Translations under genes and position numbers: made by a program
Shown here: piece after piece, positions 1-64,000 of the stretch
Layout of the letters: every line of letters begins with the position of its first letter
How positions within the stretch are numbered: the first letter of the stretch is position 1
Assembly: GCA_017618195.1 (NCBI GenBank)
Contig: JAFZUW010000053.1
Location: 62,001 to 126,000, forward strand
Reading direction: 5' to 3'
DNA length: 64,000 nt
Source: Lachnospiraceae bacterium
Lineage (GTDB): Bacteria > Bacillota > Clostridia > Lachnospirales > Lachnospiraceae
The notes under the pieces: model-generated
What the model was told of the DNA's origin: nothing
What the model saw: the letters and a program-made list of their open reading frames with translations, nothing else
Databases searched by the model: none

Positions 1-190
1 GCGAATAGGATCCGAGGCTCTCCGTTTCGGCGATATAAAGCAGTCCGCTGAAACCGATCGCTCCGAGAACCATATCCATTAACAGGAAGATCAGAAACAG
101 CTTTCCGAGGAAAAGCCGATGGATCTTCCCTGCGGTGGAACGCATTTTTTTCTTTCTTTCCTTTGCTGCCTGCTGCTCCGCCTGGTTCAT
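1..190 (-). CDS. Sensor histidine kinase, N-terminal part (cut by window edge)
   Basis: Only the first 63 codons are in the window. They begin at an ATG preceded by AAGGAG seven bases upstream. The visible protein has a basic N-terminus rich in Gln, Lys and Arg, followed by a hydrophobic stretch from about residue 27 to 52 (LFLIFLLMDMVLGAIG), consistent with a first transmembrane helix. It starts 28 bases after an OmpR-family response regulator on the same strand, the usual regulator-then-kinase order. No HAMP, His-box or ATPase region is visible, so the kinase call rests on position and on the membrane-anchored start. Confidence 0.65.
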   Translation of the reverse strand, partial: MNQAEQQAAKERKKKMRSTAGKIHRLFLGKLFLIFLLMDMVLGAIGFSGLLYIAETESLGSYS

Positions 191-218
191 AGTTATCTCC
201 TTACGCGGATAACCGCGT

Positions 219-905
219 TTACTCGTCTTTGATCACATACCCGACGCCCCGCACGGTCTGGATCATGTTAATCCCGTACGGTTCGTCGATCTTGCTGCGC
301 ACGTGGCGCACATATACGTCTATTACGTTGGTCTCACCGAAATAGTCATAACCGCACACCTTCCCGAGAAGCGTGTCGCGGGAAAGGACGATATTCCGGT
401 TCTGAAGAAGGATGGTAAGAAGGTCAAACTCACGCTTCGACAATTCAATCGAAGTGCCGTCATAAGTAACGCTGTAAGCGGTCGGATTTACCTTTAGTTT
501 GCCGTAAGTAAGGCACGATTCCTCCTCCGCCGGCTTGGCCGAAGATTTCTTCTTCAGCGCCACACGGATGCGTGCCAGCAGTTCCTCAATTGCGAACGGT
601 TTCGTTACGTAGTCGTCTGCACCCGAATCCAGCCCCGACACTTTATCCATAACGGCGTCTCTCGCCGTGAGAAGGATTACCGGAACCTCCGACGTTTTTC
701 TGAGCCTGCGGAGTACTTCGAGCCCATTTAAGCCCGGAAGCATGATATCAAGCAGAATGATATCGAATCCGCCCTCTTCCGCCATGGAAAGTCCTGTCCT
801 TCCGTCTGCCGCCTTTGCAACTTCATAGCCCTCGTGTTTGAGCTCCAGCTCCGTAAAACGGGCGATCTGCTCTTCATCTTCCACGATCAATACGCGTACT
901 GCCAT
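219..905 (-). CDS. OmpR/PhoB-family response regulator
   Basis: This 228-residue protein has a receiver domain (residues 4-115) with the acidic pair in VEDEEQ, the phospho-acceptor Asp in ILLDIMLPG, a conserved Thr in LLTARD and the Lys in VTKPF. A C-terminal winged helix follows (about 130-226) with the family pattern LSKREFDLL and ending in TVRGVGYVIK. It should act as a cytoplasmic DNA-binding transcription factor phosphorylated by the kinase that starts 28 bases downstream. A direct repeat of the type bound by this family lies about 0.7 kb upstream, before the neighbouring membrane-protein gene (1621-1642), and is a candidate target. The ligand and regulon are not evident. Confidence 0.93.
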   Translation of the reverse strand: MAVRVLIVEDEEQIARFTELELKHEGYEVAKAADGRTGLSMAEEGGFDIILLDIMLPGLNGLEVLRRLRKTSEVPVILLTARDAVMDKVSGLDSGADDYVTKPFAIEELLARIRVALKKKSSAKPAEEESCLTYGKLKVNPTAYSVTYDGTSIELSKREFDLLTILLQNRNIVLSRDTLLGKVCGYDYFGETNVIDVYVRHVRSKIDEPYGINMIQTVRGVGYVIKDE

Positions 906-941
906 ACTTTATTCCTTCCGTTCTACCGCTGCTTCGGTACG

Positions 942-976
942 AAAGAGGCCGGGACTGGTGCGACCCGGCCTTTTTC
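942..976. terminator. Bidirectional-looking intrinsic terminator
   Basis: A GC-rich stem GGCCGGG/CCCGGCC with a ten-base loop is followed by TTTTTCTC on the + strand and CTTTC on the - strand. It lies just past the stop of the 981-1538 gene and before the response regulator start, so on the - strand it would separate the two units. Confidence 0.6.
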
Positions 977-980
977 TCAC

Positions 981-1538
981 TTACTGCATGTCGTCGTAAT
1001 TTTCGAAACCGCGGTTAAAATCTTCTTTCCACTTTTCCGCCTGCTCGGAAGCCTTTCTTGCAGCGCGGTTCAGTTTATTGTCTTTGTTGAACGCCGGTCC
1101 GCTGAAGGAGTAGTGGCACTCACAGAACAAACCGACAACCAGGAGGATTGCTTCCAGCCAGAAGCAAGGGAAAAATAGCAGCGCGGGGATGATCAGCGGG
1201 ATCCGGAGGATCGACTCGCCGTGACGTTCAATGTCGAGGCAGTTCTCACAACCGGCCTTGATCAGCTTTACGACAAATCCGAAGAATTTGCCGAGCGCTT
1301 CGCCGAACGACTCACTCTTGCGTGCCTGCTTTACGGGCTCGCCCTTTACCGGCTCTTCCGAATATTCCTCGGTAAATGCGACTCCCTTGCGGTTGCGGAG
1401 ACGTCCGCTTGCTTCCAGATACAATACGGCATCGAGGATATCCTCGCCGCAGGCGTTGAGTGCCGCCTCGGCTTCTTCTCTCGTTACCATAACCTTTTCA
1501 CAAATCTTTGTAATCTTTTCTTCTTTCGTCATATTCAT
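981..1538 (-). CDS. UBA-like (DUF4342-type) small membrane protein
   Basis: This 185-residue protein starts with a compact helical domain (residues 4-48, EKITKICEKVMVTREEAEAA and following) resembling the UBA/nascent-chain-type fold of DUF4342 proteins. A basic linker follows, then a hydrophobic segment at about 112-140 (LIIPALLFFPCFWLEAILLVVG) and a charged tail rich in Lys and Glu. It is probably a cytoplasmic helical domain tethered to the membrane; its biochemical function is unknown. The gene stands alone, ended by a terminator and preceded by a promoter with an OmpR-type direct repeat. This suggests control by the adjacent two-component system, possibly in envelope stress. The start is chosen for AAAGGAAA about nine bases upstream; Met3 is an alternative. 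Confidence 0.7.
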   Translation of the reverse strand: MNMTKEEKITKICEKVMVTREEAEAALNACGEDILDAVLYLEASGRLRNRKGVAFTEEYSEEPVKGEPVKQARKSESFGEALGKFFGFVVKLIKAGCENCLDIERHGESILRIPLIIPALLFFPCFWLEAILLVVGLFCECHYSFSGPAFNKDNKLNRAARKASEQAEKWKEDFNRGFENYDDMQ

Positions 1539-1588
1539 GATCCTGTTTCCTTTCTTTCCTGCACTTCATATGTGCTTTCGATGGCTTT

Positions 1589-1642
1589 ATGTTACCAAGG
1601 CAAGATGAAATGACAATGTGGGAAAGATTAAGGAAAGATTAA
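1589..1642 (-). promoter_or_regulatory. Promoter with OmpR/PhoP-type direct repeat
   Basis: On the - strand TTGTCA (1611-1616) and TAACAT (1589-1594) are separated by 16 bases. Directly upstream, at 1621-1642, are two perfect copies of an 11-base unit that reads TTAATCTTTCC on the coding strand. TTAATC-N5-TTAATC matches the six-plus-five spacing of PhoP/OmpR-family boxes. Its position four bases from the -35 would suit an activator. Confidence 0.5.
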
Positions 1643-1660
1643 AAAATCGTTTGATTTGAT

Positions 1661-3028
1661 TTATTTTCGAACAACCACGCGGACGCTTCCGCGGATGTAT
1701 TTTACGGCTTCCGCGTCAAGAACTTCGCCGCACATGTATACGGGAACGCACGGCGGCATGCTCACAAGCGGCTCCGCAAGAATGCGGCCTGCGCAGTCGC
1801 GCGCGCTTACGTATTCGCTTTCCATAAGGATCGCTTCCGCAGGCGTCAGGGCCCTCGCGGGTGCATCCATACGGATCGTCCTGTCCTCGGGCGCCGTTAA
1901 CTCTTCGTCGGGCTTTCCGGGGAGCTTGCCCGCAAGATCGATCAGCGTCTCACGAACCTTCTCGAACTCCTCCTCTCTCGTCTGCGGCGAGAACATCATC
2001 ACAACGTGTTTATAATCATAGTATTCTACGGTGATCCCGTTCGAGCTGAGCTGTTCCGCAAGCCATTCGCCGTCGGCAAATGCCTCGCCTGCCCGTAAAG
2101 TAAGCTTAAGCCGCTCGTTTCCGACCGTCTTGTATCCGGCAACCATCAACGCCGCTCGGAGCTTGTCCGTACGGACAGCCGCCTGCTCGAATACCGAGCC
2201 GTGCTCCGCCAGATAAGCGTTGCACAGATCGAGTGACTGCAGGATCAGGTACGACGGGCTCGTCGTCGAAAACAGCGCCATCGCCCTGCCGACATAATCC
2301 ATTAAGAACGGATCGACGCCGCGGGAGATGTGCAGATACGCGCCTCCCGTCAGTACCGGAAGCGTCTTATGCGCCGAATCGCAGCATACGTCGGCGCCGA
2401 GGTCGATCGGATGCGCGGATTCCGCAAGGAACCGAAGATACGCGCCGTGGGCATTGTCCACCATGAGCAGGCATTTTCTGCTGTGGCATGCTTCCGCAAG
2501 CGCGGAAATGTCGGCAATGTTTCCGAGATAATCCGGGCTCGTCACATAAACCGCCGAGGGCATTCTTCCCTGCGCGCGGTAGCTGTCAATAATCTCTCCC
2601 AGTTCTTCGCCGGTAATGCTGCAGCTCTCAAACGAGTCCTCCGCACGGGGCATGATCCATTCGACGTCCACATCAAGAAGCGCCACCGCGTCGACAAAGG
2701 AACGATGCACGTTTCTTGCCGCAAGGATGAACGGCTTCATGCCGTTATGAAGGGCAAGTTTCTTTAAGAGAAATACCATCGTCCGGATACAGAGCGAAGA
2801 CCCTTCGGTCGAATAAAACGAACGGCAGCCGAACAGTTCGCCGGCATTGGCCTCGCTTTCCGCGATAATTCCGCAAGCCGCTGAAAGTACGTCCGCGCCG
2901 TCAATCTCGGTAATGTCGGACGGCTCAACGCCGAGCGGTCCGGGCACGCCCTTATGCCCCGGCATATGAAGTCTGACGGGATTGCTCTCCTTGTAAGCCT
3001 CAACAAAGTCATAAATCGGCGTATTCAT
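1661..3028 (-). CDS. Orn/Lys/Arg decarboxylase-like PLP-dependent enzyme
   Basis: This 455-residue fold-type I PLP enzyme belongs to the Orn/Lys/Arg decarboxylase major-domain family. The N-terminus carries the family signature RLHMPGHKG (residues 19-27). The aspartate that contacts the pyridine nitrogen is in MVDNAHGAY and the Schiff-base lysine in DSAHKTLPVLTGGA (about residue 220). The length matches the short Firmicute members related to SpeA/YaaO rather than the 700-residue inducible decarboxylases. It would decarboxylate a basic amino acid, but the substrate cannot be read from sequence. AGGAG lies eight bases before the ATG. It follows the SCIFF maturase by 73 bases with no terminator, so co-transcription is plausible; a role in peptide maturation is not implied. 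Confidence 0.85.
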   Translation of the reverse strand: MNTPIYDFVEAYKESNPVRLHMPGHKGVPGPLGVEPSDITEIDGADVLSAACGIIAESEANAGELFGCRSFYSTEGSSLCIRTMVFLLKKLALHNGMKPFILAARNVHRSFVDAVALLDVDVEWIMPRAEDSFESCSITGEELGEIIDSYRAQGRMPSAVYVTSPDYLGNIADISALAEACHSRKCLLMVDNAHGAYLRFLAESAHPIDLGADVCCDSAHKTLPVLTGGAYLHISRGVDPFLMDYVGRAMALFSTTSPSYLILQSLDLCNAYLAEHGSVFEQAAVRTDKLRAALMVAGYKTVGNERLKLTLRAGEAFADGEWLAEQLSSNGITVEYYDYKHVVMMFSPQTREEEFEKVRETLIDLAGKLPGKPDEELTAPEDRTIRMDAPARALTPAEAILMESEYVSARDCAGRILAEPLVSMPPCVPVYMCGEVLDAEAVKYIRGSVRVVVRK

Positions 3029-3101
3029 ATATCCTTCTCCTCTGCAGGCATATCCCCACCCCGGCTCCGTGCCTGCGCGGACACCGGTAAACCCCTGCTG
3101 C

Positions 3102-4469
3102 TTATTCCTCTTCCTGTTCCGCGATCTTCACCATGATTGCGCATTCGAGCCTCTTCTTAAACAAATCGCACCCGTACGCGTATACGCCGCGCACGGAGCC
3201 GGTCGCATGATACGCATTGGCCGCACATCCGCCCGCGCAGAAAAGCCTTGCCCAGCAATCGCGGCACTCTTCTCTTGCGTAAACGTTGCACGCCATGAAA
3301 TCGTCCTGCTTCTCCTTATTGGTCACGCCCGTAAAGATATCGCCGAGCTTAAACGCTTCCTCGCCGACGAACTGGTGGCACGGATACAGGTCGCCCCACG
3401 GCGTAACCGCCATGTATTCCGTTCCCGAACCGCAGCCGCTGATTCTCTTATAGATGCAGGGCCCGCCCTCAAGATCGATCATGTAGTGGTAAAATGTGAA
3501 CGGCCGTCCTTCCTTGGCCCTTTCAAGCATCAGTTCGGCAAGCTTCTCGTACTGGTCCAAGACGATTGCCTTGTCCTCCTCGGTAAGCGCCATCGGATCT
3601 CCGGGTGCGCATACGACAGGCTCCATGCTCAACTCGGTGAAGCCGAGATCGAGCATCGTCTTGATGTCCTCAAGGAAGTCCGGATTGGCGTGCGTGAACG
3701 TGCCGCGGATGTAGTGTCCTTTTCCGCCGCGTGACTCAACAAGCTTCTGAAACTTCGGAACGATAATGTCGTAGCTTCCCCTGCCCGCATAATCCTTACG
3801 GAAGCGGTCGTGCACTTCCCTGCGCCCGTCCAAGCTCAATACGACGTTGTGCATCTCCTTATTGGCAAATTCGATGACTTCGTCGTCAATCAGAATTCCG
3901 TTCGTGGTGAGCGTGAAGCGGAAGTTTTTCTTCTTCTCCTTCTCGATGCTTCTCGCGTACGCCACGATCTGCTTTACAACGTCCCAGTTCATGAGCGGCT
4001 CGCCGCCGAAGAAGTCCACCTCGAGGTTGCGTCTCGTGCCGGAGTTCTCCACGAGGAAATCGATTGCGCGCTTTCCGGTCTCAAAGCTCATCAGCGCGCG
4101 GTCGCCGTGGAACCGTCCCTGGCTTGCGAAACAATACGAGCAGTTCAGGTTGCACGTATGCGCGACATGCAGGCACAAAGCCTTGATGACGCCGCTCGTC
4201 CTTGCCTTCAGCTCGCCAGCCATCGGGGCAAATGTGTCCGGTGCGAAAAGCTGTCCGTCGTCTTTCAGTTCCTGCACGTCGTCATAGATTTCCGCGATCT
4301 CGTCCGAAGGAAGATTGTATTTTTCGGAAAGTTCCGCAATCAGCTCGTCCTTGTCCGCCGTCTCGAACTTCGCGATCAGATCATAGGTTACGTCGTCCGT
4401 TTCGTGAATTGCTCCCGAGCAGACGTCGATGATGATGTCGTGCCCGCCGAGTTTATATTGATGTATCAA
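3102..4469 (-). CDS. scfB: SCIFF peptide radical SAM maturase (thioether-forming)
   Basis: This 455-residue protein installs Cys-to-residue thioether bonds on the SCIFF peptide encoded just upstream. An N-terminal peptide-recognition (RRE-like) region spans about residues 1-95. The radical SAM cluster motif CNLNCSYC lies near residue 107 and is followed by DFFGGEPLM. A C-terminal SPASM region (from about 345) carries cysteines in GCGSGTEY, YPCHQF, CNVY, CRDCWARLFCAGGC and YGCDLF, for auxiliary Fe-S clusters. Translation appears to start at TTG, eight bases after AGGAGGAA; no ATG fits better. The maturase and precursor are separated by 151 bases containing a hairpin terminator, which could hold enzyme expression below that of the peptide. 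Confidence 0.93.
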   Translation of the reverse strand: MIHQYKLGGHDIIIDVCSGAIHETDDVTYDLIAKFETADKDELIAELSEKYNLPSDEIAEIYDDVQELKDDGQLFAPDTFAPMAGELKARTSGVIKALCLHVAHTCNLNCSYCFASQGRFHGDRALMSFETGKRAIDFLVENSGTRRNLEVDFFGGEPLMNWDVVKQIVAYARSIEKEKKKNFRFTLTTNGILIDDEVIEFANKEMHNVVLSLDGRREVHDRFRKDYAGRGSYDIIVPKFQKLVESRGGKGHYIRGTFTHANPDFLEDIKTMLDLGFTELSMEPVVCAPGDPMALTEEDKAIVLDQYEKLAELMLERAKEGRPFTFYHYMIDLEGGPCIYKRISGCGSGTEYMAVTPWGDLYPCHQFVGEEAFKLGDIFTGVTNKEKQDDFMACNVYAREECRDCWARLFCAGGCAANAYHATGSVRGVYAYGCDLFKKRLECAIMVKIAEQEEE

Positions 4470-4565
4470 AAAAGATTCCTCCTAACCGTCATGGCGCAGC
4501 GTTCCAGGAGCCGTAAGGTTTTTCCTTCGGAACATCCTTTCCCCGGCGCTGTCCTTTTGATCCCG

Positions 4566-4597
4566 AAAAAAATATCGCCCTCAGGGGCGATATTTTT
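4566..4597. terminator. Hairpin between scfA and scfB
   Basis: A nearly perfect stem AAAATATCGCCC/GGGCGATATTTT with a four-base loop has A/T tracts on both sides, so it can terminate in either direction. On the - strand it would attenuate read-through from the SCIFF gene into its maturase. Confidence 0.75.
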
Positions 4598-4620
4598 ACC
4601 TGTAAAGACTTACTCTTCAA

Positions 4621-4773
4621 TTAGTTGCTGCTCTTCTCGCACTTCTGGTTTGCAATACCGCAGCTCGTCTTACATGCGGACTGGCAGGAAGTCTGGCACT
4701 CACCGCAGCCGCCCTTCTTTGCGCTCTCGCAAAGATTACGGGTCTTAACCGTCTTAATATGTTTCGTCTTCAT
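4621..4773 (-). CDS. scfA: SCIFF ranthipeptide precursor (six-cysteine family), 50 residues
   Basis: This tiny gene encodes a 50-residue precursor with the SCIFF layout: an MKTKHIKTVKTRNL leader and a core in which CGECQTSCQSACKTSCG is almost identical to the family core. Cysteines are at 23, 26, 30, 34, 38 and 45; a seventh, unusual Cys15 lies in the leader part. Thr and Ser residues between the core cysteines are candidate thioether acceptors. The start is fixed by CAGGAGG seven bases upstream and by a TTGACA-17-TAAACT promoter. It is modified by the radical SAM protein encoded next. The biological role of SCIFF peptides is not settled. Confidence 0.93.
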   Translation of the reverse strand: MKTKHIKTVKTRNLCESAKKGGCGECQTSCQSACKTSCGIANQKCEKSSN

Positions 4774-4825
4774 AAAAATCCTCCTGTTTCCGTACCTGTT
4801 ATCAAGTATACGTAACTCTGCGTTC

Positions 4826-4854
4826 AGTTTAGCGAATAATGGGGAAAATGTCAA
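4826..4854 (-). promoter_or_regulatory. SigmaA-type promoter of scfA
   Basis: On the - strand TTGACA (4849-4854), a 17-base spacer and TAAACT (4826-4831) precede the SCIFF start by about 50 bases. Confidence 0.85.
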
Positions 4855-4871
4855 GAGGGGACGGGAATCGC

Positions 4872-5366
4872 CTACCCCCGCAGTTCCGGCACAAACTTCT
4901 GCACACGGTAGGTCAGCAGCTCGTCCGGGCTCATGGAGAGCAGTTTCTCGCGGCTCACCCAGGAAAATGCGATCGTTTCGCCTTCCTGTAAGATGATTGC
5001 GTCCTTATCCCAATCCGTTTCGCAAAGGTAACAAACATAAACCGAGTGGTTTTCCGGCTTAACAACCGTTCCGAGTTCTTCGAGCATTTCGGAAATGATC
5101 CCCGTTTCCTCCCGAAGTTCCCGGATTGCGGCTTGAAGCGGCGACTCGCCCTGAAGGGCCGAACCGCCTGCCGAAGCTTCCCACATAAGAGGGTAGTGCT
5201 TGCGTGCGTCACGCTGCGTGATCAGGTACGTTCCGTCCTTATGGCGCACCAGAATGTCCACGACGAGATGGTACACTCCCGGCTTTATCTGCGCTTCTTC
5301 GCCCCGTATGAGCGTAACGCCCTCAATCTTTTTCAAATCGGCATCATATGCGTCCCAAAGCTCCAT
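4872..5366 (-). CDS. Nudix hydrolase
   Basis: This 164-residue protein has a full Nudix box, GGSALQGESP followed by REL and REETGI (residues about 67-90), which fits the GX5EX7REUXEEXGU pattern needed for Mg-dependent pyrophosphohydrolysis. The N-terminal segment (WDAYDADLKKI, LIRGEE, VVDILVRHKDGTYLITQR) resembles the YfcD/isopentenyl-isomerase-like branch, but it lacks enough landmarks to name a substrate. It is probably a cytoplasmic housecleaning enzyme. The gene is single, upstream of the SCIFF promoter and 83 bases after the GH43 gene. Confidence 0.88.
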   Translation of the reverse strand: MELWDAYDADLKKIEGVTLIRGEEAQIKPGVYHLVVDILVRHKDGTYLITQRDARKHYPLMWEASAGGSALQGESPLQAAIRELREETGIISEMLEELGTVVKPENHSVYVCYLCETDWDKDAIILQEGETIAFSWVSREKLLSMSPDELLTYRVQKFVPELRG

Positions 5367-5449
5367 TTCGGTTTCACTCCCGTTTTAATTATCGTTCCGC
5401 TTAAGGCGCCTCTCATCCCTCAGCGGAATGAGGCCGCCGCGCTGCGCTC

Positions 5450-7045
5450 TTACTCGTACCGGAATTGTTTGAATATGACGGTTCCTCCGGCTTCCTTCTG
5501 CGAAAAATACGCCAGCCCGAACCGTGCTCCGGTAAAATGATCCAGCCTGAACGCCAACTTATGCTCCGAACCAAGCGGAACGAAAGCTCCGTTCTTCTCA
5601 TAGAAAAACCCTGCCGTATCCGCCATATCGGTAAAATCCGCCTCCAGACGGAGCTTCACAGCCGGTCCGTCTATCGGGATCCGGTCGGTGATCACGCCCG
5701 GATCGTTATCATTGCTGCCGATGCCGAAGCCCTGCGCCGGCTGAAGTCTTACAAGCCGTACCAGTTCGTAACCGCCTGCTTCCTTCGTCACCGCGATCAT
5801 TCCGTAGCATCCCTGGTGCACGCACAGTCCGGCAAAGTCGCCGTCCTTGATAAACGACGCGTCAACCGTTACCTCGGCCGCGCATTTCGGGTAACGCATG
5901 CGCTGCGTCAGCACATTTGCCGCATGAACGAGATTCACATCCGTGCGTCCGGTCCTGACTGAGAACCCGTCGGTACGGGCAATCCGCCAGTTCGTATTGT
6001 CCGGAATGTGGTTCCACTGCCACTGCGGCTTCAGTTTCGGCCGCGCCTCTCCGGTATAGGCGAAGTCATCGGATGTAAACAGCGGCTCATATTCATAGCC
6101 CGGCCGCAGGTCGGGCGTTTCAAACGTCTCGGGAATCAGACCGTTATCACCGAATTCGGGGAACGGCACGCTGTTGTCGCTTCCCGTAAACTCGCGGCTT
6201 TCGCCGGTCAATCCGTCCGTGAAAAGCCCCTCGCAAGCGCTTCGGAAACGTACCGGAACGAGTGCCGGAACACGGCCGACCGCGCCGGAATCACGGAACA
6301 TGATCGAATACCACTGTCCGTCCGGAGTATCCACGATGCCGCCCTGCGCGATGCCCTGCCCATGGTAACCCATGTCATCGGAGCAGACATCCCTGCCGAT
6401 ATACGGTCCCTCAACGCGGTCAGCGACAAATACCGCTTCCGTCCGCCTCGAAACCGCCTTCGGCCAGTGGATCAGCGTGATGTAATAGCGGCCGTTGATC
6501 TTATAAAAATGCGAGCCCTCATAGCCGAGGAACACCTTCTCCGGATTGTCTTTTATGATGACGGTGTCAATTCCGCCCGGTTTCGGTCCGGAAAGGTCCT
6601 CGGAAAGCTCGGTCAGGTGAATCTGCATGTTGCCGGACGTCAGGAATATGCGCCCGTCGTCATCAAAAAGAAGCGACGCGTCATGAAAATATCCTTTGAT
6701 CCGCTTATGTTCCCACGGTCCTTCCACGGCGGCTGCCGTAAAAAGGTGTGTATCTTCCTGCCCGTGGCTTACGAACAGGATGTAAAATGTGCCGTTACGG
6801 TAGCGGAGCGATGCGGCCCACATCCCTTTGCCGTAGGCATTTGCCCCGTTTATAAGATGCTCCGCGTCCGTTCCGTCGATGGAATCGAATATCCGCGCCG
6901 CAATTTCCCAGTGCACCAGATCGTACGAACGCAGGATTTCCCCGCCCGGGAAGAAATACATCGTCGTACTGATCATGTAAAATGTGTCGCCGACCCGGAT
7001 CACGTCGGGATCCGGATAATCGGCTTTCGTAATCGGATTGATCAT
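5450..7045 (-). CDS. Glycoside hydrolase family 43 (beta-xylosidase/arabinofuranosidase-like)
   Basis: This 531-residue enzyme has an N-terminal five-bladed propeller (about 1-310) beginning with the GH43 signature ADYPDPDVIRVGDTFY, in which the Asp near residue 14 is the likely general base. LLFDDDGRIFLTSG probably holds the pKa-modulating Asp and GYEGSHFYKI the general acid Glu. The C-terminal 200 residues form the accessory beta-sandwich seen in family beta-xylosidases, including CVHQGCYG and GARFGLAYFSQKE. There is no signal peptide, so it should act inside the cell on imported xylo- or arabino-oligosaccharides. AAAGGAG lies six bases before ATG. Substrate specificity within GH43 cannot be decided here. 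Confidence 0.9.
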   Translation of the reverse strand: MINPITKADYPDPDVIRVGDTFYMISTTMYFFPGGEILRSYDLVHWEIAARIFDSIDGTDAEHLINGANAYGKGMWAASLRYRNGTFYILFVSHGQEDTHLFTAAAVEGPWEHKRIKGYFHDASLLFDDDGRIFLTSGNMQIHLTELSEDLSGPKPGGIDTVIIKDNPEKVFLGYEGSHFYKINGRYYITLIHWPKAVSRRTEAVFVADRVEGPYIGRDVCSDDMGYHGQGIAQGGIVDTPDGQWYSIMFRDSGAVGRVPALVPVRFRSACEGLFTDGLTGESREFTGSDNSVPFPEFGDNGLIPETFETPDLRPGYEYEPLFTSDDFAYTGEARPKLKPQWQWNHIPDNTNWRIARTDGFSVRTGRTDVNLVHAANVLTQRMRYPKCAAEVTVDASFIKDGDFAGLCVHQGCYGMIAVTKEAGGYELVRLVRLQPAQGFGIGSNDNDPGVITDRIPIDGPAVKLRLEADFTDMADTAGFFYEKNGAFVPLGSEHKLAFRLDHFTGARFGLAYFSQKEAGGTVIFKQFRYE

Positions 7046-7085
7046 GGTATTCTCCTTTGCCGGCCCGAGGCCGTTATATTACGCG

Positions 7086-7118
7086 CAAAAAACAGGGAAC
7101 CCTTGCTGAAGGATTCCC
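7086..7118 (-). terminator. Intrinsic terminator after the flavin-fold gene
   Basis: On the - strand a ten-base-pair stem GGGAATCCTT/AAGGGTTCCC with loop CAGC is followed by TGTTTTTT. It separates the 7127-7519 gene from the GH43 gene. Confidence 0.8.
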
Positions 7119-7126
7119 CGGGTTCT

Positions 7127-7519
7127 TTAAAACTCGATTACTTTCGGTGCTCCGCCGAAGGAAGCGAAGGTCGCCGTTCCGCCGTTAAAGTAGAACACTT
7201 CGGTGTTTCCGTCGTCTTCATTGTACATGCCGCGAAGCTGCGGATACGCGTCGAGCATGGCCTTCTTGGCCTCTCTGCGCTCGTCGGCGATCAGCTCTCC
7301 GGCAACGCGGATCCACTGTCCGTTCATGAATCCGCAGATCTCAGCCTTCGGATTTTCATGAAGCTGCTTGGATACCGGCTTGATCTTACCGGTCTGGATG
7401 TACAGGCGACCCTCAAACAGAAGAACCGTCCCGAACGGACGAACTCTCGGCTGATCCCCTTCAACCGTTGCGAGATAATAGGTCCCGCACGCCTTCAAAA
7501 AATCATATACTTCCTGCAT
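7127..7519 (-). CDS. Pyridoxamine 5'-phosphate oxidase-fold (flavin-binding split barrel) protein
   Basis: This 130-residue single-domain protein has the split-barrel pattern of the PNPOx-like family: YYLATVEGDQPRVRPFG at residues 13-29, RLYIQTGKIKPVSKQL, KAEICGFMNGQWIRVAGEL and a final beta hairpin. Such proteins bind FMN or F420-like cofactors and are often general flavin reductases or nitroreductase-like proteins in anaerobes. The in vivo substrate is unknown. It has its own strong Shine-Dalgarno AAAGGAGG and a clear terminator. Confidence 0.85.
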   Translation of the reverse strand: MQEVYDFLKACGTYYLATVEGDQPRVRPFGTVLLFEGRLYIQTGKIKPVSKQLHENPKAEICGFMNGQWIRVAGELIADERREAKKAMLDAYPQLRGMYNEDDGNTEVFYFNGGTATFASFGGAPKVIEF

Positions 7520-7591
7520 ACTTTCCTCCTTTTGCGGTCCTTCTCCGGCCCGCCGCGCTCTGCGCGCTTTATTTCAAGCCTTCCGGCCTGT

Positions 7592-8062
7592 CTACAGGTA
7601 ATCGGTCACCTCAACGTCCTCAATCTCACCGTCGACATCGTCTTCCCGGTTGACCCGGTTAACGTTACGGACAAGCGCGATCGCGGTCAGGACAAGCCCC
7701 GCCAGTAGGAGCGGGCATCCGAAGATATAGAAATACTTGATCAGATGATTGGTCGTTCCGTAAATCTCAACAACGCCCGAAGAGATCGACCCGAGCGTCA
7801 GCGTGGCGATTCCCGAATAAAACAGGTTGATTCCCGCACGGATCAGCCCCGCGTATTGAATCTTCTTCATCGGCTGCAGGTATGCGAGCGCGATGATCGG
7901 AATCATCCCCATCAGAAGCGGGTACATAAACGCGAAGATCATCGGCTTGGAACGCACGCCGTGTGCATGATATTCATAAATTGCCGAGAAAATCCCGACG
8001 AAAACGGTTACCCCCAGAAAAATCTTCCAGTGGATCCGGAAAATCCTATCGCAAGTAGACAA
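7592..8062 (-). CDS. Four-helix membrane protein of unknown function
   Basis: This 156-residue protein has four predicted membrane segments at about 13-28, 43-62, 74-92 and 108-128 and ends in an acidic cytoplasmic tail (REDDVDGEIEDVEVTDYL). I recognise no family. The likely start is a TTG lying inside the last codons of the upstream glycosidase gene (17-base overlap) with GGGGAG nine bases before it, so translation is probably coupled. The pairing suggests an envelope role together with the phosphodiester glycosidase, but nothing more specific can be said. Confidence 0.65.
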   Translation of the reverse strand: MSTCDRIFRIHWKIFLGVTVFVGIFSAIYEYHAHGVRSKPMIFAFMYPLLMGMIPIIALAYLQPMKKIQYAGLIRAGINLFYSGIATLTLGSISSGVVEIYGTTNHLIKYFYIFGCPLLLAGLVLTAIALVRNVNRVNREDDVDGEIEDVEVTDYL

Positions 8063-9053
8063 TGTCCGACACTCCCCTTTCCAAATAAGGTCCGTCCGAG
8101 GTCGGGAAATTTACGACCTTGTCCTGGAATACCATCGTGGACGATCCGCCGCCGTCGAGGTTATACACTTTGGTACAGCCCTGACGAAGCATGAAATCCG
8201 CCACCTGGTAGATCGACAGTCCGTGACTCTTGGCAGTCCGGCCGTCCGCCACTACGAACAGATAGTGAAGCGGTTCGATCATGCCGATTGCCGTACGGGG
8301 GTTGGTTACATAGCAAAGGTCTACTTCGTCCTTTACGCCGACCTTGATCTCGCCGTTATCCACGAGAACCGGTCCGAACGTAAACGCCTGCCATGCGCCT
8401 TTGTCCATCAGCTGCTGCGCGGTCTCCTTATTGGAGTGCGTAAAGTAGAAATCGCCGTCCGGCATGATGCACAGAACGTCCATTTTCTTGTTGCTGTTGC
8501 CCTTCTTACGGTACAGCACGCCGTTACGGATAACGTATCCGCCCTCACGGGAGCCGTAATTGTCGCCGTTTATCTGGAAAACCGCGCCGACACGCTTGCC
8601 GGTTTCCGACGGTTTCTGATAGATGTTGCGGCCGTACGTATCGTTGGCAAATGCGGTCAGCAGGTACTTTGCCGAGCTTACGCGGACTTCCGCGACATGA
8701 ATCTGCGTATCATGCTCGCGGTATTCCGAAATCGTAATCGAAAGATGATCATTCGAATAGAACGTATCGGTCGAAATCACCTGCTCCGAAAAATACGACG
8801 GCGTAGGCGTCGGGGTCGGCGTGCTCGTCGGTCCCGGAGTCGGCGTAACATCCGGTGAAATCTCCGGAGTGGGCGTCGGCGGTACCGGAGTGGGTTCCGG
8901 GGTCGGCGTCAGGTCGAACATTGCCAGATTGATTTCCGTTGCGTTCGTCTGCATCGGACGCTTAATCACAAACACATCGAGCATTACATAAGTCGTAAAT
9001 GCCGTAAGCGCCAGTCCAAAACAAATAGCCCATACAGGGCGCTGTTTTTTCAC
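8046..9053 (-). CDS. Membrane-anchored phosphodiester glycosidase (NAGPA domain)
   Basis: This protein of about 335 residues has one N-terminal signal anchor (AICFGLALTAFTTYVMLDVFV) and a Pro/Thr linker made of PTPEPTPVPPTPTP-like units. The extracellular catalytic domain (about 125-335) is of the phosphodiester N-acetylglucosaminidase family. The family motifs GAVFQINGDNYG and YNLDGGGSSTMVFQ are present, as is NPRTAIGMI. Relatives remove phosphodiester-linked sugars from wall polymers or glycans. GTG at 9053 is preferred because AGGTGG lies six bases before it; a GTG five codons upstream is possible. Expression is likely from an extended -10 promoter just upstream. Confidence 0.87.
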   Translation of the reverse strand: MKKQRPVWAICFGLALTAFTTYVMLDVFVIKRPMQTNATEINLAMFDLTPTPEPTPVPPTPTPEISPDVTPTPGPTSTPTPTPTPSYFSEQVISTDTFYSNDHLSITISEYREHDTQIHVAEVRVSSAKYLLTAFANDTYGRNIYQKPSETGKRVGAVFQINGDNYGSREGGYVIRNGVLYRKKGNSNKKMDVLCIMPDGDFYFTHSNKETAQQLMDKGAWQAFTFGPVLVDNGEIKVGVKDEVDLCYVTNPRTAIGMIEPLHYLFVVADGRTAKSHGLSIYQVADFMLRQGCTKVYNLDGGGSSTMVFQDKVVNFPTSDGPYLERGVSDIVYLR

Positions 9054-9094
9054 GTTTTTCCACCTCACACAGTTTTGTACATAAATGTTTGATT

Positions 9095-9103
9095 ATTATA
9101 GCA
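9095..9103 (-). promoter_or_regulatory. Extended -10 promoter element of the phosphodiester glycosidase gene
   Basis: On the - strand TGCTATAAT combines a perfect -10 with the TGN extension. No good -35 is present. It sits about 40 bases before the GTG start. Confidence 0.55.
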
Positions 9104-9216
9104 TAACGATTTCAAAAAGGGAAGCCCTTTCGTAAAATCTATTTACGCCTTTCGCGGCTCGGGGTGCACCGGGTGCCGGAACCGGCCTCGCAGGATACCG
9201 CGATTGTCTTCTGCGC

Positions 9217-9250
9217 AAAAAAAGGGAGAAGCCGTTAAAGACTCCTCCCT
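9217..9250 (-). terminator. Terminator of the VWA/CBM2 surface protein gene
   Basis: On the - strand an 11-base-pair stem with loop TTTAAC, starting AGGGAGGAGTC, is followed by seven T residues. It lies 70 bases after the stop codon. Confidence 0.85.
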
Positions 9251-9319
9251 GAGTTTTTGGGGGTCGCATTTGCCGTTAAGCCAATGCCTTGGTTTCGGGA
9301 AATCCCCAAGATAATCCGC

Positions 9320-12300
9320 TTAGTTTCCGGACACCGAAATGTTCTTCGGATAAGCATCTGCACCGTTCGCCGCAAGATTCATTCCGATGCGGATCGTCGC
9401 GCCGGGTGCAATCTGCGGATGGCTGCCGTCATCTTTTACAACATAGGTCGTTCCGTTCTTCGAACGGATCCGGCCGTTCCAGATGCTGTTCACCTGGCCG
9501 GTGCAGGTAAAGGAAACGCTCCAGTCCTTCAAAACGGTGTTCGACGTATTGGTGATGACCAGCTCGCCGACACAGCCGCCGTTCCAGGAAGACGTTATCT
9601 TAAACTCTGCGTTGGAAGGTGCTGCAGACGCCATCTGAACCTGCTGCTCGCTGAGACGCATGTTCTTCGGCGTTACCACGGTAAATCCCGTAACGGTAAA
9701 TCCGAGTGTAATCGACTGTCCCGGAGCAATTCTGCTGTTCCATCCGCCGTTCTTAACAGTGTACTTGCCGTTCTCAGACTTGATGATTTCCGCGCTCCAG
9801 AAGCCTGCGATCGACGCATCCAGGTCAAATATCATGCTCCAGTCGTTAATCTCGCGTCCGGTATTATTGGTGATCGTGAAGCTTCCGTTGTATCCGCCCG
9901 TCCAGGTGGTATCCGTTCTGTAGGTGATGCTGACACCGTCAAGATACGTGGGCTCCGTAGGTTCGGTCGGCTCGGTCGGCTCCGTGGGCTCAGTAGGCTC
10001 AGTGGGTTCCGTCGGCTCTGTGGGTTCCGTCGGCTCCGTGGGCTCAGTAGGCTCCGTGGGTTCCGTCGGCTCCGTGGGTCCTGCGTTCGGATCCTTCTTA
10101 AATTTCGCCGTCAGCGTAACATCCTCATCAATCAGTTTTACTTCCGTTGCCGCGCTGTTCGGATCTGCGATAAAGCCGTTTCCGTCCGCTTCCCAACCGT
10201 CGAAGACAAATCCTTCTTCTGCTGCTGCGGTTACTTCGAACGGATAATTATCCAGAGCGAGAACCTCATCCTCTGAAAGGATTATGCCGCCTTCGTCCGC
10301 AACAACCGTTGCCGTAAAGATTCCGTTGCGTCCGTATGCGGTCTCGCCGTCGAAACGGGCATGAAGCTCACGGTTGCCCGTAACGCGGAAGCGGTATTCG
10401 CGCTCCTCGGAAACAAGCTCGTTATCCTCAAACCAGCCGATGAACGAGCAATCCTCATATTCCGCTGCGATAACCTTTGCATATGCGCCGAGCAGGTATT
10501 CTCCGCCGCCGTAGCAGATTCCGCCGGATGTATTGTCATTTTCCGCAGTTACGGTATAAACCGACTCGGCTGCGTTCTCGCCGCGAAGGATAACATCAGG
10601 TTCAACCGGTCCCTGCTTCGTCTTGAGCGTATTATCTGCTTCAACGATGGTAACGACACCGTCTTCATCTTCGAAGAATTCCTGAGGAAGGTCAACCGTA
10701 ACGGTCTCGCCCTTCTTCATCTCAATATCGTAGTAGTTCTCGATGTACTCGCAAACATCATCTGCGTCCGTCTCGTTGACGGAGAAACTCATCGTGCAGT
10801 CTTCCCTTGCCGTGATCGTAACCGTGTACGCCTCATTGGTCGGCAGATAAAACTTCTTCGCACCGTCGGACGTAACGCCGCACAATACGTATCCTTCGGT
10901 TTCCTGCACAATCTCGTTGACAAGCGACGCGACTATCACTCCGTTGCTGTCCTTTACGACAACATCTACAGGACAGTTGATATAGATGATTCTGGATACG
11001 GTAGGGGAATACTTTTTCGTGTTGCTTCCGGAATAATTGCTGTCCTTGCTCTGAAGCCATGACCAGCAGAGTTCCGGATAATGCGCCATGGGAATCAAAT
11101 CATAGTAAGCAATCACCGAAAGAAGTTTATCGGAAACATCTTTGTCTCCTACCATGTCCGCTGCTGCACTCACAACTAACTTAACGGTTGACTTAAGGCT
11201 GTCCCGTTCGCTTTGACTCAGCGCGGTATTAATGTCAACCCCTTTATTCTTAAGGTACTCAACCAGATTGTCATAGATTTTTTCAGCATCATTATCAATT
11301 CTCATGCCCATTGCCAACTGGAATCCGATCCATTTAATCTTTCCGTCGGTGAGTATCTTATCCCATTCTATGGCTCCGAAGTTAATTCCCGACAATCCTC
11401 CGCCCTTCTTATAAAACTCACGAAGCATTCCGGTCACGCCGGGCTGCATCTGGTTATAATAGTTGCTTCTCCCGTTCAGCCTTATCGTAAGCTGTGACAA
11501 CAAAGTCTCAAGAGCCTTCGACTGTGTAACCGAATAATCCGGTGTATAGTTATTAAAATCCTGAGCACTGAAAAGGCCCTTAAATGTCGTGAGATCACTC
11601 GCATAACTTCTCAGATGGAACAAATCGATTTTAGATACCTTGGGCGCAGCGATTATACGAAGTTTCGTCAAGCCCTTATAATAATCATACGCATTGGAAA
11701 ACATGCCGTAACCCGGGCATTCCCTGAAGTCAACTTCGATTTTATCAACTTTAGAGGTTGTTTTTCCGCTGTAATAATCAGCTGAAAGCTGTTTTTGATA
11801 TGCTCCGTTCGGATCGTCCCATGCATCACGGACTTCCTGCTTCTTTTTGTCTCCGAAAACCTTCTTAACATGCAGTTCCTTTGCTTTCTCAACAATTCCT
11901 GCGAACACCTTGTCCTGATGACTCGTATAATCTGAGAAAAATGCAATGGACTCGTTGATTACCGATCCGCCGATAGCTCCGTAGTACGACATCATTTTGT
12001 TTGCTTTGCTGATATAATCTGCATCTTTTCCCATCGTTGGAATGACGGCCTCATCCACTCCGTAGCGGGTGAATCCCCACTGCGACATTGCTACCTTCGG
12101 TACGAAATCATTCGGGTTTAAAATGTTATGTATATTGGTATATGAATGCGCCAAATCCCGGGGAACGCTCGTGTTGCTTAATCCCATCGGGGGTTCAAAA
12201 CAATATACATAGATTCCGTCTTTGCTGACCGAAATCTGATTGTTTGTTCCGATTTTTCCGGAAGAGGTGATTTCACCACCCAAAAGATTAACCGTCGCTG

Positions 12301-13642
12301 CCGCGCGGCTGTAGCCGGTCATCCAAAGCTTTACTTCGCTTCTGAAGTCCTTTTCGTGTGCGGCTATATAATCATTAAGTGCTTTCTTGGCAACATTTTT
12401 CGCTTTTGTAAATCCGTCATGATTGCCCGATGATCCGACCTTAAAGTTGCCGGCCCACTCATTTCCGTATCCTGCGCCTCTTGTCACCAGTACAATCAAC
12501 GTAAATTCACCCTCACTGGTTACAATGTTTCTGTGTGAAACAATTACACCCATCGTATCAACATTGGGCTCAATATTGTAATCATTGTTCGGCACAACAG
12601 GCTCAAATCCGCATTCATCAAGAAGTTTCTCAATGTTTTGATAAGCGGATGTTCTTTTTGAATCCTGAGAAGCAAACGCCGACATTGCCAAGCACATCGA
12701 CATTGTTGCAAGACTCGGATTGTATTTCGTTGCAGTTGTTGTAAAGTAATTGTCTTCAAAATAGTATTTGCCCGTGGCATCGCCGCCGTTCATAGACGCA
12801 TAATTGAAGTTTCCGGCGCTTCCCGAGACAATACCCTGCGTCATCTGTCCGAACATAAACACGAAATCATTGATATCATAAACCGGATAATAACATCCTT
12901 CACTTGAAATATCCCGCAATACATCCTGGAACAGCTGCGCCGCATCCTTCACGGAATCGGGACAATTATCCATCATCTGCATCACGCCGATGCCGTATAT
13001 CTTCGTTCCGCCGGCTTTGATTTCTTCCGCGCGTTCATATGCAACATTCGAGTAATCCACAAACCGGATTGCGGTCTGAGCATTCATCCACCTTCCGCCC
13101 GTGCTGAATCTGCTCCAATGACCGCTGCTCGTATGCTCGCCTTCGTCAATCAATCCGGGCGAAACAAGGATGACCGACTTGATCGAGTTTTCGGAAGCCA
13201 CACTGTCAAGCTGCCCTTTGGCAAGCTCAAGTGCTTCGGTCATATTTCTGCAGCCGGTATTCTGGTAGATGCCGGTGATTTTCGTCTTCAAAGCATCGTA
13301 ATCATTGGTAAAATCGCAAACCAGCCGCGCATTGTCAGCATACGCAATAATAGAAACATACACATCATCCGCTGCAGTCTCTAATGAATCGGCAAATTTC
13401 AGTGCAGCCTCCTTTACCTGTGCCATCGGCGATGATGCCGAGTACAGCAGCACGGTCATATCGGTGTTGTAGAAATCGGATGCACCTGCAATATCCAATA
13501 CGAGCACGATATGGCGTTTGTTGCCGCTTGCCGCTTTCGCCTTCCACGGTCCGATTACGGAAAATACCATTGCCAGACAGAGCAATACCGCTGCAATGCG
13601 TTTTCCGAAAACGAAAGCCGTACGTTGATTCGGTGTTTTCAT
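9320..13642 (-). CDS. Large secreted VWA/lipase-like protein with two CBM2-type domains
   Basis: A signal peptide (about residues 1-37, ending AKAAS) is followed by a von Willebrand A domain (about 43-280) whose MIDAS is degenerate: DIAGA replaces DxSxS, while the Thr in CRNMTEAL and an acidic LIDEG remain. Next comes an alpha/beta-hydrolase-like region with GYSRA near residue 443, reminiscent of class 3 lipases. Two InlB/Listeria-Bacteroides-type repeats (about 1035-1182) contain SFIGWFEDN and FVFDGWEAD. A PTE-repeat linker (about 1187-1230) precedes two cellulose-binding CBM2-like domains (about 1233-1335 and 1345-1440) with conserved tryptophans. No sortase or anchor signal is seen. A cyclic-di-GMP riboswitch controls it, fitting an attachment role on plant fibre. 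Enzymatic activity is uncertain. Confidence 0.88.
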   Translation of the reverse strand: MKTPNQRTAFVFGKRIAAVLLCLAMVFSVIGPWKAKAASGNKRHIVLVLDIAGASDFYNTDMTVLLYSASSPMAQVKEAALKFADSLETAADDVYVSIIAYADNARLVCDFTNDYDALKTKITGIYQNTGCRNMTEALELAKGQLDSVASENSIKSVILVSPGLIDEGEHTSSGHWSRFSTGGRWMNAQTAIRFVDYSNVAYERAEEIKAGGTKIYGIGVMQMMDNCPDSVKDAAQLFQDVLRDISSEGCYYPVYDINDFVFMFGQMTQGIVSGSAGNFNYASMNGGDATGKYYFEDNYFTTTATKYNPSLATMSMCLAMSAFASQDSKRTSAYQNIEKLLDECGFEPVVPNNDYNIEPNVDTMGVIVSHRNIVTSEGEFTLIVLVTRGAGYGNEWAGNFKVGSSGNHDGFTKAKNVAKKALNDYIAAHEKDFRSEVKLWMTGYSRAAATVNLLGGEITSSGKIGTNNQISVSKDGIYVYCFEPPMGLSNTSVPRDLAHSYTNIHNILNPNDFVPKVAMSQWGFTRYGVDEAVIPTMGKDADYISKANKMMSYYGAIGGSVINESIAFFSDYTSHQDKVFAGIVEKAKELHVKKVFGDKKKQEVRDAWDDPNGAYQKQLSADYYSGKTTSKVDKIEVDFRECPGYGMFSNAYDYYKGLTKLRIIAAPKVSKIDLFHLRSYASDLTTFKGLFSAQDFNNYTPDYSVTQSKALETLLSQLTIRLNGRSNYYNQMQPGVTGMLREFYKKGGGLSGINFGAIEWDKILTDGKIKWIGFQLAMGMRIDNDAEKIYDNLVEYLKNKGVDINTALSQSERDSLKSTVKLVVSAAADMVGDKDVSDKLLSVIAYYDLIPMAHYPELCWSWLQSKDSNYSGSNTKKYSPTVSRIIYINCPVDVVVKDSNGVIVASLVNEIVQETEGYVLCGVTSDGAKKFYLPTNEAYTVTITAREDCTMSFSVNETDADDVCEYIENYYDIEMKKGETVTVDLPQEFFEDEDGVVTIVEADNTLKTKQGPVEPDVILRGENAAESVYTVTAENDNTSGGICYGGGEYLLGAYAKVIAAEYEDCSFIGWFEDNELVSEEREYRFRVTGNRELHARFDGETAYGRNGIFTATVVADEGGIILSEDEVLALDNYPFEVTAAAEEGFVFDGWEADGNGFIADPNSAATEVKLIDEDVTLTAKFKKDPNAGPTEPTEPTEPTEPTEPTEPTEPTEPTEPTEPTEPTEPTEPTEPTYLDGVSITYRTDTTWTGGYNGSFTITNNTGREINDWSMIFDLDASIAGFWSAEIIKSENGKYTVKNGGWNSRIAPGQSITLGFTVTGFTVVTPKNMRLSEQQVQMASAAPSNAEFKITSSWNGGCVGELVITNTSNTVLKDWSVSFTCTGQVNSIWNGRIRSKNGTTYVVKDDGSHPQIAPGATIRIGMNLAANGADAYPKNISVSGN
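9950..10079 (-). repeat. Nine-base tandem repeat encoding (Pro-Thr-Glu)n
   Basis: About 14 copies of a nine-base unit (GGNTCNGTN on the + strand) encode the PTE linker between the InlB-type repeats and the CBM2 domains. Third positions vary but first and second positions are fixed, showing selection on the peptide. Copy number may vary by slippage. Confidence 0.9.
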
Positions 13643-13735
13643 TTTCTTCTCTCCTTTGTTACTTTGTCAGCTTTCCCCCTCACATTTGTAAGAAAGCTGC
13701 AGGAAGACCCCTTCTGCCGTCCGGCGGATACCCCG

Positions 13736-13777
13736 AAAACACAAAAATCGGCTGCAACAACAAGCGTATTGCAACCG
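13736..13777 (-). terminator. Riboswitch expression-platform terminator
   Basis: On the - strand CGGTTGCAA pairs with TTGCAGCCG (nine pairs, one wobble) and is followed by ATTTTTGTGTTTT. Its 5' arm overlaps the 3' end of the aptamer, so the two folds should be mutually exclusive. Confidence 0.8.
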
Positions 13778-13870
13778 AACTATCATAGCGGAATAAGGTG
13801 TTTCAATCCAATTTGCCGCGTTAGACTCCAAGTTTTGCGTCTCCGCGTTTCCGCGAATTTGCCCCGTCTC
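13771..13870 (-). promoter_or_regulatory. Cyclic-di-GMP-I (GEMM-I) riboswitch
   Basis: Read on the - strand, the leader has GGGGCAAAT, then a stem capped by a GAAA tetraloop (TTCGCG-GAAA-CGCGGA), then GACGCAAA, a short ACT/AGT helix and CTAA, followed by ATGATAGTTCGGTTGC. This order and spacing match the GEMM-I consensus (GGGCAAA, GNRA loop, GACGCAAAG, CUAA, and the tetraloop-receptor region AUGAUAGCCAGGUUGCC). It lies between a candidate promoter and a terminator, 130 bases before the ATG. Because the terminator arm overlaps the aptamer end, ligand binding would be expected to favour read-through; the direction is inference. Confidence 0.82.
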
Positions 13871-13908
13871 GTTTCCCCCATAGGCAGTCAAAGCCTATAA
13901 TGAAGATT

Positions 13909-13949
13909 ACCACAGCGGGCAGATTTTTTCAATATCTTATCCGATTTCA
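13909..13949 (-). promoter_or_regulatory. Candidate promoter of the riboswitch-controlled gene
   Basis: On the - strand TTGAAA, a 17-base spacer and TAATCT lie just upstream of the aptamer, so transcripts would begin before a small ATAGGC/GCCTAT hairpin and the GEMM-I fold. Confidence 0.6.
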
Positions 13950-13989
13950 ATTATTTCTGGGGCGCGCGGATTTCATTAATTTCATGTTT

Positions 13990-14025
13990 TACATAAAACC
14001 CCGCATACGTTTCCGCATGCGGGGT
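13990..14025 (-). terminator. Terminator of the nitrogen operon (after the ANTAR gene)
   Basis: On the - strand an 11-base-pair stem ACCCCGCATGC/GTATGCGGGGT with loop GGAAAC is followed by TTTATG. It lies about 20 bases past the ANTAR regulator stop. Confidence 0.75.
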
Positions 14026-14045
14026 ATCTCTCAATTCTTGTTCCT

Positions 14046-14633
14046 TTACGACGAATACATCCGGATGATCTCGTCCGCGATCTGAAGCCGCGGCACACAG
14101 CGGTCCATTGCCTGTTTCTCGATGTAGCGGTGCGCTTCGGGCTCGGACATGTTCAGTTCGCTGATTAAAAGCCATTTGGCTCTGTTAACCTGACGGATTT
14201 CCTTCATCTTGTCTTCAAAGGACGTCACTTTCTTCTCGGAAAGGCGGAGGCGTTCGCGGGATGCCGCCATCCAGGCTAGAGCAACCGCGGTCGTCGCACG
14301 GGAAAGCGGTTTCGCAAGCACATATACTCCGTGCACGACGGAGCGCTCAAAAAACTCAGGGTAGTCCTCATTTTTCACCAAAAGCAGCGGGATCGAGTTC
14401 TTCTCGGCCGCCACATCCACGGAAAGACGCAGGCCGCTTCCGTCCAAAAGAGGAGCGTTGATGATGACGAAATCGAAGGTCTGCTCCGCAAGCATACGGT
14501 TGGCCGCGCTGATCGAGCGGACCGCATGCACCGGCTCATAACGGTTTGCGGGAAGCATGGAACGCATCGTTTCCGCAAAGCTGTCCGAAGAGGATACGAG
14601 AAGGACACTGTAAACTCGGATTTCAAGTCCCAT
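14046..14633 (-). CDS. ANTAR-domain antiterminator with pseudo-receiver (NitR-like)
   Basis: This 195-residue protein has an N-terminal receiver-like domain (about 8-118), a linker helix and a C-terminal ANTAR RNA-binding domain (about 134-190, with AKWLLISELNMSEPEAHRYI and the following helix). The usual phospho-acceptor Asp is replaced by Asn59 (DFVIINAPLLDGSG) and the N-terminal acidic pair by serines (LLVSSSDS); the Lys in LAKPLS is kept. It therefore probably does not respond to phosphorylation, like AmiR. ANTAR proteins bind hexaloop hairpins and prevent intrinsic termination, and such hairpins head both nitrogen operons at 21215-21533. The gene closes the operon downstream of the glutamine synthetase, as in clostridial glnA-nitR clusters. 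Confidence 0.9.
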   Translation of the reverse strand: MGLEIRVYSVLLVSSSDSFAETMRSMLPANRYEPVHAVRSISAANRMLAEQTFDFVIINAPLLDGSGLRLSVDVAAEKNSIPLLLVKNEDYPEFFERSVVHGVYVLAKPLSRATTAVALAWMAASRERLRLSEKKVTSFEDKMKEIRQVNRAKWLLISELNMSEPEAHRYIEKQAMDRCVPRLQIADEIIRMYSS

Positions 14634-14679
14634 AATGCATCCTCCCTTCCTTCGGTTTCGTAATGTAATATGTTATTTA

Positions 14680-15891
14680 TTATTCGTTCTTACAATAGAT
14701 CCGTACGACCTCTTCCGGCAGATTGGCCCGGACAAATTCGCTCGCCGCGGCAATCGCCTTCGCTTTCGCCAGGCTTTCGGGAAGCTTCTTAAGCCCCGCA
14801 AGCTCGGCCTCTTCTGCGCGGAACAAATTGATGGCCGCGGGATCGCAAAGTTTCGTGCCTTTTTTGATCGCATCCGTTGCCGCATGGATCAATAAGGCAA
14901 ATACGAGGTACGGGTTGGCAGTCGGATCGGCGGACCGAAGCTCCATTCTGCGGGATCCTCCGGTTACGGCAGGGATACGCACAAGCTGGGAGCGGTTCTC
15001 ATGAGACCACGAGATGTATCCGGGCGCCTTGCGGAGTCCGAGACGGCGGTAGGAATCCTCGGTCGGATTCAGAAATGCCGTAATTTCCTCGGTCCGTTCC
15101 AAAACTCCGGCGATCATTCCTTCAAACGTCTTGTCGTCCTGCGGATCAACGGAAATATTGATATGGAAGCCGTTGCCGGGCATATCCGGAATCGGCTTCG
15201 GCGAGAAATCCGCATACAGCCCGTTCCGCGCCGCAATCGTGCGGACAACGGTCTGGAACGTCATCGCCTGATCGGCCGCCGTCAGAGCGTCCGAATAATG
15301 GAAATCGATTTCATTCTGGCCGGGGCCTTCCTCATGGTGGGAGCTCTCCGGACTGATACCCATCTGCTCGAGGGTGAGGCAGATCTCACGGCGGATGTTT
15401 TCGCCGCGGTCCTCGGGCGCAATGTCCATATATCCTGCCTGATCATACGGAATCGAGGTTCTGTGACCCTTTTCATCCAATTCAAACAGATAAAACTCCT
15501 GCTCCGCGCCGAACCGAAACGAGAAACCTTCCTTGGCCGCATCCGCGACCGCTTCTTTTAAAACACGTCTGGTATCACATTCAAAGGGGGTTCCGTCGGG
15601 ATAAGTGATGTTGCAGAACATCCTCACAACCCGTCCGTGCTCCGGTCTCCAAGGCAGCGGAGTCAGCGTGTCCGGTTCCGGATGAAGGATCAGGTCCGAA
15701 CGCGACTCATCGCCGAAACCGGTGATGGCCGATGCGTCAAATGCCACGCCGTGCGTAAACGCCCGCCGCAGCTCCTCCGCCGGAATGGACGTGTTCTTCT
15801 GGCGTCCGAACACATCGCAAAAGGCGAGGCGGACAAATTTGACATCCTCCTCTGCTACATATTGAAGTATTTCTCTCTCAGAACAATTCAT
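14680..15891 (-). CDS. glnA: Glutamine synthetase type I-like protein
   Basis: This 403-residue protein has an N-terminal beta-Grasp domain (about 1-100) and a catalytic domain. Metal-site motifs are recognisable in FGAEQEFYLF, EGPGQNEIDF and GNGFHINISV, and the substrate loop in SWSHENRSQLVRIPA. It is shorter than usual GSI (440-470), and the classic GSGMHxHxS is altered to GNGFHINIS. It thus belongs to the divergent GSI branch seen in clostridial glutamate synthase clusters; activity on glutamate and ammonia is likely but not certain. No adenylylation-type Tyr site is evident. It is the sixth gene of the operon and is followed by the ANTAR regulator. Confidence 0.85.
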   Translation of the reverse strand: MNCSEREILQYVAEEDVKFVRLAFCDVFGRQKNTSIPAEELRRAFTHGVAFDASAITGFGDESRSDLILHPEPDTLTPLPWRPEHGRVVRMFCNITYPDGTPFECDTRRVLKEAVADAAKEGFSFRFGAEQEFYLFELDEKGHRTSIPYDQAGYMDIAPEDRGENIRREICLTLEQMGISPESSHHEEGPGQNEIDFHYSDALTAADQAMTFQTVVRTIAARNGLYADFSPKPIPDMPGNGFHINISVDPQDDKTFEGMIAGVLERTEEITAFLNPTEDSYRRLGLRKAPGYISWSHENRSQLVRIPAVTGGSRRMELRSADPTANPYLVFALLIHAATDAIKKGTKLCDPAAINLFRAEEAELAGLKKLPESLAKAKAIAAASEFVRANLPEEVVRIYCKNE

Positions 15892-15971
15892 GGCAACCTC
15901 CCTGATTGTCCGACCGCAGAAAGCGGTCTGTTCCGCCGGTTATCGGACGCGTGCGCCCCTCTTCCTTCCCC

Positions 15972-16697
15972 TTAGTTTGCTACATACAGCTGCTTGTACG
16001 GATTGCGGCTGTCAGGCGTAACGACCGTAAACGGTGCATCCATGACCTGATCCGCATCACATCCGAACAGTCCGCAGTATTCTTCCACATATTCGCGGAT
16101 TGCCGCAAGATCCTGCGCCTCCGCCGGTCTTGCCGTTACCTGCCACGGGAACGTGATGTCCTTCGCATCCGTACGGAGGTACATGGTTCCGCCGTGCATT
16201 CCCGTACAAGGGAAATTTCCGACGATCTTCTTACCCTTTGACGCCTCATCCTGCAAGCCGAGCACAACGATCACTCCGCCTGCCTGATATTCGCCGAGAA
16301 AGCTTCCGCAGGAGCCTCCGATCACCATAACCGGAACCTTCTCCTTGTAAGCCTTCATGTGGATTCCCGCACGATATCCCGCGTTGCCGCGCACGTAGAT
16401 CCGGCCGCCGCGCATCGCATAACCGGCTGCATCGCCGATATTGCCGTGCACCACGATCCGGCCCGCATTCATCGTATCGCCGACCGCGTCCTGCGCATTG
16501 CCGCGCACCACGATCTCCGCGCCGTTCAGATACGCTCCGAGCGCATTGCCGGGCGTTCCTTCGATCGTAATGTTCTTTCCGGACATGCCTGCGCCGATAA
16601 ACCGCTGTCCAAGCGCGCCCGTAAGGGTACAATCGCCGTTTTCACGCAATTTTTCGTTTACTTCCCGATATCCGAGCTTTGTAATATCGACTTTCAT
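15972..16697 (-). CDS. Glutamate synthase domain 3-like (GXGXG) protein
   Basis: This 241-residue protein is a parallel beta-helix of the GltB C-terminal/FwdC type, with repeated glycine turns such as GNAQDAVGDTMNAG, GNIGDAAGYAMRGG and GNAGYRAGIHMK. In the archaeal-style split glutamate synthase it supplies the structural domain 3 that is fused in bacterial GltB. Its start overlaps the stop of the upstream oxidoreductase (TAATG), indicating tight coupling. It is expected to assemble with the FMN, amidotransferase, ferredoxin and flavoprotein modules encoded upstream. Confidence 0.9.
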   Translation of the reverse strand: MKVDITKLGYREVNEKLRENGDCTLTGALGQRFIGAGMSGKNITIEGTPGNALGAYLNGAEIVVRGNAQDAVGDTMNAGRIVVHGNIGDAAGYAMRGGRIYVRGNAGYRAGIHMKAYKEKVPVMVIGGSCGSFLGEYQAGGVIVVLGLQDEASKGKKIVGNFPCTGMHGGTMYLRTDAKDITFPWQVTARPAEAQDLAAIREYVEEYCGLFGCDADQVMDAPFTVVTPDSRNPYKQLYVAN

Positions 16698-17929
16698 TAT
16701 ACAGCACCTCCGAACTTTTTTCTACGGGCTTCTTGGGAAAATATCAAACTGCTCGCCCGCTGCTTCGCAAGTTCAAAATCAATCGATGACAGTTTCGTCT
16801 TATCTCTGATCAACGCCGTGTAAATGCCGGCTCTTCCGGTTTCTCCGATCAGCATGTAGCCGATCAGCCGGTCATCCTTTGTAAAGAATCTTTTTAAGAT
16901 GCGGCCGTCACGCTCTTCCGTGCATTCGCCGTCATAGCAGCCCGCCGACATAATGTGGAAACCGAAAAATCCGACCGAGTTCATCGGAATTCCGGTATCG
17001 TACGTAATCTCGCCGCCCGCCATGTTCACACCGGCCGTGCGGCCCTGCATGTATGCGTTCGGAAGGATTGCCAGCACGCGGTTTGCATCGATCGATGCGT
17101 CATAGCCTTCCGCGCAGTCGCCTGCGGCATAGATTCCGGGAACGGACGTTTCCATGTTCCGCCCGACCACGATTCCGCGGTTCACCGTTCCTCCGATGTC
17201 TTTGATGAGCCCGATATTGGCGCGTACGCCGACCGCCAGTACCAATATGTCAAATGCGACTTCCTTCCCGCTCTTCATAATCGCGGTATTTCCGGCAAAT
17301 TCCGCCACGCTGTCGGAAAGCAGGAAGCTGATGCCGTTTTCCTCCAGATGTTCCTGAACGATTCCCGCGCAGGTCTGATCGAGAATACTTGAAAGCACGC
17401 GGTCCGCCAGGTCGCAAACCGTGATTGAACCTACCCGGTCACGGATTCCTTCGGCGCATTTTAAGCCGATCAGGCCGGCTCCGACGATCAGCACCTTCGC
17501 GTCCTTCGTGAGAACCTTCTCCAACGCAAGCGCGTCATCGAGCGTCATAAAGCCGAACTTCTTCTCCACGGTTTCGAGCCCCTTCATCGGCGGCACGAAC
17601 GGAGAGGATCCAGCTGCCACGCAGATATCGTCATACGGCAGCTCCGTTCCGTCCGAAAGCACGACAACCTTGCGCTCCGGATCGATGCGGTCCGCCGAGA
17701 CTCCGTAACGGACCTCACAGCCGTTCTTTTCATAAAAGTCCGCATCACGGTAACGCATGCGCTCCGTGTCGGTCTTTCCTTCCAGATAATAGGAAATCAG
17801 CGGTCTTGAGTAGACCGGATGATCCTCCTTCGAGACTACCGTGATTGCGTCTTCACGGTTTAAGCAGCGGATGCCTTCGATACAGCCTACGGCAGCCGTT
17901 CCGTTTCCGATGATCACATGTCTTTTCAT
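16697..17929 (-). CDS. NAD(P)/FAD-dependent oxidoreductase of the split glutamate synthase
   Basis: This 410-residue pyridine nucleotide-disulfide-type flavoprotein has an N-terminal FAD-binding GNGTAAVGCIEG (residues 8-19) and a second dinucleotide fold VGAGLIGLKCAEG at about residue 150. The FAD-contacting motif GIYAAGDCAEG lies near residue 262. No redox CxxxxC pair is seen, as in nitrite-reductase/rubredoxin-reductase-like members. In this operon it probably feeds electrons through the four-cluster ferredoxin to the FMN subunit, taking the place of GltD. The start overlaps the ferredoxin stop by four bases. Confidence 0.88.
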   Translation of the reverse strand: MKRHVIIGNGTAAVGCIEGIRCLNREDAITVVSKEDHPVYSRPLISYYLEGKTDTERMRYRDADFYEKNGCEVRYGVSADRIDPERKVVVLSDGTELPYDDICVAAGSSPFVPPMKGLETVEKKFGFMTLDDALALEKVLTKDAKVLIVGAGLIGLKCAEGIRDRVGSITVCDLADRVLSSILDQTCAGIVQEHLEENGISFLLSDSVAEFAGNTAIMKSGKEVAFDILVLAVGVRANIGLIKDIGGTVNRGIVVGRNMETSVPGIYAAGDCAEGYDASIDANRVLAILPNAYMQGRTAGVNMAGGEITYDTGIPMNSVGFFGFHIMSAGCYDGECTEERDGRILKRFFTKDDRLIGYMLIGETGRAGIYTALIRDKTKLSSIDFELAKQRASSLIFSQEARRKKFGGAV

Positions 17930-18363
17930 ACGTCCTCCCGCTCCTCATATACGATTGCTTTGTTCGGACAGCCTTGTACACAGGCAGGCGCGCCGCACGT
18001 GTTCTCAAGACAAAGCTCACATTTCTGCATCATTCCGTCCTCTGCGGGGGCAAGCGCTCCGTAAGGACATACAAGCACGCAGGTAAGGCAGCCCACGCAT
18101 TTGTTCCGATTGATCTTAACGACGCCGTCTTCCTTGCGGATTGCTCCGGCTATGCAGCTGCGGACGCAGATCGGATCCTGGCAGTGCCGGCATGATACGG
18201 CAAATGTGATCCGGTCGTCGCCTTCGACGTGGATGCGGGGGTAGATCCTGCGCCCTTTCAGGGCTTCCGGCATCGATTTGATTCCGGAATTGGCCCATGC
18301 GCAGTTATATTCGCACAAATGGCATCCGAGACACCACTCTTCGTTGACATACACTCTTTTCAT
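17926..18363 (-). CDS. Ferredoxin-like protein with four [4Fe-4S] cluster motifs
   Basis: This protein of about 145 residues has cysteine groups CLGCHLCEYNC, CRHCQDPICVRSC, CVGCLTCVLVC and CELCLENTCGAPACVQGC, which together can hold four [4Fe-4S] clusters in the DmsB/HycB pattern. It likely carries electrons between the flavoprotein and the FMN domain of the split glutamate synthase. The start MKRVYVNEEWC is preferred because relatives begin there; an in-frame ATG four codons upstream exists. It lies about 100 bases after the FMN-subunit gene, the largest gap in this operon apart from the leader. Confidence 0.9.
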   Translation of the reverse strand: MKRVYVNEEWCLGCHLCEYNCAWANSGIKSMPEALKGRRIYPRIHVEGDDRITFAVSCRHCQDPICVRSCIAGAIRKEDGVVKINRNKCVGCLTCVLVCPYGALAPAEDGMMQKCELCLENTCGAPACVQGCPNKAIVYEEREDV

Positions 18364-18465
18364 ATGTTTTCGCATTATCCGACCAAAATGTTCGGCAATC
18401 GGACGTTCCTCTCTCCCGGGTCCTCCGGGGAATCTTGCTTCCTCCGTTTCGGATCGGCCTTCCGC

Positions 18466-19971
18466 TTACTCTCCCGCATGCGAGATGCCGAGTATCTCCA
18501 GTTCCTTCTCGGTTAAGCCGACGCCGCGAAGCATCAGCCGGTTTCCGCGAAGCGCTTCAATCGAGTTGATACCCATGCCGCCGAGGATTTCCTTGATCTC
18601 ATGGTTCCAGGCGTTCATCAGGTTTACAAGCCTTGCGCTTCCGATATCGGGATTCAGACGCTTAACGAGATCCGGGCGCTGCGTCGCGATACCCCAGTTA
18701 CATTTGCCGCTCTGGCACGTACGGCACAGATGGCAGCCGAGCGCCAGCAGGGCAGCCGTTGCGACATAACAGGCATCGGCACCGAGTGCGATCGCCTTTA
18801 CGACGTCCGCCGCGCTTCGGATGGAACCGCCGACAACGAGCGATACGTTTCCGCGGATGCCTTCGTCACGAAGCCGCTGGTCCACGGACGCAAGCGCAAG
18901 CTCGATCGGAATTCCGACGTTATCGCGGATTCTGGTGGGCGCCGCTCCGGTACCTCCGCGGAAACCGTCGATCGCGATGATGTCCGCGCCGCTTCTTGCG
19001 ATACCGCTTGCGATTGCCGCAATATTATGAACCGCAGCCACCTTTACGATGACCGGTTTCTTATAATTGGTTGCTTCCTTGAGGGAGAAGACAAGCTGTC
19101 TTAAGTCCTCAATGGAATAAATGTCATGATGCGGTGCCGGCGAGATTGCGTCGGAACCTTCGGGGATCATTCTCGTACGGGATACGTCACCGACGATCTT
19201 GGCTCCCGGCAAATGCCCGCCGATACCGGGCTTTGCGCCCTGTCCCATCTTGATCTCGACCGCCGCACCTGCTTCGAGATACGACTCATGTACGCCGAAA
19301 CGTCCGCTCGCAACCTGTACGATCGTGTTCGGTCCGTATACGTAGAAGTCTTCGTGAAGTCCGCCCTCACCGGTGTTATAAAGAATGCCGAGCTCCGTTG
19401 CCGCGCGTGCAAGCGATGCATGCGCGTTGTAACTGATCGAACCGTAGCTCATTGCGGAGAACATTACAGGCATCGAAAGCTCGATCTGGGGCTCCAGCTT
19501 GCAGGAAAGCTTTCCGTCCGCATCCCTTGTCACGCGCTGCGGCTTCTTGCCGAGGAACACCTTCGTCTCCATCGGTTCGCGGAGCGGATCGATCGGAGGG
19601 TTGGTTACCTGGGAAGCGTTGATCAGGATCTTGTCCCAGTATACCGGCAGCGGTTTCGGGTTACCCATGGAGGAAAGCAGCACGCCGCCGCTGTCCGCCT
19701 GTTTGTATATTTCTTTAATGTAATCTTCCTGCCAGTTCGCATTTTCCCGAAGCCTGCAGTCGCTCTTTACGATCTTCAGCGCCCTGGTCGGGCAGAGCGA
19801 AACGCAGCGCTGGCAGTTCACGCATTTGCTTTCATCGCTGATCATCACGCCGCGTTCTTCCGAATAACTGTGCACCTCATTGGCGCACTGTCGTTCGCAG
19901 ACCCGGCAGGCGATGCAGCGGTTCTCGTTTCGAACCACTTCAAATTCCGGATAGATATAATTGACAGCCAT
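18466..19971 (-). CDS. Glutamate synthase FMN/Fe-S subunit (archaeal GltB type)
   Basis: This 501-residue protein has an N-terminal pair of [4Fe-4S] motifs (CIACRVCERQC and CVNCQRCVSLC) and a TIM-barrel FMN domain (about 85-470). It carries the family signatures EIKMGQGAKPGIGGHLPG, IAIDGFRGGTGAAPT and CHLCRTCQSGKCNWGIATQ, the last supplying a 3Fe-4S-type cysteine set. It should convert 2-oxoglutarate plus ammonia, delivered by the separate amidotransferase, to glutamate in the cytoplasm. The gene starts two bases after the amidotransferase stop. Confidence 0.94.
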   Translation of the reverse strand: MAVNYIYPEFEVVRNENRCIACRVCERQCANEVHSYSEERGVMISDESKCVNCQRCVSLCPTRALKIVKSDCRLRENANWQEDYIKEIYKQADSGGVLLSSMGNPKPLPVYWDKILINASQVTNPPIDPLREPMETKVFLGKKPQRVTRDADGKLSCKLEPQIELSMPVMFSAMSYGSISYNAHASLARAATELGILYNTGEGGLHEDFYVYGPNTIVQVASGRFGVHESYLEAGAAVEIKMGQGAKPGIGGHLPGAKIVGDVSRTRMIPEGSDAISPAPHHDIYSIEDLRQLVFSLKEATNYKKPVIVKVAAVHNIAAIASGIARSGADIIAIDGFRGGTGAAPTRIRDNVGIPIELALASVDQRLRDEGIRGNVSLVVGGSIRSAADVVKAIALGADACYVATAALLALGCHLCRTCQSGKCNWGIATQRPDLVKRLNPDIGSARLVNLMNAWNHEIKEILGGMGINSIEALRGNRLMLRGVGLTEKELEILGISHAGE

Positions 19972-19972
19972 A

Positions 19973-21067
19973 TCAATACGCTCCTTCCTTCACTTTCACG
20001 ATCACCGGTTCGCCGCCGGCCGGAGCCCAGATGTTCGTTACGTCCGGCTCCATGACGCGTATCGCCGCTTCCTCGCTGGCGATGTAAACCTTGTCGTCCT
20101 TCTCGCCGACAACCATCGACCGCAGTTTCAGGCGGTCGTTTAAGGCCATCAGTCCGCCGTCAAATCCGAGAACGATGGAGAACGGACCGGTTACGAGCAG
20201 GCTCGGAAATACGGTACGCAGATACTGAAGTTTCTTCTTTTCGTATTCGTCCGTCTTTCCTTCGATCGTGCTCCAGAACGGAGCAGCGATCACATTGGCC
20301 GCCTCGGTAAGCGTTAATCCCTGTACGCGAAGGAGATAATCCAAAATGTATGTAATAACCTCGGTATCGGTCTGCAGATTGCATTTGTATCCGAACATTT
20401 CAATGAAACGGCGGTTGGCGTCGTACGAGGAAATCTCGCCGTTGTGGACAACCGAGTAATCAAGAAGCGTGAACGGATGCGCGCCGCCCCACCAGCCGGG
20501 GGTGTTGGTCGGATAACGGCCGTGCGCGGTCCAGCAGTAGCCTTCGTATTCATCGAGGCGGTAGAAACGGCCGACATCCTCGGGGAAGCCGACAGCCTTG
20601 AACGTTCCCATGTTCTTGCCGCTCGAGAAAACGTACGCGCCTTCCATTTCCGTGTTGATCTTCATAACCGTGCGCGCCACGAATTCCTTTTCGTCAAGCT
20701 GCAGATCCGCAAGCACCGACTTAAGAGGCGTTACGAAATATCGCCAGATGATCGGCTCGTCCGTAATCTCCGGAATCTTTCTGGTCGGGATCAGCTCGCC
20801 TTTGACAACCTCAAAATGTTCCTTAAGAAAAGCTTCGCATGCCTTTCTCGTGTCACGGCAGTCAAAAAACAGGTGAAACGCATAGTAGTCTTTGTACTGC
20901 GGATATATTCCGTAGCCGGCAAATCCGCCGCCGAGACCGTTGCTGCGGTCATGCATCGGCTTCATCGACTCTATGATCGCCTGTCCGCTCATCTTCTTTC
21001 CTTCTTTTGAAATCACTGCTGCGATGGCGCAACCGGAGGGGATGCGCACCTGACCTTCCTGTTTCAT
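19973..21067 (-). CDS. Glutamate synthase amidotransferase subunit (class II GATase)
   Basis: This 364-residue protein has the class II amidotransferase fold of GltB domain 1. The nucleophile is probably Cys13 in IPSGCAIAAV, exposed only if the first 12 residues are processed or if the fold tolerates an extension. Other landmarks are GGGFAGYGIYP, GRYPTNTPGWWGGAHPF and VVHNGEIS. It releases ammonia from glutamine for the adjacent FMN subunit. The ATG at 21067 is chosen because AGAAAGGAA lies about eight bases upstream; earlier in-frame starts would run into the leader terminator. It is the first gene of the left nitrogen operon. Confidence 0.92.
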   Translation of the reverse strand: MKQEGQVRIPSGCAIAAVISKEGKKMSGQAIIESMKPMHDRSNGLGGGFAGYGIYPQYKDYYAFHLFFDCRDTRKACEAFLKEHFEVVKGELIPTRKIPEITDEPIIWRYFVTPLKSVLADLQLDEKEFVARTVMKINTEMEGAYVFSSGKNMGTFKAVGFPEDVGRFYRLDEYEGYCWTAHGRYPTNTPGWWGGAHPFTLLDYSVVHNGEISSYDANRRFIEMFGYKCNLQTDTEVITYILDYLLRVQGLTLTEAANVIAAPFWSTIEGKTDEYEKKKLQYLRTVFPSLLVTGPFSIVLGFDGGLMALNDRLKLRSMVVGEKDDKVYIASEEAAIRVMEPDVTNIWAPAGGEPVIVKVKEGAY

Positions 21068-21162
21068 GGATTCGGTTCCTTTCTGTTTTCTTTCGATATG
21101 CGGCTGCGTATAGGGCCGCAGCCGCTTCCGCTTTCTGCTTGCGCTGAGCTTGTAATCCGTAA

Positions 21163-21226
21163 TAAACAAAAAGAAAAGGCGCTCATCGATACACAGACAT
21201 TTGCCTGTCCATCAATGAACGCCTTT
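21163..21226 (-). terminator. Leader terminator of the left nitrogen operon
   Basis: On the - strand AAAGGCGTTCATTGAT pairs with ATCGATGAGCGCCTTT (16 pairs with two wobbles) and is followed by TTCTTTTTGTTT, before the amidotransferase gene. Its 5' arm is shared with the hexaloop hairpin, so only one can form. Confidence 0.88.
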
Positions 21227-21232
21227 GCTCAT
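21215..21232 (-). promoter_or_regulatory. ANTAR-type hexaloop hairpin, left leader
   Basis: On the - strand ATGAGC and GTTCAT form a six-pair stem closing the loop AAAGGC, with A at loop position 1 and G at position 4, the recognition feature of ANTAR proteins. It begins one or two bases after the predicted transcription start and overlaps the leader terminator. Confidence 0.8.
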
Positions 21233-21240
21233 TTGCCCGA

Positions 21241-21269
21241 ATTATACGCCCGTCCTTTTCATATGTCAA
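21241..21269 (-). promoter_or_regulatory. Perfect-consensus promoter, left nitrogen operon
   Basis: On the - strand TTGACA (21264-21269), a 17-base spacer and TATAAT (21241-21246) match the housekeeping consensus exactly. The strength suggests control after initiation, by the leader terminator. Confidence 0.93.
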
Positions 21270-21388
21270 GTGTTTTTTTCGGCACTTTAAAGCACTGAAG
21301 AGAACGGCCCTCTGCGTAGCCGCCGCATCACGAACGAGGCAACGAAGGAAGCCTGAACCAGGCGTAAAAATTTACCCAAAATTGGGGG

Positions 21389-21417
21389 TTGACAACCCGA
21401 AAACCCGGGTATATAAT
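21389..21417 (+). promoter_or_regulatory. Perfect-consensus promoter, glnN side
   Basis: TTGACA (21389-21394), a 17-base spacer and TATAAT (21412-21417) match the consensus exactly. The inverted repeat CCCAAAATTGGG (about 21375-21386) abuts the -35 and could be an operator. TATAATTCGG is shared with the divergent promoter. Confidence 0.93.
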
Positions 21418-21426
21418 TCGGCACAT

Positions 21427-21444
21427 AAAGGCAATGGCGTCTTT
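21427..21444 (+). promoter_or_regulatory. ANTAR-type hexaloop hairpin 1, glnN leader
   Basis: AAAGGC and GTCTTT form a six-pair stem (one wobble) around the loop AATGGC, with A1 and G4. It lies a few bases after the predicted start of transcription and shares its 3' strand with the following terminator. Confidence 0.8.
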
Positions 21445-21474
21445 GAGTTACACACTCAGAGGCGCTTTCTCTTT
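21437..21474 (+). terminator. Leader terminator 1, glnN
   Basis: GCGTCTTTGAGT pairs with ACTCAGAGGCGC (12 pairs with two wobbles, loop TACAC) and is followed by TTTCTCTTT. It competes with hexaloop hairpin 1. Confidence 0.82.
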
Positions 21475-21513
21475 AACGAAAAAGAAAAAAGAATATACCA
21501 GTTTCCGGACTAT

Positions 21514-21533
21514 GAAAGGCAAAGGCGTCTTTC
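21514..21533 (+). promoter_or_regulatory. ANTAR-type hexaloop hairpin 2, glnN leader
   Basis: GAAAGGC and GTCTTTC form a seven-pair stem around the loop AAAGGC (A1, G4). An outer stem GTTTCCGG (21501-21508) with CCGGAAAC (21568-21575) could enclose this whole element and end next to the ribosome site. Confidence 0.8.
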
Positions 21534-21566
21534 GTGCCATACGGCATGAGAGGCGCCTTCTTTTTT
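21524..21566 (+). terminator. Leader terminator 2, glnN
   Basis: GGCGTCTTTCGTGCC pairs with GGCATGAGAGGCGCC (15 pairs including wobbles, loop ATAC) and is followed by TTCTTTTTT. It competes with hexaloop hairpin 2 and ends 25 bases before the glnN start. Confidence 0.9.
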
Positions 21567-21590
21567 ACCGGAAACCGAAAGGAGATTGAG

Positions 21591-23693
21591 ATGGAAACGA
21601 AAAAAGTATCGGATTATTTCGGATGTCAGGTGTTTGACGACAGAGTAATGAAGGCAACCCTTTCCGCAAAAGTTTATGCTTCCCTGCGCCGCACGATCGA
21701 TGAAGGCGCGGAGCTGGATCCCGGCGTTGCGAATGCCGTTGCACAGGCCATGAAGGATTGGGCGCTCGACAAAGGCGCAACACATTTTACCCATTGGTTC
21801 CAGCCGCTCACCGGCATCACCGCCGAGAAGCACGACAGTTTCATTTCCCCGTCTCCGGACGGCGGCGTGATCATGGAATTTTCCGGCAAAGAGCTGATCA
21901 AGGGCGAGCCGGATGCAAGCTCCTTCCCGTCGGGCGGTCTTCGCGCCACCTTCGAGGCAAGAGGCTACACCGCATGGGATCCTACCTCGTATGCGTTTAT
22001 TAAAGGAAAGACCCTTTGCATTCCGACCGCGTTCTGCTCCTACGGCGGACACGCTCTTGATAAGAAGACGCCTCTTCTTCGTTCCATGGAAGCGCTCAGC
22101 AAGCAGGCTCTCCGAATCCTGAAGCTGTTCGGCAACACGACCGCGAAGCGCGTTATTTCTTCGGTAGGCCCCGAGCAGGAATATTTCCTTATTACGAAAG
22201 AAATGTACGAGAAGCGCCCCGACCTTCGTTTCACGGGCCGCACGCTCTTCGGTTCCAAGCCTCCGAAAGGACAGGAACTGGATGACCATTACTTCGGCGT
22301 TATCAAGCCCGGTGTTCAGGCTTACATGGAAGACCTGAATGAAGAACTTTGGAAGCTCGGCATTCTCGCAAAGACCGAGCATAACGAAGTGGCTCCCGCA
22401 CAGCATGAGCTCGCTCCGATCTATTCGACCACGAACATCGCAACCGATCATAACCAGCTGACGATGGAAATCATGCAGAAGGTTGCTGCCAAGCACGGTC
22501 TCGTATGTCTGCTTCATGAGAAGCCGTTTGCAGGCGTAAACGGTTCCGGAAAGCATAACAACTGGTCCATCGCAACCGACAACGGCCAGAACCTCCTTTC
22601 TCCCGGAGATACCCCTTATGAGAATGCACAGTTCCTGCTTTTCCTGTGTGCGGTTATCAAAGCCGTTGACGATTATCAGGATTTGCTTCGTCTTTCCGTT
22701 GCAACTGCCGGTAACGACCACCGTCTCGGTGCCAACGAAGCACCGCCCGCCGTTATCTCGATGTTCCTCGGCGACGAGCTGAATGCAGTTCTTGAAGCCA
22801 TTGATACCGATACGCCTTATGCAGGTGCTCAGAAGACCGTCATGAAGCTCGGCGTAGATGTTCTGCCGAAGTTCAGCCGTGACACGACCGACCGTAACCG
22901 TACGTCACCGTTCGCATTTACCGGCAACAAATTCGAATTCCGTATGCTCGGTTCCTCGAACAGCATTGCATGCGCGAACATCATGCTGAACAGTGCCGTA
23001 GCCGAATCTCTGAAAATTTACGCAGACCGCCTGGAGGGTGCCGAAGATTTCGAATCCGCTCTTCATGCGATGATCAAGAAGACCATCAAGGATCACAAGA
23101 GGATCATCTTCAACGGAAACGGTTATGACGATGCATGGATTAAGGAAGCAACCGAAGTCCGCGGCCTTTCGAACTACCGCACGACGGCCGACTGCATGCC
23201 TCACCTGTTGGATAAGAAGAATGCGGACATGCTGATCAGCCACGGCGTATTCACGATGGAAGAGCTGAAGTCCCGTGTAGACATCATGCTTGAGAACTAC
23301 TGCAAGTCCGTTACCATCGAGGCAAATACGATGATCGACATGGCAAAGACCCAGATCGCTCCGGCGATTGACCGTTACGCTTCCGATCTTGCCAAGGACG
23401 TTGCCGCAAGAAAAGCGGTTGACGAATCCCTTGCCTGCACGAGAGACCGCAAGCTGATCTCCCGTCTGTCCTCTCTCGTTGATACGATCGATGCGAGAAC
23501 CGAAACGCTTGAGAAGGCGCTGACTTCGCTTCACGGAGCGGAAGACGTTATTTCCGAATCCGCAATGATCCGCGACCGCGTTCTGATCGCCATGAGCGAA
23601 CTCCGTATCGCCTGCGACGAAGCAGAGACGATCACCGCCAGAGAGTACTGGCCTTACCCGACTTACGGTGACATCCTGTTCAGCGTAAAATAG
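21591..23693 (+). CDS. glnN: Glutamine synthetase type III
   Basis: This 700-residue protein has the length and motifs of the GSIII family: [66 protein letters not shown] and [18 protein letters not shown]. It makes glutamine from glutamate, ammonia and ATP as a large cytoplasmic oligomer. The ATG has AAAGGAG six bases upstream; an in-frame upstream ATG lies inside the leader terminator and is rejected. Expression appears controlled by two tandem hexaloop/terminator pairs. The ammonium transporter gene follows 85 bases later. Confidence 0.96.
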
Positions 23694-23717
23694 TCCATCC
23701 ATCCCCTCCGGTGCGGA

Positions 23718-23755
23718 CATGCAGTTCGACTCCGATTTGCCCGCACCGGAAATTT
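23718..23755 (+). other. Intergenic hairpin between glnN and amtB
   Basis: CCGGTGCGG pairs with CCGCACCGG around a loop of about 20 bases. Only AAATTTAAAAG follows, so it is more likely a stabilising or partially attenuating hairpin than a strong terminator. Confidence 0.5.
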
Positions 23756-23778
23756 AAAAGACAAGGAGGTGCATTGCT

Positions 23779-25536
23779 ATGACAATCACCGAAGAAATCA
23801 CAAAAATCGTTACACAAGAAGCTTTTGGAATCTGGTTCCTGATCGGAGCCGCACTGGTCTTCCTCATGCAGGCTGGTTTTGCAATGGTTGAGACCGGTTT
23901 TACCCGTGCAAAGAATGCCGGTAACATTATCATGAAGAACCTTATGGACTTCTGTATCGGCACTGTAGTATTTGTCCTGCTCGGCTTTAGCCTTATGATG
24001 TCCGAGAATTACCTCTTAGGATTCATCGGCGTTCCGAATCTTCAGATTTTTACGGATTTCGGCTCTTTCCTGAGTGACGGTATGGCTCCCTCCTTCGTTT
24101 TCAACCTTGTGTTCTGCGCGACGGCAGCCACCATCGTTTCCGGTTCCATGGCGGAACGTACGAGATTCATCTCTTATTGTGTTTATTCCGCAGTTATTTC
24201 CCTTTTCGTATATCCGGTCGAGGCAGGCTGGGTATGGAACAGCCAGGGCTGGCTTGTACAGCTCGGATTCCATGATTTCGCAGGTTCCGCGGCCATTCAC
24301 TCCGTCGGCGGTATCACCGCTTTGATCGGTGCGATCATGGTAGGTCCCCGTCTCGGCAAATACAACCGCGACAAGGACGGTAAAGTTACAAAGGTTAACG
24401 CAATTCCCGGTCATGCAATTACGCTCGGCGCTCTCGGATGCTTCATCCTCTGGTTCGGCTGGTACGGCTTCAACGGCGCTGCCGCATGGGACGGCGTTTC
24501 TCTTGCAAGCATCTTCGTTACGACGACCATCGCTCCCGCGGTTGCAACATGCACCACGCTCCTGTTCACCTGGATTAAAAACGGCAAGCCCGATGTTTCC
24601 ATGTGTTTGAACGCTTCCCTTGCAGGTCTTGTAGGTATTACCGCAGGCTGTGACGCTCTGGATGCTCTCGGAGCAACAATCGTAGGTATCGTTTCCGGTA
24701 TCCTCGTAACCGTAGTTGTTGAACAGCTCGACCTGAAGTGCCATATCGACGATCCCGTCGGTGCCGTAGGCGTTCACTTCGCAAACGGTGTTTGGGGTAC
24801 GATCGCAGTCGGCCTTCTTGCAAATCCCGATGCTCCCGCAGGTCTGAAGGGTCTCTTCTATACCGGCGATGCAAAGCTTCTCGGTGTACAGACCCTCGGT
24901 ATTGCAGCAATCCTTGCTTGGACCGCCGCATTGATGTTTATCACATTTGTCATCATTAAGAAAACGCTCGGCCTCCGCGTTACCGTGGAAGAAGAGATCC
25001 GCGGTCTGGACAGCACGGAGCACGGTCTTCCGAGTTCTTACGCAGATTTCGCTCCCGCGGTTACCGAACTTACCTACGCTTTCCCGGAAGCTGCCGATGC
25101 GGTTGCGGTTACCGGCGACACTCCTGTTGCCGAGGCTGTTCCGGTTAAGAAAGTTGCTTCGGTTGTCGATGACGGATCGCCGAAGTTCACCAAGATCGAA
25201 ATCGTATGCCGCGAGTCCCGCTTCGAGCAGTTAAAGAGCGCGATGATGGATATCGGAATCACCGGCATGACAGTTTCCCACGTACTCGGCTGCGGCGTGC
25301 AGAAGGGTAAGCCGGAGTTCTATCGAGGCGTTCCGGTTGAGGCAACGCTGCTTCCGAAGATCCAGGTCGACATCGTTGTTGTTGCGGTTCCCGTACGTAA
25401 GGTTATCGAGACCGCCAAGAAAGTTCTCTACACCGGCCATATCGGCGACGGCAAGATCTTCGTATACGATGTTGAGAACGTAATCAAGGTCCGCACCGGT
25501 GAAGAAGGCTATGATGCTTTACAGGATGTGGAATAA
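23779..25536 (+). CDS. amtB: Ammonium transporter fused to a C-terminal PII-like domain
   Basis: The first 420 residues are an 11-helix Amt channel with the typical MQAGFAMVETGFTRAKN start, SGSMAERTRF, the first pore His in AAIHSVGG and the second in VGVHFANGVWG. After a linker rich in Ala and Val comes a PII signalling domain (about 468-575), KFTKIEIVCRESRFEQLKSA followed by CGVQKGKPEFYRGV. The T-loop lacks the uridylylated Tyr51 position (VPV replaces AEY). The protein should import ammonium at the membrane and gate itself through the tethered PII, which replaces a separate GlnK. AAGGAGGT lies nine bases before ATG. Confidence 0.94.
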   Translation: MTITEEITKIVTQEAFGIWFLIGAALVFLMQAGFAMVETGFTRAKNAGNIIMKNLMDFCIGTVVFVLLGFSLMMSENYLLGFIGVPNLQIFTDFGSFLSDGMAPSFVFNLVFCATAATIVSGSMAERTRFISYCVYSAVISLFVYPVEAGWVWNSQGWLVQLGFHDFAGSAAIHSVGGITALIGAIMVGPRLGKYNRDKDGKVTKVNAIPGHAITLGALGCFILWFGWYGFNGAAAWDGVSLASIFVTTTIAPAVATCTTLLFTWIKNGKPDVSMCLNASLAGLVGITAGCDALDALGATIVGIVSGILVTVVVEQLDLKCHIDDPVGAVGVHFANGVWGTIAVGLLANPDAPAGLKGLFYTGDAKLLGVQTLGIAAILAWTAALMFITFVIIKKTLGLRVTVEEEIRGLDSTEHGLPSSYADFAPAVTELTYAFPEAADAVAVTGDTPVAEAVPVKKVASVVDDGSPKFTKIEIVCRESRFEQLKSAMMDIGITGMTVSHVLGCGVQKGKPEFYRGVPVEATLLPKIQVDIVVVAVPVRKVIETAKKVLYTGHIGDGKIFVYDVENVIKVRTGEEGYDALQDVE

Positions 25537-25577
25537 ACCATCAAATCAATAAGCTTCTGAAAAAACGAATTTTAACC

Positions 25578-25615
25578 GGTGTCGGCGGCATGACCTTTGC
25601 GGGACATGGCGCCGA
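25578..25615 (+). other. Strong leader hairpin upstream of asnB
   Basis: Two 15-base arms, beginning GGTGTCGGCG and ending CGCCGATGCC, pair with one mismatch and two wobbles around a loop of about 12 bases. No T-run follows, so it is not an intrinsic terminator. It ends about 38 bases before the asnB ATG and may affect RNA processing or translation. Confidence 0.5.
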
Positions 25616-25652
25616 TGCCGAGTATTATAAACAAGAAACGGGGAATTCAGTT

Positions 25653-27236
25653 ATGTGTTCAATTATTGGATATTGCGGGCCGATTTCAGACCCGAGAGCT
25701 TTTACGGAAGGCTTTTCGCAGACGGTGTCCCGCGGTCCCGACGATACGCGCATCGTAAAGACCGGCGACGGCCTCCTCGGCTTTCACCGGCTTGCGATCA
25801 TGGATCTCACCGATGACGGAATGCAGCCTTTTACTTTGGACGGAGATGCGGTTGTCTGCAACGGCGAGCTGTACGGCTTTGCCGCGGAGCGTGATAAACT
25901 GATTGCAAAGGGTTATCAGTTTACAAGCGACAGCGATTGTGAAATCCTCCTTCCGATGTACCGTGAATACGGTACGGATATGTTCGCAAAACTCGACGCG
26001 GAATTTGCCTGCGTCATCTATGACGGAAAGACCGGCGAATATATCGCCGCACGTGACCCGATCGGAATCCGTCCCCTTTATTACGGCTACGACCGGACCG
26101 GCGTAATCATCTTCGCGAGCGAGCCGAAGAACCTTACCGGGCTTTGCGAACATATTCTGCCCTTCCCTCCCGGCCACTACTATAAGGACGGCCAGTTCCA
26201 CTGCTACGAGGACATTTCTTCTCCGAAAACCGTCTGCCGCGACGATCTGGAGACCGCATGCACGAAAATTCGCGAAAAACTGGTCGCAGGCGTTGACAAA
26301 CGTCTCGTGGCTGACGCTAATGTCGGATTTCTTCTTTCCGGCGGCCTTGATTCCTCTCTCGTATGCGCAATCGCTGCCAAGAGGAGCGACAAGCCGATCC
26401 GCACATTTGCCATCGGCATGAGCGAAGACGCGATCGACCTGAAATATGCGAAAACCGTTGCCGACTATATCGGCGCAGACCATACGGAAGTTTATATGAC
26501 CCCCGACGAGGTTCTGGCTTCCCTTTCGGACGTGATCCGGCTTCTCGGCACCTATGACATTACGACGATCCGCGCCAGCATGGGCATGTATCTCGTTTGC
26601 AAGGCCATTCACGAGCATACCGACGTGCGCGTTCTGCTTACCGGCGAGATTTCCGATGAGATCTTCGGCTACAAATACACCGACTTCGCCCCGAGCGCGG
26701 AAGCGTTCCAGAAGGAAGCCGAAAAGCGCGTTCACGAGCTTCACATGTACGACGTGCTTCGTGCCGACCGCTGCATCAGCGTAAACTCTTTAGAGGCGCG
26801 CGTTCCGTTCGGCGATCTTGATTTTGTCCGCTACGTCATGAGTCTTGACCCCGAGATGAAGGTAAACCGTTACGGCAAAGGCAAATACCTTCTCCGCCAC
26901 GCTTTCGAAGGCCTCGGATACCTTCCGGATTCGATTCTGTGGCGTGAAAAAGCCGCATTTTCCGACGCCGTAGGCCACTCGATGGTCGACTACCTCAAGG
27001 AATATGCGGAATCGCAGTATACCGATGAGGAATTTGAAAAGAGGCGCGTCCGCTTCACGCATGCGCAGCCGTTCACGAAAGAATCGCTTCTGTACCGTGA
27101 GATCTTCGAGCGGTATTATCCCGGCCAGTCCGATATGATCGTCGACTTCTGGATGCCGAACCGTTCATGGGAAGGCTGCAACGTAAACGATCCGTCGGCG
27201 AGAGTGCTTTCGAACTACGGCGCCAGCGGTCAGTAA
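25653..27236 (+). CDS. asnB: Asparagine synthase B (glutamine-hydrolysing)
   Basis: This 527-residue protein starts MCSIIGYCG, with Cys2 as the glutaminase nucleophile after Met removal. The class II amidotransferase domain (about 1-190) includes FHRLAIMDL and CNGELYG. The synthetase domain has the PP-loop LLSGGLDSSLVCA (about 224) and ASMGMYLVCKAI with LLTGEISDEIFGYKY. It makes asparagine from aspartate, ATP and glutamine. The ATG is chosen because a free N-terminal Cys is needed; the in-frame upstream extension lies in the leader hairpin. It is part of a run of glutamine-consuming enzymes. Confidence 0.95.
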   Translation: MCSIIGYCGPISDPRAFTEGFSQTVSRGPDDTRIVKTGDGLLGFHRLAIMDLTDDGMQPFTLDGDAVVCNGELYGFAAERDKLIAKGYQFTSDSDCEILLPMYREYGTDMFAKLDAEFACVIYDGKTGEYIAARDPIGIRPLYYGYDRTGVIIFASEPKNLTGLCEHILPFPPGHYYKDGQFHCYEDISSPKTVCRDDLETACTKIREKLVAGVDKRLVADANVGFLLSGGLDSSLVCAIAAKRSDKPIRTFAIGMSEDAIDLKYAKTVADYIGADHTEVYMTPDEVLASLSDVIRLLGTYDITTIRASMGMYLVCKAIHEHTDVRVLLTGEISDEIFGYKYTDFAPSAEAFQKEAEKRVHELHMYDVLRADRCISVNSLEARVPFGDLDFVRYVMSLDPEMKVNRYGKGKYLLRHAFEGLGYLPDSILWREKAAFSDAVGHSMVDYLKEYAESQYTDEEFEKRRVRFTHAQPFTKESLLYREIFERYYPGQSDMIVDFWMPNRSWEGCNVNDPSARVLSNYGASGQ

Positions 27237-27243
27237 GCGCTGA

Positions 27244-28890
<1,647 letters not shown>

Positions 28891-28898
28891 GAATCAAA

Positions 28899-28930
28899 AA
28901 AGGCTGCCGGAAACCCGGTTCCAGTCTTTT
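28899..28930 (+). terminator. Weak terminator after pyrG
   Basis: AAAGGCTG and CCGG pair with CCGG and CAGTCTTT across a small bulge (loop AAAC). The T-run is only CTTTT, so partial read-through into purF is expected. Confidence 0.55.
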
Positions 28931-28955
28931 CAAATCGGTCCGCACGGATTATAAT
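28927..28955 (+). promoter_or_regulatory. Candidate purF promoter
   Basis: TTTTCA (28927-28932), 17 bases and a perfect TATAAT (28950-28955) lie 65 bases before purF. Confidence 0.55.
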
Positions 28956-29019
28956 ATGCCTTGCGGATCAATCTGTTTTCAGCCGGATACGGACTAAGCC
29001 AGAATCTGAGGTATTGAAA

Positions 29020-30432
29020 ATGAGTGATCTTCATGAAGAATGCGGTGTCTTCGGCGTATTTGCCCCTGCACCGGCCGCGGTTGCGCAGACCGCATATTAC
29101 GGGCTCTATGCCCTTCAGCACCGCGGACAGGAAAGCTGCGGCATCGTCGTAAACGATGACGGCGTTTTCGTTTCCCATAAGGACGTCGGTCTTGTGAACG
29201 ACGTATTCCCGAAACAGGTGCTTGCCTCCTTCCCCGACGCAACAATGGCGGTCGCCCACACGCGTTACGCGACGACGGGCGGCAACGGCCGGAACAACGT
29301 CCAGCCGATTGAGGTAAACCACCAGAAAGGGAAGATGGCGATCGCCCACAACGGAAACCTCGCGAACGCCGCCGAATTAAGAAGCGAACTCGAACTTTCG
29401 GGTGCGATCTTCCATACGTCAAGCGATACCGAGATCATCGCCTATCTTGTAACGAAGGAGCGGCTGCGCACGCCCTCGATCGAGGAAGCCGTGAGCCGTG
29501 CCGTAGAATCGTTGGAAGGCGCATTTTCCCTTATAGTAATGTCTGCGCAGAAGATGATCTGCGTACGCGATCCGCACGGGTTCCGGCCGCTCTGCTACGG
29601 GCAGACCGAGGACGGCACCTATATCATTGCTTCCGAAACATGCGCCCTGCATGCGGTCGGCGCCATGCCGATCCGGGACGTGGAGCCGGGCGAGATGCTT
29701 GTATTCAGCAAGGACGGCATCGTTTCGAGGAAGGATCACTGCGGAACCGCACCGACGAGGCATTGTATTTTCGAATATATTTATTTCGCAAGACCCGATT
29801 CGGTCATTGACGGCGTTTCCGTGCATGCGGCACGCGTCCGTGCCGGAGAGGTGCTTGCCCAGACGCATCCGGCCGATGCCGATATCGTGATCGGCGTTCC
29901 CGACTCGGGACTGGATGCCGCGATCGGATTTGCCCGCAGCTCGGGAATCCCTTATGGGATCGGGCTGATTAAGAACAAATACATCGGCCGTACCTTTATC
30001 GCGCCGGCAGGCCGGATGGAAGCCGTCCGGATCAAGCTGGCGGCCGTCGCGGAGACGGTAAAGGATAAGCGGATCGTTCTGATCGACGATTCGATCGTAA
30101 GAGGTACGACAAGCGCGCACATCGTAAGGATGCTCCGCGAGGCAGGCGCCCGCGAGATCCACATGCGCGTTACCGCCCCGCCGTTTCTGCATCCGTGCTA
30201 TTACGGCACCGATATCGACTCGGAGGAGCATCTGATCGCATGCCGTCATACCGTTTCGGAGATCGCGGAGATGATCGGCGTCGATTCGCTCGGGTTCCTG
30301 CCGGTAGACGAACTGAACGTACTGGTCGGGAACAGCAATTTCTGCAGTGCCTGCTTCAGCGGCGAATACCCTACCGCGGTACCCGTTGACACGCGCAAAG
30401 ACCGCTTCGAGCAGCGGCTTTCAAAGAAGTAA
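29020..30432 (+). CDS. purF: Amidophosphoribosyltransferase
   Basis: This 470-residue enzyme has a short propeptide followed by the nucleophile Cys8 in EECGVFGVF, the class II glutaminase domain, and the PRPP-binding motif RIVLIDDSIVRGTTS near residue 350. C-terminal cysteines in NFCSACFSGEYP are those of the [4Fe-4S]-containing, Bacillus-type subgroup. It makes phosphoribosylamine, the first committed purine step. The ATG with GAGG seven bases upstream is preferred over a TTG two codons earlier. No other pur genes are nearby, which supports grouping by glutamine use rather than by pathway. Confidence 0.96.
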   Translation: MSDLHEECGVFGVFAPAPAAVAQTAYYGLYALQHRGQESCGIVVNDDGVFVSHKDVGLVNDVFPKQVLASFPDATMAVAHTRYATTGGNGRNNVQPIEVNHQKGKMAIAHNGNLANAAELRSELELSGAIFHTSSDTEIIAYLVTKERLRTPSIEEAVSRAVESLEGAFSLIVMSAQKMICVRDPHGFRPLCYGQTEDGTYIIASETCALHAVGAMPIRDVEPGEMLVFSKDGIVSRKDHCGTAPTRHCIFEYIYFARPDSVIDGVSVHAARVRAGEVLAQTHPADADIVIGVPDSGLDAAIGFARSSGIPYGIGLIKNKYIGRTFIAPAGRMEAVRIKLAAVAETVKDKRIVLIDDSIVRGTTSAHIVRMLREAGAREIHMRVTAPPFLHPCYYGTDIDSEEHLIACRHTVSEIAEMIGVDSLGFLPVDELNVLVGNSNFCSACFSGEYPTAVPVDTRKDRFEQRLSKK

Positions 30433-30460
30433 ATCTCTTAGGGAAAGGGATGGATGGAAC

Positions 30461-31624
30461 ATGTTACACGAAACTGACAGGAAAATCATCACGGAAGACG
30501 GTGCGGAATACCTCGGCTACGGCTTCGGATCCGATAAAGACGCTGTTTTGGAGATCGTCTTTAATACGTCCATGGCCGGCTACCAGGAAATCCTCTCCGA
30601 CCCGTCCTACACCGATCAGGCGGTCGTTATGACCTACCCTCTGATCGGCAACTACGGCATGGCCCGCGACGACTATGAAACGATCACCCCGACGATCGGC
30701 GGACTGATCGTTCGGGAATATAACGACGAGCCGTCCAACTTCCGAAGCGAAGAAACGCTCGCAAGCGTCATGAAGCGGTTCGGAATTCCGGGCGTAAGCG
30801 GCGTGGACACGAGAAAGATCGGCCGCTCCATCCGCGACCTCGGCTCACGAAAGGTGCTGATTACCCGCCCCGAAACGACACTTGAGGAAGGTCTTTCAAT
30901 CATAAAGGGAACCAAACTTCCGCAGGATGCGGTTTCGCGGGTAAGCTGTAAGGAGATCACGGATCACCTTCCCGGCGAAGTAACCGGGACGAGCGCCGCA
31001 TTTCCCGCAGGAGCCTTTACGGAATGTAAGGACGCTTCGGACGGCAAATACCACGTCGTTCTGATCGACTGCGGCATGAAGCGGAACATCCTCCGCTCCC
31101 TTCTTTCCCACGGATGCACAGTAACGGTTGTTCCCTGGAACACCGATGCGGATACGATCTTAAAGCTCAATCCCGACGGCATCATGCTTTCAAACGGCCC
31201 CGGCGACCCGACCGACGTTCCCGAAACGATCGAAACGGTGCGCGCCCTGATCGGAAAGCTTCCGGTATTCGGAATCTGCCTCGGACACCAGATCCTCTCG
31301 CTCGCTTACGGCGCGAAGACGTACAAGCTGCTCTTCGGACACCGCGGCGGCAACCATCCGGTAAAGGATCTGACGACCGGCCGGATCGAGATCACGTCCC
31401 AAAATCATTCGTACGCCGTGGATACGGACAGCCTTTCGGGCACTCCGCTCACGGTTACGCACCGCAACCTCCTCGACAACACCGTGGAAGGCGTTGCCTG
31501 CGAGAAAGACCGGGCGTTCAGCGTCCAGTATCATCCGGAAAGTTCTCCGGGTCCGCAGGACAGTATGTATTTATTTGACCGGTTTATCCGTCTGATGGAG
31601 GAATATCATGCCGAAAAGAACTGA
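30461..31624 (+). CDS. carA: Carbamoyl-phosphate synthase small (glutaminase) subunit
   Basis: This 387-residue protein has the CarA N-terminal domain ([23 protein letters not shown]) and the class I glutaminase with nucleophile Cys in FGICLGHQ and the catalytic pair in [10 protein letters not shown]. It supplies ammonia to CarB for arginine and pyrimidine synthesis. The start is chosen by alignment to family length, 28 bases after purF. It overlaps carB by 17 bases. Confidence 0.96.
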
Positions 31625-34600
31625 TATCAAGAAAGTACTGATTATCGGCTCCGGTCCGATCGTCATCGGTCAGGCTGCGGAGTTCGATTACGCGGGGACG
31701 CAGGCGTGCCTCGCTTTGAAGGAAGAAGGCTACGAGGTTATTCTCTGTAACTCAAACCCCGCGACCATCATGACCGACACCGCGATTGCGGATAAGGTTT
31801 ACATGGAGCCGTTAACGCTCGAATTTGTCGCCAAGATCATCCGTTACGAGCGTCCGGACGCGCTGCTACCGGGCATCGGCGGACAGACCGGACTGAACCT
31901 TGCGATGCAGTTGAAGAAGAAAGGCGTACTTGACGAGTGCCGCGTGGAGCTGCTCGGCACGGACGGTCATTCGATCGAACGCGCGGAGGACCGCGAACTG
32001 TTCAAAGAGCTCTGCGAAGAGCTCGGTGAGCCCGTCCTTCCCTCCGACATCGCGACCAACGAGGAAGACGGCCTCCGGATCGCCTATGAGATCGGCTTCC
32101 CGGTCGTACTCCGTCCCGCATTTACCCTCGGCGGCACGGGCGGCGGATTTGCCGACAATGAAGAAGAATTTGTTCCGCTTCTGAAAAACGCCCTCTCGCT
32201 TTCCCCGGTTCATCAGGTTCTGATCGAGAAAAGCATCAAGGGCTTCAAGGAAATCGAATACGAAGTAATCCGTGACCGCAACGATACCGCGATCACCGTC
32301 TGCAACATGGAAAACCTCGACCCCGTCGGCATCCATACCGGCGACTCGATCGTCGTATGTCCTTCGCAGACGCTTACCAACCGCGAATACCACATGCTCC
32401 GCGACAGCGCGCTGAAGATTATCCGCGCTTTGAAGATCGAGGGCGGCTGCAACGTGCAGTTCGCGCTTGATCCCAACTCATTCCAATATTATCTGATCGA
32501 GGTTAACCCGCGAGTTTCGCGTTCCTCGGCGCTTGCCTCGAAGGCAAGCGGCTTCCCGATCGCGCGCGTTTCCGCAAAGATCGGTATCGGCATGACGCTT
32601 GACGAGATCCGGATTGCCAACACGCCGGCTTCGTTCGAACCGACGCTTGACTATGTCGTTACGAAAATGCCGCGCTTCCCGTTCGACAAATTCGCCGACG
32701 CCGACAATTCCCTCTCGACACAGATGAAGGCGACCGGCGAGGCGATGAGCATCGGCCGCACCTTTGAGGAAAGCCTTCTGAAGGGCATCCGCTCTCTTGA
32801 GAACGGTGCGCGCCATCTGTATATGGCCAAATTCGACGACATGAGCGAAGCGGACCTGCTTTCGTACATCGCGATCGGAACCGACGACCGGATCTTCGCA
32901 ATCGCACAGCTTTTGAGACTTAACTGCGATATCGACAAGATTTTCGAGGCTACCAAGATCGACCGCTTCTTCCTGCGAAAGCTTCGGAACATCATCGAGA
33001 CGGAGCGCATTCTTGCCGCCGGTCCGAAGGACGTCCGCATCTTAAAAGAAGCGAAACGCATGGGATTTTCCGACCGCACGATCGCAGGCTTTTGGAATAT
33101 GACCGAACTCGACGTCTGCAATCTCCGGAAAGAATCGGGAATCCTGCCCGTTTATAAGATGATCGATACGTGCGCATCCGAGTTTGACAGCTACATCCCG
33201 TATTTCTATTCGACTTACGAGGAGGAGAACGAGTCCGTCATCTCCGACCGCCGCAAAATTGTCGTGCTCGGCTCGGGTCCGATCCGTATCGGCCAGGGCG
33301 TTGAGTTCGACTACTCGACCGTACACGCGGTTAAGACGATCCGCGCGGCCGGTTACGAGGCGATCATCATCAACAATAACCCCGAGACCGTTTCCACCGA
33401 CTATACCTGCTCCGACAAGCTCTATTTCGAGCCTCTCTGCACCGAAGACGTCATGAACATCATTGAGATGGAGCAGCCCGAAGGCGTAATTGCAACGCTC
33501 GGCGGACAGACCGCCATCAACCTTGCGGATTCGCTTGCGCAGCGCGGCGTTAAGATCATCGGTACCGATTGTGCCGCGATCGACCGTGCGGAAGACCGCG
33601 ACCAGTTTGAGCACCTGCTTCTTACGCTCGGCATCCCGCAGCCGAAGGGCCGCGCCGTTACGAGCATCGAAGAAGGCGTTGAAGCGGCAGCCGAGATCGG
33701 ATATCCCGTTCTCGTGCGTCCGAGCTTCGTACTCGGCGGACGCGCCATGCAGATCGTTTCGAACGAGAAATCGCTCCGCGAGTACCTGCGGACCGCCGTT
33801 GAGATCGACCGCGACAAGCCTGTTCTCGTTGACCGCTACATCCGCGGCAAGGAAGTCGAAGTGGACGCCGTCTGCGACGGAAAGAAAGTCTTCGTACCGG
33901 GCATTATGGAGCTTGTGGAACGGACCGGCGTACATTCCGGCGACTCCGTGAGCGTCTACCCGCCTTACAGTCTTTCGGAAAATGTCAAAAAGACCATTCT
34001 GCGTTACGCGGAAATGCTGGGCCTGGGCATCGGCATTGTCGGACTGTTCAACATCCAGTTCATCGTGGACCAGAATGAGAAAGTATATATCATCGAGGTT
34101 AACCCGCGTTCTTCGAGAACCGTTCCGTTCCTTTCGAAGGCAACCGGCTACAGCCTCGCGGACATCGGCACGCGCGCCATCCTCGGCCACTCGCTCGAGG
34201 AACAGGGCATCAACTGCCTGTATCCGCCGGAGAAGAAGCGCTATTATGTAAAGGTTCCTTCATTTTCCTTCTCCAAGCTCCGCGGCATGGACGCTTACCT
34301 CTCACCCGAGATGAAGTCCACCGGCGAAGCAATCGGCTACGATGACAAGCTTCACCGCGCCGCTTACAAGGCGATGATTGCTTCCGGCTTGACGCTTCGT
34401 AACTACGGAACCGTTCTGGTCAGCGTTGCCGACGAGGATAAGGACGAAGTCGTTCCGCTGATCCGCCGCTTCTACGAGATGGGCTTTAACATCGAGGCTA
34501 CGACGCTTACCGGCGAAGTGCTCCGCCAGAACGGCATCCGCACGAGAATCCGCCGCAAGCCGAGCGAGCACAGCGACGAAGTACTGCAGTCCATCCGTGC

Positions 34601-34781
34601 CGGCTATGTCAGCTACATCATCAATACACGTGCCATTCTTTCGGGCATCCATTACGGCGACGGCGTTGCGATCCGGCGCTGTGCGGCGCAGCAGGGCATT
34701 GCGATGCTGACGTCTCTCGATACCGTGCGAATGCTTCTCGACGTTCTCGAAGAAGTAACGCTCGGCATTTCGACGATTTAA
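31608..34781 (+). CDS. carB: Carbamoyl-phosphate synthase large subunit
   Basis: This 1057-residue protein has the duplicated ATP-grasp organisation: [20 protein letters not shown] at residue 8 and its second copy [18 protein letters not shown] near 560, each followed by an ATP-binding half. A C-terminal MGS-like allosteric domain covers about the last 130 residues. It forms carbamoyl phosphate from bicarbonate, ATP and channelled ammonia. Start and stop are intact and length is standard. Confidence 0.97.
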
Positions 34782-34793
34782 TTATGATAATAC

Positions 34794-34829
34794 GGGCCGT
34801 CCCCGGGATTCCGACAGAGGCGGCCCATA
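34794..34829 (+). other. Hairpin between carB and dapL
   Basis: GGGCCGTC pairs with GGCGGCCC (eight pairs, one wobble) around a 20-base loop. No T-run follows, so it is probably not a terminator. Confidence 0.45.
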
Positions 34830-34856
34830 AGAACTATACTCCGGGAGGAAAATACC

Positions 34857-36047
34857 ATGATTTTACCGAATATGAACTATACCAACCTGAAGGACTCCTA
34901 TTTGTTCTTCCGAATCGCGCAGAAAGTGAAGGCATATCAGGAGCAGCATCCCGGAGTCCATCTCTACCGCATGGGAATCGGCGACGTTTCGCTTCCTTTG
35001 TGCGACGCCGTGATCAAAGCGCTTCATGAGGCGGTTGACGACCAGTCGGACGCAGCCCGCTTCCACGGCTACATGCCCGAATGCGGCGCACCCTCCCTCC
35101 GCGAGACGATTGCCGCTTATTATCAGGGCAGAGGCGTAAACGTAACCAGCGAAGAAGTATTCGTTTCGAGCGGCGCAAGCGATGAGCTCGGCGACATCCT
35201 CGACCTGTTCGACCGGAGCGGAAGCTCTCTCGTAATCGAGCCCGCTTACCCCGCATATGTGGACGCCAACGTTATGGCCGGCCGGAAAATCATACACCTT
35301 GCCTCCGGCAGGGAGAACGGCTTCCTTCCCGAGCCCGACGATGCTTCCGTAGCGGATCTTCTTTATATCTGTTCTCCGAACAACCCTACCGGCGCCGTTT
35401 TCGATCGTGAAAAGCTGCAGCGCTGGGTGGATTTTGCGAACCGCCACGGCTCCATCATCCTGTTTGACGCGGCATACGAGGCATTTATCTCCGATCCCGC
35501 TCTTCCGAGAAGCATTTTTGAGATTCCGGGCGCCAAGACGTGCGCAATCGAAATCTGCTCGCTTTCGAAGACCGCCGGCTTTACCGGAACCCGTCTCGGC
35601 TACACGGTTATCCCGCGCGATCTGAAGCGGAACGGCGTGAGTCTCAACGACATGTGGGTGCGCAACCGTACGACCAAGACGAACGGCGTTTCCTACATCA
35701 TTCAGAAGGGCGCAGCCGCCGTATTTACCGCCGAAGGCCAGAAGCAGATTCATGACAACCTGAACATTTACAAAAAGAATGCCGCCGTCCTGATGGAAGC
35801 GCTCGATCGCGTTAACATCTGGTACTGCGGCGGTAAGAATTCTCCGTATATCTGGATGCGCTGCCCCGAAGGAACGGACAGCTGGAGCTTCTTTGACCGT
35901 CTTCTCAACGAGATTCAGGTCATCGGAACGCCCGGTGAAGGCTTCGGCGCCTGCGGCGAAGGCTATTTCCGCTTCTCCACGTTCGGAAACCCCGAAGATA
36001 CAAAGGAAGCCGCAAGACGGCTTGAAAAACTGCTTCGCGGCGAGTGA
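34857..36047 (+). CDS. dapL: LL-diaminopimelate aminotransferase
   Basis: This 396-residue fold-type I aminotransferase has the DapL hallmarks LYRMGIGDVSLPLCDAV near the N-terminus, YICSPNNPTGAVF, the PLP lysine in CSLSKTAGFTGTRLGYT and the C-terminal GEGFGACGEGYFRFSTFG. It transfers an amino group from glutamate to tetrahydrodipicolinate in one step, the DapL variant of lysine and peptidoglycan synthesis found in many Clostridia. GGGAGG lies ten bases before the ATG. It is the last gene of the + strand run and is followed by a strong terminator. Confidence 0.93.
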   Translation: MILPNMNYTNLKDSYLFFRIAQKVKAYQEQHPGVHLYRMGIGDVSLPLCDAVIKALHEAVDDQSDAARFHGYMPECGAPSLRETIAAYYQGRGVNVTSEEVFVSSGASDELGDILDLFDRSGSSLVIEPAYPAYVDANVMAGRKIIHLASGRENGFLPEPDDASVADLLYICSPNNPTGAVFDREKLQRWVDFANRHGSIILFDAAYEAFISDPALPRSIFEIPGAKTCAIEICSLSKTAGFTGTRLGYTVIPRDLKRNGVSLNDMWVRNRTTKTNGVSYIIQKGAAAVFTAEGQKQIHDNLNIYKKNAAVLMEALDRVNIWYCGGKNSPYIWMRCPEGTDSWSFFDRLLNEIQVIGTPGEGFGACGEGYFRFSTFGNPEDTKEAARRLEKLLRGE

Positions 36048-36112
36048 TCCGGGACAGAACTTCGTCCCAAATCGCTGTTGAAAAGCGATTCCGAAAAACC
36101 GAAGACATAACA

Positions 36113-36149
36113 AAACGGGTGGCCGATGACCACCCGTTTCTTTTTCTTA
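36113..36149 (+). terminator. Terminator after dapL
   Basis: AAACGGGTGG pairs with CCACCCGTTT around a seven-base loop and is followed by CTTTTTCTT. It also faces the end of the - strand radical SAM gene and may serve both. Confidence 0.9.
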
Positions 36150-36158
36150 TTCCGTTTC

Positions 36159-37025
36159 TCAGCCGATTTCCTTTTTGATCCGGTTTAGCACCCGTTTCTT
36201 ATCGGCACTCCACATCGGCGCAACAAGCAGTTTCTTGTCGCCGTCCCCGGTCAGCCGGTGAATGACAACGTGTTCCGGAATCACGGCGAGGCACGCCTTC
36301 AATACTTCGATATATTCCGGCAGTTCCATTACCGGAACCCGTCCCGCAAGATATTCCTGATAAAGATCGGTTCCGCGAAGCACATGCAGAAGCTGTAATT
36401 TGATGCCGTCCGTTCCCGTAAGACAGGCGTGTCGGACGGTTTCTGCCATATCAACTTCAGTCTCCCCGGGAAGTCCTAAGATCACATGCGTGATCACCTC
36501 GATCCCGCGACTCTTAAGCTCCCGTACCGCGTCGTCATACACGGAAAGCGGATATCCGCGGCGTATATAACGCGCCGTTTCCTCCTTGCTCGTCTGAAGT
36601 CCGAGTTCCACCGATACCGGTTTTATGCGATTTAGTTCGCTAAGCAGCGTAAGTACCGGTCCCGGCAGGCAGTCCGGCCTTGTAGCAACGGAAAGCCCGA
36701 CGATATCCGGATGACAGATCGCTTCCGTGAACAACTCCCGTAGCCGGTCCGTCGAAGCGTAGGTATTCGTATATGCCTGAAAGTATGCGATGTATGCTCC
36801 GGAACGGATCTTCGAAGAAACCCTCTTCTTTCCTTCCTCGATCTGTTCGGTAACGCTCCTCTTCGGATCCCCGGCAAATTCCCCGCTTCCGCCCGCAGAA
36901 CAGAAGATGCATCCCCGGGTTCCGAGCGTTCCGTCCCGATTCGGGCAGGTAAAACCTCCGTTGATCGCAATCCGGTAGACTTTACAGCCGAACTTCTCTT
37001 TCCAATAATCCGAAGCATGCCGCAT
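36159..37025 (-). CDS. Radical SAM protein of the TIGR01212/YhcC family
   Basis: This 288-residue protein begins DYWKEKFGCKVYRIAINGGF and has the cluster motif in CPNRDGTLGTRGCIFCS. ACLTGTDGIKLQLLHVLRGT is another family landmark. YhcC-type proteins are Elp3-like radical SAM enzymes of unknown or RNA-related function. The gene starts five bases after the histidine kinase stop, so it is probably co-transcribed with that two-component system, though a shared role is not evident. Confidence 0.88.
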   Translation of the reverse strand: MRHASDYWKEKFGCKVYRIAINGGFTCPNRDGTLGTRGCIFCSAGGSGEFAGDPKRSVTEQIEEGKKRVSSKIRSGAYIAYFQAYTNTYASTDRLRELFTEAICHPDIVGLSVATRPDCLPGPVLTLLSELNRIKPVSVELGLQTSKEETARYIRRGYPLSVYDDAVRELKSRGIEVITHVILGLPGETEVDMAETVRHACLTGTDGIKLQLLHVLRGTDLYQEYLAGRVPVMELPEYIEVLKACLAVIPEHVVIHRLTGDGDKKLLVAPMWSADKKRVLNRIKKEIG

Positions 37026-37030
37026 TGTTT

Positions 37031-38356
37031 TTACACCTTTCTCAGGTACAGGTTTACCGTAAATCCGTTCTCATTATAAACTTCCGCGCCTCCGCCCTGC
37101 TTTTCCATATAGGAACGCACAAGGTAAAGCCCGAGTCCGAACCCGGCCTTCTCCTTTGCGGCACTTCCGCGGTAATATTTCTGCATCAGCATCGGAAGCT
37201 CTTCCTCCGGCGCGCCCGGCCCGTCATCATGGATACGGATCCGGACAAATACGGCGTCTGTTGAGTCCGCTGCCTTCATCGTTACTTCCTCAAACCGGAC
37301 ATGGATGTCGGTTCCGGCGTATTTGTGCGAGTTCCCGACCACGTTGTCTATGACCTGCTCCATACGAAGCCGGTCCATGTAAACAAGGCAATGCGGGATC
37401 GGATTTTCCAGTAAAATGTTTCCGTAGTTTTTCAGATTGCGGAAATATTCTTCGATCACCGTCGAGCTCTCCTCAACCGGGTTCACTTCGATGCGGTCTA
37501 GTTCCTCAAGCGTCGTCTGGAATACGTTGTCCATCAGCTGCTTAATCGTATCGGTTTTGTGCGAGATGGTCTGTGCCTTCTCAAGCACGTCCTTTGCATC
37601 GGCGATTGCCTCTTCCCTGTCCGCCGTTCCTTCCGCTCCCGGCTCAAGCTGCACGAGACGTCTCTGTTGGCGCAGTTCGAGCACTTCGCAGGTCGCCCGG
37701 ATTGTTGCAACAGGAGTTTTTATGTCATGAGCAAGCTCCGCAACGAGCTCCTTCTTCGCCTTTTCCGCTTCCGTCTCCCGTTCCCTGGACGCCCGCAGTT
37801 CCTCGCGCATAAGGTCAAAGCCTTCCACCAGGTTCCCGAACGGGTTATGCTTGCGAATCGGCAGAGGAACGTCAAGATTGCCTTTCGCAATCTCGCCGGC
37901 AAGGTTCTTCATCTCCCGCGTAGGCTTCAGAAGATACCAGTCCAATAGTCCGACGAAGACGAGTCCGAGGACAAATACGACGCTCCAGAACACGAGCATC
38001 GTCCGTCGGTTTCGCCTAAGCGACGCTTCAAAGCCCCCGCTTACATCGTGCCAGATGACTTTTCCGATCACTTCGCCATCCGGCGCGAAATCCATTACCA
38101 AGGCATAATCCGCATATCCCCGAACGATCTCCGCTTCCGATTCGTTCGAGAAAACGATCTTGCAGTCATGCACCGCCTCGATTTCCTCCGTTCCTTTTCC
38201 GGAAAGGTATTCCGCCGCGATACGGTGGATCTCGTCGTTATAAGCCACCATATCCCGAGACTTCATCGTCCGCTGCTTCGTCGCCTGCAGCATGCAAAAC
38301 AGCGCGGCAAGCATGATCAGGACATATGCGATCACAATTCGGTTCCGATACTTCAT
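37031..38356 (-). CDS. HAMP-containing sensor histidine kinase
   Basis: This 441-residue membrane kinase has a first helix at about 7-24, an extracytoplasmic domain of about 95 residues and a second helix at about 118-140 (LVFWSVVFVLGLVFVGLLDW). A HAMP segment, the His box ELAHDIKTPVATIRATCEV and the ATPase N/G boxes (QVIDNVVGNSHKY, GFGLGLYLV) follow. It overlaps the response regulator by four bases. The adjacent ABC transporter suggests sensing of an envelope-active compound, but it is longer than the intramembrane BceS type and has a real extracellular sensor region. Confidence 0.92.
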   Translation of the reverse strand: MKYRNRIVIAYVLIMLAALFCMLQATKQRTMKSRDMVAYNDEIHRIAAEYLSGKGTEEIEAVHDCKIVFSNESEAEIVRGYADYALVMDFAPDGEVIGKVIWHDVSGGFEASLRRNRRTMLVFWSVVFVLGLVFVGLLDWYLLKPTREMKNLAGEIAKGNLDVPLPIRKHNPFGNLVEGFDLMREELRASRERETEAEKAKKELVAELAHDIKTPVATIRATCEVLELRQQRRLVQLEPGAEGTADREEAIADAKDVLEKAQTISHKTDTIKQLMDNVFQTTLEELDRIEVNPVEESSTVIEEYFRNLKNYGNILLENPIPHCLVYMDRLRMEQVIDNVVGNSHKYAGTDIHVRFEEVTMKAADSTDAVFVRIRIHDDGPGAPEEELPMLMQKYYRGSAAKEKAGFGLGLYLVRSYMEKQGGGAEVYNENGFTVNLYLRKV

Positions 38357-39042
38357 TCCTCAGTCTCCAAAATATATCCCGTGCCCCAGACCGTCTTAAT
38401 AAGCGCCGGCGCATTCGGGTCGTCTTCCAGTTTCTCACGGAGCTTGCGGATATGCACGTTCAGCGTTCCGTCGCTGTAAAACGTATCGCCCCATACCTCG
38501 TTGAAAAGTACTTCCTTCGTCACGATCGTGTTACGATGTTCATAGAGACTCTTAAGCAGGGCAAATTCCTTCGCCTTTAACGGAATCCGCTCCCCGTTCC
38601 GGACGGCCGACATCGTTGCGGCATCTAAAGCAAATGCAACAGCCGTTCCTGTCCCCACGGCCTGCGACTCCCGTAACCGGCCGATTCGTTTCAGATTCAC
38701 CTTAACTTTTGCAAGAAGCACCGAAAGGCTGTACGGTTTTTTGATGTAATCGTCCCCGCCGATGCTGAGCGCCGCCAATACGTCGTCATCACTTTGGCGG
38801 GCACTGATAAAGAGAATCGGCAGATCATACTCTTCCCTCAGCTTTTTACAAACCGAAAAGCCCGAACCGTCACCGAGATTAATGTCAAGAAGAATCAGTT
38901 CCGCCGTATTTTCCGAAAAAAACGCATAGCAGTCCGCCGCGCTGTATACGCTCGCCGCCGTCACGTCGAACATCGTGAGATATTCCGCTGTCATCTTTGC
39001 AAGCTCAATTTCATCATCAACAATCAAAACCTGGTAATGCAT
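38353..39042 (-). CDS. OmpR-family response regulator partnered with the downstream kinase
   Basis: This 229-residue protein has a receiver with the acidic pair in IVDDEIE, the phospho-acceptor Asp in LILLDINLGDGS and the Lys in YIKKPYS. The winged helix ends in NVHIRKLREKLEDD and KTVWGTGYILE. GGAGGG lies five bases before the ATG at 39042; an upstream in-frame extension has no ribosome site. It has its own promoter, separate from the ABC genes, and may bind the TTTAAGAA direct repeat at 42556-42574. Confidence 0.94.
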   Translation of the reverse strand: MHYQVLIVDDEIELAKMTAEYLTMFDVTAASVYSAADCYAFFSENTAELILLDINLGDGSGFSVCKKLREEYDLPILFISARQSDDDVLAALSIGGDDYIKKPYSLSVLLAKVKVNLKRIGRLRESQAVGTGTAVAFALDAATMSAVRNGERIPLKAKEFALLKSLYEHRNTIVTKEVLFNEVWGDTFYSDGTLNVHIRKLREKLEDDPNAPALIKTVWGTGYILETEE

Positions 39043-39085
39043 GGTTCCCTCCGATTTCCATGTATCTTCCGCCGGATCTGTTCCG

Positions 39086-39105
39086 CTGTTAAGAACAGTA
39101 TAGCA
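39086..39105 (-). promoter_or_regulatory. Extended -10 promoter with inverted repeat, two-component operon
   Basis: On the - strand TGCTATACT (39097-39105) is followed by the inverted repeat CTGTT-CTT-AACAG (39086-39098), which overlaps the -10 and could hold a repressor or the regulator itself. Confidence 0.5.
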
Positions 39106-39185
39106 CGCCGGAAAGAAAAGCAAAAGCCCGAAACGGCGCGGAAACGCGTTCCGCCCCGCCGGGGCTTTGCAGCCGAAAACGGGAA

Positions 39186-39219
39186 GTCCCGAAAAAGGGG
39201 ACTCCCCGCATTTTTATTC
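39186..39219. terminator. Terminator between the ABC permease and the two-component genes
   Basis: An 11-pair stem (CGGGGAGTCCC with GGGACTTCCCG on the - strand) is flanked by T-rich tracts on both sides. It marks the end of the ABC operon. Confidence 0.7.
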
Positions 39220-41619
39220 TTATTCCTCCGTGATCATCTCAACCGGCTTCATGCGGCGTACACGCAAACCCATGAGGGCGGCGGTAACTGCTGCCATCAG
39301 GACGATGCTTGCAGCGCTTATGGTCTTAAAGAAGAGCGATGCGCCGAAAACGACCTTCTTCATGCCGAACAGACTGAAGATCACACGGCACAGGGCGCTT
39401 CCCGCGGGGCCGGCCAGAACGACCCCGAGGATGCTCCCTATGATTACGGCGGGAAGGTTTGAAAGCATGATCTGTACGATCTGCTGGCCGCTCGTCATTC
39501 CGAGTGCCTTGTCAATGCCCATGGAACGCCATTCGCGTGTGATCTTTCCGCGAATGATCAGGGCGATGGTAAACGATACGATGAAGATGGTAATCAGGGA
39601 AATCACGGCGCAAACCGCTTTCATGGCCATCGATACAGTACCGGTCGTAACCTTCATGTACTTTTCGCTGTTGACGATAACGAAATCATTACAGTCATGC
39701 GCTGCACAGACGTCCTTTACTCCCTTTTCCATATCGGAGAAGCCGTAACCTTCCTTCGCGGTAATGATAAAGGTTACTTTTTCAACGGAACCGAGCACTT
39801 TCACGGCTCCCGCAAGCGTCATGTTGGCGGTTCTGCCCATTCGCTCCATCCGCTGGTCAAATCCCGTTACGATATATTCCGCCGATTTCTTTCCGAGTGT
39901 CACCGTTACAACGTCTCCGATTCCGCATCCGAGTTCCTCGGCAAGTGCCTGCGTCAGAAGGATCTCGTTGTCATGCATCTCCACGCGTCCCTTGAGCATC
40001 ATCAGATTGAGACGCTTATTCGTATCCTCGTCGGCAAATGTGTAAGCGGAATACTCCTTTTCCCCGAACCTGATGACCGGCTCAAATCCGACATACATTA
40101 AGCTGTTGCTGACGCCTTCCATGTTCCGTATGTCTTCTTCGCAGGCCGGATCGGCGTTCATCACCTGAATCGTTCCGATCTCGAACGCGAACATTTCGCC
40201 CATCGCGTTTTTATTCATTCCGAACGACTCATAAAGCGCGAAGCCGCAGGTCATTGCGATCGCAAGAATTGCAGTAATCGCAACCAGCAGGATACTTCTC
40301 CGCTTTCCGCCGAGAGTGCTCTTTAAGGACATCGCAACCGGGAGCGGCATGGCCGTCTTATCAAGCGGGACATGGTTCTTCTTGTAATTATGGGTATTGA
40401 TCCCGCCGCGCAACGCGTCGAGAACCGTAATCTTCTTATACCGTCCGCCGAGAAGCCAGGCAATCAGAAGCGTGGTAAGCGAAAGTCCGAAAAGCGTACC
40501 GATCGCCGCGCCGACATTGACCGGCTGGTTCCACGAGATGCCGAGGATACTGCTTACAAGGTTTCCGAAGGGCTTCTGCGTCAACAGTCCCGCAAAAATA
40601 CCGATCTTGCTTCCGACATAGGCAACCACCACGATCTGTATGCAGAGCGCGGCCCGAAGCGTCGCTGTCGTATAGCCGGCAGCCTCCAGAATTCCGGTGT
40701 TCTTCATGTTACGGATGATAAAGTCCCGAACACCGTATGCAATGATGACAAATGCGACTGCCAAAACGATGACCGCGAACAGCAACACCACCGCCATCAC
40801 TACCTGCGGAAGGAACTGCGCTCCGCCGCGCATCATCTGCCAGTTAACCGCAGTAAAATTGTTGTAATTCCGCTCCGGATGCTCTTCCTCGGCGTTCGCG
40901 ATCAACCGGTGGTAAGCCGTCGTAACCGCTTTCTCTACATCGGCCGTCAACAGGCCGTTCTCAAGCGCATTGTCGTCCACTTTGCCGCGGAACACCATTC
41001 CCATTCCCGCAAGTCCGGGGTGGCTCGCCGCAATAGTATCGATTCTCGACTGCGACATATGGCAGTAATAGATTGTAACGTTAATGGAAGACGAAAAGTA
41101 AGGATCCTCGGTGTAACCCGCAACGCGGAAGGAATATACGGTGTCGTTGAATTTCAGTTCCATCATGTCTCCGACGGAGAAGCGGCTCTTTAAAAACATC
41201 GGAACCAAAATGTCGTCCTCACTAAGGTCCTTCGAATCAATTCCGAGGTTCATATATTTCGGGTTGACGGTGTACGGTTCCACATAAAACTCATACTCCT
41301 CAAACTCCTTGTCCTTCGTATTCCGGTAAGAGCAGTACAGCCGGAGGAACGGAGTCTCTTCCAAATCGACAATGTCCTTACTTTCGGCAAATGCCTGCTC
41401 CCACGCCGCAACTTCTTCCTCAAAATCGTCTCCGAAGATGAGCACCTCGGCGCCGTTCACATCTTCAAACCGGCTGTTCATAACCTTTCCCGTTCCGAGA
41501 AGTGCCGAAGCGCACTGGAAGATCAGGTATGAAGCAAGCATCGTGAACAGAAGGAACGTGATCATGTCGCCCTTCTGCTTTTTCATATTGTTCCAGGCAA
41601 TAAAACAAAGCTTATACAT
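39220..41619 (-). CDS. FtsX-type ABC transporter permease
   Basis: This 799-residue protein has an N-terminal helix, a large extracytoplasmic region (about 45-240) and three helices around 260-400. A second helix and extracytoplasmic block (from about 440) is followed by three C-terminal helices with the FtsX pattern. The duplicated MacB/FtsX layout, rather than a simple transporter channel, suggests mechanotransmission or export of peptides or lipids. It begins one base after the ATPase stop. With its ATPase and the neighbouring two-component system it resembles antimicrobial-peptide resistance modules, but the substrate is unknown. Confidence 0.88.
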   Translation of the reverse strand: MYKLCFIAWNNMKKQKGDMITFLLFTMLASYLIFQCASALLGTGKVMNSRFEDVNGAEVLIFGDDFEEEVAAWEQAFAESKDIVDLEETPFLRLYCSYRNTKDKEFEEYEFYVEPYTVNPKYMNLGIDSKDLSEDDILVPMFLKSRFSVGDMMELKFNDTVYSFRVAGYTEDPYFSSSINVTIYYCHMSQSRIDTIAASHPGLAGMGMVFRGKVDDNALENGLLTADVEKAVTTAYHRLIANAEEEHPERNYNNFTAVNWQMMRGGAQFLPQVVMAVVLLFAVIVLAVAFVIIAYGVRDFIIRNMKNTGILEAAGYTTATLRAALCIQIVVVAYVGSKIGIFAGLLTQKPFGNLVSSILGISWNQPVNVGAAIGTLFGLSLTTLLIAWLLGGRYKKITVLDALRGGINTHNYKKNHVPLDKTAMPLPVAMSLKSTLGGKRRSILLVAITAILAIAMTCGFALYESFGMNKNAMGEMFAFEIGTIQVMNADPACEEDIRNMEGVSNSLMYVGFEPVIRFGEKEYSAYTFADEDTNKRLNLMMLKGRVEMHDNEILLTQALAEELGCGIGDVVTVTLGKKSAEYIVTGFDQRMERMGRTANMTLAGAVKVLGSVEKVTFIITAKEGYGFSDMEKGVKDVCAAHDCNDFVIVNSEKYMKVTTGTVSMAMKAVCAVISLITIFIVSFTIALIIRGKITREWRSMGIDKALGMTSGQQIVQIMLSNLPAVIIGSILGVVLAGPAGSALCRVIFSLFGMKKVVFGASLFFKTISAASIVLMAAVTAALMGLRVRRMKPVEMITEE

Positions 41620-41620
41620 C

Positions 41621-42433
41621 TTACCACCCCATTTCCTGTAAGAACGCCTTCAGCTTCACATGGCGTTCCTTCGCCTCACCAAGCTTCGGGTTGCTCTCGT
41701 CGCGGTAATCGCCCGCGTACGGCCCGAGATCGATCTCCGCGGTGATTACGCCGTCGGCAAGATAAAGGATACGGTTTCCGCGCTCGGCAGCCTTGATCGT
41801 ATGGGTTACCATAACGATGCTCTGTCCCTGGTTGTTCAGATCCGTCAGAATGTTGAGCACATTTTCCGTATTTTGCGAGTTCAGCGCGCCGGTCGGCTCG
41901 TCGGCGTACAGGATCTCGGGCTCGTTGATGACACCCCGTACAACGGCTACGCGCTGCTGCTGGCCACCCGAAAGCTGTGCCGGGAATTTTCGCTGGTCGC
42001 GCTCTTCAATCTCCACGCCGTTCAGGAGCTTCTTCGCCCGTTCCGCAAGCGCCTTACGGTCCTTATTCTTCAAAAGGCCGCACACCATGACGTTATCAAG
42101 CGCGCTCATCGAATCGTTCAGATAATTCTGCTGGAAGACAAATCCGGCATGGTCTCTGCGAAACTTTGCCAGTTCGTCATTGTTGTACTTTGAGATTTCC
42201 ACATCCCTGCCGTCAACATGGTAGGTTACCGTTCCGAGCGTCGGTCGGTCCATTCCGGAGAGCGTGTAGAGGAGCGTGCTCTTGCCGGAACCGGAGTTTC
42301 CCATGATAACCGTGAAATCTCCTCTTCGGATGCTCAGGTTAAGGTTCTTCAATACGTGCTGCTGCACGCTTTCATTGGAAAAGGTTTTCGAAATATCCTT
42401 TGCGGTTACGATTGCTTCTTTCTTATCATTCAT
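41621..42433 (-). CDS. ABC transporter ATP-binding protein (MacB/LolD type)
   Basis: This 270-residue ATPase has Walker A GNSGSGKST (about 46), a Q-loop in GFVFQQNYLND, the signature LSGGQQQRVAVVRG and Walker B ILYADEPTGALNSQ with the H-loop MVTHTIKAA. The DEPTGALD-type Walker B is typical of the FtsX-permease partners. A C-terminal extension of about 40 residues follows the core. It is the first gene of the transporter operon. Confidence 0.94.
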   Translation of the reverse strand: MNDKKEAIVTAKDISKTFSNESVQQHVLKNLNLSIRRGDFTVIMGNSGSGKSTLLYTLSGMDRPTLGTVTYHVDGRDVEISKYNNDELAKFRRDHAGFVFQQNYLNDSMSALDNVMVCGLLKNKDRKALAERAKKLLNGVEIEERDQRKFPAQLSGGQQQRVAVVRGVINEPEILYADEPTGALNSQNTENVLNILTDLNNQGQSIVMVTHTIKAAERGNRILYLADGVITAEIDLGPYAGDYRDESNPKLGEAKERHVKLKAFLQEMGW

Positions 42434-42473
42434 TATCTTATCCTCGCTTTCTTACGCGGTTTACTGTTCCGCC

Positions 42474-42531
42474 GGAAATAAAAAATCCGGTCGTCCTCTG
42501 CTGCTTATACCATACAACAGATCCGACCGGA
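42474..42531 (-). terminator. Terminator of the DUF3795 gene with an embedded promoter
   Basis: On the - strand TCCGGTCG pairs with CGACCGGA and CTGTTG with CAGCAG, followed by TTTTTTATTT. The TATAAG at 42504-42509 lies in the loop, so a transcript starting from it would lack the 5' arm and escape termination. Confidence 0.75.
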
Positions 42532-42555
42532 AGTCTTTACGTAACTCCTGTGCGT

Positions 42556-42574
42556 TTCTTAAACAATTCTTAAA
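42556..42574 (-). promoter_or_regulatory. Direct repeat TTTAAGAA, 11-base period (OmpR-type operator)
   Basis: On the - strand two perfect TTTAAGAA units are separated by three bases, giving one helical turn of spacing as in OmpR/PhoB-family sites. They lie about 45 bases upstream of the candidate -10 of the ABC operon. Confidence 0.6.
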
Positions 42575-42604
42575 TCCTTTTCGGAACAGGCGGAAGCCCG
42601 GAAA

Positions 42605-43060
42605 CTACTGCTCCTCTTCCCCGCCGAGGTACTTAACGACATTCTCCTCGTACGTGTCCATAATCTCGATCTTGCAATCCGGATTGCACTTCTTCAGATT
42701 GTTCATGCGGAGCTTGAACCACCACTGCTTATAATCGGTAGCCATATCCGGGTCGGGGTACGAAAAATACTCCGCGCACGGAAGCTTGCCGCACTGCGAA
42801 CAGTCATGCAGGCCCTTCTCGGCCGTGCATGCGTAATACGGGCACGCGGTTGTCGTTCCGAACATCTGGTACCAAAGCGGACGTCCCTCACGGTTTCTGC
42901 AGCCGTCGCAGGTTACACCGTAATCGTCGCATTTGCCGCAGAACGTTCCGCAGGGGTTGATCTCCTGCTTCTGCTCCTCAGTAAGGCCCTCGCCGACCAT
43001 CTCCGGCTTGAATTCCATCCCGTATTTCGCAAACTCTTCTTTAATCTTCGTGTAATCCAT
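42605..43060 (-). CDS. DUF3795 family Cys-rich protein
   Basis: This 151-residue protein is rich in cysteines arranged as CGTFCGKCDDYGVTCDGC, ACPYYAC and CSQCGKLPC, typical of the DUF3795 family and suggestive of metal (Zn or Fe-S) binding. The function is unknown. The start is fixed by CAGGAG six bases upstream. A TTGTCC-17-TATAAT promoter precedes it and a strong terminator follows, so it is a single-gene unit. Confidence 0.82.
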   Translation of the reverse strand: MDYTKIKEEFAKYGMEFKPEMVGEGLTEEQKQEINPCGTFCGKCDDYGVTCDGCRNREGRPLWYQMFGTTTACPYYACTAEKGLHDCSQCGKLPCAEYFSYPDPDMATDYKQWWFKLRMNNLKKCNPDCKIEIMDTYEENVVKYLGGEEEQ

Positions 43061-43136
43061 AGTTCTCCTGCAGGGAAACCCCGCTTCCTCCTTCGCGTAT
43101 TTCGCCGGTCCCGGCCGGCAATCCCACACCATCCTA

Positions 43137-43165
43137 ATTATAGCATGAAAGCCCGGCCCGGACAA
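43137..43165 (-). promoter_or_regulatory. Promoter of the DUF3795 gene
   Basis: On the - strand TTGTCC (43160-43165), a 17-base spacer ending TGC and TATAAT (43137-43142). Confidence 0.8.
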
Positions 43166-43234
43166 TCATTACGCGCCGTTTGATTTACCTTTTCGGAAAA
43201 TGCAAAAAATTCTGTCATTCCCTTCACAGGACGG

Positions 43235-43263
43235 TTGCGCGCGGGCTTTCTTTCGGATATACT
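43235..43263 (+). promoter_or_regulatory. Promoter of the CE15 esterase gene
   Basis: TTGCGC (43235-43240), 17 bases and TATACT (43258-43263) lie 38 bases before the ATG. Confidence 0.7.
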
Positions 43264-43300
43264 CAAAGATAACATCCGAAATACATGGGAGGGGTTTATC

Positions 43301-44461
43301 ATGAATCAGATTCCGGACATCTTTACATTTGCCGACGGACGCAGGCTTACGGACCCGGCGGAGTGGAATGAACGCGCGGCCGAGCTGCGCAGACAATATG
43401 AGGACTGCATGTACGGGCAGTGGAGAAGCGGCGAGACCGTAAGTTATACGATTGCGGACGAGGGCGCGCAGATGATCTCGTTCTTCGGAATCATTCCCGC
43501 GGAAGGCGCGAAAAATCTCACCGTCATCGTCTCCGTAAACGGAAAGGAAGGCTCCTGGTCAATGCCGGTATTCCTTCCGGATCCCGCCGTACCGAAGCCG
43601 GAGGGAGGCTATCCGGTTATTATCAGCATGCACGGGCTTCCTTCCATGGAAGCCGCTTTAAGCCGCGGTTACGCGGTCATTCCGAACAACAGCACGCTTG
43701 TTGCTTCGGATGACATTAAGCACGACGGCGCATTTTACGAATTATATCCTTACGGGGACGACCCGAAGAGCCAGACCGGCGTTTTGATGGCATGGTCGTG
43801 GGGCGCTTCGAAGATTCTCGATGCGCTTTTCGCGGGCGCTGCCGCGGAACTCGGGATCAATCCCGAATTATCCATCGTAACCGGCGTTTCGCGATGGGGC
43901 AAAGCAACCGCCGTTTGCGGCGCATTCGATCCGCGCTTCCGTCTGGTCGCTCCGGCCTGCTCGGGTGCCGGCGGACTTGCCCTGTACCGTTATACTTCGG
44001 AAGGCCGTACTTACAACCTTTCGGGCGTCGGCGCTTCCGATGCATACACATACGGAACCAACGAACCGCTCAGCTGTCTGCAGTCGGATGCGGAGCGCGG
44101 CTGGTTCAACGAAGCATTCCGGGGCTATGCCTCCCCCGACGAGATCCCTCTGGAGCAGTACGAGCTTGCGGCGCTTTCCGCCGCACCGGACCGCAGCTTC
44201 TTCTTAATCGCAGCCTGCACCGGCGAGGACTGGGTCAATGCCCCTTCGATGTGGGAATGCTTCCGGGAAGCAGACAAACTGTATTCGTTCCTCGGGCTTG
44301 AGGACCGCTTCGTGTGTCATTTTCACAAGGAGGGCCATGCGGTTTTGGAGGAAGATTTCGAACTCATGCTCCCTTACTTCGATCTGGTAATCCGCGGGCT
44401 TCCCGTTTCCGTTGATCTTGCGTCTTTGAAAACAAGCGTATATAAAGGACAGGAGCAGTAA
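43301..44461 (+). CDS. CE15-type glucuronoyl esterase-like hydrolase
   Basis: This 386-residue alpha/beta hydrolase carries the CE15 nucleophile motif as TGVSRWGKAT (Ser near 197; family GCSRxGK) and the histidine in CHFHKEGHAVLEED near the C-terminus. An acidic residue for the triad should lie between them; I cannot fix it. Family members cleave ester links between lignin and glucuronoxylan or related methyl esters. No signal peptide is present, so it would act on imported glucuronoxylo-oligosaccharides. GGGAGGGG precedes the ATG. It is a single-gene unit. Confidence 0.84.
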   Translation: MNQIPDIFTFADGRRLTDPAEWNERAAELRRQYEDCMYGQWRSGETVSYTIADEGAQMISFFGIIPAEGAKNLTVIVSVNGKEGSWSMPVFLPDPAVPKPEGGYPVIISMHGLPSMEAALSRGYAVIPNNSTLVASDDIKHDGAFYELYPYGDDPKSQTGVLMAWSWGASKILDALFAGAAAELGINPELSIVTGVSRWGKATAVCGAFDPRFRLVAPACSGAGGLALYRYTSEGRTYNLSGVGASDAYTYGTNEPLSCLQSDAERGWFNEAFRGYASPDEIPLEQYELAALSAAPDRSFFLIAACTGEDWVNAPSMWECFREADKLYSFLGLEDRFVCHFHKEGHAVLEEDFELMLPYFDLVIRGLPVSVDLASLKTSVYKGQEQ

Positions 44462-44511
44462 TCCTACCGCTCCTGTACCGAATGTTTTATGAAATTGTAT
44501 TTCCGGTGCGG

Positions 44512-45678
44512 CTATTCCCGTTCGATCGGTTCGGGATCAGGCTGCGCCGGTTTTTTGCTGAGCTCCTCCGTGGGCGCACCGGCCTCGGTCCGGATATCCC
44601 GCACAGCAACCGGGATCGGTTCGAGCTCTTCTACGAGACGCTCCTTCTTTTTCTTCTTGCCCGCAATGATGTTCGCGAAGATCGTGAACACGCCGCAGCT
44701 CATCAGCAGAAAATAATACGTGATGCCGCGGTTCAGAAGGAGTCCCGCACCCATCAGCGATTCGTGAAACAGCCTGTTCTGCAGGCTGACGAAAACCGCC
44801 TCGTTGGCGCCTGCCGCTCCGGGAATCGGAAGCATGTCAACCGAAAGCGAAAGAATCGCCTGAACGGAAACGACGCTGAGCCAGTCCACATGGTGAACAC
44901 CGAGCGCCTTCGCTACAAAGAACGTAACCGAGAAAAATGCGAGTCTTTGCGCGATCGTATAGAGGAACATACGGAATACGACCCATTTGTTGTTCTTTAA
45001 AAACGCGGAGCCTTCACGGTACATCGCAATCGAACTGTCCGCCTTGGTCAGCGCCTGCGACGGATGCTTGACGATCCGGAGCTTGGCTCCGATATTGATG
45101 ATGCCCTTTACCGCTGCCGAAGCGATCGAAGGACGGAATATGCAGAGCAGGATTGCGGTGATGGAGATCAGCTGGAACAGAACGCCGATGGCGAAAAGAA
45201 CCGGAACGCGGGAGATCGAGTCGAGCACCAGATCGGTCCGGAAGATCAGCGCCGCGATGAAGATCGTTAAGAATGCCGCCTTATACATAACGGCAACCAT
45301 CATGCACGCCAAAGCGCCGACCAGGACGTCCACCCCGAGCCGGCTCATGTATACCATTTGTATCGGTTGACCGCCCGACGCGCCGGGCGTAATCTGTGCG
45401 AAGAAGTATTCGACGTTTGAGAGCAGGAAGCATTTCCACAGGCTGATCGTTTGTTTCATACCCGTGAACATAATCTTTAACTGCACTGATTCGACAAATA
45501 CGAAGAAGATCATCGCTGCCGCCGCAAGGATGATCCAGCCTTTTTTGGCCCGTTTCAGATGATGAAGAATCCTGTGCGCCTCGTCACCGCGGAACATGAC
45601 GCAGATCGTTATGACCGCAACACCGAGAACAATCAGGAGCTGAAACAGCATGCCGAATTTATCTCTGATTTTTTTCAA
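44512..45678 (-). CDS. LPG synthase/flippase-like membrane protein (UPF0104 family)
   Basis: This 388-residue integral membrane protein has about eight helices of the lysylphosphatidylglycerol synthase transmembrane/AglD family, with FFAQITPGASGGQPIQM and PIPGAAGANEAVF as the two signature loops. It lacks the soluble aminoacyltransferase domain of MprF, so it may be a lipid flippase or transfer protein. The C-terminus is charged and rich in Pro and Glu. The start is probably TTG, shortly after a GGGGG sequence; Met9 is an alternative. A TTGACA-17-TACAAA promoter lies upstream. Confidence 0.85.
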   Translation of the reverse strand: MKKIRDKFGMLFQLLIVLGVAVITICVMFRGDEAHRILHHLKRAKKGWIILAAAAMIFFVFVESVQLKIMFTGMKQTISLWKCFLLSNVEYFFAQITPGASGGQPIQMVYMSRLGVDVLVGALACMMVAVMYKAAFLTIFIAALIFRTDLVLDSISRVPVLFAIGVLFQLISITAILLCIFRPSIASAAVKGIINIGAKLRIVKHPSQALTKADSSIAMYREGSAFLKNNKWVVFRMFLYTIAQRLAFFSVTFFVAKALGVHHVDWLSVVSVQAILSLSVDMLPIPGAAGANEAVFVSLQNRLFHESLMGAGLLLNRGITYYFLLMSCGVFTIFANIIAGKKKKKERLVEELEPIPVAVRDIRTEAGAPTEELSKKPAQPDPEPIERE

Positions 45679-45739
45679 GGGACCCCCGGAATCAACAAAT
45701 AGAATTACTGCGCAAAAAATTACTCACACACACTTCTAT

Positions 45740-45768
45740 TTTGTACCACTAATGAGCACTTTTGTCAA
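45740..45768 (-). promoter_or_regulatory. Promoter of the UPF0104 gene
   Basis: On the - strand TTGACA (45763-45768), 17 bases and TACAAA (45740-45745), just past the end of the aro operon. Confidence 0.7.
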
Positions 45769-45806
45769 TGTGGACATGCCTTTTCCGGCGCCCTTTCCGA
45801 ACCGTT

Positions 45807-46244
45807 TCAGCCCTTCTGCAGACAGTCTTTCAAAAATCGAATTGCTTCCCGGTATCCGTCAAATCCGAGTCCTTCATAGCGCTTCAAACAGGCCACTCCG
45901 GCATAGGAAATCTGACGGAAGTCCTCCCGCTCGGATACTTTTGAAAGATGAACCTCCACCGCAGGCAGCGCAACCGCCTTCAGCGCATCTAAAATCGCCA
46001 CGCTCGTATGCGTATAGGCCGCCGGATTGATGACGATTCCGTCATAAACGCCGAGCGCCTCCTGAATCTTATCGACCAGCACGCCCTCGTGGTTGCTCTG
46101 AAAACAATCGACTTCAATGCCTTCGTCCTCACCGGATTTCTTTACGAATTCCACCAGGGCCGCGTAATTCCGCGCTCCGTAGATTGCGGGCTCTCGGATT
46201 CCGAGCATGTTGAGGTTCGGTCCGTTTAAAACAAGCAGTTTCAT
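45807..46244 (-). CDS. aroQ: Type II 3-dehydroquinate dehydratase
   Basis: This 145-residue protein starts LLVLNGPNLNMLGIREP and has the catalytic Tyr/Arg region, SNHEGVLVDKIQ, the NPAAYTHTSVA motif and EVHLSKVSEREDFR. These are all signatures of the dodecameric type II dehydroquinase that makes 3-dehydroshikimate. It is the last gene of the aromatic operon, 25 bases after the shikimate dehydrogenase/kinase fusion. Confidence 0.97.
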   Translation of the reverse strand: MKLLVLNGPNLNMLGIREPAIYGARNYAALVEFVKKSGEDEGIEVDCFQSNHEGVLVDKIQEALGVYDGIVINPAAYTHTSVAILDALKAVALPAVEVHLSKVSEREDFRQISYAGVACLKRYEGLGFDGYREAIRFLKDCLQKG

Positions 46245-46269
46245 AAATGTTTAATCCTTTCAGCCATGC

Positions 46270-47499
46270 TCACATCATCCGCTCCGCGCACGCTTCAACC
46301 GCCTTGAGAATCTGCTCCGCGGTCTCGTCGTATGCCGCGCTGCAGTCGGCAAAAGCCTCGTACATCGGCTTCCGTTTCTCGTAAAGCGCTTCCTTTCCGG
46401 TCATCTGCGAAAGCGGACGGTGGTCCGTCGCCAGTTCGGAAACGTCGCGTTTGATCCAAACGATGATTCCGTTCTGATGAAGAAGCGGATAGTTTTCTTC
46501 TCTTGTTACGGCGCCTCCGCCGGTCGCAAGAACCGTCCCGGACAGCGCTCCGAGTGTGCGGAGCACCTCGGTTTCCATCTTCCGGAATGTTTCTTCGCCC
46601 TCCGAGCGGATCACTTCCTCGGGCGTCCTTTGATATTTCTTTTCAAATTCCGCGTCGGCGTCATATATCGTTCGCTCACAAAGTGCCGCAAGCTTCTTTG
46701 CGACCGTGCTCTTCCCCGATCCCGGCATTCCCACAAGAACGATGTTCATGAGCCGGACGGCAAGCTCGCAGTAGATCCGGTCAATCTCCGAATCGGCGAT
46801 TTCCGCATCGAGAAACAGCTCCGCGCTCCGCTTTGCCTGCGCGACAAGCATATAAAGCCCGTTTTCATAAGGAATTCCGAGCTTTTCGGCCTGTAAAAGA
46901 AGCGCGGTCCGCGCCGGATTGTAGATCAGATCCAGTACCGCTTCGCATTTCGGGAAATGTATCAGATCGACAGCCGCAGCGCCGTTATTCGGGTACATTC
47001 CGAGCGGCGTCGTATTGACGATCATGACTGCATCCGCGTGACGATTAAGGTTTTCATAGTTATCCGGACCGCTCCGGCTTATCACAACCGCCTGCGCTCC
47101 GGCATTTTTCAAAACATATAAAACCGCGGCCGCGGCTCCGCCGTTTCCGAGCACCAAAACCTTACGGCCGGCAACCGGAACTCCGGAACGATCAAGCATC
47201 TTCCGGAATCCGTAAGCATCGGTATTGTCGCCGTAAAGCGTACCGTCCGCACGGCGTACGATCGTGTTGACGCTTCCGACGGCGCCCGCGGTATCGCTGA
47301 CCTCCTGAAGAAACGGAAAAACGGTCTTCTTATACGGAATTGTTACGTTAAGGCCGTGCCATTTGCCGTCCTTTAAGAAACCCTCCACTTCGGACGGCGT
47401 CTTTTCATACAGATCATATGCATATGTGCCGAGCCGCTTGTGGATGGCGGGCGAATAACTGTGCCCGAGTTTCTCTCCGAGAAGGCCGCATTGTATCAT
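46270..47499 (-). CDS. Bifunctional shikimate dehydrogenase - shikimate kinase
   Basis: This 409-residue fusion covers two pathway steps. Residues 1-250 are AroE: HSYSPAIHK for substrate binding, the catalytic Lys in NVTIPYKKTV, the Asp in YGDNTDAYGF, the NADP fold GNGGAAAAV and the C-terminal MLVAQAKRSAELF. Residues about 252-409 are AroK: Walker A GMPGSGKST, DADAEFEKKY, GGGAV and the lid Arg in DHRPLS. Both halves look complete. Dehydroshikimate would be reduced then phosphorylated by one polypeptide. The gene starts one base before the pheA stop region. Confidence 0.94.
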   Translation of the reverse strand: MIQCGLLGEKLGHSYSPAIHKRLGTYAYDLYEKTPSEVEGFLKDGKWHGLNVTIPYKKTVFPFLQEVSDTAGAVGSVNTIVRRADGTLYGDNTDAYGFRKMLDRSGVPVAGRKVLVLGNGGAAAAVLYVLKNAGAQAVVISRSGPDNYENLNRHADAVMIVNTTPLGMYPNNGAAAVDLIHFPKCEAVLDLIYNPARTALLLQAEKLGIPYENGLYMLVAQAKRSAELFLDAEIADSEIDRIYCELAVRLMNIVLVGMPGSGKSTVAKKLAALCERTIYDADAEFEKKYQRTPEEVIRSEGEETFRKMETEVLRTLGALSGTVLATGGGAVTREENYPLLHQNGIIVWIKRDVSELATDHRPLSQMTGKEALYEKRKPMYEAFADCSAAYDETAEQILKAVEACAERMM

Positions 47500-47500
47500 A

Positions 47501-48643
47501 TCAGATTACCTCGCTGTAGCTGCCGAGATACTGGAAGAAATCGCAGGAATTCTGCAGTTCGCCGATCAGCTGGGTCAGGTTCGGCGAATAAACCGGCGTA
47601 TCCAGATCAAAATAGAACATGAACTCAAACTCACGGTCCGGAAGCGGGCGGCTTTCGAGCTTGTTCAGGTTGATGCCGAGCGCGTAGAAGCGGGAGAGCA
47701 TCTTGTAAAGGGAACCCTGCTCGTGAGGAAGCGTCATCATAAGGCTGGTGCGGTTCGCGCCGGGGTAGATTTCAAGTTTCTTTGCGATGCAGATGAAACG
47801 CGTATAGTTGTTGTCCGTGTTCTGAACGGATTTTTTAAGGCACTTTAAGCCGTACTGCGACTCGCACTGCTCGCTTGCAAGCGCAGCGATATCATTTCGT
47901 CCGCTTTCGGCAACCATCTTCGCGGCAACCGCGGTGTTCTCGCACGGGATTACGCGCACGTTTTTAAGTGTCTGAAGGAAATCGGAGCACTGGCTGATCG
48001 CCTGCTCATGGGAATAGATTTCCTTAATATCGGAAAGCTCCGTACCGGGCCTGCAAAGCAGGTTATGGCGAACCTTCAGGCGGATGCTTCGAACCACGTA
48101 AAAACGGTGTTTCATCATCAGATCATAAACTTTGTTTACAGAACCTGCGTTGCTGTTCTCCAAAGGAACAACGCCGTAGGTGCAGAGTCCGGTCTCGATT
48201 GCCGAGAAAACCGCCTCAAACGAAGAACAGAAGAACGTCTTCGGATAACGGAACAGCTTCTCGCAGGCCGCCTGCGAATTGGCTCCGGCAATACCCTGGC
48301 AGGCAACGCTCGGGCTGTCCGGGATCATCGAAGGCGTCTGCTCGATCGCCGTCTTAATCTGCTCGGTAAGCTCCGTTCCCTCACCGTTCAGTCTCGCCTG
48401 ATAGCTGCGGCTCATTTCAAAAAGAACCTGGAACAGAAGGGGCGTATACTCCTTCAGATCATCCTTGGTCTTTCCGAGTACGTCGAGAATCTTCTCCTTT
48501 TCCCTTGCCGGATCTCTTACGGGCATCGAATTGGCCTTCTTATAGTCCGCAATCGCGGCCGCCACTTCCATGCGCTCCTCGAATAACCGCACAAGGGTAT
48601 CGTCTATCTCGTCAATCTTCTTCCGGTAATCCTGAATATTCAA
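47501..48643 (-). CDS. pheA: Bifunctional chorismate mutase - prephenate dehydratase
   Basis: This 380-residue protein has an AroQ-class chorismate mutase (about 1-85, RKKIDEIDDTLVRLFEERM), a prephenate dehydratase domain with the catalytic TRF in NNYTRFICIA, and a C-terminal ACT domain with the phenylalanine-binding ESRP motif. It makes phenylpyruvate and is probably feedback-inhibited by Phe. A TTG start is chosen: AAAGGAG lies eight bases upstream and the TTGA overlaps the aroC stop, giving the family-standard N-terminus NIQDYRKK. Confidence 0.95.
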   Translation of the reverse strand: MNIQDYRKKIDEIDDTLVRLFEERMEVAAAIADYKKANSMPVRDPAREKEKILDVLGKTKDDLKEYTPLLFQVLFEMSRSYQARLNGEGTELTEQIKTAIEQTPSMIPDSPSVACQGIAGANSQAACEKLFRYPKTFFCSSFEAVFSAIETGLCTYGVVPLENSNAGSVNKVYDLMMKHRFYVVRSIRLKVRHNLLCRPGTELSDIKEIYSHEQAISQCSDFLQTLKNVRVIPCENTAVAAKMVAESGRNDIAALASEQCESQYGLKCLKKSVQNTDNNYTRFICIAKKLEIYPGANRTSLMMTLPHEQGSLYKMLSRFYALGINLNKLESRPLPDREFEFMFYFDLDTPVYSPNLTQLIGELQNSCDFFQYLGSYSEVI

Positions 48644-49713
48644 AACTGAATCTCCTTTCGTCTTGCAAGCCATGCATCATATACCGCGATCGCGGCCGCC
48701 GCTTCAACAACCGGTACGGCACGGGGAACGATGCACGGATCATGCCGTCCCTTAACCGTAAGCTTTACCGGTTCCATCGCCGCAAGGTTCACGCTGTCCT
48801 GTTCCTTCGCGATCGAAGGCGTAGGCTTAAACGCCGCGCGGAACGTAAGCGGCATTCCGTTCGTAATCCCGCCGAGAATTCCGCCGCAATGATTGGTTTT
48901 GGTCACCACACGGCCGTTTTCAACCGTAAAAGCGTCATTGTTCTCGCTTCCGAGCATTTCGGCTGCGGCAAATCCCGCGCCGAATTCCAGTCCCTTCACG
49001 GCCGGAATTCCGAAAACAATCTGTGCGATCCGGTTCTCCATCCCGTCAAACATCGGGTCGCCGATTCCCGCGGGAAGTCCGAACACCGCGCATTCCACGA
49101 TTCCGCCGACCGAATCGCCTTCCTCTTTCGCTTCCGCGATCTTCGCGAGCATCTTCTCGCCCTGCGCATCGCTCATAACGGGAAAGCTCTTTCCGAGCAC
49201 TGCTTCGGTAAGCTCGCCTTCGTCCTTCACACCGCCGATCGCGGCGATTCTTGCCGCGATCCGGATGCCGTTACGCTCAAGTATCTGTCTGCAGATGCCG
49301 CCCGCGATGACCATCGGTGCGGTAAGACGTCCGGAGAAATGTCCGCCGCCCGCAAAATCCTGATAACCGTTGTATTTGACGGAGGCTGTATAATCCGCAT
49401 GCCCCGGTCTCGGAACCGTGCGGAGATTCTCATAATCTCCCGAACGGGTATCCGTATTCCGGATGATCGCCGTAATCGGCGTTCCGCACGTGATGCCATC
49501 CTTCAGGCCGCTCACAAACTCGGGCGTATCGGCTTCCTTTCTTGCCGTCGAGTACGCCTGCCCGCCGGGGGCCCTTCTCGCGGCAAATGCGGACAGCGCT
49601 TCAAAGTCAACCGCTTCCCCTGCCGGAATGCCTTCAAGCGTCATTCCGATCGCCGGCGAATGCGACTGCCCGAATATCGTCACTCTGATATTTTCCCCGT
49701 AACTGCTGCTCAT
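48640..49713 (-). CDS. aroC: Chorismate synthase
   Basis: This 357-residue FMN-dependent enzyme converts EPSP to chorismate. Motifs include IFGQSHSPAIGMTLEG at the N-terminus, RPGHADYTASVKYN, GGHFSGRLTAPMV, the HCGGILGGITNGMP loop and RHDPCIVPRAVPVVEA. The ATG overlaps the aroA stop (ATGA) and has GGAGGTAACC before it. Confidence 0.97.
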   Translation of the reverse strand: MSSSYGENIRVTIFGQSHSPAIGMTLEGIPAGEAVDFEALSAFAARRAPGGQAYSTARKEADTPEFVSGLKDGITCGTPITAIIRNTDTRSGDYENLRTVPRPGHADYTASVKYNGYQDFAGGGHFSGRLTAPMVIAGGICRQILERNGIRIAARIAAIGGVKDEGELTEAVLGKSFPVMSDAQGEKMLAKIAEAKEEGDSVGGIVECAVFGLPAGIGDPMFDGMENRIAQIVFGIPAVKGLEFGAGFAAAEMLGSENNDAFTVENGRVVTKTNHCGGILGGITNGMPLTFRAAFKPTPSIAKEQDSVNLAAMEPVKLTVKGRHDPCIVPRAVPVVEAAAAIAVYDAWLARRKEIQF

Positions 49714-50918
49714 CCGGTTACCTCCAGTTGTTCCAAGTCTTGATAGAAGCCGGGATAAGATTTGCCGGCGCATTCCGCGTCCTTTATCGTAACGGGTCCG
49801 CGGCAGATCGACGCCGCAACCGCCGACGACATTGCGATCCGGTGATCCTTATACGGATCGGCCGTTCCGCCCGTAAGCGTTCCCGTTCCTTTTATTATTA
49901 AGCCGTCCGCCGTCTGCTCCGCGTTTCCGCCGAGCGAGCGGATCAATGTCTCGGTCGTTGTAAGCCGGTCCGATTCTTTAAAACGGAGCCGTTCCGCATG
50001 GATGATCCGGGTCTCCCCCGCAATCCCTGCTGCCAATACGCTGATGACCGGCACGAGATCGGGGATTTCCGACGCGTCAATCGTCTGCGGCTTCATCGAA
50101 GCGCCCCGTTTCACTTGAATTCCGGTTTCACGCTCCGTAACCTCCGCTCCGAATCCCCTCAAAATATCGAGGATTGCCCGGTCGCCCTGAAGCGAATCGT
50201 TACGAAGTCCCGAAACGGTAATCCCTTCCGTCCCGAGCGCCCCCATACAGAGGTAAAATGCGGCGCCGGACCAGTCCTTTTCCACCGTTTCATATTCTTT
50301 TGCGTGATATTTCTGCCCTCCCGGGATGAAATATCCGTGTTCTTCCTTCACGATGCGGATCCCGGCCTCCCGGACCGCCTGTTCGGTCATTGCGACATAC
50401 GCTGCCGACTCAAGCTTTCCTTCGATCACGATCCGGCTGTCGCCCGTAAGAAGCGGGAGCGCAAATAAAAGTCCCGAGATAAACTGTGAGGAAACGCCGC
50501 CCGGAATCGTGTATGTTCCGGCGGTAACAGGTCCTTTGCAGTACAGTTCGCTTCCTTCCTGTCGGATCTGCGCTCCGTGAAGCACCAGTTGATCGATCAA
50601 TTCCTTATGCGGCCGGTTCGGCAGAAGCCCTTCCATATGAAACGAAACGTCTGCGCCGAGCGCCGCCGCAACCGGCAGAAGGAAGCGTAACGTGGAACCG
50701 CTTTCTCCGCATGGGAGCACGCTGCCGCCGTGAAGAAGCGCCTTTAAACACGCCTCCGTCGCGGTAATATCGGCGGAAAGCTCTTCCGCAGGACCGCAGT
50801 CCACGACGCAAGCCCCTTCGGAAAGCGCTGCGCAGATCAGCTTTCTGTGCGCAATCGATTTTGAAACGGGCGGCGTCACCGTACCGGTGCGCATCCCCGC
50901 CTGAACCGTATAAATCAT
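49710..50918 (-). CDS. aroA: 3-phosphoshikimate 1-carboxyvinyltransferase (EPSP synthase)
   Basis: This 402-residue enzyme has the inside-out double-domain fold with SKSIAHRKLICAALS near the N-terminus, GESGSTLRFLLPVAAALG, the HKELIDQL stretch, RFKESDRLTTTETLI and DHRIAMSSAVA. It condenses shikimate-3-phosphate with PEP. The Gly-rich loop GESGSTLRF differs from the glyphosate-sensitive GNAGTAMRP form, which suggests a class II-like enzyme. Confidence 0.96.
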   Translation of the reverse strand: MIYTVQAGMRTGTVTPPVSKSIAHRKLICAALSEGACVVDCGPAEELSADITATEACLKALLHGGSVLPCGESGSTLRFLLPVAAALGADVSFHMEGLLPNRPHKELIDQLVLHGAQIRQEGSELYCKGPVTAGTYTIPGGVSSQFISGLLFALPLLTGDSRIVIEGKLESAAYVAMTEQAVREAGIRIVKEEHGYFIPGGQKYHAKEYETVEKDWSGAAFYLCMGALGTEGITVSGLRNDSLQGDRAILDILRGFGAEVTERETGIQVKRGASMKPQTIDASEIPDLVPVISVLAAGIAGETRIIHAERLRFKESDRLTTTETLIRSLGGNAEQTADGLIIKGTGTLTGGTADPYKDHRIAMSSAVAASICRGPVTIKDAECAGKSYPGFYQDLEQLEVTG

Positions 50919-50996
50919 TGAATCAACCGTACCGAAAACGGCTCAGGGACTGCCGCCTTCCGGATCCTTCCGTCAGTTCTGACTGCTTAAAAACTT

Positions 50997-52040
50997 CTAA
51001 AACCACTCTGTAAACTCTGCCGGCGCAATCTTCTCAATCCGGCATGTTCCGATGCGCTCCGGAATGATGATCCGCATGGCATCGGTCGTATTTTTCTTAT
51101 CGCTTTGCGCCTTTTCGGCGATTTCTTCTTTAGAGAATGGAAGCTCCGTCGGAAGTCCGTATGCCTTGATCAGGTTTACGAGTTCCTCTGCGGAAGCACT
51201 GTCGAACAGGCCTTTTCGGGCTGTTCCGCGCGCAATCGCGGCCATTCCGATCGCAACCGCCTGTCCGTGCGGGATAGCATAGCCGCTGCATGCTTCAACG
51301 CCGTGCCCGACCGTATGTCCGAGATTTAAAAGCATCCGGAGTCCGCGGTCGAACTCGTCTTCTTCGACGAAGTCGCGCTTGATTGAAACGCACCGTCCGA
51401 CAATCTCTTCGTACCGGTTCCGGACCGGCTCAGCCTCAAGCATCCGGAACAGTTCTTCACTTCCGGAAAGCATTCCGTATTTGATGATTTCGGCGCATCC
51501 GTTTTGATATTCCGTCTCGGGAAGCGTCGCAAATGTATCCGTATCGCAGACAACAAGGGAAGGCTGGTAGAACGCGCCGACCTGGTTCTTTCCGTTCGGC
51601 AGGTCAACCGCCGTCTTTCCGCCGACCGAAGAGTCCACTGCCGCGAGAAGCGTCGTCGGCAGCTGCACGAGCGGCACCCCTCTCTGGTAGGTTGCCGCGG
51701 CAAATCCCGCTAGGTCTCCGACCACTCCGCCGCCTAACGCGAGCACGGGATCTTCTCTTGTTAAATGCGCATCGCACATCTTCTCAAGAAGCGCTCCGTA
51801 TACCGAAAGGTTCTTGCTCGCTTCTCCGTGAGCGAAGACATAGGTTTCCGTCCGGTACCCCGCCTCGGTGAGCGCCGCCCGAACCGCCTCTCCGTAAAGC
51901 CCCCATACGCTATCGTCCGAAACGAGCATCAAGTGCTTCGAGCCCGTTACTTCCGAGAGCCTTGCCGGGAGTTCCTTTAAAAGACCTGCTCCGATCAATA
52001 CGCGGTATCCTTTTCCGGCTTTCACCTGTACGGAAATCAT
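50997..52040 (-). CDS. aroB: 3-dehydroquinate synthase
   Basis: This 347-residue NAD- and metal-dependent enzyme has the motifs ALGGGVVGDLAGFAAATYQRG, the substrate loop PTTLLAAVDSSVGGKTAVD, KNQVGAFYQP and metal-binding residues in RMLLNLGHTVGHGVE. It cyclises DAHP to dehydroquinate. Its start overlaps the tyrA stop by four bases. Confidence 0.97.
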   Translation of the reverse strand: MISVQVKAGKGYRVLIGAGLLKELPARLSEVTGSKHLMLVSDDSVWGLYGEAVRAALTEAGYRTETYVFAHGEASKNLSVYGALLEKMCDAHLTREDPVLALGGGVVGDLAGFAAATYQRGVPLVQLPTTLLAAVDSSVGGKTAVDLPNGKNQVGAFYQPSLVVCDTDTFATLPETEYQNGCAEIIKYGMLSGSEELFRMLEAEPVRNRYEEIVGRCVSIKRDFVEEDEFDRGLRMLLNLGHTVGHGVEACSGYAIPHGQAVAIGMAAIARGTARKGLFDSASAEELVNLIKAYGLPTELPFSKEEIAEKAQSDKKNTTDAMRIIIPERIGTCRIEKIAPAEFTEWF

Positions 52041-52867
52041 CCGTCTACCTCCTCTTTGCGTTTACGTCCTTCATCCAACAGCTTGACGAGCGTCTCCCGG
52101 TCGCCTTCCGCAATTGCCTTTCGGTACTGCGCGAGATTGTCCGTCAGTGTGTCGATTTCGCGGACCAGATTGTCCGCATTATCAAGAAACAGCTGCGTCC
52201 ACATTTCGGGATTCAGCCATGCAACTCTTGTCATATCCTTGTAGCTTCCGGCGGACATTCCGGTATGGATTTCCGCGGAAGGGCTCTTCACGTACGCATT
52301 CGAAACGACATGCGCCAGCTGTGAGGAAAATGCGATGACCCTGTCGTGTGTTTCGGCCGTCGTTACGGTAATGCTTCCGAATCCCGCAGGCATCAGAAGC
52401 TGCTTCACGCGGTCTAAAAACGTAATGTCGTCATTCTTTTCGGGAACGAGTACCATCGGCGCGCCCTTATACATGTCGGCCTTTGAGTACTTGAAGCCCG
52501 AGAACTGCGTGCCGGCCATCGGATGGCCGCCGATATAGGTAAATCCGTACTTCTTCGCGCATTCAAAGCCGTGTCCGACAACGTTCTGCTTTGTTCCGCA
52601 GCAGTCGATCACGATCGGCTTGGGGCCGAAAACGGGTCCCTTTTCCTCCATATAGCGGACTGCCGCCTCCGGATAAGTACAGATTAAGATCAGATCGCAC
52701 GAAGGAATCTCCTCGTCCGTCAATTCCTTCGAAACGGTACCGCTCAATACGGCAAAGCGGAAGATCGCCTCGTCCGTATCAAACGCGCATACTTCATGGC
52801 CTTCCTTACTGTATGCTTTGGCAAAGGACCCTCCGATCAGACCGAGTCCTACAATCCCGACTTTCAT
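52037..52867 (-). CDS. tyrA: Prephenate dehydrogenase
   Basis: This 276-residue protein has an NAD fold GLGLIGGSFAKAY at the N-terminus, the family GGHPMAGTQFSG, and a helical dimerisation half with HDRVIAFSSQLAHVVSNA holding the catalytic His. It converts prephenate to 4-hydroxyphenylpyruvate for tyrosine. The protein ends without an ACT domain, so Tyr feedback, if any, must act differently. It overlaps aroF and aroB by four bases on each side. Confidence 0.94.
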   Translation of the reverse strand: MKVGIVGLGLIGGSFAKAYSKEGHEVCAFDTDEAIFRFAVLSGTVSKELTDEEIPSCDLILICTYPEAAVRYMEEKGPVFGPKPIVIDCCGTKQNVVGHGFECAKKYGFTYIGGHPMAGTQFSGFKYSKADMYKGAPMVLVPEKNDDITFLDRVKQLLMPAGFGSITVTTAETHDRVIAFSSQLAHVVSNAYVKSPSAEIHTGMSAGSYKDMTRVAWLNPEMWTQLFLDNADNLVREIDTLTDNLAQYRKAIAEGDRETLVKLLDEGRKRKEEVDG

Positions 52868-53865
52868 TTGGACGCCTCCCGAACAGCCATAACTTTACCG
52901 GCGAGTTTCGCGAACTCTTCCGGACGGATCGACTGTGCACCGTCGCAAAGCGCGTGCGGCGGATCGTTGTGAACCTCGATCAGAAGACCGTCGCAGCCGC
53001 ATGCCGTAGCGGCAAGAGCCATCGGCGGAACCATTCTCGCCATACCGGTCGCATGGCTCGGGTCAACGACAACCGGCAGATGCGTCAATTCATGAAGCAT
53101 CGGAACCGCGGAAAGATCCAGCGTGTTCCGCATATAATCGCTGTAGGAACGGATGCCGCGCTCACAGAGGATTACGTTCTCGTTGCCGCTCGACATAATG
53201 TACTCAGCGCTCATCAGAAGCTCCTTTAACGTACCGGCAATACCGCGCTTCAAAAGGATCGGCTTTCCGGTATGTCCGAGTTCCTTCAGAAGGTCGAAGT
53301 TCTGCGTGTTGCGGGCGCCGACCTGAAGTACGTCGACATCCTCAAAAAGCGGCAGATCGGAAGCGTTCATGATCTCCGTAACGATCGGAAGTCCCGTTTC
53401 CTGTCTTGCAATCTTCAAAAGTTCGATTCCTTCCGCCTTCAGTCCCTGGAAATCGTACGGAGAGGTTCTCGGCTTGAAAGCGCCGCCGCGGAGCATATTT
53501 GCCCCGGCCGCTTTAACCGCCTTTGCGATTCCGACGATCTGCTCCTCGCTCTCAACGGAGCAGGGGCCTGCAATCATGCAGAAGTTTCCGCCGCCGACTT
53601 TAACATTGCCGACTTCCACAATCGTATCTTCAGGATGGAACTTGCGGTTTGCGCATTTAAAGGTTTCCGTTACGCGCTTTACGGAATCAACAATGTCAAG
53701 GCTTGCAACGAGGTCGGAATCCACCTTGCTCGTGTCTCCGATCAGACCGAGTACCGTTTGGAACTGGCCTTCGGATACGTGTACGCCGAGTCCGAGACTC
53801 TTGAACCATCCGATCAGCTGCTCCTCGCGCTCTGTTCCGACATTGGGTTTCAATACAACTATCAT
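52864..53865 (-). CDS. aroF: DAHP synthase, type I-beta with N-terminal regulatory domain
   Basis: This 333-residue enzyme has an N-terminal ferredoxin-like (ACT-like) domain of about 70 residues, as in Thermotoga-type enzymes, and a TIM barrel with [38 protein letters not shown] and VVDPSHATG. It condenses PEP and erythrose-4-phosphate, the entry to the pathway, and is first in the aromatic operon. The N-terminal domain commonly mediates Tyr or Phe inhibition. CGGAGGA lies a few bases before ATG, just past the attenuator. Confidence 0.95.
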
Positions 53866-53891
53866 CTTTCTGTCCTCCGATATGTTTTTAT

Positions 53892-53926
53892 AAAGAAAAA
53901 TGCGACCCAGGTTAATCTGTGCCGCA
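53892..53926 (-). terminator. Attenuator terminator of the aro operon
   Basis: On the - strand TGCGGCACAG pairs with CTGGGTCGCA (one mismatch, loop ATTAAC) and is followed by TTTTTCTTT, 27 bases before aroF. Its 5' arm is also the 3' arm of the antiterminator. Confidence 0.87.
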
Positions 53927-54026
53927 TGGAATTCACACTATGATTTCATCATAAGTCTAGGCACGCAAATTAACCTTACCACAAAAGCCGGTAAAGTAAA
54001 AGTAAAACCAGTAATAAAATGCGTGC
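53910..54026 (-). promoter_or_regulatory. Four-segment aromatic attenuator (1:2, 2:3, 3:4 pairings)
   Basis: On the - strand segment 1 (54020-54026, GCACGCA) pairs with segment 2 (53961-53967, TGCGTGC). Segment 2 as GGTTAATTTGCGTGCC (53960-53975) can instead pair with segment 3, GGCACAGATTAACC (53910-53923), through seven plus five base pairs. Segment 3 with segment 4 forms the terminator. The aromatic codons (53993-54019) sit just after segment 1. A ribosome stalled there would cover segment 1 and free segment 2 to block the terminator. A small TATGAT-GAA-ATCATA hairpin fills the gap. Confidence 0.87.
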
Positions 54027-54043
54027 TGACCGATTGTCTGCAT
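53957..54043 (-). CDS. Aromatic leader peptide, 28 residues
   Basis: A 28-codon open frame with AGAGGA six bases before its ATG contains nine consecutive aromatic codons, encoding FYYWFYFYF at residues 9-17 (four Phe, four Tyr, one Trp), plus another Phe at 20. It starts MQTIGQHA and ends KVNLRA. The reading frame, ribosome site and position before an antiterminator/terminator pair show that it senses supply of charged aromatic tRNAs by ribosome stalling. The peptide itself probably has no function. Confidence 0.9.
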   Translation of the reverse strand: MQTIGQHAFYYWFYFYFTGFCGKVNLRA

Positions 54044-54097
54044 GATGTTTCCTCTCATGTTCCTCCGTCCGGACCGATCCTTCCGGTTTCGGAAAAA

Positions 54098-54706
54098 CTA
54101 TTTATCCTTGTATAAAATAGGCTTATAACCGCCCGTGCGGTCCATCGCCGCTTTCTTGCCCTGCTCAATCGATTCCCGCAGCAGCTCGAGATCCGGCGCG
54201 ATGTTGTCCGGACATACAAGATCGCCGGTCTTCGCTTCCATCTCGTAGTTGTCAAGAACCGCCCGCGCCACATTTACCCGCGACCGCATGCTCGTATGGC
54301 AGTGCGCCGTGAACATCTGTAAGAGCGAATTCCAAGGGCTTCCGTGCCTTCCCGCCAGTAAAAACAGCAGCTGGCGCTTTTCGGCTGCCGACATATTCTG
54401 AACAAGTTCCATCAACGCCTGTCCAAGCGCTTCGTCATTCTCCTCCTGCTCGTTCTCGTTAAAGAACTCGGGGAAAAGGTACGCGAGATAATACGGCAAA
54501 GGGTTCAACCCGAGATAACGAAACCATTCGCAACCCGTGAACAGATCCGGCGCGGTAACGCCGTTCTCCCAGTTCTGCACGGTCTTACGGGAAATGCCGA
54601 GACCTTCGGCCATTTCCGCCTGCGTGCGGCCCGCATCGACCCTTGAAGTGGACCAGATATGAGCGAAACGTCTGCTTCTGTCAGTTTGTTCTTCCGCAGG
54701 TATCAT
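54098..54706 (-). CDS. XRE-family DNA-binding regulator
   Basis: This 202-residue protein has an N-terminal helix-turn-helix of the Cro/C1 type (about residues 20-70, RTQAEMAEGLGISRKTVQNW) and a helical C-terminal region of unknown type. It has a near-perfect promoter and no terminator before the aromatic leader peptide 54 bases downstream. It may therefore be the first gene of the aro transcript, or it may regulate the divergent degV gene. GAGGAG lies six bases before the ATG. The ligand is unknown. Confidence 0.85.
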   Translation of the reverse strand: MIPAEEQTDRSRRFAHIWSTSRVDAGRTQAEMAEGLGISRKTVQNWENGVTAPDLFTGCEWFRYLGLNPLPYYLAYLFPEFFNENEQEENDEALGQALMELVQNMSAAEKRQLLFLLAGRHGSPWNSLLQMFTAHCHTSMRSRVNVARAVLDNYEMEAKTGDLVCPDNIAPDLELLRESIEQGKKAAMDRTGGYKPILYKDK

Positions 54707-54735
54707 GCATTGCTCCTCATGGTAAAAAAATTTAC

Positions 54736-54764
54736 TTGTATATGTCCATTTCGGATGGTAGAAT
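54736..54764 (+). promoter_or_regulatory. Candidate promoter of the DegV gene
   Basis: TTGTAT (54736-54741), 17 bases and TAGAAT (54759-54764). The leader to the ATG is about 130 bases, with no clear structure. Confidence 0.5.
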
Positions 54765-54781
54765 ATGTCTCGATTGGCACA

Positions 54782-54810
54782 AGTATATTGCTAATTGCGG
54801 TTTTTGTCAA
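54782..54810 (-). promoter_or_regulatory. Promoter of the XRE regulator gene
   Basis: On the - strand TTGACA (54805-54810), 17 bases and TATACT (54782-54787). It overlaps the leader of the divergent degV gene. Confidence 0.85.
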
Positions 54811-54898
54811 GAAATTTTCTACTCACAATCAGCGCTCGCCTTCTTTGTGCGTATTTTTTTGCGCTTTTGTATGGGGGATACGGAAGGAGTATCAGAAT

Positions 54899-55780
54899 AT
54901 GTATATTGTTACCTGCTGTTCCACGGTCGATCTGTCCGAAGAACACCTGAAAGAACGGAATATCCGCTGCCTGCCGTTCCATTATGAACTGGACGGAACA
55001 TCTTATCTTGACGATTTCGGAAAGACCGTTCCGCTGGCGGATTTTTACGAGGCAATGCGAAACGGAGCCGAAACGCGTACGAGTCAGATCAATATCACCG
55101 AGTATTACGACTTTTTCAAGGGAATCTTTGAAGAAGGCTATGACATTCTTCATATTGCGTTCTCAAGCGGCCTGTCCGGTTCCATCAACAGCGCCAACAA
55201 CGCAGCGGCAATGCTTGCCGACGAATACCCCGACCGTAAGATCCGTATCGTCGACTCGGTCAATGCCTCTGCAGGTCACGGACTCGTTGTCGATTACGCG
55301 GCGGATCTTCTTGCCGAAGGCCTTTCCCTTGATGATGCCGCAGACCTCGTGGAAGCGCGCAAGCTGCACGCACAGGGCTGGTTCTTCACGACGACCTTGA
55401 AATATCTCGTTCGCGGCGGAAGAGTATCCAAGACGGCCGGTCTGATCGGCGATACGCTTGGGATTTGTCCCCTTCTGAATATCAATATGGAAGGACATCT
55501 GATCCCCCGCGAAAAGATCCGCACCAAAAAGAAGGTTATGGCAGCTCTCGTATCCAGAATGCTGCAGGTTGCGGAAGGCGGTGCCGACTATGCCGGACCT
55601 TGCCACATCTGCCACTCCGACTGCATCGATGATGCTGACGCCGTAATCGCTTTGATCGAAGAGAATTTTCCGAACCTTCGCGGCAAGATTGAACTCCATG
55701 AAGTCGGCACCATCATCGGAAGCCATACCGGCCCCGGCACGATCGGCGCTTTCTTCTGGGGAACGGAGAATACTTTATAA
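54899..55780 (+). CDS. DegV family fatty-acid-binding protein
   Basis: This 293-residue protein has the DegV/FakB fold: an N-terminal domain with ETRTSQINITEYYDFF and the ligand-site Ser cluster FSSGLSGSINSA, then RIVDSVNASAGHGLVV, LKYLVRGGRVSK and GTIIGSHTGPGTIGAFFWG. Relatives bind fatty acids for phosphorylation by FakA, supplying acyl groups to phospholipid synthesis. The ATG at 54899 has GGAAGGAG nine bases upstream; a much longer in-frame extension has no support. It is flanked by its own promoter and a strong terminator. Confidence 0.93.
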   Translation: MYIVTCCSTVDLSEEHLKERNIRCLPFHYELDGTSYLDDFGKTVPLADFYEAMRNGAETRTSQINITEYYDFFKGIFEEGYDILHIAFSSGLSGSINSANNAAAMLADEYPDRKIRIVDSVNASAGHGLVVDYAADLLAEGLSLDDAADLVEARKLHAQGWFFTTTLKYLVRGGRVSKTAGLIGDTLGICPLLNINMEGHLIPREKIRTKKKVMAALVSRMLQVAEGGADYAGPCHICHSDCIDDADAVIALIEENFPNLRGKIELHEVGTIIGSHTGPGTIGAFFWGTENTL

Positions 55781-55792
55781 CACCTGAAACTC

Positions 55793-55830
55793 AAAAAGAC
55801 GGAGATGCCGATGCGTCCCCGTCTTTTTCT
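55793..55830. terminator. Bidirectional terminator between degV and the zinc cluster
   Basis: AAAAAGACGG pairs with CCGTCTTTTT around a 16-base loop, with T/A tracts on both sides. It ends both converging units. Confidence 0.9.
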
Positions 55831-56429
55831 TACTTTACTTTCTTTGCATTTCTCAGAGTACAGTACTCTACTCCGTCATCAATATATGTATCTAAAACTC
55901 CAACCACACAAATGGTAGCGCCTTCATCCGGATAATCATCCGGGAAAGCGTATTCATCTACCAGGACAAATTCGAACCCGTACGAGCAGCACCCGCTCGG
56001 GTCGACGTAAGTTAAAACGTTATCATAGCGGATATTATAGTCAGGATACGCTACGCCGTTGTACTCACCGGTTACCCGGATCGTTTTGCCGACATATTGT
56101 TCCGAATTACCCCATATTGTAGCAATCATGGTTGCCGCCATCTCCCTGCTCATCGGAGAAAGATCCACATCAACCGTCTCGTCCATGTCCGCAAGCGGAA
56201 CATCTCCGCACTCCCATTTGGGATCGGCTTTTATCGTGGGGGCGTCGGGCGTCGGATCCGTGCCGGCTGCAGGCGTATTATTCTTGGCCTGTTCCTTTTC
56301 CAAACCCTCCTGCAATACATCCTGAACGCCGAAAGATCCTTTTCCTTTGCCGTGCCCGCTGCCGGCGCCGCAGCCCGTCAGCAGCATCACAAAAATCAGC
56401 CCGAGCGTCAAACTTAACCGTTTCTTCAT
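55830..56429 (-). CDS. Lipoprotein of unknown function in the zinc operon
   Basis: This 199-residue protein has a lipobox LLTGC (Cys at about 20), a Gly/Lys/Ser and Pro/Thr-rich linker, and a C-terminal domain (about 90-199) with a beta pattern such as QYVGKTIRVTGEYNG, YGFEFVLVDE and CVVGVLDTYIDDGVEYCTLRNA. The domain resembles OB-fold lipoproteins found with zinc transporters. It overlaps the permease gene by four bases and ends the operon. It likely lies on the outer face of the membrane and may assist metal capture; this is inference. Confidence 0.75.
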   Translation of the reverse strand: MKKRLSLTLGLIFVMLLTGCGAGSGHGKGKGSFGVQDVLQEGLEKEQAKNNTPAAGTDPTPDAPTIKADPKWECGDVPLADMDETVDVDLSPMSREMAATMIATIWGNSEQYVGKTIRVTGEYNGVAYPDYNIRYDNVLTYVDPSGCCSYGFEFVLVDEYAFPDDYPDEGATICVVGVLDTYIDDGVEYCTLRNAKKVK

Positions 56430-57280
56430 TGTTGCTTCCCTCCGATCAGAAATCCCGTAATGGTGCAGAGTATGAATGCCGCGGTATCCACCGCTACGAT
56501 GGTCGATCCGACCGGTGTTCCCGAAAGGATCGATATGATGAGTCCGGAAAATGCACAGATGACCGACAGCACGACGGAGCAGATCGTTACCGATCGGAAG
56601 CTCCGGAATATCCGCATCGCGGACAATGCCGGGAAGATCACCAGTGCCGAGATCAGGAGCGAACCGACCAGATTCATCGCAAGAACGATGATCACCGCCG
56701 TAACAACCGCGACAAGCAGATTGTAGCGGTCCGCTTTCGTCCCCGTTGCTTTCGAAAAATCTTCGTCAAACGTTACCGCGAAGATTTTATTGTAAAACAG
56801 AATAAACACGATCACGACGACTACGGACATGATCACGCAAACCCATACTTCCCGCAGCGTCAGCGTCAGGATCGAAATGGATCCGAACAGCGTGCTGCAC
56901 ACGTCCGCCGAAAGGTTCGAGGAGTACGGAAAGATGTTTAAGATCAGGTATCCGAAGGCAAGCGACGCAACGGAAATCATTGCAACTGCCGCATCACCTT
57001 TGATCTTCGCGTTTTGCCCCGTCCGAAGCAGAAGCACGGCGCTGACGATCGTGACCGGCATTACAAGCAGAATGTCATTGGTCAGATTCATTACGGACGC
57101 AATTGCCATAGCGCCGAACGCCACGTGCGACAGGCCGTCTCCGATGAAGGAGAATCTCTTTAGAACAAGAGTTACCCCTAAAAGTGAAGAGCACAGCGCG
57201 ATCAGAACGCCGACGATTATAGCGCGGCGGACAAACGGCAGCTGCATATAAAGCATCAGTTTTTCAGCCATTTCGCTCAC
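56426..57280 (-). CDS. znuB: Zinc/manganese ABC transporter permease (ZnuB type)
   Basis: This 284-residue membrane protein has about eight to nine helices of the ABC-3 family with the cytoplasmic-loop signature GDGLSHVAFGAMAIA, and the later conserved NLVGSLLISALVIFPALSA. It forms the channel for the metal delivered by the ZnuA-like lipoprotein. It overlaps the ATPase stop by four bases. Confidence 0.93.
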   Translation of the reverse strand: MSEMAEKLMLYMQLPFVRRAIIVGVLIALCSSLLGVTLVLKRFSFIGDGLSHVAFGAMAIASVMNLTNDILLVMPVTIVSAVLLLRTGQNAKIKGDAAVAMISVASLAFGYLILNIFPYSSNLSADVCSTLFGSISILTLTLREVWVCVIMSVVVVIVFILFYNKIFAVTFDEDFSKATGTKADRYNLLVAVVTAVIIVLAMNLVGSLLISALVIFPALSAMRIFRSFRSVTICSVVLSVICAFSGLIISILSGTPVGSTIVAVDTAAFILCTITGFLIGGKQQ

Positions 57281-57990
57281 GTCTCTTCACCCCCTTCTGT
57301 CCGGGAAAGGAACAGCCGTCCCGCATCGCTTCGCAGGTATTCTTCCTTCGTTCCGAAGAATACGTTTCTTCCGACATGAAGAATGTGGCTTGCATATTGC
57401 ACCGCAGCCGCAATATCATGGCTGATCATGATGATCGTGATCCCGTCCCGGTTGAGCCGTTCAATCAGCTCATACATCTCCTTGGTTACCTTCGGATCCA
57501 GTCCGGAAACCGGTTCATCGAGAAGCAGAAGCTTCTGCGTTGCGCAAAGCGCCCTTGCTAAAAGAACTCTCTGCTGCTGGCCGCCGGAAAGCTCCCGGTA
57601 ACAGCGGTTCGCAAGGTCTGTAATCCCCATGCGTTCCATATTTTCCTCGCAGCATTTCCGATCCGCCTTGTTATAAAATGGTCTGAGCCCGCACCGGCCC
57701 TGACATCCGGAGAGAACAATCTCTCTCACGGATGCCGGGAAGTCCTTCTGGACAACCGTCTGCTGGGGCAAATACCCTATTTCGTCTCTTTTCAGCCCGT
57801 CACCGACCGAAATCTCACCGCCGAGCGGCTCCTTCAGATGAAGCAGCGTCTTCATCAGCGTACTTTTGCCGGAACCGTTCTCTCCCACAATGCACAGATA
57901 ATCACCGGCATTTACCGTAAAGTTAATGCCTTCCGCCACAACACGGGATTCATACCCTAACGACAAGTCTCGGACCGTGAGCAAAGCCAT
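57277..57990 (-). CDS. znuC: Zinc ABC transporter ATP-binding protein (ZnuC type)
   Basis: This 237-residue ATPase has Walker A GENGSGKST (about 37), a Q-loop in GYLPQQTVVQ, the signature LSGGQQQRVLLARAL, Walker B LLLDEPVSGLD and the switch His in MISHDIAAA. The family assignment follows from the PVSGLDP motif and from the adjacent permease and binding protein. Confidence 0.93.
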   Translation of the reverse strand: MALLTVRDLSLGYESRVVAEGINFTVNAGDYLCIVGENGSGKSTLMKTLLHLKEPLGGEISVGDGLKRDEIGYLPQQTVVQKDFPASVREIVLSGCQGRCGLRPFYNKADRKCCEENMERMGITDLANRCYRELSGGQQQRVLLARALCATQKLLLLDEPVSGLDPKVTKEMYELIERLNRDGITIIMISHDIAAAVQYASHILHVGRNVFFGTKEEYLRSDAGRLFLSRTEGGEET

Positions 57991-58001
57991 GTGAATGCCT
58001 C

Positions 58002-59009
58002 CTATTTCAGAGCTTCTTTTAATACGGACAGGTTCTTCTCCATTACGGAAAGATAGGTCGTTCCGTTCTTAACGTCCTTGGACGTGGTGGACTGCATGGA
58101 ATCAAGCAGTAGAATCCGCTGATTCTTGTTCTTCGTGTTCTGAACAATCGTATCGGCGATCCGATGGTCCTTCCCCTCGATTGCGATAACGGCATTCAGG
58201 TTCAGTTCGTCCGTCTTTCCGGAAAGGAACGTAATCGTCTCGAAACTCGCTTCGGACTCCGCGGAACAGCCGACAAATGCGGCGTAATACGTAAGTCCGT
58301 AGTCATCCGTCATATAGCGGAACGGGAAACGGTCTCCGAAGAGAAGCGTCTTTACTGACGCGGCCTCAACCGCCTTTTTGTATTCATTGTCAAGCGCCTT
58401 AAGCTTCTCAATATAAGCCGCAGCATTGGTTTCATAAGTCTTCGCGTTGTCCGGATCAGCCTTCTGAATGCCCTTTGCAATATTGCTTACAAGCTTCTCA
58501 GCGTTGCGAAGGGAAAGCCATACGTGCTCATCATATTCTTTCTCTTCCTCTTCGTGATCATGCTCATCACCATCCTCATGATCATGATCGTGCTCGTCTT
58601 CTTCCTGCATTCCCTCAACGACTTCCTCTTCCTTTACGGAATCGCCGAGCACGTCGAGCAGATTGATCACAATCATATTCTTGTTTACGGCGTCCTTCAG
58701 GGCGTTCTTAACCCATCCGTCCGATTCGCCGCCGACATAGATAAATACGTCGCAGGTGGAAATCTTCATAATGTCATCGGCCGTGGGCTGATAACTGTGA
58801 AGGTCCACGCCGTTGTCTAAAAGCATCGTTACTTCGGCTTTGCCCGGGTTGTTGCCGAGAATGTTCATTACCCAGTCATACTCCGGGAAGATCGTCGTTA
58901 CGATTTTTAATTTGCCGTCTTTTGAGGGGTCCGCCTTTCCGAAATCGCATGCGCAAAGGCATCCCACCGTCAGGACGACACATATAAACAGTGCTAAAAT
59001 TTTCTTCAT
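58002..59009 (-). CDS. znuA: Zinc ABC transporter substrate-binding lipoprotein (ZnuA/AdcA type)
   Basis: This 335-residue protein has a lipobox CLCAC and a cluster A-I fold. A long His/Asp/Glu-rich loop at about 140-165 (DEHDHDHEDGDEHDHEEEE) is typical of zinc rather than manganese binders. Metal ligands are expected at the His of VDLHSYQPT and of EHVWLSL. It captures zinc outside the cell and passes it to the permease. It begins 244 bases after the small membrane gene; that gap has no clear promoter or terminator. Confidence 0.92.
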   Translation of the reverse strand: MKKILALFICVVLTVGCLCACDFGKADPSKDGKLKIVTTIFPEYDWVMNILGNNPGKAEVTMLLDNGVDLHSYQPTADDIMKISTCDVFIYVGGESDGWVKNALKDAVNKNMIVINLLDVLGDSVKEEEVVEGMQEEDEHDHDHEDGDEHDHEEEEKEYDEHVWLSLRNAEKLVSNIAKGIQKADPDNAKTYETNAAAYIEKLKALDNEYKKAVEAASVKTLLFGDRFPFRYMTDDYGLTYYAAFVGCSAESEASFETITFLSGKTDELNLNAVIAIEGKDHRIADTIVQNTKNKNQRILLLDSMQSTTSKDVKNGTTYLSVMEKNLSVLKEALK

Positions 59010-59253
59010 TTATTAAAAACCTCCGTTACAGGGCATTGAACGGCCGAATCGGACACAAGTGGTTTGTTCGGGTAGTTGGCGTTTCGCTCCGACTCATGCT
59101 TCCGATTGTCAGATTAATTCATTGCTTTCGGAAAATGCCGTGTTTTCAATGCCTGCGTGAATATGTAATTGTTCTCTTTTTTGCGAGATTGTTCCATATA
59201 AAGGACGCCCGCGCATTTCATTTTCGGTGCTGAGCCTCCTTTCAGACGGCCTG

Positions 59254-59565
59254 TCAATCGTTCATCCGAACTTTCTTTGAAACCAGAGAGTCTTGCGAAA
59301 TATTTAAAAGCTTAGTGCTTTTCGCAAGAACAACGAGAAAAAAGGAAATCATGACGGAAATCTGCGGCAGGATGGATCCGCCCACCTGGCGCAGAATATT
59401 GGCGCACTCTTTAATGCACTCGCAGATCGGGCAATCACCATCGGGACAGTTATGCCCCGACTCGGATGCCACATAAAATGCGGAGCCGAAAGTAATAAGA
59501 ATGAGGAATAAGCCGATCATTACGGCCGCATTTTTCTTTATGTTATTACGATTCCGACTGTTCAT
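59254..59565 (-). CDS. Small Cys-rich two-helix membrane protein in the zinc cluster
   Basis: This protein of about 103 residues has an N-terminal helix (about 10-32, VMIGLFLILITFGSAFYVA), a loop with four cysteines in NCPDGDCPICECIKEC, and a second helix (about 65-85). The Cys/His-containing loop (HNCPDGDCPICEC) could bind zinc outside or inside the membrane. No characterised homologue is known to me. The ATG at 59565 is chosen because AGGAGG lies seven bases before it. Its position between the Fur-family regulator and znuA points to metal homeostasis. Confidence 0.72.
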   Translation of the reverse strand: MNSRNRNNIKKNAAVMIGLFLILITFGSAFYVASESGHNCPDGDCPICECIKECANILRQVGGSILPQISVMISFFLVVLAKSTKLLNISQDSLVSKKVRMND

Positions 59566-59603
59566 GCTCATTCCTCCTTTCATTGTTTATCTCAATAGGT
59601 AGA

Positions 59604-60017
59604 TTACCGGCACTCTTCACATAATCCGTAGAATACCGTGCGTTTCGGATCCAGCTGAAATCCGTGCTGCTCGGAAAGAAATGTGCGGAAGCTGTCGAGC
59701 TGTTCGCCGTGCAGATGGATCAATCTGCCGCATTTTTCACATTTGCAGTGAAAACAGGCTGTGTGTCCTTCGTGGTTTTCCGTTCCGACATATTCAAAGC
59801 AGGCCGGACTGTTCTTATCTATCGTATATTTGTTTATGATTCCGTCGTCCACAAGGCTTTCCAGCTGACGGTAGATCGTCGACTGCCCGATTTCCGTACC
59901 CTGTTCGCGGAAGTGCGCGGTCACGTCGCCTGCCGTAACATGAACCCCGGGAACAGTCGAAAGATACTCGATAATCCTTTCCCTCTGCTTCGTCTTATAT
60001 TTGGATACGGAATTCAT
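59604..60017 (-). CDS. Fur-family regulator, probably Zur
   Basis: This 137-residue protein has an N-terminal winged helix (about 1-80, ERIIEYLSTVPGVHVTAGDV, STIYRQLESLVDDGII) and a C-terminal dimerisation domain. The latter has the structural zinc cysteines CEKCG and CEEC and the His-rich HEGHTACFHCKC and HLHGEQLD. The neighbouring zinc uptake genes make Zur the best guess over Fur or PerR. A palindrome overlapping its own promoter suggests autoregulation and operon control. Confidence 0.88.
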   Translation of the reverse strand: MNSVSKYKTKQRERIIEYLSTVPGVHVTAGDVTAHFREQGTEIGQSTIYRQLESLVDDGIINKYTIDKNSPACFEYVGTENHEGHTACFHCKCEKCGRLIHLHGEQLDSFRTFLSEQHGFQLDPKRTVFYGLCEECR

Positions 60018-60038
60018 CCCAACTCTCCTTCATCAATC

Positions 60039-60082
60039 TGAAAACCGTTCTCAATTATAGCGCTTACAACGGCGTCTGTCAA
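60039..60082 (-). promoter_or_regulatory. Consensus promoter with overlapping Fur-type operator
   Basis: On the - strand TTGACA (60077-60082), 17 bases and TATAAT (60054-60059) form a perfect promoter. Immediately downstream (60039-60053) is the 7-1-7 inverted repeat TGAGAAC-G-GTTTTCA, with one mismatch, the shape of a Fur-superfamily box. Confidence 0.82.
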
Positions 60083-60228
60083 CGAATCAACCCGCCGTTT
60101 TCCGTGATTTCACAATTATTTCAGCCGTTTTATCATGAAACCGCAGCCTTCCGTTTCCCCTGAGCGGCTTATTTGAGTCAACAAATGCTTCGCCATACTC
60201 TCCGGTTTCCGGGTCGTTTTACGGAAAT

Positions 60229-60279
60229 GAAAAAAGCGGAATTCATCCCGCCCTTTCCGGTGCGTAATGATATTCCGCT
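60229..60279 (-). terminator. tRNA terminator
   Basis: On the - strand AGCGGAAT pairs with ATTCCGCT, with inner ATCAT/GATGA pairing, and is followed by TTTTTT. It lies 12 bases after the tRNA. Confidence 0.82.
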
Positions 60280-60290
60280 GACTCTTCAGG

Positions 60291-60364
60291 CGTCCGCGAG
60301 GTGATTCGAACACCCGACCTACCGCTTAGGAGGCGGTCGCTCTATCCATCTGAGCTACGCAGAC
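60291..60364 (-). tRNA. tRNA-Arg (anticodon CCT)
   Basis: A 74-base cloverleaf on the - strand has acceptor GTCTGCG/CGCGGAC with discriminator G, D-arm GCTC/GAGC, and anticodon stem ACCGC/GCGGT with loop CTCCTAA, giving anticodon CCT. The T-arm is GGGTG/CACCT with loop TTCGAAT. CCA is not encoded. It reads AGG arginine codons. Confidence 0.96.
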
Positions 60365-60398
60365 TGATTGATTGTTCCGCTTGCGCGAGACCTTTTTT

Positions 60399-60427
60399 AT
60401 CCTAACCCATTCTTCCGCTCTTGTCAA
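60399..60427 (-). promoter_or_regulatory. tRNA-Arg promoter
   Basis: On the - strand TTGACA (60422-60427), 17 bases and TAGGAT (60399-60404). The stretch 60018-60451 otherwise holds only the Zur promoter, the tRNA and its terminator. Confidence 0.8.
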
Positions 60428-60451
60428 TTGCGAAAGTCGGGGGCCGGAGTC

Positions 60452-61336
60452 TTATTTGTCGAATTCGACCCTGCCCTGAAGCCATACGACACCGCGGAAA
60501 CGACGCCCTTTCTCGGGAACGCCGAGCAGGTTGGCTGCATTGACGCAGAGGTCAAATACGATGTGGTTGCAGTAGATTCCCATGACGAGAACCTTTTCCT
60601 TCGTAAACGTGTTTATCCGTTCCTCGACCGAAAGAATGATTCCGACGATCCGGTACACTTCGCTCTCCATTCCGTACGGAGCGAACGACGTGTCGACGAT
60701 GGAGAAAATATCCTCTTCCTTCATCCGGTCGTTGACCGTTGTATAAACGTCCATCTCTCTGGTCGTCAGATTCTCGATTGCCTCCTGATCGCCTTTCTTC
60801 GCGGCGGCGATCATTTTGGCATACTGTTTGGTTTCTTCGCTCGCGTTCTCAACATCCTGAGCCGTCTTCATCGTCGGGAACAGGATCGTTCCTTCAGACG
60901 CCAGAGCCGAAAGTTTGTAAGGACAATGAACCGATGTTTCTCCGCGCTTGTTGTTCCGAAGAAAATCTACCGCGTTCTGCAGATGGAATATAAGCGACAT
61001 TCCGATCCGATAATCGTCGCCGAGTGCTCCGTAGGAATCGTTCTCACTTTTCTTCTCAATGAAAAGTTCCTCATCGCTCGTCACCATCCGCGGAGTCAGA
61101 AACGGAAAATAGTGATCCATGTGAAAATGGTCCGTTTCATCGACCTGACCGCGAACCGTGATGCCGAGTCCGGGAGCAACCTCGCAGGAATACTCCGCAT
61201 ACTGGTCGTCGGAAGTCTGCGAAATCGAAATCATTGATTTTCTGTCTGCATAACGGATTATCTTATTAAGTAACTCTTCTTCTTTTTCTTTCGTATTGAT
61301 GTTGCTGAATCCTATGCTCTTCAAGTAACTGTGCAT
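60452..61336 (-). CDS. DUF3881 family protein
   Basis: This 294-residue soluble protein starts MHSYLKSIGFSNI, the typical opening of DUF3881, a family found almost only in Clostridia. It contains mixed alpha/beta blocks such as CEVAPGLGITVRGQVDE and FHMDHYFPFLTPR and no catalytic motif that I recognise. The function is unknown. It follows DUF4446 by about 115 bases containing an AT-rich palindrome around ACGCGT. Confidence 0.8.
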   Translation of the reverse strand: MHSYLKSIGFSNINTKEKEEELLNKIIRYADRKSMISISQTSDDQYAEYSCEVAPGLGITVRGQVDETDHFHMDHYFPFLTPRMVTSDEELFIEKKSENDSYGALGDDYRIGMSLIFHLQNAVDFLRNNKRGETSVHCPYKLSALASEGTILFPTMKTAQDVENASEETKQYAKMIAAAKKGDQEAIENLTTREMDVYTTVNDRMKEEDIFSIVDTSFAPYGMESEVYRIVGIILSVEERINTFTKEKVLVMGIYCNHIVFDLCVNAANLLGVPEKGRRFRGVVWLQGRVEFDK

Positions 61337-61361
61337 TGTTCTGTAAAGACCTCTTAAAAAT

Positions 61362-61373
61362 ATAACGCGTTAT
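61362..61373. promoter_or_regulatory. AT-rich palindrome upstream of the DUF3881 gene
   Basis: ATAACGCGTTAT is a perfect palindrome flanked by AAAAAT and TTTTTA. It lies just downstream of a possible TATAAA -10 on the - strand and about 25 bases before the ATG. It may be an operator; no regulator is indicated. Confidence 0.35.
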
Positions 61374-61453
61374 TTTTATATTTTCTTTCGTTTGTTTTTT
61401 GATTCTCCGATCAAGAACTCGAATTGCGTTTTCAATATCTGCTGTGAGAGACC

Positions 61454-62005
61454 CTACATCGACTGGATGGTTTCGATGGAGCTCATTGCCTCATCAAGAA
61501 CCTGTCTTTCCTCCTCGGAGAGGATTACGAAGGTGTTTCCTTTGATAACTTCCTTCACGTAGGTGTAACAGCCTTCCCGGTTGTGCATACTCGTCATGAT
61601 GAAACCGTCGTTGTCATCATTCAGGAGGCAGAGACTGTAACTCAGCTTTCCGCCCATCTCGGCAAATGCATCGTAACGGTGAATTGCGATTTTCTTGAAG
61701 GACGTGTCCTTGGCATCCTCGAGAAGCTTCACACGGTCAATCGTGTCATCGATCCGCTCGCCGAGCGTGTCGATCTGTTTGAAGCGGTTGAGAATCCGTT
61801 CCTCGAGACTCTTTCCGGAACTGCCTCTCATGAAATCGCGGTAGCGTTCCTTCAGCTGGTTATATTTCATAACCATAATCATATTGAAGAAGATCAGGCC
61901 GAGCAGCAGTACAAGAACTGCGATCAGCATGTACTCTCCGTTAATGCCGAGATCTTCAAACAAAGCCAGGAAAGGCAGTTTGATATTCGTAATCATACTT
62001 AACAT
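61454..62005 (-). CDS. DUF4446 family membrane-anchored protein
   Basis: This 183-residue protein has one N-terminal helix (about 24-46, YMLIAVLVLLLGLIFFNMIMV), a coiled-coil-like stretch (about 50-110, RYRDFMRGSSGKSLEERILN) and a small C-terminal domain (YDAFAEMGGKLSYSLCLLND). DUF4446 genes commonly sit next to parA/parB in Firmicutes. Its role is unknown; a link to chromosome or cell-pole organisation is inference from position. Confidence 0.85.
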   Translation of the reverse strand: MLSMITNIKLPFLALFEDLGINGEYMLIAVLVLLLGLIFFNMIMVMKYNQLKERYRDFMRGSSGKSLEERILNRFKQIDTLGERIDDTIDRVKLLEDAKDTSFKKIAIHRYDAFAEMGGKLSYSLCLLNDDNDGFIMTSMHNREGCYTYVKEVIKGNTFVILSEEERQVLDEAMSSIETIQSM

Positions 62006-62047
62006 ATATTCCTCCCAATTGTTTCGGGTTCTGTATTCGTTATCTTC

Positions 62048-62319
62048 ATGCCGGTTCGTAGTAGGCCGAACTTCCCAGTCGTCTTGTCCTAGTCGCGGGT
62101 TCCGTTATAGGCCGAACTCACGGTATTTTTATCCGGGTCGAGGGATTCCGTAAGAGACTCAAACTCACGGGCGTGCTACCTGGGTCGAGGGATTCGTAAG
62201 AGATTCAAACTCACGGGCGTGCTACCTGGGTCGAGGGATTCGTAAGAGATTCAAACTCACGGGCGTGCCACCCGGGTCGAGGGATTCGTAAGTAACTCAA
62301 ACTCACGATCGTCCTATCC
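62048..62319 (-). repeat. Degenerate ~46-bp tandem repeat array between parB and DUF4446
   Basis: Four good copies begin at 62135, 62182, 62228 and 62274 with periods of 46-47 bases. On the + strand each starts GGGTCGAGGGATTC, then GTAAGAGATTCAAACTCAC and a variable end such as GGGCGTGCTACCT. Two weaker copies (62048-62134) keep only the core, GTTCGGCCTA followed by ACGGAACC on the - strand. Units are contiguous with no spacers. They fill the otherwise empty 333-base stretch 62006-62338. On the - strand each contains GTGAG/CTTAC, a weak hairpin. Confidence 0.9.
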
Positions 62320-62338
62320 GGTGCGAAGTCTTCAGGCC

Positions 62339-63232
62339 TTACAAATCCTTTACTCCTAGCAGATCCATCAGTCTCTCGAAATCATCCACCGAGTAGTAAT
62401 CAATCTCAATCTTTCCGCCGGCTTTTCCTTTGCGGGTAATGGAAACCTTTGTTCCGAGACATCTCTTCAGAGCCGTTTCATAATGCTTGTAAGCGGCATC
62501 TTCCGCATGGTTCTTCGCTGCCGGAGCCTTCTTCGGGGCGGGCGTAAGAAGCTTCTTAACATAAGCCTCCGTCTCTCTGGTGCTCATGCCGTCCGCTACG
62601 ACCTTCTGTGCGGCGGCCGCCTGAGTTGTGCCGTCCTCGATTGCAAGAAGCGCACGTGCCTGTCCGGCATAGATTGTTCCGTCAATCAGCATCTGCTGAA
62701 CGACTTTGTCAAGCTTCAGCAGGCGGAGGGAATTGGTTACCGCAACGCGGCTCTTTCCGATTCTCTTAGCGACTTCGTCCTGAGTCAGGTTATATTCTTT
62801 GATCAGTTTCTGGTAAGCGACCGACTCCTCGACAGCGTTCAGATTCTCGCGCTGCAGGTTCTCGATCAATGCAATCTCATATAATTCGCGGGCCTCGTAA
62901 TTCTTTACAAGGACCGGAACTTCCTTCAAACCGGCAATGTGAGCCGCTCTCCAACGGCGCTCACCAGCTATGATTTCGTAAAAGTCTCCTTTTTCGTGTA
63001 CGATCAGCGGCTGGATAATGCCGTGTTCCTTAATGGATGCCGCCAATTCATTCAAAGCAGTCTCGTCAAAGTGGCGGCGCGGCTGGTCACGGTTCGGTTC
63101 CACCTTCCCGATTGGGAGCATTGTTTCACGTGAAACCTTGTCGTCCTTCCGCTGAATATATTCGTTCATCTCAAGATCAAGCTTATTGGAAATCAATGAT
63201 TCCAAGCCTTTTCCGAGTCCCTTCTTAGCCAT
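62339..63232 (-). CDS. parB: ParB/Spo0J family chromosome-partitioning protein
   Basis: This 297-residue protein has the N-terminal GLGKGLESLI, the CTP-binding box with GERRWRAAHIAG, the central helix-turn-helix (LTQDEVAKRIGKSRVAVTN) that binds parS, and a C-terminal dimerisation region. It loads on parS and spreads along DNA with CTP. GGAGG lies about six bases before ATG. It is encoded 58 bases downstream of parA, with a parS-like site in its own 5' part. Confidence 0.96.
   Translation of the reverse strand: MAKKGLGKGLESLISNKLDLEMNEYIQRKDDKVSRETMLPIGKVEPNRDQPRRHFDETALNELAASIKEHGIIQPLIVHEKGDFYEIIAGERRWRAAHIAGLKEVPVLVKNYEARELYEIALIENLQRENLNAVEESVAYQKLIKEYNLTQDEVAKRIGKSRVAVTNSLRLLKLDKVVQQMLIDGTIYAGQARALLAIEDGTTQAAAAQKVVADGMSTRETEAYVKKLLTPAPKKAPAAKNHAEDAAYKHYETALKRCLGTKVSITRKGKAGGKIEIDYYSVDDFERLMDLLGVKDL
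63122..63137. other. parS-like site inside parB
   Basis: TGTTTCACGTGAAACC matches the parS consensus TGTTTCACGTGAAACA at 15 of 16 positions. Placement within the parB coding region is common in Firmicutes. Confidence 0.9.
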
Positions 63233-63290
63233 GGTAAACCTCCGTTAGTGCCTTCCGGCGTTGACTGAATCCGAATGAGTGCGTGCGTCG

Positions 63291-64000
63291 TTAACGCTTC
63301 TTTTTCTTTCTGATATGAATCTTGCGGCCGTCATTCGTCAGAATTTCGCGGGCGAAATTCCGATAGGCTTCCGCCCCGGCCGATCTGCTGTCATATTTTG
63401 TAATCGGCTCGCCGTAGCTCGGGGCTTCGGAAAGTCGAACCGAACGAGGTATGACCGTCTTAAAAATATGCTCACGAAGCGTCTGGCGCACGTTCTGAAT
63501 GACCTGGGCGGACAATCTGGTACGTCCGTCGAACATCGTAAACAAAATGCCGCCGAAGGAAAGCCGGTCGTTAAGTCTTGTACGAACCATGTGAACCGTT
63601 TCGAGAAGCTGTGACAGTCCTTCCAAAGCGTAGAACTCACACTGTAACGGGCAGATCATCGTGTCTGCGGCACACAATCCGTTCAGAACAAGAATGTTGA
63701 GAGACGGCGGGCAGTCGATGATAATATAGTCGTATTGTTCGGAAACCGACTCAAGTTCTTTTCTGAGAATATACTCGCGGTTGTCTGCGGCAAGAAGCTC
63801 TGCTTCCGCTCCGGCAAGATCAACCGTGGACGGTACAACATCGAGCCCTTCAAATGCGGTCTTGGTAATCGCGTCCTTTAAAGTACTTTCGCCGATCAGG
63901 ACCCCGTAAGTGTTGGCCCTGTCGCGATTCTTTTCGATCCCGAGGCCGCTTGTGGCGTTACCCTGCGGATCGATGTCAACGAGAAGCACGTTCATGCTGA
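63291..64000 (-). CDS. parA: ParA/Soj chromosome-partitioning ATPase (5' end outside window)
   Basis: The window holds the C-terminal 236 residues or so, entering at SMNVLLVDIDPQGNATSGLG. Thus the deviant Walker A (KGGVGKTT) is just beyond the edge and the Met at 63995 is internal. Visible landmarks are the Walker A' DIDPQGN, Walker B YIIIDCPPSL and PLQCEFYALEGLSQLL. The basic tail RKIHIRKKKKR probably helps bind DNA. With ParB and parS it would drive origin segregation. Confidence 0.95.
   Translation of the reverse strand, partial: SMNVLLVDIDPQGNATSGLGIEKNRDRANTYGVLIGESTLKDAITKTAFEGLDVVPSTVDLAGAEAELLAADNREYILRKELESVSEQYDYIIIDCPPSLNILVLNGLCAADTMICPLQCEFYALEGLSQLLETVHMVRTRLNDRLSFGGILFTMFDGRTRLSAQVIQNVRQTLREHIFKTVIPRSVRLSEAPSYGEPITKYDSRSAGAEAYRNFAREILTNDGRKIHIRKKKKR

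Follow-up and report, generated by a model that had tools for sequence, protein, structure and literature searches.

Single-hexaloop leaders as predicted ANTAR attenuators of divergent nitrogen operons in a Lachnospiraceae genome, with a glutamine synthetase-like protein as candidate sensor

Background

Two divergent nitrogen operons in a Lachnospiraceae genome raise the question of whether an ANTAR protein can govern transcription termination through a single RNA hexaloop, and of the partner from which such a protein would take its signal. In our view, nitrogen control in Clostridia is poorly known. The operons lie in a 64 kb stretch of DNA, the whole of which is called the window below, from a genome assembled as 2.75 Mb in 82 contigs. 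An earlier note on this DNA proposed that hexaloop hairpins of the ANTAR type compete with intrinsic terminators in both leaders, and that they do so as single units rather than as the adjacent pair of the known motif.

Leaders of glutamate synthase and glutamine synthetase (GS) genes were already predicted as ANTAR targets in 2012 (PMC3369931, PMC3369936). The described motif is a pair of hexaloops, P1 and P2, with a linker of 5-12 nt in eut (PMC3369931); a search for dual hexaloops in actinobacteria accepted linkers of 2-25 nt (PMC8164766). For EutV, deletion of P1 or lengthening of the linker is reported to have abolished or strongly cut induction or antitermination (PMC3369931, PMC8934654). 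The EutV structure paper concludes that one hexaloop is the minimal binding motif and that blocking termination requires contact with both members of the pair; it also calls for bioinformatic and experimental study of single hexaloops (PMC8934654).

Results

The left operon contains the glutamate synthase (glt) genes and, as the earlier note had stated, ends with the gene of an ANTAR protein; the right operon starts with glnN, the gene of a type III GS (Table 1). The right cluster (21591-34781, plus strand) consists of makers and users of glutamine: glnN, the ammonium transporter-PII fusion and asnB by Pfam, then pyrG, purF, carA and carB by reading of the ORF list. Elsewhere in the window, a c-di-GMP-I riboswitch (13767-13873, minus strand, 61.4 bits) precedes a 1440-aa ORF (9320-13642) with a long TEP repeat.

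Table 1. Positions of leader elements and genes in the window
Feature	Position	Strand	Details
ANTAR regulator	14046..14633	-	195 aa; pseudo-receiver and ANTAR domain; PF03861 52.7 bits, cut-off 27.3
GS-like 'GlnA'	14680..15891	-	403 aa; Lys in catalytic flap; candidate sensor partner
Left operon genes	15972..21067	-	Pfam: GATase class-II, glutamate synthase (FMN) domain, ferredoxin, pyridine-nucleotide oxidoreductase, GXGXG
glt intrinsic terminator with U tract	21168..21226	-	5' arm holds the hexaloop and the hairpin 3' arm
glt hexaloop hairpin	21214..21233	-	AATGAGC[AAAGGC]GTTCATT; single; from ~+2 of the predicted transcript
glt predicted transcription start	~21234	-	Predicted from the promoter match
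glt (left operon) promoter	21241..21269	-	TTGACA 21269-21264, 17 nt, TATAAT 21246-21241; 12/12 consensus match
glnN promoter	21389..21417	+	TTGACA-17-TATAAT; 12/12 match; predicted start ~21424
glnN hexaloop hairpin 1	21426..21445	+	TAAAGGC[AATGGC]GTCTTTG; 5' end of leader
glnN terminator 1 with U tract	21436..21473	+	Overlaps hairpin 1
Weak hexaloop	21470..21485	+	UCUUU[AACGAA]AAAGA; -0.9 kcal/mol; 25 nt 5' of hairpin 2
glnN hexaloop hairpin 2	21511..21536	+	TATGAAAGGC[AAAGGC]GTCTTTCGTG
glnN terminator 2 with U tract	21522..21566	+	Overlaps hairpin 2
GS type III (glnN), first gene of right operon	21591..23693	+	PF12437, PF00120, PF18318
Ammonium transporter-PII domain fusion	23779..25536	+	PF00909, PF00543

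All three hairpins of the earlier note, with loops AAAGGC (minus strand), AATGGC and AAAGGC (both plus strand), are present. The 3' arm of each doubles as the 5' arm of an intrinsic terminator, a sharing of strands that folding and scanning both bear out, the glt terminator being missed by a simple terminator scan. Folded in isolation, the hairpins reach -3.8 (glt), -4.8 (glnN 1) and -10.2 (glnN 2) kcal/mol; since 27, 13 and 1 of 200 shuffled sequences, respectively, fold equally well, the hairpins alone are unexceptional. The terminators reach -38.1, -19.1 and -33.0 kcal/mol in the same order (z-scores of -8.7, -5.0 and -6.2), with none of 200 shuffles as good for any of them. Judged by folding energies, the favoured fold in the leaders is thus termination. 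Scanning the window for an A..G.. hexaloop on a stem of at least 5 bp that overlaps a terminator returned three matches, all in these leaders, against three in total from 20 dinucleotide shuffles; a looser version of the scan gave a fourth, weak match at 46547. An Rfam search of the leaders found no family reaching its gathering score, and ranking by E-value yielded weak matches only, far below that score.

The predicted transcription start lies only 1-2 nt 5' of the first stem in both leaders. With the first hairpin beginning at about +2 of the predicted transcript, an upstream partner hexaloop could not be transcribed.

Using the window ANTAR protein as query, we fetched the loci of 80 relatives, the best match (73% identity) coming from an uncultured Lachnospiraceae MAG (L002). 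The window and these loci, with the locus of the window's own genome (L001) excluded, make up a scan set of 1.21 Mb. The A..G.. hexaloop with terminator exhibits 142 matches in 55 of the 81 sequences, and a number of the sequences lacking a match are short or cut contigs. Eleven other loop patterns yielded between 8 and 18 matches apiece. The earlier note had staked its proposal on conservation of the loops in relatives, and this conservation is found. The nearest downstream query gene of the 142 matches, some of which are chance matches beside the motif (e.g. in L002, L035 and L044), is glnN (49), the glt GATase gene (42), glnA (6), amt (4), pyrG (3) or GXGXG (1), with none for the remaining 37. 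Motif hairpins make up 21 of the cases lacking a query gene, several of them before gdhA-like genes, with single purA and purC cases. Hexaloop units, several in tandem, precede a glutamate dehydrogenase gene in L018, L023, L039, L041, L056, L065 and L068, the gene being identified by Pfam in L018 and by a similar N-terminus in the other six loci. Single cases were seen at purA (L028), purC (L039, tandem) and a PPDK_N gene (L066).

Among intact glt leaders, 41 of 43 contain at least one motif hexaloop and 39 of 43 exactly one. The motif is present in 42 of 44 intact glnN leaders, 18 with one hexaloop and 24 with two, the two loops being 66-127 nt apart. A promoter scoring at least 9.5/12 is located 7-11 nt 5' of the hairpin for 83 of 121 hairpins, including 40 of 41 at glt, compared with 6 of 3000 random positions; at least 21 of the 38 hairpins lacking a near-consensus promoter are second units of tandem leaders. 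By sequence comparison, then, the single-hexaloop design is conserved in Clostridia. Cultured relatives with the system include Mediterraneibacter massiliensis (L054) and Eubacterium sp. 14-2 (L044).

Stems and loops were analysed in the 121 of the 142 matches that keep the GC/GT core, amounting to 115 distinct 26-mers. The stem, A1/G4 and the core were all scan requirements, so that pairs 1-5 are paired by construction; likewise A1 and G4 occur in 115 of 115 distinct hairpins, both being demanded by the scan, and a G-U pair adjoins the closing C-G in all 115, as the filter required. Loop position 3, which was free to vary, is A in 77, T in 16, G in 15 and C in 7. The stems fall into two classes, ATGAGC/GTTCAT (glt, glnA) and AAAGGC/GTCTTT (glnN and others), each nearly fixed. 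The earlier note had read the differing stems and similar loops of the window as covariation; this argument is weak, since stems scarcely vary within a class and the pooled compensatory changes mainly amount to the contrast between the two classes.

Near-fixity within a class is also what a DNA-binding site would exhibit, and the ATGAGC-N6-GTTCAT near-palindrome spans about +3 to +20, where operators are classically placed. The inverted repeat after the -10 element might accordingly be a DNA operator for a repressor, with the terminators incidental. However, the second pair is G/T in 121 of 142 matches, which is a wobble pair in RNA but breaks a DNA palindrome; the other 21 are mostly chance matches, with few real-looking exceptions (L012, L016, L059). 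Moreover, the second units are too far downstream (66-127 nt) to be near the promoter, many with a terminator of their own, and the hexaloops track the gene of an ANTAR protein, a family whose known members bind RNA. We regard an operator as very improbable.

Another explanation of the leaders is attenuation driven by translation of a leader peptide that starts in the hairpin itself (ATG AGC AAA GGC GTT CAT). The 6-bp stem does open with ATG, GTG or TTG at about +3 in 48 of 48 glt/glnA-class hairpins (21232-21215, minus strand, in the window). Yet the median open frame is 15 codons, equal to that of the +2 frame, no conserved peptide is seen beyond the hairpin, stems of the AAAGGC class have no start codon there, and a start at about +3 leaves no place for a Shine-Dalgarno site. 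Translation from the hairpin is scarcely credible on these grounds.

It could still be that these leaders carry the known dual motif and that a second hexaloop was overlooked. The glnN leaders often hold two hexaloops in one RNA. Neither window leader has a second hexaloop at a short linker, with one exception missed by the earlier note: the weak A1/G4 hexaloop at 21470-21485, which sits 25 nt before hairpin 2, the longest linker allowed in the actinobacterial search. Being unconserved and derived from the terminator 1 U tract, this element is probably due to chance. An A1/G4 partner was found upstream of just 2 of 20 second units, the window's and that of L061 (24 nt away). Downstream, some A1/G4 hexaloop lies within 25 nt of 8 of 83 promoter-proximal hairpins, which is the level of six other loop patterns (2-9 of 83); among these first hairpins there is no excess of adjacent second hexaloops over the control patterns. 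Class-wide, a dual-hexaloop pattern matches at least 134 of 245 genomes, but a backward control pattern matches many too, which makes it uninformative. The position of the first hairpin at the predicted RNA 5' end, the wide spacing of the tandem loops and the exactly one motif match in nearly all glt leaders likewise speak against an overlooked pair, which we consider improbable. The comparison of leaders favours one hexaloop per terminator. The single units claimed by the earlier note therefore stand in the window and in relatives, with the weak hexaloop as the element it had left out.

Does the hexaloop follow the ANTAR gene beyond the fetched loci? PF03861 is present in 124 of 245 genomes of the class Clostridia. 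A strict promoter-plus-loop pattern exhibits 62 matches in 42 genomes; DNA was read for the 60 of these outside the window, terminators being sought there only with a stem of at least 4 bp. Promoter-proximal hexaloops with a stem of at least 5 bp occur in 19 genomes besides the window's, and 18 of the 19 encode an ANTAR protein (Fisher p 4e-5, kinship ignored). The exception, G043, exhibits hexaloops but no ANTAR gene was seen in it; one of its three hexaloops lies right beside a contig end (match at 20946-20999 of 21006), so the operon may continue on a missing piece. Another nine matches combine a 4-bp stem with a terminator, and every one of them comes from a genome that encodes ANTAR. Conversely, the strict form occurs in only 18 of the 124 ANTAR-positive genomes, and among 20 other glnA-ANTAR leaders of the class sample, only 5 combine a hexaloop with a terminator within the ~500 nt that precede glnA; in one of the 5, that of G222, a partner hexaloop may be present upstream. 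The single hexaloop is thus one design among others, common but not universal, and in sequence its presence tracks that of ANTAR genes. The competition between hexaloop and terminator proposed for both leaders is accordingly upheld as an architecture that relatives keep.

The ANTAR gene of the window is the only PF03861 match found in its genome. At the phospho-acceptor position (aligned with the Asp of Rv1626), 21 of 22 aligned relatives have Asn and one has His. With the acceptor Asp replaced, the receiver-like domain is a pseudo-receiver, so that the regulator is probably controlled by a bound protein rather than by phosphorylation. Under an inferred 2-residue numbering offset, several EutV RNA contacts have like residues here (Met172 as Met176, Lys143 as Arg147, Lys147 as Arg/Lys151) and Tyr164 corresponds to His168, as in AmiR. 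The position of EutV R142, a residue important for RNA binding (PMC8934654), is an invariant Ile.

A partner for this regulator was suggested by a finding that the earlier note did not contain. The ANTAR gene lies directly behind a GS-like gene in all 76 loci with upstream DNA, four others being cut by contig ends, and the pairing also holds where the glt genes do not adjoin. The GS-like protein matches PF00120 with 282.9 bits and stays below the TIGR00653 cut-off (335 vs 429 bits). Two other PF00120 matches in the source genome, glnN among them, have longer open frames (705 and 725 codons). Active-site positions are given in what we take to be Salmonella GS numbering. Of 13 tabulated positions, the window protein keeps 12, each of which is shared by at least 70 of the 71 full-length copies; the metal and substrate positions are retained, and Asp50 and Tyr179 are present in 71 of 71. 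The exception is the catalytic Glu of the flap (Glu304 in Bacillus subtilis GS; PMC9249791), which is Lys in 71 of 71. The change from Glu to Lys comes with Asp at the Arg62 position (65 of 71) in the window clade, a charge swap. A general correlation between flap and Arg62-loop changes is not supported by the tree, where three independent pairs were available and 0 or 1 agreed.

To place this loss among other GlnA proteins, 80 matches from the class sample were read (79 with readable flaps), selected across the identity range of those listed, and 13 active-site positions were scored in each. A copy was called ANTAR-linked when an ANTAR match lay within ~1.4 kb behind the GlnA gene on one contig; split pairs (G213, perhaps G011) therefore counted as unlinked. 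At least one active-site change is found in 35 of 63 linked copies vs 1 of 17 others (Fisher 2e-4, kinship ignored), the 63 including L246, which has no flap, was scored as lesion-free and was omitted from the tree. The flap change from Glu to Asp is the sole change in 3 of the 35. The one changed unlinked copy is that of G213; in that genome 297 bases separate the GS gene from a contig end, and the ANTAR gene is found where another contig begins, which makes linkage probable here as well. Beyond the flap, changes (metal ligands included) occur in 15 of 63 linked copies vs 0 of 17 (Fisher 0.03, kinship ignored). The metal ligands changed among the other ANTAR-linked copies are E131, E212, E220, E129, H269 and E357; R321 and R359 are changed in 0 of 80 copies. 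In the window genome's family, the linked GlnA copies L218 (G087) and L220 (G113) are altered at Asp50, the flap Glu, R339 and R344. Unlinked copies of the multi-copy genomes G042, G098, G207, G218 and G228 keep the flap Glu, as does the ANTAR-linked copy of G042 and G098. A GlnA tree, built with the flap and Asp50-loop columns left out and by a method that gives no direction, requires at least five changes between flap Glu and other residues and at least four between acidic and other residues, the flap states of L250 (D), L254 (E) and L242 (N) being assigned by reading the sequence.

These changes would also suit a catalytically active ligase that uses a different amine acceptor and plays no part in sensing, because the gamma-glutamyl-amine ligases GlnA4 and PauA7 likewise lack the flap Glu (PMC6529630). 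According to the same source, however, Asp50 and Tyr179 (the latter for PauA7) are not conserved in those enzymes, both being invariant here, and the metal ligands altered in other ANTAR-linked copies are common to such ligases; the pairing with ANTAR is, moreover, strict in the fetched loci. A ligase of this kind is possible but rather unlikely. The GS-like protein is probably a glutamine-sensing pseudoenzyme.

Discussion

Taken together, it is likely that both leaders are single-hexaloop ANTAR attenuators, with the GS-like partner as the best candidate sensor. The model built on the hairpins, terminators, promoter matches and gene pairings compared above is as follows; in it, we infer the transcription starts, the binding by ANTAR, the direction (antitermination), the sensing by the GS-like protein and the glutamine signal. 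By default, the nascent RNA would fold into the strong terminator and transcription would end before the first gene. The active ANTAR protein, encoded at the end of the left operon, would bind the A1/G4 hexaloop newly emerged at the RNA 5' end and hold the small hairpin, thereby withholding its 3' arm from the terminator and letting RNA polymerase read through. In the glnN leader the unit is repeated, so that two checks would have to be passed in series, and tandem units may tighten control. The GS-like protein, with most of its substrate pocket kept but the catalytic flap Glu lost, would retain the ANTAR protein or let it go, depending on glutamine. Its role as signal input is likely by analogy with AmiC, NasS and feedback-inhibited GS.

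The full combination of a GS-pseudoenzyme glutamine sensor, a phosphorylation-independent ANTAR protein, a regulon of single hexaloops at RNA 5' ends and repeated loss of catalysis in ANTAR-linked copies has about an even chance of being right. If it is, the regulon would comprise glutamate synthase, GSIII, the ammonium transporter, glutamate dehydrogenase, and purine and CTP genes, catalysis would have been lost several times through different lesions in ANTAR-linked GS copies, and Clostridia would have, in the GS-like partner, a nitrogen sensor of a new type. A sensor role would also explain why an apparently non-catalytic GS is retained beside other GS genes. Natural, widely conserved terminators with one hexaloop make the sufficiency of a single hexaloop directly testable, and a hexaloop at about +2 raises the question of how binding can be fast enough.

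In the literature searched (main texts, with few subscription journals), neither single-hexaloop terminators at +1 nor the pairing of an ANTAR protein with a GS pseudoenzyme was found described; the supplementary tables of the 2012 papers might list single-hexaloop cases. ANTAR leaders at nitrogen genes had already been predicted; the single-hexaloop form is apparently new. The sensor hypothesis attached to this hexaloop variant is the more novel of the two.

Among the closest known systems is EutV with the dual-hexaloop eut leaders of Enterococcus faecalis, the general ANTAR target of Ramesh et al. 2012 (PMC3369931), which also exhibit the A1/G4 hexaloop, the C-G closing pair followed by a U on the 3' side, a hairpin 3' arm common to an intrinsic terminator, and a link to nitrogen genes. 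The eut leaders, in contrast, have the P1/P2 pair with its linker of 5-12 nt, whereas here each terminator has a single hexaloop, placed at the predicted RNA 5' end, and tandem units stand far apart; the receiver of EutV is phosphorylated and that of the present regulator is a pseudo-receiver.

In AmiC-AmiR and NasS-NasT, an ANTAR protein is under the control of a ligand-binding partner, as would be the case here with a partner that is still a candidate. The folds of AmiC and NasS are of the binding-protein type, that of the candidate partner is the GS fold. The receiver of AmiR, like the present one, lacks the acceptor Asp (PMC3369936).

NitR and an antisense RNA are known at glnA of Clostridium acetobutylicum, and the GS-GOGAT cluster of C. 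thermocellum includes an ANTAR gene, Clo1313_2030, for which an antiterminator role was suggested (PMC4676874). By locus numbers this gene adjoins the GS gene Clo1313_2031, and the pathway is the same as here. The hexaloop architecture and the loss of GS catalysis are not described in the available part of that account (PMC4676874).

A GS reporting glutamine to a regulator has a functional parallel, in mode of working only, in the feedback-inhibited GS of Bacillus and others with GlnR and TnrA, where GS and the regulator GlnR come from one operon (PMC9249791). That GS is catalytically active and signals to DNA-binding regulators; the present one carries Lys in the flap and is encoded beside a regulator from an RNA-binding family.
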